NCBI GenBank assembly: GCA_945864225.1
Contig: CAMBAL010000024.1
Coordinates: 1-35,761 of the forward strand
Length of the DNA: 35,761 bases
Source of the DNA: an uncultured Blautia sp.
Lineage (GTDB): Bacteria; Bacillota; Clostridia; Lachnospirales; Lachnospiraceae
Direction of reading: 5' to 3'
The position numbers were made by a program, and so were the translations under genes. Below the pieces are notes generated by a model. That model saw only the letters and a list, made by a program, of their open reading frames with translations, searched no databases and was not told the DNA's origin. Shown piece after piece: positions 1 through 35,761 of this stretch (its first letter is position 1; each line of letters begins with the position of its first letter).

Positions 1-44
1 ATCTAGTACGGTCTCGTGGGCTCGGAGATGTGTATAAGAGACAG
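1..44 (+). other. Illumina Nextera i7 adapter (sequencing artefact)
   Basis: Bases 11-25 (GTCTCGTGGGCTCGG) and 26-44 (AGATGTGTATAAGAGACAG) are the Nextera read-2 adapter and the Tn5 mosaic end. Bases 3-10 (CTAGTACG) match the i7 index known as N702 as it is written in the adapter, and bases 1-2 fit the end of the flow-cell primer. This is library DNA left on the contig end, so genomic sequence starts at 45. Read on the minus strand it adds the false C-terminus SLIHISEPTRPY to the neighbouring reading frame. Confidence 0.98.
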
Positions 45-215
45 CTCTTTACCGATTCTTCGTCTTTCCTGTTTATCTTTTTCCCGATTATAAGGCTTCC
101 CACTAGGCACACTTCGCGTCGCTGGATTCAGTACTCCCCAAGTCAGCCTCTGTTTCGAATAATATTCCTTCTGCGCCTTTTTACTTCTTTTATCGAGTGA
201 AACATATTTCTTCAT
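45..215 (-). CDS. small basic hypothetical protein, 3' end cut off by the contig end
   Basis: The start at 215 is chosen because AAAGGAGAG lies about ten bases upstream on the minus strand. The longer frame back to 272 has no such site. The genuine part is 57 residues, beginning MKKYVSLDKRSKKAQKEYYS, and is very rich in lysine and arginine with a central segment TWGVLNPATRSVPSGKPYNR. No stop is reached: the remaining codons come from the sequencing adapter at 1-44. I do not recognise a named family. The high charge would suit a nucleic-acid-binding protein, but that is only inference. The surrounding AT-rich DNA with a pseudogene suggests an accessory region. Confidence 0.6.
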
Positions 216-282
216 CTTATTTTCTCTCCTTTGCTTTTTCATCAAGTGATATCTTTGAGATAAATGTGTCAACCAATATTGA

Positions 283-699
283 CAATATCAGAGTCTTTAT
301 GTAGGCGACTTTGTAAAATTACAAAAGGCAACTGGAGAATATATGGATAAATCCATCAGTTTCTACGATGGCGGTTCTGAAGGATTTTACCACGGTTTAA
401 TCTTAGGTCTCATCGCTTTGATGGATAACCAGTACAAGATTAAATCCAACCGTGAATCAGGAGATGGTAGGTACGATATCTCATTATTCCCGAAAAGCTC
501 AAAATATCCAGGTATCATTATGGAATTTAAATGGGGAAGTAATCTGGATTCAGATACACTTGATAAACTCGCTAAAGATGCGTTAGATCAAATAGACACC
601 AAACGGTATGACTCAGAAATGACCGAAATTGGCGTTACCAATATTCTCAAACTTGGAATCGCCTTTTCTGGTAAGAAATTAAAAATTAAAACAGAATAA
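283..699 (+). pseudogene. remnant of an AAA-ATPase-like / PD-(D/E)XK nuclease family protein (C-terminal part only)
   Basis: An ATG at 343 opens 118 codons, but the open frame continues upstream to 283 with family-like sequence (VGDFVKLQKATGEYM), so that ATG is internal to an older gene. The segment FYHGLILGLIALMDNQYKI, then SNRESGDGRYDI and IIMEFKW, is the typical C-terminal nuclease-like domain (PDDEXK_9) of bacterial proteins that normally carry a roughly 300-residue AAA-ATPase-like domain in front. The D of GRYD and the E-x-K of EFKW are the PD-(D/E)XK residues. The ATPase half is absent, and a stop lies at 280-282. No ribosome binding site is convincing at 343. A decayed copy is more likely than a working short protein. 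Confidence 0.7.
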
Positions 700-1154
700 T
701 AAATCCATAAAACAGATATCTAAATTCCGAAGGATTGAATATCCGTCAAGTAAAATTATATAATTTAATTGGCATCTTCCAAAGTATCATTTTGAACCTT
801 TGTGCTTCTAAGCTGATACTTTGGTCTCTTGCCCAAATAGTAGTTTGGAAATTACCTCCTGTATGTACCTTTTTCCATGATCTATCGTTCTTTACTCGTG
901 TAACCTACACAAAATATATCATACTCGTATTCTTCTGTAAACAATTTTGTCACTTTCCTACAATTCAATCCCGATTCTCACATACTTTTATGCAAATTGT
1001 ACAATCTAATAAAATTTCATCTATATATTATTTGAAAAGACTGATCCGTTTGTCTTTAAACATTTCTTCCTGTACCTCCATTTCCGGTCTTTAGCATAGC
1101 ATCATCAATTCCATGAATGAAAGCTTTGCTTCCGGACATTATAATGCACTCTCA
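700..1154. other. gene-free AT-rich stretch, possibly a worn-out minus-strand gene
   Basis: No convincing gene was found. The plus-strand frame at 735-1094 has no ribosome binding site and an unlikely composition. On the minus strand, several protein-like pieces lie in different frames and are broken by stops, for example MEVQEEMFKDKRISLFK near 1085-1035 and RSWKKVHTGGNFQTTIWARD near 880-820. This would suit a gene decayed by frameshifts, but I cannot assign a family. Confidence 0.35.
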
Positions 1155-1220
1155 AAATAAATGACCAGCCCTATCACGCAGATAAAATATCAGGCAAGTG
1201 ATATGGCTGGTCATTTATTT
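1155..1220 (-). terminator. large hairpin terminator after the EamA operon
   Basis: AAATAAATGACCAGCC at 1155-1170 is repeated in perfect inverted form at 1205-1220. Inside the loop TATCAC and GTGATA can pair as well, making a long stem. A/T runs on both sides would serve as U tracts in either direction. It lies downstream of the minus-strand operon ending at 1294. Confidence 0.65.
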
Positions 1221-1265
1221 TTTCGATGTAATAGTTAGAAAGAATCTTACCCGGAAGGCTTTATT

Positions 1266-1310
1266 TTTTCATCGGAAAATGCAAAGCACTTTTCTATGAT
1301 AAAATAAAAA
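1266..1310 (+). repeat. dispersed palindromic repeat, copy A
   Basis: This copy has the core GGAAAATGCAAAGCACTTTTC with AT-rich arms (TTTTCATC on the left, TATGATAAAATAAAA on the right). The left arm has diverged from the other copies, so the hairpin is imperfect. It overlaps the 3' end of the EamA gene, whose TAG stop at 1294-1296 lies inside the right arm. Confidence 0.75.
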
Positions 1311-2175
1311 TCGTGGAACCAATCAGCACGAACCCCAGAATATCCAGAAAAGTAAACTGATTTCCCATAAAAAGAACCGATAACACCGTTGCTGTCGGTA
1401 TTTCTGAACAGGCAAACAGACTGGCCTTTGCAGAACCGATCTGCTTCACAGCCACTCCATACAGCAGATATGCAAGAATGCTTCCGCATAAAACAGCAGC
1501 AAGAAGCGCTCCGAACGCTCTGCTGTCCAGGACAGGCGGATTCTTCATGGGATTTACCAGAATTCCCGCCGTAATACCTCCAAAAAACAAGGAAACCGAT
1601 GTAATCGCCTGTGCAGAATACCTTTCATACAAAGGCTCCGGCAAAACAGTACTGAGCATCATAAAGAACGCACAGCCGATTCCCCATACCAATGCTTCTT
1701 CCGACATGACAAGTTCATGAATATTGCCATGTGTCGCAATCAGAAAAATGCCTGCAACGGCCAAAGCCAGGGACAGCATCTCCATCTTCTCAGGAAATTT
1801 ATGTTTTTTCACGCACACATAAATCATCACCATAACCGGACATAAGTATTGGAGGACAATAGCCGTAGCCGCATTGGATTTCTGCACAGCTCCGTAGCAC
1901 GCAAACTGAAAGAGCATCGTTCCCAGTATCCCGGTCAGAGCACATCGCAACAGATCTTCTTTCCTTTTCAGGAGCATCCGCAGTTCTTCTCTCTTTGTCA
2001 GCAGCAAAAATATCAGCATACAGAACCCGGAAACCAGCATTCGCACAGCCACAAACCAGGAAGACTGCATTTCTGTATTCGTAAACAAATACTGACTGAA
2101 TACGCCGGAGAGCCCCCAGCAGAATCCTGTCAGAATTCCGCCGCAGACTCCCTGGACTTTCCTGTTGTCCATCAT
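1294..2175 (-). CDS. EamA-family (DMT superfamily) membrane transporter
   Basis: This is a multi-pass membrane protein of the drug/metabolite transporter superfamily, 293 residues, the usual length for two EamA repeats of five helices. Typical stretches are GVCGGILTGFCWGLSGVFSQ at the start and the second repeat with AVLCGSILAYLLYGVAVKQIG followed by ASLFACSEIPTATVLSVLF. Such proteins often export amino acids or other metabolites, but the substrate here is unknown. The ATG at 2175 is preferred (AAAAGG nine bases upstream). A further in-frame ATG at 2193 has no ribosome binding site. It is the last gene of a four-gene operon, one base after the alcohol dehydrogenase stop. Its last codons and stop lie in a copy of the dispersed repeat. 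Confidence 0.9.
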   Translation of the reverse strand: MMDNRKVQGVCGGILTGFCWGLSGVFSQYLFTNTEMQSSWFVAVRMLVSGFCMLIFLLLTKREELRMLLKRKEDLLRCALTGILGTMLFQFACYGAVQKSNAATAIVLQYLCPVMVMIYVCVKKHKFPEKMEMLSLALAVAGIFLIATHGNIHELVMSEEALVWGIGCAFFMMLSTVLPEPLYERYSAQAITSVSLFFGGITAGILVNPMKNPPVLDSRAFGALLAAVLCGSILAYLLYGVAVKQIGSAKASLFACSEIPTATVLSVLFMGNQFTFLDILGFVLIGSTIFILS

Positions 2176-2176
2176 T

Positions 2177-3325
2177 TTATAATGCCTTTTCATAAAGGGA
2201 AAGGATATCTTTCTTCGTTGTACTCCTCGGATTTACTGCAATATTCCCGCTCTTCATGGCGTCATCTGCCATTGCATCGAATTTATCTGCAGTTACTCCC
2301 ACCTCACCAAGAGATGCCGGAATTCCCAGCTGTTCATTCAATTCTACCAGCAGATCCACCAGCATAAATGGTTCAAACTCCTCTTCAAAAGCAGGCGTTC
2401 TGGAAATATAATTATAAATCTTCAGATATTTTCCATTGTCTGCCAGTGCATTATATTCCACAATCGTCGGCAGTAAAATCGCATTGGCAACACCGTGCGG
2501 CACGTCAAAGAACGCACTGACCGGATGACTCATCGCATGAACATCCCCAAGCCTTGCCCAGGAAAAAGCAATTCCCGCAAACAGAGAACCAGTGATCATT
2601 CCCTCTGCTGCTTCAAGATCCGTACGGTCAGCAAAGTATCTTCTGATATTTTTTCCGATCAGCTCCAGTGCTTTTTCTGCCATTGCATCAGAAAATGGAG
2701 AGGCTGCTTTTGAAAGATAAGCTTCCAGTGCATGAACCATTGCATCAATTCCGCATGCTGCTGCCACCGAAGCCGGAGCAGTTGTCAGCAATTCCGGATC
2801 CAGAATCGCATAAGAAGGAATCAATTTATAACTGAATACGGTTAATTTATAATTTCTGCTGTGATCTGTAATAACAGAAAACGCGGTAACTTCCGAACCG
2901 GTACCTGCAGTTGTCGGAATGGCAATAAGCGGGATGATATCTCCCGGAACCTTGCCGCCGCCTTCATATTCTGTGATACTTCCGCCATACTTTGCAACGA
3001 CGCCGACTGCTTTCGCCACATCCATAGGGGAACCGCCCCCTAATGCGATCAGAAAATCAGCTCCGCTTTCCTGAAATGCTTTTGTCGCTTTTTCCACAGT
3101 CTCCACAGAAGGATTTCCTTCTGTTTCTGTAAAAGCATCTGCCGGAATCCCTACGCCTTCTAATGCATCTGCACAGGACTTTACAATTCCCATTTTATTC
3201 AGACGAGGTCCGGAAATAATAAATCCATGGGAACCTCCCAGTTTTTTTGCCGCTTCCGGCAGTTTTGCCAGACTTCCCTGGCCAACGATAATCTCCTGTG
3301 GTATGGAAAATGAAAATTCTTTCAT
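2177..3325 (-). CDS. iron-containing alcohol dehydrogenase
   Basis: This is a group III, metal-dependent alcohol dehydrogenase of 382 residues that interconverts an alcohol and an aldehyde with NAD(P)H. Visible motifs are the nucleotide-binding stretch ALGGGSPMDVAKA, IPTTAGTGSEVT, and the metal-ligand regions CGIDAMVHALEAYLS and GDVHAMSHPVSAFFDVPHG with their Asp and His residues. The start at 3325 (MKEFSFSIPQ) follows AGGAGAGGAGC. The longer frame to 3391 overlaps the permease and is rejected. It lies 22 bases after the amino-acid permease. With the nearby aminotransferase it could reduce an aldehyde made by transamination, for instance a semialdehyde to a hydroxy acid. That is inference: the family includes 4-hydroxybutyrate, butanol and propanediol dehydrogenases, which cannot be told apart here. 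Confidence 0.93.
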   Translation of the reverse strand: MKEFSFSIPQEIIVGQGSLAKLPEAAKKLGGSHGFIISGPRLNKMGIVKSCADALEGVGIPADAFTETEGNPSVETVEKATKAFQESGADFLIALGGGSPMDVAKAVGVVAKYGGSITEYEGGGKVPGDIIPLIAIPTTAGTGSEVTAFSVITDHSRNYKLTVFSYKLIPSYAILDPELLTTAPASVAAACGIDAMVHALEAYLSKAASPFSDAMAEKALELIGKNIRRYFADRTDLEAAEGMITGSLFAGIAFSWARLGDVHAMSHPVSAFFDVPHGVANAILLPTIVEYNALADNGKYLKIYNYISRTPAFEEEFEPFMLVDLLVELNEQLGIPASLGEVGVTADKFDAMADDAMKSGNIAVNPRSTTKKDILSLYEKAL

Positions 3326-3347
3326 TGTTTTTTGCTCCTCTCCTGTT

Positions 3348-4871
3348 TTATGCTGCCATTCTCTGCAGCACACGTTCAATTGCCTGGTCAATTACCAGAT
3401 CCAGTTCTTCTTCATCAGCTTCCGGCATCAGTGTTGCAGCATCCTCGTCGGAAATCAGTTCCACCAGTGTACCAAAGGATTCCTGATATTTTCTCTTGCA
3501 GACAACATAGAATACAACACCTAACAGCGCCCATCCGCCGACCATTCCCCATTCCTGCCAGACAAGGTTTCCGCCGGAACCCGGGATACAATACATCAGT
3601 ACCATAAAGCCAGACATCAGAACTGCCATTGTTCCTACAAATTTATATGCAGGAACACGATACGGACGCGGCATATCCGGTTCTTTTTTTCTGAGAATCA
3701 GGAAGGAAATTGATACCATACAGTACGCAAGACAGCATCCGAAATTGCCTGCGTCACAGATCCAGACCATCATTTTTCGTCCTGCAAGCGGTGCGATCAT
3801 CGTCAGTGCCCCAATTAAATATAAGGAATTCACCGGTGTTTTGTGCTTCGGATGAAGTTTTGCAAAAAACGGCGGAATCATATAAGATTCAGCCATGGAA
3901 TACATTGCTCTTGAACCACCGATCATAAATGAATTCCAGGAAGTGATAATTCCGCACATACCGCCGACAATGATGACCTTTGCCATTACAGAAGTCTTAA
4001 ATGCGGTGGCCATGGCATCTGCGGTTACCAGACCGGTGCCTGCCTCTGATGCGGCAATGGCATCTGCATCCAACACATAACCTACAGCCAGAATCACAAG
4101 CGCATAAAAAACAACAGCAAGAACAACTGATAAAATCAGCATTTTACCGATTTTTTTCAGTGGAACATTGATTTCCTCCGCAGCCTGCGGAATAACATCA
4201 AATCCGATAAAATAAAACGGAGTGATCACGGCTACAGAAAGCACATTTTTGAGCATAGAGCCGCCTGTGGAACCCACAAACATCTGACCGTTCAGATTAT
4301 CCACACTTCCGTTAATGACTGATGCCACGATCAGCAGAATTCCGGCACCTCCAATAATGACCGTCAGTACTGTCTGAAGCATCGCTGCGGTTTTCGCGCC
4401 CATAATGTTGATCACCATAATCAGAAATGCCAGGATAATCGCTACCGCAAGCCAGGATGCATAAATATCAAATCCGGCAACCGTATAAAGATACCCTTTT
4501 AAAAATCCCGGCCATAAATATGTCAGAATGGTCGGAAATGCACATGCCTCAAAACACGCTACGCCCACATATCCGAGAATAATTCCCCAGGTACATACAA
4601 AAGAACCGGTCGGTCCCATAGCCCGGTAGCTGAATACATGTTCTCCTCCGCACTGCGGCATCGCAGCTGTCAATTCCGCATAGGTAAGTCCAACAAAGAA
4701 AATCATGATACCGCCGATTACAAAACCAAGGGCCGCACCAACTACGCCGCCGCTTTCAATCCATCCGCCGGAGGATACGACCCAGCCCCAGCCGATCATT
4801 GCGCCAAAGGCAATCACCAGAATATCCCACGCACTGAACACTTTGTCAAATTCTGATTTTTTCTTATTCAT
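3348..4871 (-). CDS. APC-superfamily amino acid permease
   Basis: This 507-residue polytopic membrane protein has about twelve helices and is of the amino acid-polyamine-organocation type. The first helix carries the broken-helix motif region GAMIGWGWVVSSGG, where APC transporters bind the amino group and carboxylate of their substrate. AELTAAMPQCGGEHVFSYRA matches the conserved cytoplasmic loop after helix 2. The C-terminal tail is acidic (ISDEDAATLMPEADEEELD). The start at 4871 follows AAAGGAGAGG. It is the second gene of the operon, 18 bases after the cytidylate-kinase-like gene. The substrate is not evident from sequence. The neighbouring aminotransferase and alcohol dehydrogenase suggest an amino acid that is then broken down, though proton symport or exchange with a product are both possible. 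Confidence 0.93.
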   Translation of the reverse strand: MNKKKSEFDKVFSAWDILVIAFGAMIGWGWVVSSGGWIESGGVVGAALGFVIGGIMIFFVGLTYAELTAAMPQCGGEHVFSYRAMGPTGSFVCTWGIILGYVGVACFEACAFPTILTYLWPGFLKGYLYTVAGFDIYASWLAVAIILAFLIMVINIMGAKTAAMLQTVLTVIIGGAGILLIVASVINGSVDNLNGQMFVGSTGGSMLKNVLSVAVITPFYFIGFDVIPQAAEEINVPLKKIGKMLILSVVLAVVFYALVILAVGYVLDADAIAASEAGTGLVTADAMATAFKTSVMAKVIIVGGMCGIITSWNSFMIGGSRAMYSMAESYMIPPFFAKLHPKHKTPVNSLYLIGALTMIAPLAGRKMMVWICDAGNFGCCLAYCMVSISFLILRKKEPDMPRPYRVPAYKFVGTMAVLMSGFMVLMYCIPGSGGNLVWQEWGMVGGWALLGVVFYVVCKRKYQESFGTLVELISDEDAATLMPEADEEELDLVIDQAIERVLQRMAA

Positions 4872-4889
4872 AGCGAGTCCTCTCCTTTC

Positions 4890-5495
4890 TCAGATGTCAA
4901 ATAACTTCTTTGCCAGTATTTCGATATATTCTGCAGTTCCGTCAATCCCAAGCATACTGCTGTCGATCAAAAGATTCCTGTTATGACGGTCACCGCGATT
5001 ACTGCCTGTAAATGCAAGATGTCGGATATGATACCGCTTATCCTTCTCAGAAATCAGAAGTTTCGCATCTTTTTCCGTCAGGTTATGGCTTTCCATAATA
5101 TGTCGGATTCTCACTTCATCCGGAGCATAAATGAATACACATAACAGATTTTCCTGCCCTTTTAAAATATAATCTGCGGAACGTCCGATAAATACGCAGG
5201 ACTCTTTTGCCGCCAGTTTTCGGATAATCTGTTTCTGCACATGGATTGCACGGTCTGTCAGGTCAGAAAGCTTTGAAAAAGAACCTCTTTCCTGTCCTTC
5301 CACACCTTTTCCTGCAATCGTAAGACCGGATTCTACTTTGTCCATAATATCCTGCGGAATTCCTACTTCATCAATGATGGCATCCACTGTTTCCCTGTTA
5401 TATACAGGAATCCCCAGATCTTCCGCGATTTTTTTGCCTATTGCATTTCCTTTTGCCCCATATTCACATCCAATCGTTATCACAAAATGCTGCAT
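4890..5495 (-). CDS. cytidylate kinase-like family protein (copy 1)
   Basis: This is a P-loop protein of the Cytidylate_kin2 type, 201 residues. The N-terminus VITIGCEYGAKGNAIGKKIA corresponds to the family P-loop and keeps the GK pair. The family signature LAAKESCVFIGRSADYIL is clear, and DKRY and the C-terminal region resemble a nucleotide-kinase lid. True CMP kinase activity has not been generally shown for this family, so the substrate is uncertain. The start at 5495 is used because AAAGGAAG lies nine bases upstream. A GTG at 5504 is too close to that site. It is the first gene of the operon with an APC permease, alcohol dehydrogenase and EamA exporter. A paralogue ends the liv operon at 31453-32082, sharing the motif ELAAKESCV-IGR. 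Confidence 0.85.
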   Translation of the reverse strand: MQHFVITIGCEYGAKGNAIGKKIAEDLGIPVYNRETVDAIIDEVGIPQDIMDKVESGLTIAGKGVEGQERGSFSKLSDLTDRAIHVQKQIIRKLAAKESCVFIGRSADYILKGQENLLCVFIYAPDEVRIRHIMESHNLTEKDAKLLISEKDKRYHIRHLAFTGSNRGDRHNRNLLIDSSMLGIDGTAEYIEILAKKLFDI

Positions 5496-5530
5496 CCCAT
5501 TCACTTCCTTTATGTATTTGCTTTTATGAA

Positions 5531-5585
5531 TACTTTATTTTATCATAGGAAAATGTAAAGCACTTTCCTATGATAAAATAAAGTA
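5531..5585 (+). repeat. dispersed palindromic repeat, copy B (22-bp perfect arms)
   Basis: The arms at 5531-5552 and 5564-5585 are perfect inverted repeats of 22 bases around the 11-base loop ATGTAAAGCAC. The core matches the other copies. It sits between the terminator of the aminotransferase gene and the start of the cytidylate-kinase-like operon. Confidence 0.9.
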
Positions 5586-5622
5586 GACAAGGGCGCACGA
5601 ATCCCTTCGTGACGCCCTCGTC
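5586..5622 (-). terminator. intrinsic terminator of the aminotransferase gene
   Basis: On the minus strand, GACGAGGGCG pairs with CGCCCTTGTC, and an inner CACGAA/TTCGTG stem closes on a GGGA loop. It starts about 20 bases after the aminotransferase stop at 5644 and runs into the T-rich arm of repeat copy B, which would supply the U tract. Confidence 0.75.
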
Positions 5623-5643
5623 TGCTCATTTCTATTTTTCATT

Positions 5644-6858
5644 TTATGCCAAAGCTTTTACTGTTTCATCCAGAATGGCAACTGCCTTGTCGCATTCTTC
5701 CCTGGATACGATCAGAGGCGGAACCATACGAATGGTATGCGCACCAATTGCAGTGATCAGCAGTTTCCGGTCTAAAGCACCATGTTTTACATCCACACCG
5801 CTTACCGTATCATCAAATTCAACACCGACCAGCAGTCCCTGATGTCTTACTTCTTTCACATGAGGAAGCTTCTCAAGTTCTGCAGAGAAATAATCACCCA
5901 TCTCTTTCGCATTGCCTGCCAGATCTCTGTCAAGCAGTTCATTTACTTCTGCCAGTGCTGCTGCACAGGAAACCGGATGACCTCCGAATGTAGTTCCATG
6001 GGAACCTGGTGTAAATGCTTTCGCCACTTCCTCGGTTGCACAGATTGCTCCGATCGGCATTCCGCCGCCCAGACCTTTCGCCATGGACACGATATCCGGC
6101 TTGATACCGTAATTCATATAGGACATCACAGCACCGGTTCTGCACCATCCGGTCTGTACTTCATCGATCAGAAGCAGCATACCCTTTTCATCACAAAATT
6201 CACGAAGACCTTTCATAAATTCCATGGTTGCCGGATGCACACCGCCCTCGCCCTGTACCGGCTCGATCATGATGGCAATGGTATTCTCTGTACATGCGTT
6301 TTTGAACGCTTCCAGATCATTATACGGTGCATAGGAAAATCCGTATGTCATCGGACCAAATCCTACCTGGCATCCATTTCCCGGCTGTCCTGTTGCAGAC
6401 ATCGCACCGAATGTTCTGCCATGAAAGCCCATTTTTGCTGTTACGATATGATATTTATTAGGACCGTATTTCTCAATTCCGTACTTACGGGCCATTTTAA
6501 TCATCGCTTCATTTGCCTCTGTACCGGAATTCTGATAAAAAATCTTGTCCATCCCGATTGTTTCACAGACTTTTTCAGCCAGCAATGCCTGCGGAATTGT
6601 ATATGGATAGTTAAAGGTATGCATGATGTCGTCTACCTGATCCTTAACTGCTGCAACAACCTTTGGATTGCGGCTGCCGGCATTATTTACTGCAATACCT
6701 GCATAAAAATCAAGATATGGGGTTCCCTCTTCATCATACAGATACATTCCTTCTGCTGTTTCTGCAAGGAAATCAAAACGCTCGTATGTTTCGATCATGT
6801 ATTTGCTTACTTTGTCCTTAATTTCCTGTTTTGTCAGTCCTGTGTCTTTTAATTTCAT
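5644..6858 (-). CDS. class III PLP-dependent aminotransferase (acetylornithine/omega-amino acid type)
   Basis: This is a fold-type I aminotransferase of 404 residues. FYQNSGTEANEAMIKMARK binds the cofactor phosphate, FHGRTFGAMSATGQ is the usual aromatic-stacking region, D232 in LLLIDEVQTGWCRTG pairs with the pyridine nitrogen, and K261 in SMAKGLGGGMPIGA forms the Schiff base. GTTFGGHPVSCAAAL also fits. Such enzymes move the terminal amino group of acetylornithine, ornithine, 4-aminobutyrate or 5-aminovalerate to 2-oxoglutarate. No arginine-biosynthesis gene is nearby, while a permease, an alcohol dehydrogenase and an XRE-cupin regulator are, so a catabolic omega-amino acid role is a fair guess. 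The start at 6858 follows GGAGGAGGAAAG. The gene has its own promoter, leader hairpin and terminator. Confidence 0.9.
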   Translation of the reverse strand: MKLKDTGLTKQEIKDKVSKYMIETYERFDFLAETAEGMYLYDEEGTPYLDFYAGIAVNNAGSRNPKVVAAVKDQVDDIMHTFNYPYTIPQALLAEKVCETIGMDKIFYQNSGTEANEAMIKMARKYGIEKYGPNKYHIVTAKMGFHGRTFGAMSATGQPGNGCQVGFGPMTYGFSYAPYNDLEAFKNACTENTIAIMIEPVQGEGGVHPATMEFMKGLREFCDEKGMLLLIDEVQTGWCRTGAVMSYMNYGIKPDIVSMAKGLGGGMPIGAICATEEVAKAFTPGSHGTTFGGHPVSCAAALAEVNELLDRDLAGNAKEMGDYFSAELEKLPHVKEVRHQGLLVGVEFDDTVSGVDVKHGALDRKLLITAIGAHTIRMVPPLIVSREECDKAVAILDETVKALA

Positions 6859-6944
6859 AATTCTTTCCTCCTCCAGCTTATCTTTATTTCTCCGGAAATT
6901 CCTGATTCTCCTTCTGGACAAACAGGAATACTTTCCTGAGAAAC

Positions 6945-6981
6945 AAAAAAAACGCCAATGATTCCTGTGAATCATTGACGC
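6945..6981 (-). terminator. terminator-like dyad in the aminotransferase leader (possible attenuator or operator)
   Basis: CAATGATTC at 6956-6964 and GAATCATTG at 6969-6977 are perfect inverted repeats around CTGT. Extending outward on the minus strand gives a stem of about 12 pairs (counting G-U) with an ACAG loop, followed by eight T residues (6952-6945). This is the geometry of an intrinsic terminator. It lies only about 25 bases after the predicted transcription start and about 90 before the aminotransferase ATG. It may terminate conditionally, end the upstream regulator transcript, or serve as a protein-binding dyad. Confidence 0.7.
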
Positions 6982-7011
6982 CTTTGTCACTTTTGCTTTT
7001 ATGTTGTGTAC

Positions 7012-7040
7012 AATATATCACACTTTTCATGAATAGTCAA
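7012..7040 (-). promoter_or_regulatory. sigma-70-type promoter for the aminotransferase gene
   Basis: On the minus strand TTGACT (7040-7035) and TATATT (7017-7012) are separated by exactly 17 bases. The predicted start is near 7005, giving a leader of about 145 bases that contains the dyad at 6953-6981. Confidence 0.7.
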
Positions 7041-7201
7041 TTAAAATATTGTTGTTTTTTCGAGATTTTTGCATTCTTTTGTTCAATATTTTGGACATCT
7101 ATTTTCAGAGAGAGGCATAGCCGAATATGTTGACCGAATGCGAGACAATTTTCCTGCAAAGTGGGGCATGCATATGACGGGAGTAAATTTTCAAACACGC
7201 T

Positions 7202-7753
7202 CTAATATACAACAAAGAAAGACATAAAACGAATCGTTTCTGTTCCTGTATTAAAATAAACATGCGGCTGGTCCGATTCAAAACGGAAGAACTGTTCCTT
7301 TTCCACCTCATAAATACCGTCTTCCAGCTTTATGAATAAGGTACCCTGAAGCATAGCAATGTATTCCTTTGTACGTTCTCCATGGGATCCGCTCTCATAT
7401 ACTCCACCTGGCTCAATGTCGATCCGGTAAATTTCCACAGAGCGATTGTCCGCAATCGGAAAACAGGTCCAGACATGGTATTGCCCTTTTACATCTTTCG
7501 TTGGTACCAGTTTCTCAATATCCACCAGATAGGCATCTTTTTGCGGAGCCTGCGTCAGGTCCTGCAGATCAATGCGCAGACCGCTCATAATTTTTCCCAA
7601 TACACCAATCGACGGATTGGCATCTCCTTTTTCAATCGTTGCCAGCATACTCTTGCTGACCCCCGTCTGCTCTGCCACCACGTCCAGGCTCATTCCTTTG
7701 GCTTTGCGTATTCTTTTCAAATTAATTGCGATATTATGTGATAAATAATCCAT
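7202..7753 (-). CDS. XRE-family transcriptional regulator with C-terminal cupin domain
   Basis: This 183-residue protein has an N-terminal helix-turn-helix (about residues 8-62; RIRKAKGMSLDVVAEQTGVS, then LATIEKGDANPSIGVLGKI) joined to a cupin_2 domain (about 105-180; GVYESGSHGERTKEYIAMLQ, then LFIKLEDGIYEVEKEQFFRF). Proteins of this layout sense small metabolites with the cupin and often control amino acid or polyamine catabolism; PuuR is a known example. The ATG at 7753 follows GGGAGA by about eight bases. The gene lies directly upstream of the aminotransferase on the same strand. The dyad at 6956-6977 and the promoter at 7012-7040 are the obvious candidate targets, which is inference. Confidence 0.9.
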   Translation of the reverse strand: MDYLSHNIAINLKRIRKAKGMSLDVVAEQTGVSKSMLATIEKGDANPSIGVLGKIMSGLRIDLQDLTQAPQKDAYLVDIEKLVPTKDVKGQYHVWTCFPIADNRSVEIYRIDIEPGGVYESGSHGERTKEYIAMLQGTLFIKLEDGIYEVEKEQFFRFESDQPHVYFNTGTETIRFMSFFVVY

Positions 7754-7843
7754 ATAGAATTCTCCCTGAATAATTTAGCTGTTGAAAAATCACAAATCAT
7801 GAAAGTCTATCGTCCCGCTCCAGAGTATGCTTGAAAAATCCTT

Positions 7844-9232
7844 TCAGACATGCACTAATTTACAAATTGTTTCAATATGCACAGTTTCACAGAACTGTTC
7901 TACACAGCAGGCCCGTTCCACGCGGTATCCTGCTGCAAGAAATGCCTCAAGATCCCGCGCAAGGCTGGTTGCCTTACAGGAAATATATACAATATGATCC
8001 ACTCCATAGGCGATGATCTTCGGCAGAGCCTTTGGATGGATTCCGTCTCTTGGAGGATCCAGTACAATGACATCCGGTTTTTCCGTTACTTCATCCAGTA
8101 CTTTGAGCACATCTCCTGCAATAAACCGGCAGTTCGTCAGCCCGTTGCGTGCCGCGTTTTCTCTTGCTGCCTCCACAGCCTCCTCCACAATTTCCACACC
8201 GATCACTTCTTTCGCTACAGGCGCAAGAAGCTGTGCAATGGTTCCGGTTCCGCTGTAAAGGTCAAACACTTCCATATCTCTGGTACTTCCAATATAATCC
8301 CGCACGATGGAATACAATACCTCAGCAGCCAGAGAATTGGGCTGGAAGAAAGAAAATGTACTGATTTTGAACCGCAGTCCCAGAAGTGTTTCATAAAAAT
8401 AATCCTGCCCGTAAAGAATCCTTGTCTCATCACTTCTCACCACATCGGAAAGAGAATCATTGATGATATGCATGATTCCTACAATTTTTCCTTCCAGAGG
8501 AAGTTTCAGCAGTTCTTCTTTGAGAGGCTCCATATCATGCTCTTCCTGGCTGGTGGTGATCACATGCACCAGAATTTCTCCCGTTGTCACACCGCGGCGA
8601 AGAAGCAGATGACGGAGATACCCGATATGCTGCATTTTTTTGTAATAGGAAACGCCTCTGTCACGGAAATATTCCCACACACAGTTCAAAATTTTCGTCA
8701 TATCCTCATGAACCAGTTTGCAGTCTCCGGTATTCAAAACATCATAGGTGCTGCCTTTTTTGTGCAGCCCAAGAGAAAGCGGGCCATCCTTGTACTCATC
8801 TCCAAAAGAAAATTCCATTTTATTCCGGTAACCGAACTCAATAGGACTTCCATGGATTCCCTCCCAGCAGTAATCCGGATTTCCCTCTTCATCTGCCTGA
8901 CCGCCTGACAGCAGTGCCTGGTCGAGCAGTTCCTTTACCTGTTCTTCTTTCATTTTCAGCTGTTCTTCATAGGGCATGGTCTGGTACATGCATCCACCGC
9001 AGGCAGGGAAAACACTGCACACCGGTTCACGAGTCTCCAGCGGTGATTTTTCCAGTACCTCCAGAAGGCGTCCCTCCGCACGGCCGGAACGCTTTTTATT
9101 AATCATAAACCGGATTTTCTGTCCCGGAATTCCATTCTTTACAATCACTTTCTGTCCATCTATATAAACCAGCCCCTTATTGGGATATTCCACTTTCTCT
9201 ATGATTCCCTCGTAAATTTCACCTTTTTTCAT
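7844..9232 (-). CDS. rlmD: 23S rRNA (uracil-5-)-methyltransferase, RlmD/TrmA family
   Basis: This SAM-dependent RNA methyltransferase of 462 residues makes 5-methyluridine in 23S rRNA. An N-terminal TRAM-like RNA-binding domain (about residues 1-62) is followed by the iron-sulfur cysteines C72, C78, C81 (CSVFPACGGC) and C171 (GDCKL). Then come the PNSLAAEVLY motif, the SAM-binding DLYSGTGTIAQLLAP, VLDPPRDG, and the catalytic cysteine C419 in YISCKATSLARDL. In Bacillus one enzyme of this family modifies two sites (RlmCD), so target specificity is uncertain. The start at 9232 follows GGAGG at six bases. The upstream extension to 9268 has no such site. All expected catalytic residues are present and the length is normal. 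Confidence 0.92.
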   Translation of the reverse strand: MKKGEIYEGIIEKVEYPNKGLVYIDGQKVIVKNGIPGQKIRFMINKKRSGRAEGRLLEVLEKSPLETREPVCSVFPACGGCMYQTMPYEEQLKMKEEQVKELLDQALLSGGQADEEGNPDYCWEGIHGSPIEFGYRNKMEFSFGDEYKDGPLSLGLHKKGSTYDVLNTGDCKLVHEDMTKILNCVWEYFRDRGVSYYKKMQHIGYLRHLLLRRGVTTGEILVHVITTSQEEHDMEPLKEELLKLPLEGKIVGIMHIINDSLSDVVRSDETRILYGQDYFYETLLGLRFKISTFSFFQPNSLAAEVLYSIVRDYIGSTRDMEVFDLYSGTGTIAQLLAPVAKEVIGVEIVEEAVEAARENAARNGLTNCRFIAGDVLKVLDEVTEKPDVIVLDPPRDGIHPKALPKIIAYGVDHIVYISCKATSLARDLEAFLAAGYRVERACCVEQFCETVHIETICKLVHV

Positions 9233-9309
9233 AATTCCTCCGTATGAACCTGTCAATAGCCTCTTCACAAAAATAGCCCCGGTTATCTGCCGGAGCCATC
9301 TCTGTTTAT

Positions 9310-9534
9310 TTATTCTTCCTCTTCATCCTCAAAATAATCATCGAAATCGTCATCAAAATCTTCTTCGAAATCTTCCAGATAATCCGGTGCGAAGAAATGG
9401 TATACTGCAAAAGCGATTCCTGCAACAGCTGCTACAGCACCGATGATCGCCAGCACCCAGAGGACTGTATTTTTCTCTTTTTCTTCTTCTTTTTTCTTTA
9501 ATGCAGTCAATAAATCTTCAATTTTAATATTCAT
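9310..9534 (-). CDS. small single-pass membrane protein with acidic tail
   Basis: This is a 74-residue protein. Residues 1-22 are charged and probably helical (LLTALKKKEEEKEKN), residues 23-48 form one hydrophobic helix (TVLWVLAIIGAVAAVAGIAF), and the tail from about residue 51 consists almost only of D, E, F and Y. GAGGATGG upstream of the ATG at 9534 is a usable ribosome binding site. It lies between rlmD and pcrA on the same strand. No function can be given. The acidic tail could bind cations or a basic partner, which is speculation. Confidence 0.8.
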   Translation of the reverse strand: MNIKIEDLLTALKKKEEEKEKNTVLWVLAIIGAVAAVAGIAFAVYHFFAPDYLEDFEEDFDDDFDDYFEDEEEE

Positions 9535-9561
9535 AGTTGCACCATCCTCTCATAATTCTTA

Positions 9562-9648
9562 ACGGCAAATGTCCTGTATTTTTAAATCACAGGAAAACAC
9601 AGAGCACTTTTTCCTAATACAACCTGGATATCTCACGTTATTTGCCGT
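9562..9648 (+). repeat. dispersed palindromic repeat, degenerate copy C, inside a 9-bp inverted repeat
   Basis: The core at 9586-9620 (ATCACAGGAAAACACAGAGC, then ACTTTTTCCTAATAC) is a diverged member of the repeat family. ACGGCAAAT at 9562-9570 and ATTTGCCGT at 9640-9648 flank it as perfect 9-base inverted repeats. The combined structure lies between the pcrA stop and the small membrane protein, where it may also end the pcrA transcript. Confidence 0.6.
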
Positions 9649-9740
9649 CCTGCGGCCCGACAACCGGCCGATTCGCTGATTCTGTTCTTTATTATACCAC
9701 TACTGAGCAGATTTTACCATAACTAATCGAATTTTTCCCC

Positions 9741-11972
9741 TCAAATCTTCTTCAGCTTCGCAAAACCGGCAAACATCTTCTTTACTCCATAACGGTCAAA
9801 TTCCACCGTCACTTCAAAGTCACGTCCGCCTTCCACAATATTTTTCACGATTCCCACACCAAATTTCACATGACGCACCGTATCTCCTACAGCATATTCC
9901 AGAAATGTCGGTTTTGTTACCTTGAACTGCGTTGGCTCAAATGCTTTGGCATGAAAGGCCATTTTCATCTGGGCATAACTGCTTTTGGCAGGAATAACTT
10001 CCTCAAGCTTCGGCTTCTTTTCCTGAATCTTATGTCCCAGATCCACCAGTTCCCGCGGAATTTCCCGTACAAAACGGGATACACGATTATACTGCGTTTC
10101 CCCGCGGATCATTCTCTGCTGGGCAGCTGTCAGAGTCAGATCTTTCATCGCTCTTGTAATGCCCACATAGCACAGTCTGCGCTCCTCTTCCATATCAGAG
10201 GGATCCCCGCTTGAGATACTCATATAGCTGGGAAAAATCCCGTCTTCCATTCCGGCAAGAAATACATGGGGAAATTCCAGCCCCTTGGCACTGTGCAGGG
10301 TCATAAGAAGCACATAATCCTGATCCGGATCTACACTATCAATATCTGCGATCAGTGCGATTTCCTCCAGAAAGCCGGAAAGTGTCGCAGGCTGATTCAT
10401 CTCCTCCATCGTTTCTGTATAAGTTACTGTCTTGGAAATCAGCTCATCAATATTCTCGATTCTTGCTCTTGCTTCATCCGTATCCTCGGCTCTCAGTTCA
10501 TCCACATAACCGGTCAGATCAATAATCTCTTCCAAAAGCTCCTGTACAGAATATGCCTCTGCCTTGCTCTTCAGCGACTGGATAAAGGTTACAAAGCCAT
10601 CGATTTTAGAAAGACTTCTTCCAATGGACGGAACCTCCTCCGCCACACGCAGCGCATCATAAAAACTGATATTCATCTGATCTGCATAATCCTGGACCCT
10701 GCTCACCGTTGTCGCTCCGATTCCCCGCTTCGGCACATTGAGAATTCTCTTCACAGCAAGATCATCCTGTGCATTATCCACCGTCTTCAGATAACAGAGA
10801 AGATCCTTGATTTCTTTACGAGCATAAAAGTTCACCCCGCCTACCAGCTTGTACGGAATATTGGCAAGCAGGCACTTTTCCTCAAACAGACGTGACTGGG
10901 CATTGGTACGGTAAAGAATCGCACAGTCCCGGTAATGGTATTTGCCCTCCCGATGTTCTTTGGATATCTCACCCACAATATATTCCGCTTCCTCAAATCC
11001 ATTGAGAAACTGACGGAACTGAACCATGGAGCCATCCTCATTTTCCGTCCAGAGATGTTTCGGCTTACGCTCGGTATTATTGCTGATCACCTCATTGGCA
11101 GCATTGAGGATATTCTGTGTAGAACGGTAATTCTGTTCCAGGCGAATCACCTTCGCATCAGGAAAAACCCGTTCAAATCCCAGAATATTGCCGATATTTG
11201 CCCCACGGAATTTATAAATGGACTGATCATCATCTCCTACTACGCAAAGATTCTCGTATCTGGATGCCAAAAGGCTTAACAGCTTAAACTGTGCCGTATT
11301 CGTATCCTGATACTCATCCACCATAATATACCGGAAGCGTTCCTGATAATATTCCAGCACATCCCCGCAGTTCTGAAAAAGTTCTACGGTCTTCACCAGC
11401 AGATCATCAAAATCCAGTGCATTATTTTTACGCAGAGATGCCTGATATTCCCGATAGACCCCCGCAACCTTGCGCTGATTAAAGTCTCCTCCTGCATTCA
11501 TCTCCATCTCATCCGGTGTAATCAGTTCATCCTTGGCATGGGAGATCTGCGCAAGCAGAGAGCGTTCTTTATATACTTTTGTATCAATATTCAGCTTCTT
11601 ACAGATATCTTTCATCAGTGTTTTCTGATCATCTGTATCATAAATGGTAAAATTATTGTCATATCCCAGCCGGTCTATGTATCTGCGCAGAATCCGCACA
11701 CAGGTGGAATGAAAGGTGGACACCCAGATACTCTCGGAACCGAAGCCCACAATCTTGTCCACACGCTCCCTCATCTCCTGGGCAGCCTTATTGGTAAACG
11801 TGATCGCCAGAATATTCCACGGATTCACGCCCTTTTCCTCAATCAGATACGCAATCCGGTGCGTCAGCACCCTGGTCTTCCCCGATCCCGCACCTGCCAG
11901 AATCAGCAGCGGTCCTTCCGTATGAAAAACCGCCTCCTGCTGCCGGTCATTTAATGTATCATATATGCTCAT
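9741..11972 (-). CDS. pcrA: ATP-dependent DNA helicase PcrA (UvrD/Rep family)
   Basis: This superfamily 1A 3'-5' helicase of 743 residues acts in DNA repair and in resolving replication and transcription conflicts. The motifs are in order: Q motif NDRQQEAV, Walker A GAGSGKT (residues 27-33), AITFTNKAAQEMRERV, the Walker B segment MVDEYQDTN, GDDDQSIYKFRGA, LEQNYRST, the motif V region LMTLHSAKGLEF and motif VI EERRLCYVGITRA. The C-terminal Tudor-like RNA polymerase-binding segment is present (GDTVRHVKFGVGIV). The start at 11972 follows AGGAG. A promoter TTGTGA-18-TATAAT lies at 12066-12037. Length and motifs are normal. It stands alone with housekeeping genes downstream. Confidence 0.96.
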   Translation of the reverse strand: MSIYDTLNDRQQEAVFHTEGPLLILAGAGSGKTRVLTHRIAYLIEEKGVNPWNILAITFTNKAAQEMRERVDKIVGFGSESIWVSTFHSTCVRILRRYIDRLGYDNNFTIYDTDDQKTLMKDICKKLNIDTKVYKERSLLAQISHAKDELITPDEMEMNAGGDFNQRKVAGVYREYQASLRKNNALDFDDLLVKTVELFQNCGDVLEYYQERFRYIMVDEYQDTNTAQFKLLSLLASRYENLCVVGDDDQSIYKFRGANIGNILGFERVFPDAKVIRLEQNYRSTQNILNAANEVISNNTERKPKHLWTENEDGSMVQFRQFLNGFEEAEYIVGEISKEHREGKYHYRDCAILYRTNAQSRLFEEKCLLANIPYKLVGGVNFYARKEIKDLLCYLKTVDNAQDDLAVKRILNVPKRGIGATTVSRVQDYADQMNISFYDALRVAEEVPSIGRSLSKIDGFVTFIQSLKSKAEAYSVQELLEEIIDLTGYVDELRAEDTDEARARIENIDELISKTVTYTETMEEMNQPATLSGFLEEIALIADIDSVDPDQDYVLLMTLHSAKGLEFPHVFLAGMEDGIFPSYMSISSGDPSDMEEERRLCYVGITRAMKDLTLTAAQQRMIRGETQYNRVSRFVREIPRELVDLGHKIQEKKPKLEEVIPAKSSYAQMKMAFHAKAFEPTQFKVTKPTFLEYAVGDTVRHVKFGVGIVKNIVEGGRDFEVTVEFDRYGVKKMFAGFAKLKKI

Positions 11973-12036
11973 ATTTTAGCTTCTCCTTATATTTTCCTGA
12001 CGTAATCGGAATTTTCCTCTCCCGTCAGACTGTTTT

Positions 12037-12066
12037 ATTATAACATGACAACTGCATGACTCACAA
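12037..12066 (-). promoter_or_regulatory. probable promoter of pcrA
   Basis: TTGTGA (12066-12061) and TATAAT (12042-12037) are separated by 18 bases on the minus strand, about 65 bases upstream of the pcrA ATG. Confidence 0.55.
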
Positions 12067-12084
12067 GCATAACCGAACATATTA

Positions 12085-12130
12085 TCTGTTTTATAACAGG
12101 AAAAACATGAGGGCACTTTCCTGATACAGA
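12085..12130 (+). repeat. dispersed palindromic repeat, degenerate copy D
   Basis: ATAACAGGAAAAACATGAGG followed by GCACTTTCCTGATAC is a diverged member of the GGAAAATGCAAAGCACTTTCC family, in the same orientation. TCTGT at 12085 pairs with ATACAGA at the right end, making an imperfect hairpin. It lies just upstream of the pcrA promoter. Confidence 0.6.
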
Positions 12131-12165
12131 AAAATCCCGCTGAATTTTCAAATAATTTATCACAC

Positions 12166-12233
12166 GAAAAGGACCCCCATGCAAAGACAGGCCCCGAACG
12201 GGGTAACTCCTGCTTTACACGGAGGTCCTTTTC
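12166..12233 (-). terminator. branched hairpin after the alpha-galactosidase gene
   Basis: The outer arms GAAAAGGACC (12166-12175) and GGTCCTTTTC (12224-12233) are perfect. Inside them AAAGACAGG pairs imperfectly with CCTGCTTT, and CCCCGAACGGGG forms a small hairpin. The element starts 54 bases downstream of the alpha-galactosidase stop. The T run after the stem is short in both directions, so it is a weaker classical terminator than its stability suggests. Confidence 0.55.
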
Positions 12234-12286
12234 AACTCTATCAAAACTGAGAGAAGGGCTGATTTATCGGATGCATAGCTTCTGCA

Positions 12287-14479
12287 TCACTGCTCCATCA
12301 CAAAATGGAAATTCCAGCTCTGGTATTCTCCTCTGAATGCAGGAAGGCGGAAGCCTCCGTACATCAGAGCGGCACCCAGATACCGTTCCCCATTCATCAC
12401 ATAGAATTTATCTTCTTTCAAACCGCGAAGCTTCACATAAACCGGTGCTGCATTCGGATAGGTTTTTACGGAAACTGCGCTCATCAGAGCTTCACTTCCG
12501 TCTTCTGCAGCAAATTCCCATACAGTAAATGCTTCATTCTGATATGGATCAGTAATTCTGTAATATTTCCCATCCTGGATTAGATTATAATATCCCTGAT
12601 ATACTTTAATCTGCTCGCGGATTTCTGTTTTTTCTTCTTCGGTCAGCTTCATCGGATCCAGTTCGTATCCAAAAGTTCCGGCCATGGCAACCGTTGCTCT
12701 GGTCGCGATCGGGGTCACTCTGCCGGTCTGATGATTCGGGCTTGCAGATACATGCGCACCCACAGCACTGATCGGATAAGCAAAAGAGGTTCCATACTGG
12801 ATTTTCAGTCTTTCAATGGCATCGGAATCATCGCTGCACCAGATCTGAGGGCTGTAGTACAGCATACCGGCATCGAAACGTCCGCCTCCGCCGCTGCAGC
12901 CTTCCAGTAATATATTCGGATAACGTGTAATCAGTTTTTCCAGGAAATCATACAGACCCAACACATATCTGTGACTGATTTCTCCCTGTCTGTGTGCAGG
13001 AAGCGCCGCACTGTAAAGGTCGGTAAGATTACGGTTGAAATCCCATTTCAGGTAATCGATTTCCGCATGATCCAGTACTTCACACATCTGTGCAAACACA
13101 TGATCGCGCACATCCTGTCTGGAGAAATCCAGTACCAGCTGGTATCTGCCGCGGACAGGTTTTCTTCCCGGCACCTGGAATGCCCAGTCCGGATGCTCCC
13201 GATAAAGATCACTGTCCTCAGACACACATTCCGGTTCAAACCAGATACCGAATTTTAATCCGAGACCGTGAATCCGCTCTGACAGTTCACCAAGCGTACA
13301 TCCCAGTTTCTTTTCGTTGACATACCAGTCACCAAGTCCGCTGAAATCGTCATCTCGTTTTCCAAACCATCCGTCATCCATAACAAACAGTTCCACACCC
13401 AGAGACGCAGCTTCCTTTGCCATATCTACCAGTTTATCACCGGTAAAGTCAAAATAGGTACCTTCCCAGTTATTCATCAGGACAGGTCTTCTTGCCTTTT
13501 TATATTTGCCTCTGCACAGGTTGTTGCGGTAAGCATAATGATAAATCTGGGACATTTTTTCAAAACCGGTGCTGCTGTATACCATAGCCACTTCCGGAGT
13601 CCAGAAATCCTCTCCCGCATTCAGTTCATATTCAAAATTATCCGGATGGATTCCCATCACAACTCTTGTCTGATTTGCCTGATCAAGTTCTGCCTCAGCA
13701 AGGAAGTTTCCGCTGTACAGAAGAGAAAATCCATAGCATTCTCCCTGTGTTTCTCCGGCAGTATGATCCGCAAGAACCACAAACGGATTATAATGATGGC
13801 TGGAGGAACCTCTGACACTTCCCACAGACTGCAGGCCGTGATGCACCGGAGTACGGGAAAGATTTCGTTCCATCTCGTGTTTTCCATAGAATGTCATCCA
13901 GTCATAGGAACCATACATCTGGTCCAGACACATAGAAGCTGCTTTTTCCAGATAGATGGCACCGGAGGTACCGTTCTCAATACGGACTGCTCTGGTGATC
14001 ATATCCAGATTTTCCATCACACCATAATATAAATGTACAAAAATATCCTCTGCCTGATCTTTTAAAGTAACTACAAGCGTATCCGCACGGTCACCTTCCT
14101 GTGCATAAACCGCAGGCATTCCCGGAATGGAGTATTTTCCTTCCAGAACTTCAGAATGATCAAAGCGAAGATCCAGAACACGGCAGCCATTTGCAGTACG
14201 GATTCTCAGTGCACTGGTACGGTAATCTGCAGTTCCGAAACAGGAATATTCCTGCGGAAGAATTTCTGTAGAGTACGTTCTGTTCTTTTCCGCATCATAC
14301 GGATTAGCTGCAAATCCGCGATCCTTGCAATAAATCAGGTAGGAATAATCGGTATTCTCTGTTTTTCTTCCATAATAAGTATGCAGAAGAACTCCCAGAT
14401 CATCTTTTTTCATTTGATACATGCTGTTTTTGGTATACATCGTAAACAAAGCTTTTTTTTCATCAAATACTACTGCCAT
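12287..14479 (-). CDS. alpha-galactosidase, glycoside hydrolase family 36
   Basis: This enzyme hydrolyses terminal alpha-1,6-galactose from raffinose-type sugars and galactomannans. It has 730 residues and no signal peptide, so it acts in the cytoplasm. After the N-terminal beta domain (to about residue 320), the catalytic barrel shows VMDDGWFGKRDDD, KFGIWFEPECVS, the nucleophile D480 in YLKWDFNR and the acid/base D550 in IWCSDDSDAIERLKIQYG, with LLEGCSGGGGRFD between them. The length matches the Bacillus/Geobacillus AgaA type, usually a tetramer. The start at 14479 follows GGAGAAGG. A divergent AraC regulator (14761-15621) and inverted operator-like sites lie upstream. No dedicated oligosaccharide transporter is beside it. 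The nearest sugar transporter is the monosaccharide system at 17020-20906. Confidence 0.95.
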   Translation of the reverse strand: MAVVFDEKKALFTMYTKNSMYQMKKDDLGVLLHTYYGRKTENTDYSYLIYCKDRGFAANPYDAEKNRTYSTEILPQEYSCFGTADYRTSALRIRTANGCRVLDLRFDHSEVLEGKYSIPGMPAVYAQEGDRADTLVVTLKDQAEDIFVHLYYGVMENLDMITRAVRIENGTSGAIYLEKAASMCLDQMYGSYDWMTFYGKHEMERNLSRTPVHHGLQSVGSVRGSSSHHYNPFVVLADHTAGETQGECYGFSLLYSGNFLAEAELDQANQTRVVMGIHPDNFEYELNAGEDFWTPEVAMVYSSTGFEKMSQIYHYAYRNNLCRGKYKKARRPVLMNNWEGTYFDFTGDKLVDMAKEAASLGVELFVMDDGWFGKRDDDFSGLGDWYVNEKKLGCTLGELSERIHGLGLKFGIWFEPECVSEDSDLYREHPDWAFQVPGRKPVRGRYQLVLDFSRQDVRDHVFAQMCEVLDHAEIDYLKWDFNRNLTDLYSAALPAHRQGEISHRYVLGLYDFLEKLITRYPNILLEGCSGGGGRFDAGMLYYSPQIWCSDDSDAIERLKIQYGTSFAYPISAVGAHVSASPNHQTGRVTPIATRATVAMAGTFGYELDPMKLTEEEKTEIREQIKVYQGYYNLIQDGKYYRITDPYQNEAFTVWEFAAEDGSEALMSAVSVKTYPNAAPVYVKLRGLKEDKFYVMNGERYLGAALMYGGFRLPAFRGEYQSWNFHFVMEQ

Positions 14480-14514
14480 GATCCTTCTCCTTTTCTGTAT
14501 ATCGACTTTACTAT

Positions 14515-14543
14515 GGCGGTGTCTTTATGCAAAAAACACCGCC
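14515..14543 (-). promoter_or_regulatory. leader hairpin upstream of the alpha-galactosidase gene
   Basis: GGCGGTGT at 14515-14522 and ACACCGCC at 14536-14543 are perfect inverted repeats. The stem would form in the mRNA leader some 36 bases before the ATG, with an A/T-rich loop. It may stabilise the message or act as a protein site. Confidence 0.45.
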
Positions 14544-14605
14544 CGTTTCTGATAAAATTCTACCACTATTATCCAAAATCGTAAATACTTGAATGAATTT
14601 ATTTT

Positions 14606-14664
14606 TATATCCAAATACTATATTTCAAGAATATGATTGATATATATACTAATTTGGGTATATA
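14606..14664. promoter_or_regulatory. inverted pair of candidate AraC-regulator half-sites
   Basis: The left copy is TATATCCAAATACTATAT (14606-14623). The right copy, read on the minus strand, is ATATACCCAAATTAGTATAT (14663-14644). They share a TATAyCCAAATwnnTATAT pattern in opposite orientation, 20 bases apart, in the divergent promoter region. This is a typical place and layout for binding by the AraC-family protein encoded at 14761. Confidence 0.55.
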
Positions 14665-14666
14665 AT
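14637..14666 (+). promoter_or_regulatory. probable promoter of the AraC-family regulator
   Basis: TTGATA (14637-14642) and TATAAT (14661-14666) are separated by 18 bases and overlap the right half-site, which would fit autoregulation. The predicted leader is about 90 bases. Confidence 0.6.
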
Positions 14667-14760
14667 AAAGAAAAGCATAGCTTTTTCTGTTGTTTTTCAC
14701 AGATTCTTCACTGTTTTTTTATTGATTATTACTATTTTTCACAGAGAAAGGACGGAAAAT

Positions 14761-15621
14761 ATGCCTGATTTATTGTTTCATGTATTCTCCGATGAACGCT
14801 TTATGGATCTGACTTTATTCCAGTTCGGGTATGAAAAATGCCGGCCGCTCCATTCGTATGGGCCTTTTATCCGCAACAACTATCTTTTTCATTATGTCAT
14901 TTCCGGACATGGAACTCTGCTGACAGATGATACCTATAATCACTCCATAGAATATCAGATTGGGCCAGGTTCCGGCTTTCTCATTGAACCCGGAAGAATC
15001 AATACTTATTACGCAGACCGGGAAGAGCCCTGGGAATATGCATGGGTGGAGTTTGGCGGACTTCGTGCCAAAGAAATTCTCGAAAGCTCCGGACTTTCCT
15101 CCGAAGAACCGGTTTTTACCCCGGGCTCCCCGGAAGACAGTGAATGTGTCAAAAAAGAGCTCTTATATCTTGCCAGCCACGGAAACGAATCCTCTCTCCA
15201 TCTCATCGGCCATCTGTATCTGATTCTGGATGCCATCCAGAGAGGTTCTTCCAGAAAGCGTCCTGTTCAGGGAGGAAGTCTCTCTAAATTTTATACAAAA
15301 GAAGCCGTGACTTTTATTGAACAGAACTATGCCTTCCCGATCACTGTGGAAGACATGGCCAGCCGCTGCAAACTGGACCGGAGTTATTTCGGCAAGATTT
15401 TCAAGGAAACCATGGGACAATCCCCTCAGGAATTTCTCATTCGCTACCGGATGTCCAAGGCGGCCGAGCTTCTGAAGCTCACGGACCTTCCCGTTGGAGA
15501 GATCAGTATCCGGGTGGGATATCCCAATCAGCTCCACTTTTCCCGTGCATTCAAAAAAGTATTCCACGAATCTCCGAGAACTTACCGCCAGAATAACAAA
15601 ATTTTAAAGGAAAATCCCTGA
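14761..15621 (+). CDS. AraC-family transcriptional regulator of the alpha-galactosidase gene
   Basis: This 286-residue protein has an N-terminal cupin-like sugar-sensing domain (about residues 15-130; NYLFHYVISGHGTLLTDD, GPGSGFLIEPGRINTYYAD, then WEYAWVEFGG). The C-terminal domain carries two helix-turn-helix motifs (about 185-280; TVEDMASRCKLDRSYFGKIF and VGEISIRVGYPNQLHFSRAF). This is the layout of MsmR/RafR regulators of alpha-galactoside use. The start at 14761 is chosen because AAAGGACGG lies six bases upstream. The longer frame to 14722 lacks a site. It is divergent to the GH36 gene, so activation of that gene by its product is the natural reading. Confidence 0.92.
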   Translation: MPDLLFHVFSDERFMDLTLFQFGYEKCRPLHSYGPFIRNNYLFHYVISGHGTLLTDDTYNHSIEYQIGPGSGFLIEPGRINTYYADREEPWEYAWVEFGGLRAKEILESSGLSSEEPVFTPGSPEDSECVKKELLYLASHGNESSLHLIGHLYLILDAIQRGSSRKRPVQGGSLSKFYTKEAVTFIEQNYAFPITVEDMASRCKLDRSYFGKIFKETMGQSPQEFLIRYRMSKAAELLKLTDLPVGEISIRVGYPNQLHFSRAFKKVFHESPRTYRQNNKILKENP

Positions 15622-15629
15622 CAAAAATA

Positions 15630-15658
15630 TTTACAAGTAGTTTTTTGAACTATATAAT
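15630..15658 (+). promoter_or_regulatory. promoter of the DUF1836 gene
   Basis: TTTACA (15630-15635) and TATAAT (15653-15658) are exactly 17 bases apart. The predicted start near 15665 gives a very short leader before the ATG at 15681, just holding the AGAGGTG ribosome binding site. Confidence 0.7.
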
Positions 15659-15680
15659 AAAGGGCAGAGGTGATAAACAG

Positions 15681-16325
15681 ATGACAATCGATACAAAAGA
15701 CATGATCAACAGTATCCTGGACAGTGTTTCCAGGATTGACTATATCAAACCCGAAGACCTTCCCAATATTGATCTGTATATGGATCAGGTCACTACTTTT
15801 ATGGAATCCCAGCTGGCTTCCACCAAGCGCTATCCGGAAGACAAGGTGTTGACCAAAACCATGATCAATAATTATGCCAAGAATAACCTTCTTCCTTCTC
15901 CGGAGAAGAAGCGCTATTCCAAAGAACACCTTCTCATGCTGATTTTTATTTACTATTTCAAAAATATCCTTTCCATTAATGATATCCAGACACTTCTGAA
16001 TCCCATTACGGAAAAATATTTTAAATCAGAAGGGACTCAGGATCTTACCTATATTTATAACGAAGTATTCAGCATGGAGAAAAGCCACATTGAATCACTG
16101 AAAAAAGACCTTGCCAAAAGCTATCATGTAGCTGAGGGGACTTTTTCTGATGCCCCGGAAGAAGACCGGCAGTTCCTGCAGACATTTTCCTTTATCTGCC
16201 AGCTGAGCTTTGATGTTTACGTCAAAAAAATGCTCATTGAACACCTGATCGATGACATGCGTCCGGAAGAACCATCCGGCAAACATCACAAAGAAAAAAC
16301 GCCGAAGCCGCGCAAGGAGAAATGA
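15681..16325 (+). CDS. DUF1836 domain-containing protein (putative regulator)
   Basis: This 214-residue protein resembles the DUF1836 family, common in Clostridia and Bacilli, which is thought to have a MerR-like winged-helix fold. VLTKTMINNYAKNNLLPSPE followed by KRYSKEHLLMLIFIYYFKNI is the recognisable core (about residues 55-105): a helix-turn-helix-like piece followed by a helix that resembles the MerR wing region. The C-terminal tail is highly basic (HHKEKTPKPRKEK). Its targets are unknown. The start at 15681 follows AGAGGTG. The frame open to 15645 overlaps the promoter and is rejected. The gene has its own promoter and terminator, so it is probably a single-gene unit. Confidence 0.85.
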   Translation: MTIDTKDMINSILDSVSRIDYIKPEDLPNIDLYMDQVTTFMESQLASTKRYPEDKVLTKTMINNYAKNNLLPSPEKKRYSKEHLLMLIFIYYFKNILSINDIQTLLNPITEKYFKSEGTQDLTYIYNEVFSMEKSHIESLKKDLAKSYHVAEGTFSDAPEEDRQFLQTFSFICQLSFDVYVKKMLIEHLIDDMRPEEPSGKHHKEKTPKPRKEK

Positions 16326-16356
16326 TCCATATAAATAACTGATCCAAATGAAATTA

Positions 16357-16400
16357 TCCCGCAGAAAACTTTCCGTTTTGCTGCGGGACATTTTTGTTCT
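16357..16400 (+). terminator. intrinsic terminator of the DUF1836 gene
   Basis: TCCCGCAG (16357-16364) pairs with CTGCGGGA (16381-16388), extended inside by AAAAC/GTTTT, and is followed by ACATTTTTGTTCTTT. It starts 32 bases after the stop. Confidence 0.8.
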
Positions 16401-16408
16401 TTACCAAA

Positions 16409-16441
16409 AAAAGAGAATCCCTCTTTACAGGATTCTCTTTT
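16409..16441. terminator. bidirectional terminator between DUF1836 and yerC
   Basis: AAAAGAGAATCC (16409-16420) and GGATTCTCTTTT (16430-16441) are 12-base perfect inverted repeats with A and T runs on the two sides. It would end the minus-strand yerC transcript and back up the DUF1836 terminator just before it. Confidence 0.75.
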
Positions 16442-16478
16442 GGTTTTGTTTGTCTCTTTTTATGATTTATCTTTCAGT

Positions 16479-16796
16479 TTATTCTTCTGTTTCGGATTTG
16501 TTTTCTCCATTCTCTCGCATTCTGGCAAAAACCATTTCATAACCATCATTCCCATAGTTAAGAGAACGGTTCACACGGCTGATGGTTGCAGTGGATGCAC
16601 CGGTCTTCTCGGAAATATCCAGATAAGTGCGCTTGTCCATCAGCATCTTGGCAACTTCAAAACGCTGTGAAAGAGACAAAAGCTCGTTGATCGTACATAC
16701 ATCTTCAAAAAATGTATAACACTCTTCTTTATTCTTCAAACACAAGATTGCCTCAAAAAGATGATCAACTGCTTCCGTTCTAATCTTCTTACCCAT
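16479..16796 (-). CDS. yerC: YerC/YecD family TrpR-related protein
   Basis: This 105-residue protein has the TrpR-like fold. INELLSLSQRFEVAKMLMDK followed by the helix-turn-helix TYLDISEKTGASTATISRVN and RSLNYGNDGY is characteristic of the YerC/YecD family. These proteins are presumed DNA-binding regulators, and no tryptophan role is established. The start at 16796 follows AAAGGAG. It converges with the DUF1836 gene on a shared terminator. The length is normal. Confidence 0.92.
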   Translation of the reverse strand: MGKKIRTEAVDHLFEAILCLKNKEECYTFFEDVCTINELLSLSQRFEVAKMLMDKRTYLDISEKTGASTATISRVNRSLNYGNDGYEMVFARMRENGENKSETEE

Positions 16797-17019
16797 GTCC
16801 CTGCTCCTTTAAAAACAATATTGTAATCACTCGATAGCAATAATATTTTAACACTCTAATCTGTGATAAGCAAGCTGTTTTCAAAAATTTTATGCATTTT
16901 TCATAATTTCACAGGAATTGTATCGGTTTCTTTTTATGCAGATAGATCATATACCTGCCCTGAATGATCATTTAAAAGTATGCCTGCGGAGCTTCTGGAA
17001 GAATGCATCCGAAATCCCT

Positions 17020-18204
17020 TTATTTTGCTATAAAGGATTTTCTCTTACTTACTACATCAAAGATTACAGCAGCCAGAAGAACCGCACCTTTTACTACTTT
17101 CTGCATATTCTGGTCTGTACCCATGATACTCATACCCTGGTTGATGATACCCATCAGAACAGCACCAACGATAACACCCGGAACTGTACCGGTTCCGCCG
17201 TATGCAGAAGCACCGCCGATGAAACAGGAACCGATGGCATCCATCTCATAGTTCTGTCCGTAGGTCGGCTGTGCGGAAGTCATACGAGCTACCGTCAGAA
17301 GACCTGCAAGAGCTGCAAGAAATCCCATATTGGTATAAGCAATAAAATATACCTTGTTTGTATTGATACCGGAAAGCTTTGTTGCTTTTTCATTTCCGCC
17401 CACTGCGTAGAAATAGCGTCCTACGGTTGTTTTACTTGTGATATATCCATAGACAAGAACAACGACCAGAACCCATACAAGAGAAGTCGGGATACCTTTG
17501 TACTGGGCAAGTTTAACACTGACAGCCATCACTACTGCCACAATCAGAACCATCTTTACATACATGGCACCTACACTGCCTGTTTCATATCCGTTTTTCT
17601 TTCTGTTCAGATATCCCCGCATGGTCATTGCCACATAAATCGCACAGGCAAGAATACCAACTGCAAGAGCAACCCTGTTCAGGCCTTCTCCGCCTCCCAG
17701 GAAATCCGGAACGTAGCAGTTAGCACCGCCTCCGAATAATTTAACGAATGTTTCGGATTTAATCGGAAGTGTTTTTCCTGCCAGTACCACGTTAGACAGA
17801 CCACGGAACATCAGCATGCCTGCAAGAGTTACAATAAATGGAGGAATACGCACATAAGCGATCCAGAATGCCTGCCATGCACCGATCAGAGCACCGATCA
17901 GCAGGGAAAGAATCACAGCCACCCCATCCGGCAGACCCATATTTTCCATAAAGATACCGCACAGAGCACCTACAAAGCAGACAACGGAACCAACAGAAAG
18001 GTCAATGTTTCCTCCTGTCAGGATACACAGCAGCATACCAGTTGCAAGCACAAACACATATGCATTCTGCGAGATCAGGTTGTTAATATTCTGCGGGTAA
18101 AGAATCTTGCCCTGTGTTCCCCAGGTAAAAAACAGAGTGACCAGAACAAGTACAATAATCATTGTATATTTTTGAAATCCGGCTTTTAATTTTGCTTTAT
18201 CCAT
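17020..18204 (-). CDS. mmsB: multiple-monosaccharide ABC transporter permease
   Basis: This is an inner membrane permease of the ribose/xylose class (MmsB/GguB type), 394 residues with about ten helices. MLLCILTGGNIDLSVGSVVC and IPPFIVTLAGMLMFRGLSNV are family signatures, and AVGGNEKATKLSGINTNKVY lies in the cytoplasmic loop that contacts the ATPase. IGGASAYGGTGTVPGVIVGA closes the core. The start at 18204 follows AAAGGAGAG, which overlaps the end of mmsA three bases upstream. It is the last gene of the chvE-mmsA-mmsB operon. Known relatives import xylose, glucose, galactose or arabinose, so the exact sugar is open. Confidence 0.95.
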   Translation of the reverse strand: MDKAKLKAGFQKYTMIIVLVLVTLFFTWGTQGKILYPQNINNLISQNAYVFVLATGMLLCILTGGNIDLSVGSVVCFVGALCGIFMENMGLPDGVAVILSLLIGALIGAWQAFWIAYVRIPPFIVTLAGMLMFRGLSNVVLAGKTLPIKSETFVKLFGGGANCYVPDFLGGGEGLNRVALAVGILACAIYVAMTMRGYLNRKKNGYETGSVGAMYVKMVLIVAVVMAVSVKLAQYKGIPTSLVWVLVVVLVYGYITSKTTVGRYFYAVGGNEKATKLSGINTNKVYFIAYTNMGFLAALAGLLTVARMTSAQPTYGQNYEMDAIGSCFIGGASAYGGTGTVPGVIVGAVLMGIINQGMSIMGTDQNMQKVVKGAVLLAAVIFDVVSKRKSFIAK

Positions 18205-18207
18205 TGC

Positions 18208-19746
18208 TTACTCTCCTTTGCTTGACTTCAGAATACATGCCATAATCTTTTCCTGAGATGCCTCTTCTGCCGTTAACTCTCCGGCGATTCTGCCCTCATT
18301 CATGATATAGATACGGTCTGACATCCCCAATACCTCCGGAAGTTCGGAAGAAATCATAATGACTGATTTTCCTGCTGCAACAAGGTCATTGATAATACAG
18401 TAGATTTCGTATTTTGCACCTACATCAATACCTCTGGTCGGCTCATCCAGAATCAGGACATCCGGATCCGCAAACATCCATTTTGCAAGCAGTACTTTCT
18501 GCTGGTTGCCACCGCTTAAGTTTCCAACGTTCTGTTCTACGGAAGGACATTTTGTTCTCAGCTTGTCCTTATATTCCACTGCAACCGCATACTCTTTATC
18601 CGGATCAATGATTCCGTTTTTGCTGACACCTTTCAGATTGGCAAGTGTCGTATTAATTTTAATAGGATTGCTTAAGATCAGTCCGTCTCCCTTTCTGTCT
18701 TCTGTTACATAAGCCAGTTTGTGCTCAATGGCATCACGGGCACTTTTCAGATGAACTTCCTTTCCGTTCAGGAAAAGATTTCCGCTGATATTCACACCAT
18801 AACTTTTTCCAAAAACGCTCATGGCCAGTTCCGTACGTCCCGCGCCCATCAATCCGGAAATTCCCACTACTTCTCCTTTGCGCACATGCATCGATACATG
18901 ATCTACAACTTTGCGCTCCGAATACAATGGATGATATACGGTCCAGTCTTTGATCTCCATATTAACATCGCCGATTTTTACACCATGACGTTTCGGAAAA
19001 CGGTCTGCAATCTCTCTGCCGACCATTCCTTTGATGATACGGTCTTCGGAAAAATCGTCCACACCTTTCACCAGTGTTTCAATTGTAGAACCATCACGGA
19101 TGACCGTAATCTTATCAGCAACGTAAGCAACTTCATTCAGTTTATGTGTAATAATAATGCAGGTAAGACCTTCTTTTTTCAGTTTCAGCATCAGGTCAAG
19201 AAGTGCTTTGGAATCTGACTCGTTCAGGGATGATGTCGGCTCATCCAGAATCAGAAGTTTTGCGTTCTTTGCCAGTGCTTTGGCAATTTCCACAAGCTGC
19301 TGCTTGCCCACACCGATGTCTTTGATCAGCGTTCTGGTAGACTCGGAAAGTCCAACCTGTCTTGTATATTTCTCTGCCATTCCGTAAGTCTGATCCCAAT
19401 TAATGGCAAATTTTTTTCCACGTTCATTTCCCAGGAACATATTTTCTCCGATCGTCATATAAGGTATCAGAGCAAGTTCCTGATGAATAATTACAATACC
19501 TTTGGATTCACTGTCTTTGATATCATGAAAATTGCATACTTCTCCGTTATAAATGATATCTCCTTCATAAGTTCCATAAGGATATACACCAGAAAGAACA
19601 TTCATCAGAGTAGATTTACCGGCGCCGTTTTCACCAACAAGTGCATGGATTTCTCCCTCTTCTACCTGAAGATTCACATTGTCAAGCGCCTTTACGCCAG
19701 GGAATGTTTTGGTGATATTCTTCATTTCCAACAGTATCTTTGCCAA
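18208..19746 (-). CDS. mmsA: multiple-monosaccharide ABC transporter ATP-binding protein (TTG start)
   Basis: This 512-residue protein carries two fused ABC domains, as usual for sugar importers of the CUT2 class. Domain 1 has Walker [10 protein letters not shown] (residues 38-46), the signature-like [13 protein letters not shown] and [10 protein letters not shown]. Domain 2 has the degenerate Walker [10 protein letters not shown], normal for the family, with [15 protein letters not shown] and [10 protein letters not shown]. The start is TTG at 19746, placed seven bases after GGAGGG. The first in-frame ATG is seven codons later and has no ribosome binding site. It is the middle gene of the operon. 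A very stable hairpin (19770-19795) separates it from the binding-protein gene upstream, which would lower its expression relative to that gene. Confidence 0.95.
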
Positions 19747-19769
19747 AATTTCTCCCTCCTATCACAGCA

Positions 19770-19795
19770 ACAGGCGGGCGCGCCGGCCCGCCTGT
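19770..19795 (-). promoter_or_regulatory. GC-rich intercistronic hairpin between chvE and mmsA
   Basis: ACAGGCGGGC (19770-19779) and GCCCGCCTGT (19786-19795) form a perfect 10-pair stem with a six-base loop. No T run follows. It sits just before the mmsA ribosome binding site. Such hairpins commonly protect the upstream binding-protein mRNA and reduce downstream expression. Confidence 0.7.
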
Positions 19796-19838
19796 GCAGA
19801 ACATTTTACAGAACAGATTTTATACGATGATATTCAGA

Positions 19839-20906
19839 TTACTGTAACTGATCTTCTGTATAATATCCGGAATCAACAAGCATCTCTTTGTAGTTGTCAA
19901 CGGTTACTGCAACCGGCTCGCAAAGGTAAGACGGGATAACGCCTGTGCCGTTGTCATAAGTTTCGGTATCGTTTACAGGAGCTTCGCCGTCCTGCATGAT
20001 AGCGTCAACCATTTCAACAACCTTGGATGCCAGTGTACGGGTATCTTTGAATACGGACATCGCCTGTTTGCCGGCAATGATGTTCGGCATATTTGCAATA
20101 TCGCAGTCCTGACCGGTGATGATCGGATATTCGCCTGTATAGTTTGCTGCCAGAGCGTTTTCTACACCAAGTGCGGTAGAATCGTTGGAAGCAAGAACAG
20201 CGTCAAGGTTTGTTCCGTCTGCATAATAGGAAGAAAGAATGTTTTCAAATCTAGCCTGTGCAGTTTCTGTTGCCCAGTTTGCAGTAGCAACTTCATCTTT
20301 TGTCATCTGTCCGGACGGGCAAACCAGTTTGCCTGCATCAATGTATGGCTGAAGAACATCCATAGCTCCGCCGAAGAAGAAGTTTACGTTGTTGTCACCA
20401 GGGTCACCTGTTACAAATTCAATATTGAATGGTCCGTCCTGATTGTCCAGATCCAGAGCATCTACCAGGAACTGTCCCTGAGTTTTTCCGACAAGATAGT
20501 TATCAAATGTTGCATAGTAAGAAACAGCATCGGTGTTCATGATCAGACGGTCATAGGAAATAACCGGAATCTCTGCTTCTTTTGCCTGTGCAAGAACTGT
20601 TCCGAGAGAATCACCCTCGATGGAAGCGATAACCAGAAGCTGATCACCGTTTGCGATCATATTCTCAATCTGAGAAACCTGTGTTGCAACATCGTTTCCT
20701 GCATACTGGAGGTCTACTTCGTAGCCTTTTTCTTCCAGTTCTTTTTTCATATTCTCGCCGTCCTGATTCCATCTCTGAAGATCCTGAGTAGGCATTGCAA
20801 CGCCGATCAGTCCTTTGCTTTCTTCAGCTTTTACTGCTGCAGGTGCTGCCACCATACCAGCTACCATAGATGCACAAAGAGTAGCTACAAACAATTTTCT
20901 TTTCAT
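19839..20906 (-). CDS. chvE: multiple-monosaccharide substrate-binding protein, ChvE-like, without lipobox
   Basis: This periplasmic-binding-protein type I sugar receptor has 355 residues. Residues 1-27 are a Sec signal peptide (MKRKLFVATLCASMVAGM, with probable cleavage after AVKA). The mature part begins GLIGVAMPTQDLQRWNQDGE and contains YDRLIMNTDAVSYYATFDN and VLASNDSTALGVENALAANY, typical of the ChvE/xylose-binding group. It delivers sugar to MmsA/MmsB. Oddly for a Gram-positive, no lipobox cysteine follows the signal: the only early cysteine (C11) is not in a lipobox context. The protein would therefore be released or held by another factor. The start at 20906 follows GGAGG. A promoter is at 20997-20968. 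Confidence 0.93.
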   Translation of the reverse strand: MKRKLFVATLCASMVAGMVAAPAAVKAEESKGLIGVAMPTQDLQRWNQDGENMKKELEEKGYEVDLQYAGNDVATQVSQIENMIANGDQLLVIASIEGDSLGTVLAQAKEAEIPVISYDRLIMNTDAVSYYATFDNYLVGKTQGQFLVDALDLDNQDGPFNIEFVTGDPGDNNVNFFFGGAMDVLQPYIDAGKLVCPSGQMTKDEVATANWATETAQARFENILSSYYADGTNLDAVLASNDSTALGVENALAANYTGEYPIITGQDCDIANMPNIIAGKQAMSVFKDTRTLASKVVEMVDAIMQDGEAPVNDTETYDNGTGVIPSYLCEPVAVTVDNYKEMLVDSGYYTEDQLQ

Positions 20907-20967
20907 TTTGAATCCTCCGTTTCTTTTTTGTACTGTATCAGTACTCCGTTCTTGATGATGTTATTGT

Positions 20968-20997
20968 AGCATAACACCTACAGGACTTAGTTGCCAA
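20968..20997 (-). promoter_or_regulatory. probable promoter of the chvE-mmsA-mmsB operon
   Basis: TTGGCA (20997-20992) and TATGCT (20973-20968) are separated by 18 bases on the minus strand, about 60 bases before the chvE ATG. Its weak -10 would fit an activator such as the adjacent response regulator. Confidence 0.5.
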
Positions 20998-21023
20998 ATT
21001 ATCGGACATTTTTCAGAAACATA

Positions 21024-21054
21024 AAAAATGCCCTGCATAAAGCAAGACATTTTT
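21024..21054 (-). terminator. terminator after the sensor operon
   Basis: On the minus strand AAAAATGTCTTGC pairs with GCAGGGCATTTTT (two G-U pairs) around TTTAT, giving 13 pairs that end in a U tract. It lies about 60 bases after the stop of the lipoprotein binding-protein gene and separates the sensor operon from chvE. Confidence 0.7.
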
Positions 21055-21112
21055 GTCACAAAAATTTCCTATTGACTTTTGTATATATTACATGTATTTT
21101 TTCGATTTTTGT

Positions 21113-22183
21113 TTATCTTTTTGGTACATTCAGATAAACATCTTCTTCTGAATGAACTCCTCCATCAATAATAATCTCATCCATATTGTCCTTCGTTACA
21201 GCAACGGGCTGGAGCATACAGAAAGGAATATCATTCGTACCATCATTGATGCTGCTGTTGATCCGTTCCAGTTCCTCTCCTTTGGCCATTTTCACAGCAT
21301 ATCTTGCAGTAGCTTTTGCAAGTGTTTCCACAGATTTGAACACAGTCATCGTCTGGGTGCCTTCCACAATTCGCTGACATGCAGCCAGATCCCCGTCCTG
21401 TCCGACCACATGAACCTGCCCGGCAAGACGATGCTCAGAAAGGACACGGACTACCTGTGATGCGATATCATCATTTCCGCACATGATACCCTTCACATCC
21501 GGATACTGTTCCAGTGCCTCTTCCAGATAATCCACAGCCTGCTCTGCAACCCAGCCATCACAGCCTGCCCGGTACACCACCTGAAGATTACTGTTCTCAA
21601 GTTTCTCCTCAAAACCTTCCCGTACCATCTGCACATTATTGTCTTCCTCAGGCCCCTGAATCATAAAAATCTCTCCGCCTTCCGGAACAGACTCGATCAG
21701 AGCCTCTCCCATCAGTTCACCAACACCTTTATTATTAAAAGATACATAAAGATCCGTATCTGCGTTCAGGATCAGACGGTCATAGGAGATCGTTTTGATT
21801 CCTGCCAGTGAGGCAAGATTCATTACATGGGAAAGGGCACTGCAGTCACAGGCGATCACAATGAGCACATCTACCTCTTTATCGATCAGATACTCGATCT
21901 GGGCAATCTGCTCCTCTACGCTTCCATTGGCATTCTGTACGTTCACTTCCGCACCCAGTTCTTTTGCAGTCGATACAAGTATATCCCTGTCACGGATCCA
22001 GCGTTCAATCACAAAAGAATCAAAACTGACTCCGATTTTTACTGCATCCGGATCCGACTGCTCTGTACTTTCCGTCACGCTTTCCAGTTCTTCCTCCTGT
22101 TTTCCGCAGGCACAAAGCATCATGGACACGCACAAAAACAAGCTGATGATACCGGTGATTTTGATCCACTTTTTCATTTTCAT
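21113..22183 (-). CDS. sugar-binding lipoprotein linked to the YesM/YesN pair
   Basis: This 356-residue protein has a lipoprotein signal (GIISLFLCVSMMLCACGK; lipobox LCAC with lipidated C26), then a type I periplasmic-binding fold related to xylose/ChvE proteins: KIGVSFDSFVIERWIRDRD, SYDRLILNADTDLYVSFNN and VVGQDGDLAACQRIVEGTQ. It resembles the chvE product but is anchored to the membrane and belongs to the sensor operon rather than the transporter operon. Its ATG overlaps the response regulator stop by four bases (ATGA). It may feed the transporter, present sugar to the kinase, or both. A second in-frame ATG at 22177 is an alternative start. A terminator follows at 21054-21024. Confidence 0.92.
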   Translation of the reverse strand: MKMKKWIKITGIISLFLCVSMMLCACGKQEEELESVTESTEQSDPDAVKIGVSFDSFVIERWIRDRDILVSTAKELGAEVNVQNANGSVEEQIAQIEYLIDKEVDVLIVIACDCSALSHVMNLASLAGIKTISYDRLILNADTDLYVSFNNKGVGELMGEALIESVPEGGEIFMIQGPEEDNNVQMVREGFEEKLENSNLQVVYRAGCDGWVAEQAVDYLEEALEQYPDVKGIMCGNDDIASQVVRVLSEHRLAGQVHVVGQDGDLAACQRIVEGTQTMTVFKSVETLAKATARYAVKMAKGEELERINSSINDGTNDIPFCMLQPVAVTKDNMDEIIIDGGVHSEEDVYLNVPKR

Positions 22184-23775
22184 CCCAACCTTTCCCGATA
22201 TTCCCTGGGTGTCACACCTTCATATTTCTTAAAAATTCTGCTGAAATAATTCGGATCACTGTAACCGCACATGGCACAGATTTCCTTAATACTGTAATTC
22301 TGATTCATCAAAAGCTGACGTGCATTCTGCATCCTGATCCTGGTCAGATATTCAATAAAATTTTCTCCCTGCTCCTGCTTAAACAGCTTGCTGAAATAAT
22401 AAGGACTGATATCTACCAGTCTGGATACCTCATCCAGCGAAATATCCTTCTGATAATTCTCATCAATATATGCTTTCGCTTTTGCAACAACAGACTCGGA
22501 TTCCTTTGCTTTTGTGGTGGCCATCCCCCTGCAGACCTCTTCGGTCTTTCTAAGGAACCAGGTTCGAAGTGCTTTATAATCACTGCTTGACTGGATTTCT
22601 TTCAGATAATTCTCACGATAGCGGAACCCATATTTCATCCCGCCTCTGAAAAAGGCATTCTGTTCCACACGCATGACAAGCTCCAGAACCTTAATCTCAA
22701 TATCTTCCCGGTAATCGCTGTAGTTCTCCAGCATCCAGTCAAAGAAACGATTCGCTGCTTCTGAAGAGCCCGCATAATCTGCTTCCATGGTTCTCTGCAC
22801 ATAACGATTCTCCAGTTCCATGGGGTATTCTCCGTCATAGCCCTGGACAATGGGAATGTCATTGATATGTACAACATGACTGCTGCTCTCTCTGAGTGCC
22901 CGGAGAGCTTCTGTATACGATTCCTTAACTTCTTCCAGAGCCCTGACTCTTCCGATACCTCCGCGGAATTTGCTGTCTATGCGGCTTTCCAGTTTGTGCA
23001 GCATATTTCGCATACGGGTAAGAATTTCCACACGCTCCTCATATTCCACACAATCCTTTTCGTGAGGAACCAGAAGCACAATACGGTTTCCCATCACAGG
23101 TCCTACCAGACATTCAAAAAATCCCTTGGCAATCTCACGAAATTCCGGATAAAATTTGCTGGCACGAACACTTGCTCCCACTGCATTGGTGAGAATTCCG
23201 TCTTCAATGCTGTCACCAAACTCCACAACTGCCATAAAGCCGTATTTTTCCTCAATACTCAGCAATTCCCGGTAATTATTCTCATAGGTATGGAAATCAT
23301 CCTGTAAAAGAACATTATAAATGTAACCAGACTCTATGATCGGAAGAATTGTTTCCAGTTTTTCCCGGATCTTCAGGTCGTCACTTCGTTTCTGCCGTGC
23401 TTCATCTACCTGCCTCATGGCCTTCATGCAGACTTCCAGGATTTTCTTTTTGTTCACCGGCTTGGTGAGATACTCCATAACACCCAGATTAATGGCCTCC
23501 TGCGCATAATGAAATTTATCATACGCAGTGATCACAATAAAAATCATCCCCGGATTAAATTTGCGGATTTCTTTCATAGCCTGAATTCCGCTTAACCCAG
23601 GCATCTGAATATCCACAAAAGCGATATCCGGGCGAAAAGATTCCGCCTGTTCCACCACAGCCCTGCCTGTTTTTGCACAGGCGATCTCACATTCACTTCC
23701 AAAATTACTGTTGATGATATTTTTCAGAGATTCCAGCATAATCCCTTCATCATCTGCAATCAATATCCGATACAT
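22180..23775 (-). CDS. YesN-type response regulator with AraC DNA-binding domain
   Basis: This 531-residue protein has an N-terminal receiver (about residues 1-120) with the acidic pair in LIADDE, phospho-acceptor D55 in IAFVDIQMPG, T in IVITAYDKF and K in YLTKPVNKKK. A long middle region of unclear fold (about 130-420) follows. The C-terminal AraC domain (about 430-531) holds SLDEVSRLVDISPYYFSKLF and SIKEICAMCGYSDPNYFSRI. The start at 23775 follows GGAGGAG and overlaps the kinase gene by 16 bases, so the two are made together. By analogy with YesN proteins linked to sugar transport, it probably activates the chvE-mmsA-mmsB promoter. No binding site could be assigned. Confidence 0.95.
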   Translation of the reverse strand: MYRILIADDEGIMLESLKNIINSNFGSECEIACAKTGRAVVEQAESFRPDIAFVDIQMPGLSGIQAMKEIRKFNPGMIFIVITAYDKFHYAQEAINLGVMEYLTKPVNKKKILEVCMKAMRQVDEARQKRSDDLKIREKLETILPIIESGYIYNVLLQDDFHTYENNYRELLSIEEKYGFMAVVEFGDSIEDGILTNAVGASVRASKFYPEFREIAKGFFECLVGPVMGNRIVLLVPHEKDCVEYEERVEILTRMRNMLHKLESRIDSKFRGGIGRVRALEEVKESYTEALRALRESSSHVVHINDIPIVQGYDGEYPMELENRYVQRTMEADYAGSSEAANRFFDWMLENYSDYREDIEIKVLELVMRVEQNAFFRGGMKYGFRYRENYLKEIQSSSDYKALRTWFLRKTEEVCRGMATTKAKESESVVAKAKAYIDENYQKDISLDEVSRLVDISPYYFSKLFKQEQGENFIEYLTRIRMQNARQLLMNQNYSIKEICAMCGYSDPNYFSRIFKKYEGVTPREYRERLG

Positions 23776-25274
23776 GTCTCCTCCGTCTCCCTGTAAGGGA
23801 TGGTAATCGTTACCTCTGTTCCCTGATTTTCACCCGGACTTTTGATGGTCAGCAGATTTTTCTGTTTGTAGTACAATTCCAGTCTGCTGATCACATTATG
23901 CATTCCTATCCCTGTCGAATCTCCGGGATTCTCCTCTGTTCTTAGCTCGCCGCTTAAAATCTGCCCGATCCGCTCTTTCGCAATGCCCTTTCCATTATCG
24001 ATCACACTGATTCGGATATCCGTTCCCTCCTGCTGTATCAGGAGATGAATCGAACCTTCCCATTCAATATTCCGGATACCGTGATTTACCGCATTTTCCA
24101 CAATGGGCTGCAGGATCATACTTGGCACCCTGCACTCCAGCACAGACTCATCTACGTCTGTGGTATAATGGATATCTCCCGCAAACCGCACATTTAGTAT
24201 GTAAATATAGTTCTCTACAGCCTCTACTTCTTCCCTCAACGTTGCATCTTCACTGCCTTTTTTTACATTATAACGGAAAAACTCCGCCATACGTTCCACA
24301 AAAATGCAGGTTTTTTCCGCGTCCTCCATCATCGCAAGCTGGGCACCGGCATTCAGGGAATTAAAAAGAAAATGCGGGTTGATCTGTGACTGAAGATATT
24401 TCAGCTGGGCTTCTTTGAGATGAGCCTCCATGAGAAGCTCGCGCTCTACCATGGCCTGTTCTTTTTCCATGTTTTCTTTTGTCAGTTTCATATATTCTTC
24501 CAGACTGGACACCATGGTGTTAAAAGCTCTGGTCACTACTCCCACTTCATCCTGTGCATCCGTCTGGGGCATTTTTACGTTAAAATTCGCCTGTCCTACT
24601 AGGTTTGCCGTGGCAGCCAGTCCTGTAAGCGGTGCCACAACTCCTCTTACCATATAAAACAGCATCAGAATACAGACTCCCATCATCAGAACCAGCATCA
24701 CAAGACTGCCGACTTCAATATAGCGGATGGAATTCTGAAGCGTCCGGTAACTGGATGAATTATTCTTAAACTGCAGGACATTCAGGTCAGAAATACAAGA
24801 ATTCAAATACCGGTACATCTGCAGAGCTTCCGCATAGGAAGTTTTATATTTTTCCACGTTTCGGCCTCGTTTGGCAAGAACTGTTTCCGCTGTATATTCC
24901 AGATAGGTCTCCGACATTTTGCGGATATTCTTTTCCAGAAGTTTGACCGGATTATCCATTGGCCTGTCATTGAGCTGTTCCAGAAGTTTTTTGTACTGTT
25001 CCTCATTCCGGTAATAACTCTCCAGAGAATCCGATGTTTTTACAGTAAGGTAATTGTACATTCCCGTCTGCACAGATTCCAGCGATTCTGCCAGCTCCGT
25101 CAGGTTCACATTACTGGCATAGATACTGTCCAGTCTCTGCATGGTTTTATTGACCTGCCAGTACATCAGCAGATTGGTAACAAACAGAATCAGCGCAATC
25201 ATTCCCACCTGACAGAGCACCTTCACTGCCAGCGGAAAATCCTTCCACCGAAATCGTTTTTTCTTTTTCTCCAT
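23760..25274 (-). CDS. YesM-type sensor histidine kinase
   Basis: This 504-residue membrane kinase has helix 1 at about residues 16-38, an extracellular helical region of about 145 residues, helix 2 at about 187-209, a HAMP domain (210-262), a coiled segment and the His_kinase domain with H301 in SQINPHFLFNSLNAG. The ATPase domain shows QPIVENAVNHGI, VIDNGKGI and STGIGMHNVISRL. The small all-helical sensor domain, with no sugar-binding fold of its own, fits a kinase that reads a separate binding protein. The gene starts one base after the membrane-anchored binding-protein gene and overlaps the response regulator gene. This is the XylFII-LytS-YesN arrangement known from solventogenic clostridia. 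Confidence 0.94.
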   Translation of the reverse strand: MEKKKKRFRWKDFPLAVKVLCQVGMIALILFVTNLLMYWQVNKTMQRLDSIYASNVNLTELAESLESVQTGMYNYLTVKTSDSLESYYRNEEQYKKLLEQLNDRPMDNPVKLLEKNIRKMSETYLEYTAETVLAKRGRNVEKYKTSYAEALQMYRYLNSCISDLNVLQFKNNSSSYRTLQNSIRYIEVGSLVMLVLMMGVCILMLFYMVRGVVAPLTGLAATANLVGQANFNVKMPQTDAQDEVGVVTRAFNTMVSSLEEYMKLTKENMEKEQAMVERELLMEAHLKEAQLKYLQSQINPHFLFNSLNAGAQLAMMEDAEKTCIFVERMAEFFRYNVKKGSEDATLREEVEAVENYIYILNVRFAGDIHYTTDVDESVLECRVPSMILQPIVENAVNHGIRNIEWEGSIHLLIQQEGTDIRISVIDNGKGIAKERIGQILSGELRTEENPGDSTGIGMHNVISRLELYYKQKNLLTIKSPGENQGTEVTITIPYRETEETCIGY

Positions 25275-25275
25275 G

Positions 25276-26286
25276 TCAGTTCTCCTGCTTCCTGCTGCTG
25301 TCTTCGGTTATCACATTCAGATCCACGGTATAATAGGAATTTGCCCTGCCTACTTCCCAGTACTCTGTAAGCGCCTCAATACTGTAAGTGCCAATCTGTT
25401 CCACATCCATGCTGATTGTCACCGGAATCAATCCCTTCCCGACAGCGTCCATAATCGTTTTGGAAGTATAATAGCCGATGATTTTCACTTCTCCTACCAT
25501 ATTATAATCGATCATCGCCTGATAGGCACATTCTGTCGTCACTTCATCCAGACAGACCAGAATCTGCGGCGGTCCTTCCTCTGACTGGAAAATACTCCGA
25601 ATCACTTCTTCCGTATCGAACTGACTTTGAGACATGATGTTTTCGGATTGTATTTTTATTTTGTGGTTCTGACCGGCATTCTCCACAGCACTGTTGATCT
25701 GTGCATAAAGCTGATTCTGACCCAGCTCCTGTACCCGGTTCAGAAGCACCAGCACGCTTCTGGTATCAGAATCCACCAATTTCGCCACCTCGGCCCCATA
25801 TGCCTGTCCAAGCTGATAATCATTGATTCCCACAAATGACTGTCGCAGGCTCTTCGGGGCATCATTGACAATGGTCACCACCGGGATTCCCTTTTCCACC
25901 GCTTCATCGATTTTATCCTGAAGGCCTTCTTCGCCGTTATATTCCAGAATAATTCCATCCACCTGTGCGGCAATACACATATCCATATAATCAGACTTTG
26001 AATAATTTTCCGCACTTTCGATTCCCTTCATTTCCAGAATCGCATCATGCTCCAGAGCTTTTTCTCCGGCATTTTCATAAACCGCGTTCCAGAAAGTCAG
26101 ATTCCGGCTGTCTACGATCATTTCATAATGATATCTGTATTCATGGTTGACTTCTTCTGCTGTGACTCCTGCATCCTCCATGATTCTTTTGTAATAGGTG
26201 ATCATGATAAAAATAAACAACGCTGCAATGAGCAGGGACAGAACCATAAGCCAAACTTCTTTATTGATCTGTTTTCTGTTTTTCAT
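25276..26286 (-). CDS. membrane-anchored sugar-binding protein, probable co-sensor of the kinase
   Basis: This 336-residue protein has one uncleaved N-terminal helix (about residues 11-30; WLMVLSLLIAALFIFIMITY) followed by an extracellular RbsB-like periplasmic-binding domain: CIAAQVDGIILEYNGEEG, GIPVVTIVNDAPKSLRQSFV, GINDYQLGQAYGAEVAKL, ILVCLDEVTTECAYQAM and GLIPVTISMDVEQIGTYSIE. No lipobox or signal cleavage site is seen. In XylFII-LytS-YesN systems such a protein binds the sugar outside the cell and switches the kinase. The start at 26286 follows TTGGAGG. An ATG at 26307 is excluded because it lies in the promoter -10 region. It is the first gene of the four-gene sensor operon, divergent from the YesL gene. 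Confidence 0.92.
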   Translation of the reverse strand: MKNRKQINKEVWLMVLSLLIAALFIFIMITYYKRIMEDAGVTAEEVNHEYRYHYEMIVDSRNLTFWNAVYENAGEKALEHDAILEMKGIESAENYSKSDYMDMCIAAQVDGIILEYNGEEGLQDKIDEAVEKGIPVVTIVNDAPKSLRQSFVGINDYQLGQAYGAEVAKLVDSDTRSVLVLLNRVQELGQNQLYAQINSAVENAGQNHKIKIQSENIMSQSQFDTEEVIRSIFQSEEGPPQILVCLDEVTTECAYQAMIDYNMVGEVKIIGYYTSKTIMDAVGKGLIPVTISMDVEQIGTYSIEALTEYWEVGRANSYYTVDLNVITEDSSRKQEN

Positions 26287-26305
26287 GAAAATTTCCTCCA
26301 ATTTC

Positions 26306-26333
26306 ATTATAGCAGAGATGCTTCATAACTCAA
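26306..26333 (-). promoter_or_regulatory. promoter of the sensor operon
   Basis: TTGAGT (26333-26328) and TATAAT (26311-26306) are separated by 16 bases on the minus strand. The start point would be about 13 bases upstream of the ATG at 26286, giving a very short leader. This placement decides the start codon of the first gene. Confidence 0.6.
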
Positions 26334-26365
26334 AGAAATTTTTTATAACAGAATCCATTTTCAAA

Positions 26366-26394
26366 TTGCTTTTTTTGTGCTATTTCGCTATACT
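26366..26394 (+). promoter_or_regulatory. promoter of the YesL operon
   Basis: TTGCTT (26366-26371) and TATACT (26389-26394) are 17 bases apart. It faces away from the sensor operon promoter, whose -35 lies only 33 bases to the left, so the two could share regulation. Confidence 0.6.
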
Positions 26395-26446
26395 AATACT
26401 TATACGCAAATACAAATGAACGATAAAAAGAAAGGAAGTAATTATT

Positions 26447-27136
26447 ATGGACCGTTTGTTTAATATGGACAATAAATTCTTTGTATTTATGGGCAAGATT
26501 GCCGACCTGATCATCCTCAATCTGCTTTGCCTGGTATGCTGTCTCCCTATTGTTACAGCGGGGGCTTCCATTACCGCAATGTTTTATGTCACTCTGAAGA
26601 TGGTGCGAAACGAAGAATCCTACATCGTAAAGAGTTTCTTCAAGTCTTTCAAGGAAAACTTCAAACAGGCAACGATCATCAATCTGATCATGCTGGTAAC
26701 TGCTCTTCTTCTGGTTCTGGATCTTCGGATTGTGAATCAGTTGGAAGGTACTGTCGGTCAGGTGCTTCATGTAATCTTCATTGCTTTCATGCTGCTGTAC
26801 CTGATGATTTTCCTTTACATTTATCCGGTTTTATCCAAGTTTTATAACAGTATTCGGAATACATTTGTCAATGCATTTCTGATGTCGATCCGCCATCTTC
26901 CGTATACCATACTGATGCTGGTTATTTCCGCAATACCGATCGCCATCTGGTTCATTCCAAATACTTCGATTTTATCCACGATTCTGATGCTGTTCATCAT
27001 GCTTGGTTTTGCTACGATTGCATACTGCAATTCCAATTTCTTCGTGAAAATTTTTGATAACTATATCCCGAAGGAAGAAGATGCCGATAACACAGAAAAT
27101 CCTGATCTTCTGGAAAATCATGAGGAACAGGCATAA
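26447..27136 (+). CDS. YesL family (DUF624) membrane protein
   Basis: This 229-residue protein has about five membrane helices and the family hallmark N-terminus FFVFMGKIADLIILNLLCLV, then CCLPIVTAGASITAMFYV. The family typically accompanies YesM/YesN two-component systems and carbohydrate transporters in Firmicutes (Bacillus yesLMN), but its biochemical job is not known. The tail is acidic (KEEDADNTENPDLLENHEEQ). The start at 26447 follows AAAGGAAG. The stop overlaps the next start by one base (TAATG), so it is translationally coupled to a radical SAM gene of unrelated function. Confidence 0.9.
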   Translation: MDRLFNMDNKFFVFMGKIADLIILNLLCLVCCLPIVTAGASITAMFYVTLKMVRNEESYIVKSFFKSFKENFKQATIINLIMLVTALLLVLDLRIVNQLEGTVGQVLHVIFIAFMLLYLMIFLYIYPVLSKFYNSIRNTFVNAFLMSIRHLPYTILMLVISAIPIAIWFIPNTSILSTILMLFIMLGFATIAYCNSNFFVKIFDNYIPKEEDADNTENPDLLENHEEQA

Positions 27137-28116
27137 TGCATCAGGCACCGGAATATCCTTATGAAAACCCTGCCGGTTCATGTCCCGTCAGATGGAACGA
27201 AAAGCCCTATCATTCTCTGGACTTCATGCTTCGCGAACGCTTCGGCGAAAAAGTGTACAAAGTGACGTTAAACGGCGGCATGACCTGTCCCAACCGGGAC
27301 GGTAAAATCGGCAGACGGGGCTGCATCTTCTGCAGCGCGGGAGGCAGCGGTGATTTTGCGGCAGATGCTTCTCTGTCCATTACGGAACAGATCAACAGCC
27401 AGATTGCCCTGCTCAGTGCCAAACGTCCCATTCGGAAATATATTGCTTATTTTCAGGCTTATACCAATACCTACGCCCCTGTTGACTATCTTCGGAAGAT
27501 TTTTACAGAGGCTCTCCGGCATCCTTCCATCGTGGCTCTTTCCATTGGAACCCGGCCGGATTGCCTCGGTCCGGATGTTCTTGCACTTCTGGATTCCCTG
27601 AACCGTGAGAAACCGGTATGGGTAGAACTTGGACTGCAGACCATTCACGAAAAGACTGCACAGTATATCCGCAGAGGCTATCCGCTTTCCTGTTTTGAGC
27701 AGGCAGTCAGGAACCTCCGCGCACGGCATTTGGATGTGATTGTTCACACCATTCTCGGTCTTCCCGGAGAAAACAGCCAGGACATGCTTGCAACCATGGA
27801 TTATTTGAATCACATGGATATCCAGGGTATCAAACTTCAGCTGCTCCATGTGCTTGCAGGAACAGATCTGGCCGAAGGGTATGCCAGAGGAGTGTTCCAG
27901 GTACTTGACCGGGATGATTATCTTGATTTGCTGATTGACTGTCTGGAGCATCTGGATCCTTCCATTGTGATTCACCGTATGACCGGTGATGGCCCCAGTG
28001 ATCTGCTGATTGCTCCGCTCTGGGCAAGCCGCAAGAGGGAAGTCCTCAATCTTGTGCATCACCGAATGAAAGAACGAGGCAGTTTTCAGGGAAAAGCGCT
28101 CCAGAAAAGGAGGTAA
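27136..28116 (+). CDS. TIGR01212-family radical SAM protein (YtqA-like)
   Basis: This 326-residue enzyme has a radical SAM cluster with unusual spacing: C51, C63 and C66 in MTCPNRDGKIGRRGCIFCSA, the wide spacing found in the Elp3/YtqA-like group rather than CX3CX2C. Other family features are KYIAYFQAYTNTYAPVDYLR, IGTRPDCL and VWVELGLQTIHEKTAQYIRR. From memory, Bacillus YtqA has been linked to making the wobble base 5-methylaminomethyl-2-thiouridine in tRNA. Applying that here is inference. The partner methyltransferase (YtqB type) is not in the window. The ATG overlaps the YesL stop, and the stop overlaps the ribosome binding site of the next gene. Confidence 0.92.
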   Translation: MHQAPEYPYENPAGSCPVRWNEKPYHSLDFMLRERFGEKVYKVTLNGGMTCPNRDGKIGRRGCIFCSAGGSGDFAADASLSITEQINSQIALLSAKRPIRKYIAYFQAYTNTYAPVDYLRKIFTEALRHPSIVALSIGTRPDCLGPDVLALLDSLNREKPVWVELGLQTIHEKTAQYIRRGYPLSCFEQAVRNLRARHLDVIVHTILGLPGENSQDMLATMDYLNHMDIQGIKLQLLHVLAGTDLAEGYARGVFQVLDRDDYLDLLIDCLEHLDPSIVIHRMTGDGPSDLLIAPLWASRKREVLNLVHHRMKERGSFQGKALQKRR

Positions 28117-28118
28117 TT

Positions 28119-28631
28119 ATGGCAACACCATTCACAACTTACAAACTGATCGTACTTTATATGCTGCAGAATTCAGAAAAACCTCTGACTAATTCTCAGC
28201 TTTCCGAGTTTATTCTGGAAAAAGAATACACCAATTATTTTCATCTTCAGCAGTCGATTTCTGAACTGGTCGATGCCAGACTTCTGGAAATGCAAACGAT
28301 TTCCAACACATCCTATTATCGCATTACAACGGAAGGCGGAAATACACTCAGTTACTTTGAAAATGATCTCTCTTCCGATATCCGCCGCGAAGTACAGGAG
28401 TATCTTCAGGAAATTCGCAGTCAGAAACCAAAACGCATTATGACCCCAGCCGACTATTACGAAACCCCTCAGGGCGGTTACGCTGTCCGTTGTCAGCTGA
28501 TTGAAAAAAATACGTCTCTTCTGGATCTGAGTATTTCCGCTCCGAATAAAGAAGCCGCCAGGGAAATTGCCCGCAACTGGTCAAGAAAGAGCCAGGATGT
28601 TTATGCAGCAATCATGGAGGAACTTCTGTGA
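28119..28631 (+). CDS. DUF4364 family protein (putative winged-helix)
   Basis: This 170-residue protein has an N-terminal half that reads as a winged helix: LIVLYMLQNSEKPLTNSQLS, YTNYFHLQQSISELVDARLL and YYRITTEGGNTLSYFE. A C-terminal alpha/beta half follows (GGYAVRCQLIEKNTSLLDLS, then EAAREIARNW). The family is widespread in Clostridia and its role is unknown. DNA binding is suggested by the N-terminus only. The start at 28119 follows an ideal AAAGGAGG site. It lies two bases after the radical SAM gene and is the last gene of that operon, with a strong hairpin at 28685-28736 downstream. Confidence 0.92.
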   Translation: MATPFTTYKLIVLYMLQNSEKPLTNSQLSEFILEKEYTNYFHLQQSISELVDARLLEMQTISNTSYYRITTEGGNTLSYFENDLSSDIRREVQEYLQEIRSQKPKRIMTPADYYETPQGGYAVRCQLIEKNTSLLDLSISAPNKEAAREIARNWSRKSQDVYAAIMEELL

Positions 28632-28684
28632 AGGGGCTATCGGGAAATAGTGATTTTTGAGTCCCTTCATAGCAAAAGGAAATC

Positions 28685-28736
28685 AATGGGGACGTGAGAA
28701 AGTGGCTTTAAAAATTCACTTTCTCACGTCCCCATT
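28685..28736. repeat. 20-bp perfect inverted repeat with GGGGACG ends
   Basis: The arms 28685-28704 and 28717-28736 are perfectly complementary over 20 bases (AATGGGGACGTGAGAAAGTG and its complement) around a 12-base loop. A further CGTCCCCA at 28763-28770 repeats part of the right arm. It lies between the convergent DUF4364 and rarA genes and could end both transcripts, but the stem is not followed by a clear T run. GGGGACG-ended palindromes resemble REP-type elements, which is inference. Confidence 0.8.
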
Positions 28737-28789
28737 TGTCTGCCCCCGATCCCAATCGTCTTCGTCCCCAATGGTCCACGCCACGGTAT

Positions 28790-30103
28790 TCACCCTTTTA
28801 TTTTCTTCATATGTTCCTTCAGAGTCTTCTCGTATCCCATATCGCTCAGTTCATAAAACTTTTCTCCAAGTATCTCCGTCGGCAGATACTGCTGTTCTAC
28901 ATAATGATTCGGATAATTATGCGCATATTTATATCCGATGCCATGTCCAAGCTTTTCGTGTCCTCCGTAATGAGCATCCTGCAAATGTACCGGGACCGTC
29001 GTTCTGGTTTTCTTCACAGATTCCATAGCTGCAGATATCGCATTCACCGCTGTATTGCTCTTAGGAGCACAGGCCATGTATGCGGCTGCCTGAGACAGTA
29101 TGATCTGTGATTCCGGCATCCCCACCCTTTCCACTGCCTGAGCAGCTGCCACTGCCACACAGAGTGCCTGAGGATCTGCATTGCCAATGTCTTCTGACGC
29201 AAGAATCATGATACGTCTTGCGATGAATTTCACATCTTCTCCCGCATACAACATCTTCGCAAGATAATAGACCGCCGCATCCGGATCAGATCCCCGCATA
29301 CTTTTGATAAACGCGGAAATAATATCGTAATGATTATCTCCCTGCTTGTCATAGCGCACTACACGCTTCTGAATGCACTCAGAAGCCACATCCAGCGTAA
29401 TATGTATCTTACCGTCAGAATCTTTGGGTGTGGTAAGAATACCCAGTTCTATGGCATTCAGAGCGCTTCTGGCATCCCCTCCGGCCATATCCGCCAGAAA
29501 TTCCAGAGCATCTTCCTCAATCACCGCGCCATAACTTCCCATACCCTTTTCCCTGTCATTTACCGCTCTTAAAATCAGCTCTCTGATTTCATCCTTCTCC
29601 AGTGCTTTCAGTTCAAATACAATGGATCTGGAAAGAAGAGCCCCATTCACTTCAAAATACGGATTCTCCGTAGTGGCACCGATCAGAATAATAGTACCGT
29701 CCTCCACAAACGGAAGAAGATAATCCTGCTGGCCCTTATTGAAACGGTGGATCTCATCAATGAACAGAATCGTTTTCTTTCCATACATTCCCCGATCATC
29801 CTGAGCCTGTTTTACCACAGCCTCCATATCTTTTTTGCCTGCTACCGTCGCATTGATCTGGGTAAAATTGGCGCTGGTGGTATTGGCAATTACTTTTGCC
29901 AGAGTTGTTTTGCCGGTTCCGGGCGGTCCGTAAAAAATAACGGATGTCAGTTTATCCGCTTTGATCGCCCGGTAAAGCAGTTTATCTTTCCCGACAATAT
30001 GCTTCTGCCCCACCACTTCCTCAAGAGTCGCAGGCCTCAGTCTGGATGCCAGAGGCGATTCTTTCTCCATTGTCCTCGATTTTGCATATTCAAATAAATC
30101 CAT
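28790..30103 (-). CDS. rarA: replication-associated recombination protein A (MgsA/RarA AAA+ ATPase)
   Basis: This 437-residue clamp-loader-like AAA+ protein acts at stalled replication forks. It shows SPLASRLRPATLEEVVGQKH, Walker A GPPGTGKTT (residues 59-67), Walker B ILFIDEIHRFNKGQQD, sensor 1 GATTENPYFEVN, an LLSRS segment with the arginine finger, and the C-terminal tetramer domain (GSDPDAAVYYLAKMLYAGED, HYGGHEKLGHGIGYKYAHNY). The start at 30103 follows CAGGAG. The same frame stays open for about 30 codons upstream but without a usual start codon. It ends against the palindrome at 28685-28736. Confidence 0.95.
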   Translation of the reverse strand: MDLFEYAKSRTMEKESPLASRLRPATLEEVVGQKHIVGKDKLLYRAIKADKLTSVIFYGPPGTGKTTLAKVIANTTSANFTQINATVAGKKDMEAVVKQAQDDRGMYGKKTILFIDEIHRFNKGQQDYLLPFVEDGTIILIGATTENPYFEVNGALLSRSIVFELKALEKDEIRELILRAVNDREKGMGSYGAVIEEDALEFLADMAGGDARSALNAIELGILTTPKDSDGKIHITLDVASECIQKRVVRYDKQGDNHYDIISAFIKSMRGSDPDAAVYYLAKMLYAGEDVKFIARRIMILASEDIGNADPQALCVAVAAAQAVERVGMPESQIILSQAAAYMACAPKSNTAVNAISAAMESVKKTRTTVPVHLQDAHYGGHEKLGHGIGYKYAHNYPNHYVEQQYLPTEILGEKFYELSDMGYEKTLKEHMKKIKG

Positions 30104-30362
30104 GTTTGTATCTCCTGTCAGAAATTCTGTCTCATGCTTACTCAGCCAGGGAATATCTTTCTCATAACAGACATAATCGTCAATCCCTGTACAGTGTTAT
30201 TGTCCATGCTGGATCGTGTTTGAAAATACTCCATGCACAGCATTATTTTTCATCCTTATCTTAACATCAAACCTTTTCTATTACAAGACAGAAAGCAAGA
30301 GCGGGGGACCGATAGGGACGGGGAATACCAATGCTCCCACCCCTGCTTTCCCCCACACCCCT

Positions 30363-31079
30363 TCACGTCACAATCATCTCATCCACCGTCACAAATTCAT
30401 ATCCCTGCTTCTTCAGCATATCCACCACTTTCAGTGCCGCATCCACAGAAGTCTCATATTCATCATGCATCAGGATAATGGATCCGTCCTTCACTTCGTT
30501 CTGTACAATTTTCAAAATCGAATTCACATTTTTACTCTTCCAGTCAAGGGTATCCACATCCCAAAACACGGGCAGCATCGTTACACAGAGTTCCAGATTT
30601 TCCTGCCATGCTCCGAATGGCGGACGGATATAGGATGGATAGATTCCGGTTACCTCATAAAGTTCGTTGTTTGTCTTCTGGATTTCTTCACACGCCAGTT
30701 CCCTTGGAATTTTGTTCAGCTGTACATGATTATACGTATGATTTCCGATCAGGTGCCCCTCCTCCTGCATCTGCCTGATCAGTTCCTCATTTCCCTGGAT
30801 ATTTTTTCCCATAATAAAAAAGGTTGCCTGAACCCCTCTTTCTTTCAGTCCTTCCAGAAGCAGGGGCGTATATTTGGCACTTGGTCCGTCATCAAAAGTC
30901 AGTGCTACTCTCGGATGTTCCATGGATGCCTCCACCAGCCGCAGCATCCCTTCCCCGGCTATAGCGCGGGCTGCCGTCAATCTCACTTCTTTACTGCGAA
31001 AAGGTACTGACAGCACAACTGCTGCCAGGAAAATAGCCAGAATCTTTTTTCCATTGCTCATACTTTCATTACCAGTCAT
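30363..31079 (-). CDS. polysaccharide deacetylase family protein (carbohydrate esterase 4)
   Basis: This 238-residue secreted or membrane-tethered enzyme removes N-acetyl groups from cell-wall or other polysaccharides. One N-terminal hydrophobic segment (about residues 11-26) is followed by the NodB domain with all five motifs: TFDDG (61-65), HTYNH (114-118, metal ligands), RPPFG (152-156), DVDTLDW (174-180) and ILMHD (about 202-206). It belongs to the PdaA/PdaC-like size class, and peptidoglycan is the likely substrate. The start is uncertain: ATG at 31079 or at 31061 (MSNGKK), neither with a strong ribosome binding site. It is probably transcribed alone from within 31080-31395. Confidence 0.9.
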   Translation of the reverse strand: MTGNESMSNGKKILAIFLAAVVLSVPFRSKEVRLTAARAIAGEGMLRLVEASMEHPRVALTFDDGPSAKYTPLLLEGLKERGVQATFFIMGKNIQGNEELIRQMQEEGHLIGNHTYNHVQLNKIPRELACEEIQKTNNELYEVTGIYPSYIRPPFGAWQENLELCVTMLPVFWDVDTLDWKSKNVNSILKIVQNEVKDGSIILMHDEYETSVDAALKVVDMLKKQGYEFVTVDEMIVT

Positions 31080-31201
31080 CTAAGATACTCTCTTACTTCC
31101 AAATATATGAAAAACAATACTTTTTTATCTCCTGAAGATGGCATTTTGTATCTCAAGACAGGCAAATCCTTTTCTATATAACTTTCATATAACTCAAGAA
31201 G

Positions 31202-31250
31202 GAATCCTGCTTTGCAGGATTCTCCGCCTGCGGCGGATTGCTTTAGCAAT
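31202..31250. repeat. three perfect palindromes placed back to back
   Basis: The palindromes are GAATCCTGC/GCAGGATTC (31202-31210 and 31214-31222), TCCGCC/GGCGGA (31223-31228 and 31232-31237) and ATTGCT/AGCAAT (31237-31242 and 31245-31250). They follow one another with no spacer. They lie in the gap between the deacetylase and the liv operon, about 120 bases upstream of the deacetylase gene on its strand. Confidence 0.8.
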
Positions 31251-31301
31251 ATATTTCCTCTCCGCCGCAGTGCGATCCAGCTCGGAGGGCTTTTTTAAAT
31301 T

Positions 31302-31330
31302 AAACGGACTGTCCCGACAGCCGTTTTTTT
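31302..31330 (+). terminator. terminator-shaped hairpin with no plus-strand gene before it
   Basis: AAACGG and CTGT (31302-31312) pair with ACAG and CCGTTT (31317-31326) with one bulged A, followed by seven T residues. A weaker CTCCG/CGGAG stem followed by TTTTTT (31260-31296) stands just before it. No plus-strand protein gene lies upstream. Confidence 0.55.
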
Positions 31331-31390
31331 ATTTAATGGTTCTCCGACAGGAGCTCTTTAATTTAATGGTTCTCCGACAGGAGCTCTTTC
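31331..31390. repeat. tandem duplication of a 30-bp unit
   Basis: The unit at 31331-31360, containing TTAATGGTTCTCCGACAGGA and GCTCTTT, is repeated at 31361-31390 with one difference in the last base. Each unit contains the short palindrome CTCC-GACA-GGAG. The near-identity suggests a recent duplication. Confidence 0.9.
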
Positions 31391-31394
31391 CTGT

Positions 31395-31440
31395 AATAAA
31401 AATGCACCGAAAACCGCCTCCTCGGCAGATTCCGGTGCAT
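31395..31440 (-). terminator. intrinsic terminator of the liv operon
   Basis: On the minus strand ATGCACCG pairs with CGGTGCAT, with a smaller inner stem of GAGG/CCTC type, followed by TTTTTATT (31401-31394). It begins 13 bases after the stop of the last gene (31453). Confidence 0.8.
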
Positions 31441-31452
31441 ACATGATTTCTT

Positions 31453-32082
31453 TTATTTTGCAGCAAGCTCATGATAAGCCTTTTCTATTTCCGCAATACA
31501 TCCTTCGTATCCAAGAACTCCGGTATCCAGGTACAGATCATAGAATGACGGATCTGTCCAGTCGTGACCGGTGAAACGTTTGCAGTACTCTTTCTTGCGC
31601 TTATCATCTTTTTCCAGAAACTTTTCGATTTCTCTTGTTGTCTTGCTCAGCTTTTTTGCGGATTCCTGCATACGGAATTCCCAGGAAGCATGAACAAACA
31701 CGCGGAGAACATTCGGATAATGGTCTTTATCCAGGATAAAATTACCGCAGCGGCCAATGATCACACAGGATTCTTTTGCAGCAAGCTCCTTGATCGTTTT
31801 TGCCTGATAGGTAAACAGATTCTCATCAGATGTAAAATCCTTACTCTGAGGAGGAATCAGTTCTCCCGTATAAACACCGCTCTTTCCGAAAATTGGCGGT
31901 CTGACACTGGAATACTCGTCTACACGGCCAAACAGTCTCTCATGAATTCCGCTGTCTTCTGAAGCCAGCCGAATAATATCCTTGTCATAATAGTGGATTC
32001 CCAGTTTTTTGGAAAGCATTCCGCCGATGGTCCGTCCGCCGCTTCCATATTCACGCGCAATGGTAATGACAACATTCTCCAT
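31453..32082 (-). CDS. cytidylate kinase-like family protein (copy 2)
   Basis: This 209-residue protein is of the Cytidylate_kin2 type. It shows VITIAREYGSGGRTIGGMLS, KKLGIHYYDKDIIRLASEDS and the shared signature KELAAKESCVIIGRCGNFIL, followed by KDDKRKKEYCKRFTGHDW near the C-terminus. In the P-loop the usual lysine after the last glycine is replaced by glycine (TIGG instead of IGK), so phosphate binding may be altered. Some relatives also vary here. The start at 32082 follows GGAGG. It is the last gene of the liv operon, nine bases after livF. Copy 1 (4890-5495) is likewise in an operon with an amino acid transporter. Confidence 0.85.
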   Translation of the reverse strand: MENVVITIAREYGSGGRTIGGMLSKKLGIHYYDKDIIRLASEDSGIHERLFGRVDEYSSVRPPIFGKSGVYTGELIPPQSKDFTSDENLFTYQAKTIKELAAKESCVIIGRCGNFILDKDHYPNVLRVFVHASWEFRMQESAKKLSKTTREIEKFLEKDDKRKKEYCKRFTGHDWTDPSFYDLYLDTGVLGYEGCIAEIEKAYHELAAK

Positions 32083-32091
32083 ATTTGCCTC

Positions 32092-32802
32092 CTATTCTCC
32101 CAGATATGCTTTCTGGACAGATTCGTCATGCAGAAGATCTTCTGCTTTACCGGACAGAGAAATTTTGCCGGTTTCCAGAACGTAAGCTCTATCTGCAATG
32201 GTCAGAGCTTTCTTTGCATTCTGTTCTACCAGAAGAACTGTGGTACCGCTTTCGCTGACTTTTTGAATAATATCAAAAATCTCATTTACGAAAATCGGTG
32301 ACAGACCCATAGAAGGCTCATCCATAACAATGATTCTCGGCTTACTCATAAGAGCACGGCCCATGGCAAGCATCTGCTGCTCGCCGCCGGATAATGTACC
32401 GGCTCTCTGATTCTTACGTTCCTCAAGGCGCGGAAAACGCTTGTAAACATTCGCCAGACTTTCTGCAATCTCATTTTTATCTTTGCGGGTATAGGCACCC
32501 ATAATCAGATTTTCATAAACACTCAGCTGAGAAAAAACTCTTCGTCCTTCCGGCACATGAGCAATTCCCATCTGCACGATCTTGTGGGCAGGCATTCTGG
32601 TAATGTCTTTTCCCTCAAAAGTAATGGTACCCTGTTTCGCCGGAATCAGTCCGGTAAGTGTGTGCAGCGTCGTTGTTTTTCCGGCACCGTTGGCACCGAT
32701 CAGAGCGATAACCTCACCCTGGTTGACTTCAAAGGAAATCCCCTTCAATGCCTGAATCACGCCGTAATACACGTGTAAATCTTTTACCTCTAACATTGCC
32801 AT
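32092..32802 (-). CDS. livF: branched-chain amino acid ABC transporter ATP-binding protein LivF
   Basis: This 236-residue ABC ATPase has Walker A GANGAGKTT, signature LSGGEQQMLAMGRALM, Walker B RIIVMDEPSMGLSP and the switch histidine replaced by Q in LLVEQNAKKAL, which is normal for LivF. MLEVKDLHVYYGVIQALKGI is the typical start of the protein. It works with LivG on the LivH/LivM channel. The ATG at 32802 follows GGAGG. A second in-frame ATG at 32796 is an alternative. It is the fourth gene of livHMGF. Confidence 0.95.
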   Translation of the reverse strand: MAMLEVKDLHVYYGVIQALKGISFEVNQGEVIALIGANGAGKTTTLHTLTGLIPAKQGTITFEGKDITRMPAHKIVQMGIAHVPEGRRVFSQLSVYENLIMGAYTRKDKNEIAESLANVYKRFPRLEERKNQRAGTLSGGEQQMLAMGRALMSKPRIIVMDEPSMGLSPIFVNEIFDIIQKVSESGTTVLLVEQNAKKALTIADRAYVLETGKISLSGKAEDLLHDESVQKAYLGE

Positions 32803-32816
32803 AGTTCCGATTCCTC

Positions 32817-33575
32817 CTATTCACCCAGATATGCAGTTACTACTGCCGGATCTTTCAGTACCTCAGCAGTCTTGCCCTGTGTCAGAACCTGACCGAAGTT
32901 CAGAACAGTCAGTTCCTCACAGATTCCGCCTACCAGTTTCATATCATGCTCAATCAGAAGAATCGTCATGTCAAAATGATCTCTCACAAAACGGATGGTG
33001 TCCATCAGCTCCTGAGTCTCATTAGGGTTCATGCCTGCTGCCGGCTCATCCAGAAGCAGCAGCTTCGGATCCGTTGCAAGCGCTCTGGCAATTTCCAGTT
33101 TACGCTGCTTGCCATAAGGAAGATTTCCTGCCAGATATTCTGCTTCTTTGTCCAGATCAAATACTTTCAGGATTTCCATGGCACGCTCATCCATCTCTTT
33201 TTCCACCTTATAATATTTCGGAAGTCTCAGGATTCCTGTAAGAGTAGAATAGGGATGATGGTTATGAAGACCGACTTTTACATTGTCGAGAACCGGCATA
33301 TCCTTAAACAGGCGGATATTCTGGAAGGTTCTGGCAATTCCGGCCTTGTTGATCTCAATCGTACTTTTGCCTGTGATGTCTTCTCCATCCAGGCGGATAA
33401 TTCCTTCTGTAGGTTTGTAAACACCCGTCAGAAGGTTAAAAACAGTTGTCTTACCGGCGCCGTTCGGTCCGATCAGTCCATAAAGCTGTCCTTTTTCGAT
33501 AGTGATATTAAAATTATCAACTGCACGAAGGCCGCCGAACGAAATAGACAATGTATTTACATCAAGTATTGCCAT
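32817..33575 (-). CDS. livG: branched-chain amino acid ABC transporter ATP-binding protein LivG
   Basis: This 252-residue ABC ATPase has GPNGAGKTTVFNLLTGVYKP, GIARTFQNIRLF, the signature-like LPYGKQRKLEIARAL, Walker B LLLLDEPAAGMNP and LLIEHDMKLV with the switch histidine. The NPNETQELM stretch and the insert after Walker A are typical of LivG. The ATG at 33575 follows GGAGG about ten bases upstream. It lies two bases after livM and 14 before livF, so the genes are co-transcribed. Confidence 0.95.
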   Translation of the reverse strand: MAILDVNTLSISFGGLRAVDNFNITIEKGQLYGLIGPNGAGKTTVFNLLTGVYKPTEGIIRLDGEDITGKSTIEINKAGIARTFQNIRLFKDMPVLDNVKVGLHNHHPYSTLTGILRLPKYYKVEKEMDERAMEILKVFDLDKEAEYLAGNLPYGKQRKLEIARALATDPKLLLLDEPAAGMNPNETQELMDTIRFVRDHFDMTILLIEHDMKLVGGICEELTVLNFGQVLTQGKTAEVLKDPAVVTAYLGE

Positions 33576-33577
33576 AA

Positions 33578-34651
33578 TTAAGCTGCCTCCTTCTTTGGTC
33601 TTGTTCCTTTGATTTTTTCAACAATACGGCTTCTCCAGTTACGAGCAGCAGGTGCCCAGTTAAAGAGCATCATTGCAATCAGGACAATTGCATAAATCAG
33701 CATACGATACGTGGAGAATCCGCGGAGCAGTTCCGGAAGTGCATACAGAATAATCGTTGCGATAATGGAACCGCGCAGGTTACCGATGCCGCCAAGAACC
33801 ACATATACAAGAATCATAATGGACAGGTTGTAGTCAAAAATAGAAACCTTCAGCATCGAAAGGTTATGTGCATACAGCACACCTGCAACCCCGGCCAGTG
33901 CTGCGGAAACAGTAAACGCCAGAAGCTTGTAGGACGTAATATTGATTCCCACAGATTCTGCCGCAATACGGTTATCACGAGTGGACATAATCGCACGTCC
34001 GCTTCTGGAATGTACCAGATTCTGTACCACAAACAGTGTGATCAGAACCAGGATGATACCGATCAGGAATAGATACGGCTTAATATCTTTGTAAAGGGTA
34101 GAGGTACCGGAAATACCAAGCGCACCTTTCATGATCTGTTTGCCGCCGGCTTCCAGATTCAGTCCGGCAGAACTGGTTGCCACATGGATACCATTCTCAT
34201 CAACACCCACATATAACACGTTGATCAGGTTCTTGATAATCTCACCGAATGCCAGTGTTACAATCGCAAGATAGTCACCGCGGAGTCTCAGAACAGGAAT
34301 ACCGATGAGAATACCGAATACACCTGCCACGGCAGCACCGATGAGAATTGCCAGGATCAGTCTTGGAACAGAAGGAAGGGCATCTCCTACCACATTGGAA
34401 AACAATGCACTGGAATAGGCCCCTACACACATAAAGCCTGCATGACCCAGACTCAGTTCACCGGAAAAACCAACCACCAGGTTCAGAGAAACAGCTGCAA
34501 TCGTATAAACGCAGAGAGGAACCAGAAGTCCCTTCAGAAGGTTTGACAGATTTCCTGTTGAGGAAAGAGTCTGTACCACTGCAAAGATTACGACCACCAT
34601 TGCATATGTAATAAAATTATTCTTTGATGTTTTGTTCATATTTTTCTTCAT
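33578..34651 (-). CDS. livM: branched-chain amino acid ABC transporter permease LivM
   Basis: This 357-residue permease has about ten helices. GFSGELSLGHAGFMCVGAYS and the coupling-loop region RLRGDYLAIVTLAFGEIIKN are family signatures, followed by GRAIMSTRDNRIAAESVGIN and GGIGNLRGSI near the end. The C-terminus is basic (KIKGTRPKKEAA). The ATG at 34651 is preferred because AAGGTGG lies five bases upstream. A GTG at 34660 in the same frame is possible. It lies directly after livH. Confidence 0.93.
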   Translation of the reverse strand: MKKNMNKTSKNNFITYAMVVVIFAVVQTLSSTGNLSNLLKGLLVPLCVYTIAAVSLNLVVGFSGELSLGHAGFMCVGAYSSALFSNVVGDALPSVPRLILAILIGAAVAGVFGILIGIPVLRLRGDYLAIVTLAFGEIIKNLINVLYVGVDENGIHVATSSAGLNLEAGGKQIMKGALGISGTSTLYKDIKPYLFLIGIILVLITLFVVQNLVHSRSGRAIMSTRDNRIAAESVGINITSYKLLAFTVSAALAGVAGVLYAHNLSMLKVSIFDYNLSIMILVYVVLGGIGNLRGSIIATIILYALPELLRGFSTYRMLIYAIVLIAMMLFNWAPAARNWRSRIVEKIKGTRPKKEAA

Positions 34652-34661
34652 ATCGGCCACC

Positions 34662-35546
34662 TTACACTTTCTCCTGGATGTTCTTGCCGAACAATCCTGC
34701 AGGTTTTACAAGAAGCACGATAATCAGTACCGCAAATACAATTGCATCCGCTACCTGGGATGAAATGTAAGCTCGTCCAAAAATCTCAATCACACCCAGA
34801 AGGATTCCGCCGACCATAGCTCCCGGAATGGAACCGATTCCTCCAAATACCGCTGCCACGAACGCCTTGATACCAGGCATCGCACCTGTGTACGGTGTTA
34901 ATGTAGGGTAAGCGGAACATAACAGAAGACCTGCAATTGCAGCCAGACCGGAACCAATGGCAAATGTCAGTGAAATCGTAGCATTTACGTTGACTCCCAT
35001 CAGCTGGGCCGCATCTCTGTCCTCGGCAACAGCCTGCATGGCACGTCCCGGTTTTGTTTTATTAACAAAAAACGTAAGTCCCAGCATGATTACAATACAT
35101 GCCAGAATCGTCACGATCGTGATTCCTTTAATCGTCAGTCTTCCATCAAACAATGTCAGAGTAGGAACGTTGATGACAGTTACAAAGCTCTTCGCATCTG
35201 CTCCGAAGATCAGCAGAGCCAGATTCTGAAGCAGATAACTGACACCAATCGCCGTGATCAGCACTGCAAGGTTGGAAGATGCTTTTCGAAGCGGGCGGTA
35301 AGCAACCATCTCGATTACCACGCCAAGAACTGTACATACGATAATACCCAGGATGACAGATACTACCGGAGAAAGACCGGCCTTCGTAATTGCAGTAAGA
35401 ATTACAAACGCACCGACCATAATAATATCTCCATGAGCAAAATTCAGCATCTTCGCAATACCGTATACCATGGTATATCCCAATGCGATAATTGCGTAAA
35501 CACTGCCCAGGCTTATCCCATCTTTTAAATAAGATATAAAACTCAT
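34662..35546 (-). CDS. livH: branched-chain amino acid ABC transporter permease LivH
   Basis: This 294-residue permease has about eight helices. GSVYAIIALGYTMVYGIAKM and LNFAHGDIIMVGAF are hallmark LivH sequences, with GRAMQAVAEDRDAAQLMGVN as the coupling loop and FGGIGSIPGAMVGG near the end. The start at 35546 follows GAGGTG. The in-frame ATG at 35558 overlaps that site and is rejected. It is the first gene of livHMGF plus the kinase-like gene. The substrate-binding gene livJ is not in the window. It may lie upstream beyond 35761, or the system may share a binding protein encoded elsewhere. Confidence 0.95.
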   Translation of the reverse strand: MSFISYLKDGISLGSVYAIIALGYTMVYGIAKMLNFAHGDIIMVGAFVILTAITKAGLSPVVSVILGIIVCTVLGVVIEMVAYRPLRKASSNLAVLITAIGVSYLLQNLALLIFGADAKSFVTVINVPTLTLFDGRLTIKGITIVTILACIVIMLGLTFFVNKTKPGRAMQAVAEDRDAAQLMGVNVNATISLTFAIGSGLAAIAGLLLCSAYPTLTPYTGAMPGIKAFVAAVFGGIGSIPGAMVGGILLGVIEIFGRAYISSQVADAIVFAVLIIVLLVKPAGLFGKNIQEKV

Positions 35547-35607
35547 AGTGCACCTCATAAAATGAATTTATCGTTACGGTTACCGCCCGAAGGGCTTTTC
35601 TCATTCT

Positions 35608-35643
35608 ATATCACAGGAAAATACAGATATTTTCCCGTGATAT
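35608..35643 (+). repeat. dispersed palindromic repeat, variant copy E1
   Basis: ATATCACAGGAAAAT (35608-35622) and ATTTTCCCGTGATAT (35629-35643) form a stem with one mismatch and a short loop. The arms are like the other copies, but the loop GCAAAGCAC is missing. It lies two bases before copy E2, in the leader or promoter region of livH. Confidence 0.7.
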
Positions 35644-35645
35644 CT

Positions 35646-35692
35646 TTATTATATCATAGGAAAATGCAAAGCACTTTCCTATGATATAATAA
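35646..35692 (+). repeat. dispersed palindromic repeat, copy E2 (18-bp perfect arms)
   Basis: The arms at 35646-35663 and 35675-35692 are perfect 18-base inverted repeats around ATGCAAAGCAC. The core is the same as in copies A and B. It follows directly after the hairpin at 35695-35724 as read on the minus strand. Confidence 0.9.
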
Positions 35693-35694
35693 AA

Positions 35695-35724
35695 GGACGG
35701 TTCCTTTTTCACAGGTAACCGTCC
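35695..35724 (-). terminator. terminator of a gene beyond the right edge
   Basis: On the minus strand GGACGGTT and AACCGTCC form the stem, followed by CCTTTTATTATA. A TAA stop at 35736-35734 closes an eight-codon open tail (LNTRGIAV) running off the window. It could be the end of an upstream minus-strand gene but is too short to call. Confidence 0.6.
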
Positions 35725-35761
35725 CTCCGTTTCTTAAACGGCAATCCCCCGCGTATTCAGG

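Follow-up and report, generated by a model that had tools for sequence, protein, structure and literature searches.

In Clostridium beijerinckii, the XylFII-LytS/YesN-XylFGH system joins an anchored XylFII, the kinase LytS, and the regulator YesN to an adjacent importer, as described in PMC7017829. Two other arrangements also give a binding protein a part in signalling: the predicted lipoprotein CuaD of the CuaD-CuaS-CuaR system of Ruminiclostridium cellulolyticum binds both cellobiose and the kinase outer domain (PMC10384115), and in Agrobacterium, the sugar-binding protein ChvE feeds the importer GguAB and also signals to the kinase VirA (PMC13068155). The same source describes a Parageobacillus thermoglucosidasius locus (AOT13_11420-11435) with a secreted PF13407 protein, a YesM-YesN pair, a ChvE-like lipoprotein, and a complete ABC transporter (PMC13068155).

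The window, by which we mean the whole stretch of 35,761 nucleotides that was analysed (contig CAMBAL010000024.1 of assembly GCA_945864225.1, from an uncultured Blautia sp.), carries a locus that a preliminary description had related to the XylFII-LytS-YesN systems. The kinship holds, as an anchored homologue, a PF06580 kinase, and a YesN regulator are all present. We lean towards reading the locus as a four-component sensor derived from such a system, in which a lipoprotein would be the sugar receptor and the anchored protein a pocketless adaptor.

Gene layout and components

All seven genes lie on the minus strand, with the order and places given in the preliminary description (Table 1). The first operon is transcribed from the anchored protein through the YesM/LytS-type kinase and the YesN-type regulator to the lipoprotein P0004, and the genes for ChvE, GguA, and GguB follow downstream of its terminator. 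An α-galactosidase gene is found 2.5 kb from the transporter. The ATG at 26307 overlaps the TATAAT box and the ATG at 26286, which has GGAGG eight bases before it, is therefore the likelier start of P0001.

Table 1. Positions of the genes and putative operon signals in the window
Feature	Position	Strand	Remarks
Putative sensor-operon promoter, TTGAGT-16-TATAAT	26306..26333	-	10/12 match; scan without excess over shuffles
Anchored XylFII-like protein (ANCH/P0001)	25276..26286	-	Membrane helix anchor; ORF 26307-25276
YesM/LytS-type histidine kinase (P0002)	23760..25274	-	HAMP, His_kinase, HATPase_c; helical outer domain, ~residues 43-187
YesN-type response regulator (P0003)	22180..23775	-	Response_reg (REC) + AraC HTH
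XylF-like lipoprotein (XYLFL/P0004)	21113..22183	-	Lipobox MLCA-C, Cys26
Intrinsic terminator behind sensor operon	21024..21054	-	Scan + folding
Putative transporter-operon promoter, TTGGCA-18-TATGCT with TG	20968..20997	-	Scan, 9/12 match
ChvE-type transporter binding protein (P0005)	19839..20906	-	Signal peptide, no lipobox
GguA/MmsA sugar ABC ATPase (P0006)	18208..19746	-	NCBIfam 835.1 bits, cut-off 810
GguB/MmsB sugar ABC permease (P0007)	17020..18204	-	NCBIfam 480.3 bits, cut-off 450

A terminator and a new promoter had been placed between the two operons. The former stands: it was found by the scan, its stem (21054-21024) folds at -16.4 kcal/mol (z -5.3) with none of 200 shuffles equally stable, and it forms a conserved block in an alignment of relatives. 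The latter fares less well, as the scan found 24 promoter-like matches in all against 20.8 ± 4.8 in shuffles, which is no excess, and an alignment of eight Blautia loci conserves both ends of 20997-20968 well but not its middle. The region 5' of the anchored gene, aligned in 11 loci, contains no block kept throughout, and no regulator-binding motif could be established at the locus.

P0002 matches His_kinase (PF06580, LytS/YesM type) with 86.7 bits against a cut-off of 25.2. Its small outer domain is helical in the structure model, as had been described, and gives a weak profile match to the LytS sensor domain (5xsd_L/5xsj_L; positions 57-180, E 0.0025); the LytS domain is not among the best 50 Foldseek matches listed for it. 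The lipobox cysteine of the lipoprotein, and the signal peptide without lipobox of the free binding protein, were likewise found as reported earlier. P0005 passes the NCBIfam ChvE cut-off (471.7 bits versus 460).

Binding pockets of the anchored protein and the lipoprotein

The anchored protein is kin of XylFII, which is its best relative in the PDB by sequence and shares the top tie by fold; the structure model gives P0001 an N-terminal helix at residues 16-45. At the sites of the XylFII residues N, D, R, D, and Q, taken to be the polar contacts by analogy with ribose- and xylose-binding proteins rather than from a structure, P0001 has L70, V147, L200, Y280, and M300 (numbered by hand from the ATG at 26307). 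By alignment, the known contacts are lost, with none of the five kept. The lipoprotein pocket is conserved by the same kind of comparison: P0004 has all ten residues taken to form the XylF pocket (R61, W62, D135, R136, D181, N183, W211, N237, D263, and K283). Its score against the XylF equivalog TIGR02634 is below the cut-off (276.7 versus 389.55 bits), and its near relatives include transport XylF proteins.

We extended the comparison to 221 sequences including the window; a cassette could be parsed in 204 of them but not in the other 17. Of the sequences, 58 of 64 candidate places were added to the set, G000 and G060 being already included and G358, G427, G496, and G245 left out. Pocket counts were made after removal at 90% identity, which kept 168 of the 200 aligned anchored proteins (four of the 204 were too short). 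Where a lipoprotein accompanies the anchored protein (156 non-redundant cases), none of the five contacts is kept in 134, one in 17, two in five, and more than two in no case. Nine of the 11 anchored proteins without a lipoprotein keep four or five. For this division, XylFII itself was coded as lacking a lipoprotein, following the published module, and L175, L180, L184, L187, and L273 were reassigned by hand to "absent". In these five, the gene behind the regulator has its best match to the lipoprotein profile, but the ATPase gene comes immediately after it and its score against the transport XylF profile is nearly as good or as poor. L160 and L190, with a partial lipoprotein gene, were counted as present; L272 is cut too early to call. 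When the 53 columns that the lipoprotein-free core conserves (10 rows, with L151 and L177 left out) are ranked by depletion, the contact columns come 2nd, 4th, 5th, 7th, and 8th, with a mean retention of 0.035 versus 0.46 (p = 5e-5, or 0.0011 with polar columns only, by sampling over columns and not lineages). Further columns are depleted too. As a control, four of the contact positions still carry Asp, Arg, Asp, and Gln, respectively, in 11 of 14 other binding proteins of the family. The lipoproteins retain all ten XylF residues in 161 of 167 non-redundant sequences, and those of sensor operons form one clade (41 rows, support 95).

The preliminary description had proposed a layered sensor whose three receptors, one free, one lipidated, and one anchored, vie for the same sugar; such competition would set the threshold. 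The pocket letters of P0004 and P0005 are identical at all ten sites, and we suggest that these two may share ligands. P0001, which keeps none of the five contacts, probably cannot bind the shared sugar. Moreover, a free ChvE is not a constant feature, since 87 of 103 ChvE proteins outside the genus set have a lipobox; three-way competition is very improbable. Nor can xylose be taken as the certain ligand: the window's own genome (84% complete) has no match to xylose isomerase, an α-galactosidase lies near the transporter, and the lipoprotein pocket is common to ChvE.

It is also conceivable, though we consider it unlikely, that the anchored protein binds a different ligand through a remodelled cleft and that the lipoprotein supplies the same kinase with a separate, second input. 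In 101 of the 156 anchored proteins, Tyr takes the place of the second Asp of XylFII, at a rather well conserved site (20th percentile of entropy), and 137 retain the pocket Trp, so that some constraint acts on the cleft, which may bind another ligand. Against this, the D89, R141, and Q235 sites are mostly hydrophobic (69%, 78%, and 79%) and, unlike a sugar pocket, vary about as much as the average column (68th, 44th, and 63rd entropy percentiles; N13, 42nd).

An anchored protein with none of its contacts is paired with a complete lipoprotein pocket in 125 of the 156 loci, three of which lack a full-length lipoprotein. On the anchored-protein tree, the pocket state switches a single time, which reduces the association of pocket loss with the lipoprotein to one split; an independent-pairs test (two to three pairs) gave no support for the link, and repeated independent origin is supported by neither the tree nor this test. 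There are two exceptions. L151 has a degenerate anchored protein (0/5), and at E 1e-30 the lipoprotein profile matches a single protein of its genome, the binding protein that belongs to the transporter; L177, with two of the five contacts kept, lacks a lipoprotein downstream of its regulator.

Co-inheritance of the lipoprotein with the sensor

The data support the lipidated binding protein as a constant member of the sensor operon, to which the preliminary description had assigned it. Relatives do not routinely lack its gene: in a survey led by the anchored gene, which occurs in 31 of 120 family genomes, the lipoprotein gene lies within the cassette in 30 of the 31 (one of these is cut by a contig end) and on a different contig in the remaining genome. 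The loci L068-L127 and L192-L271, found with the lipoprotein as query, cannot show co-occurrence and were used only for pocket, distance, tether, and order. Tether and gene-order counts were made without identity removal, and there is overlap between the named and the unnamed sets. A lipobox is present in 173 of 200 lipoproteins and an N-terminal helix in 21 more, by a looser pattern adopted as the strict one undercounted; it has false positives, since 16 of 202 anchored proteins also match.

Could the lipoprotein instead be a second substrate-binding protein of the importer, co-transcribed with the sensor and outside sensing? Its intact pocket and nearness to transport XylF proteins would suit such a role, but it follows the sensor. 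Over the 37 of 61 loci (the window and L068-L127) with all seven genes and a ChvE-type protein, lipoprotein distances correlate at r 0.86-0.90 with the sensor and 0.51-0.54 with the transporter (descriptive values); the partial r with the sensor, controlled for the transporter, is 0.85, and 0.075 vice versa. The lipoprotein also remains beside the sensor where the transporter has been replaced or relocated: L089 differs from the window far more in its sensor genes (47-67% identity) and lipoprotein (56%) than in its transporter genes (90-93%), and other cassettes, such as L090, L178, and L219, have the transporter upstream. Finally, another transporter binding-protein gene directly follows the lipoprotein in 138 of 192 cassettes (ChvE in 108, XylF-type in 30). 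These distances and gene orders make an importer role improbable, and indicate that the lipoprotein is co-inherited with the sensor; the survey and the distances together rule out a chance neighbour.

Proposed signalling and comparison with described systems

In the four-component sensor that we prefer, sugar recognition would have passed from the anchored XylFII-like protein, its pocket lost, to its tethered neighbour, an XylF-like lipoprotein dedicated to this task. P0004 would bind the sugar, and the loaded lipoprotein may dock on the anchored protein, the helical outer domain of the kinase, or both. Docking would switch the kinase to phosphorylation of the YesN-type regulator, which in turn would activate chvE-gguA-gguB. 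We put at about even the chance that this represents a widespread class, in which an anchored pseudo-receptor reads a loaded second tethered binding protein captured once from transport XylF; if so, sensing would need two stacked binding-protein folds per kinase. Such sensors will probably be interpreted on the model of XylFII-LytS, whose receptor is the anchored protein; should most anchored proteins of the group have no pocket, that interpretation points to the wrong protein. The group would then also be a natural example of a receptor that gave up ligand binding for an adaptor role as a related protein replaced it, and the two states could be compared directly.

In titles and the beginnings of abstracts, with subscription journals mostly outside coverage, we found no system described in which a lipoprotein joins a pocketless XylFII as the fourth component. 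Agrobacterium ChvE-VirA differs in using a single shared binding protein without an anchored co-sensor. In P. thermoglucosidasius, the ChvE-like lipoprotein is the importer's, and the accessible portion of the report describes no extra lipoprotein in the sensor operon. CuaD is a predicted lipoprotein distinct from the importer's binding protein, and its gene adjoins those for a kinase and a YesN/AraC-type regulator; as far as the excerpt goes, its system responds to cellobiose, has three components, and is presented without mention of an anchored XylFII-like protein. The C. beijerinckii system shares with the window an anchored XylFII-like protein encoded before the kinase, a LytS/YesM-type kinase, a YesN regulator, and an adjoining sugar importer, which is XylFGH there and ChvE-GguAB here. 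Unlike XylFII, the anchored protein of the window lacks the XylFII contacts, and whereas the C. beijerinckii module has six proteins, with one anchored and one transport binding protein, the window has a seventh, the lipoprotein.

Distribution and linkage of the lipoprotein gene

Among 120 genomes of the family, the window's own included, the XylF-like lipoprotein of the sensor operon was matched in 32 (E 1e-40), the XylFII-like anchored protein in 31 (E 1e-15), and both in 30. G015 and G104 have a lipoprotein match alone, which is weak (36% identity). In G006, only the anchored gene was detected, its locus (L190) breaking off within the lipoprotein gene; the lipoprotein gene is therefore counted within the cassette in 30 of the 31 anchor-positive genomes, one of the 30 being cut. 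The 31st, G011, has the two genes on separate contigs, the lipoprotein following a truncated regulator gene. Across the class, a search with the anchored protein as query hit 62 of 391 genomes; of the 58 loci read, 47 have the lipoprotein, 9 lack it and 2 were unparsed; L149 of these does carry the lipoprotein, and L189 has no kinase behind the anchored gene. The phylum-wide search, led by XylFII-type anchors, gave 20 loci from 18 of 398 genomes (lipoprotein present in 12, absent in 2, cut in 1, no parsed cassette in 5).

Across 192 cassettes, the next matched gene after the lipoprotein is ChvE, the transporter operon's binding protein, in 108, a XylF-type transport protein in 30 (31 with one more than 3 kb off) and of other kinds in 5; the fetched piece holds no further matched gene in 48, many ended by a contig edge. 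The transporter lies upstream instead in other cassettes (for example L090, L178 and L219). At the Blautia locus L089, identity to the window is 47-67% for the sensor genes and 90-93% for the transporter genes, and the switch between diverged and near-identical sequence falls between the lipoprotein and ChvE; the transporter operon there seems to have been exchanged as one unit. Pairwise distances of the lipoprotein over 37 loci correlate with those of the sensor genes at r 0.86-0.90 and of the transporter genes at 0.51-0.54 (partial correlations 0.85 and 0.075). When 63 binding proteins were placed in a quick tree, the 41 lipoproteins formed a single clade (support 95) adjoining the transport XylF proteins.

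Pocket positions in the three binding proteins

The preliminary description observed the locus correctly, but its proposal that free, lipidated and anchored receptors compete for one sugar is not favoured: the window's anchored protein has L, V, L, Y and M at the five contact positions. We take the polar contacts to be N13, D89, R141, D215 and Q235 of ribose-binding protein, mapped onto XylFII, with RbsB defining the positions; one position is marked independently, by an Ala in the 5xsd chain against Asp in both remaining XylFII chains. Fourteen further rows were put into the alignment as a control, one of them (L188) also in the lipoprotein-free set. The last four residues (Asp, Arg, Asp and Gln) are kept in 11, the exceptions lacking two (L291), one (L257) or three (L004, of the window's own genome); the Asn is kept in 4 of the 14 and is therefore the weaker mark.

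Among 156 anchored proteins accompanied by a lipoprotein (near-copies removed), 134 keep no contact, 17 keep one and 5 keep two, with Tyr common at the second Asp position (101/156). Eight of the 11 without a lipoprotein keep all five, L273 four, L177 two and L151 none; at the cut locus L272, five are kept. The absence of the known contacts is no proof that binding has been lost. On the tree of anchored proteins (103 rows, quick method), the contrast amounts to a single split, besides which two exceptional loci have neither a lipoprotein nor a restored pocket. This shows a pairing stable across a deep group, not repeated. L151 (genome G265) and L177 (G510) have a degenerate anchored protein and no sensor-operon lipoprotein.

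All ten residues taken as the XylF pocket, with letters confirmed by script, are kept in 161 of 167 lipoproteins and 83 of 85 ChvE proteins; the window's lipoprotein and ChvE are identical in all ten.

Membrane tethers and neighbouring genes

By a loose rule, 173 of 200 lipoproteins have a lipobox, including all 24 of the Blautia genus set. The other 27, inspected by eye, comprise 21 with an N-terminal hydrophobic helix and no lipobox, 2 with a Cys preceding the Cys and 4 unjudgeable. Such a helix replaces the lipobox in the sensor-operon XylF-like protein of L161-L168, L172, L277-L286, L093 and L094. Of 21 genus-set loci, 20 encode a ChvE without a lipobox, the window's being of this type, although outside the set 87 of 103 ChvE proteins carry one; 9 of the 16 exceptions are Blautia by record title. 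Two further binding proteins of the window's genome (L004 and L008) likewise start without one.

Features of the window discussed here
Feature	Position	Remark
GH36 alpha-galactosidase	12287-14479	2.5 kb from transporter
TrpR-family repressor gene	16479-16796	same strand as transporter operon, just after it
ChvE	19839-20906	
DUF624 gene	26447-27136	divergent to anchored gene
Further ABC system	32092-35558	window's end; two BPD_transp_2 permeases and ATPase

DUF624 is the family to which YesL belongs, which in Bacillus subtilis neighbours YesMN. The nearby alpha-galactosidase may hint at galactose. Judged by position only, the regulator's likely target is the transporter promoter.

Relation to known systems

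In XylFII-LytS, the anchored protein is reported to bind both sugar and kinase (described in PMC7017829). For CuaDSR, a predicted lipoprotein is reported to bind both cellobiose and the outer domain of the kinase, while the importer's protein, CuaA, does not bind the kinase (PMC10384115). The present cassette shares with the former an anchored protein, kept here as a putative adaptor, and with the latter a lipoprotein in a putative receptor role. It looks like a combination of both arrangements, in which the anchored protein would be retained as adaptor and the lipoprotein would serve as receptor.
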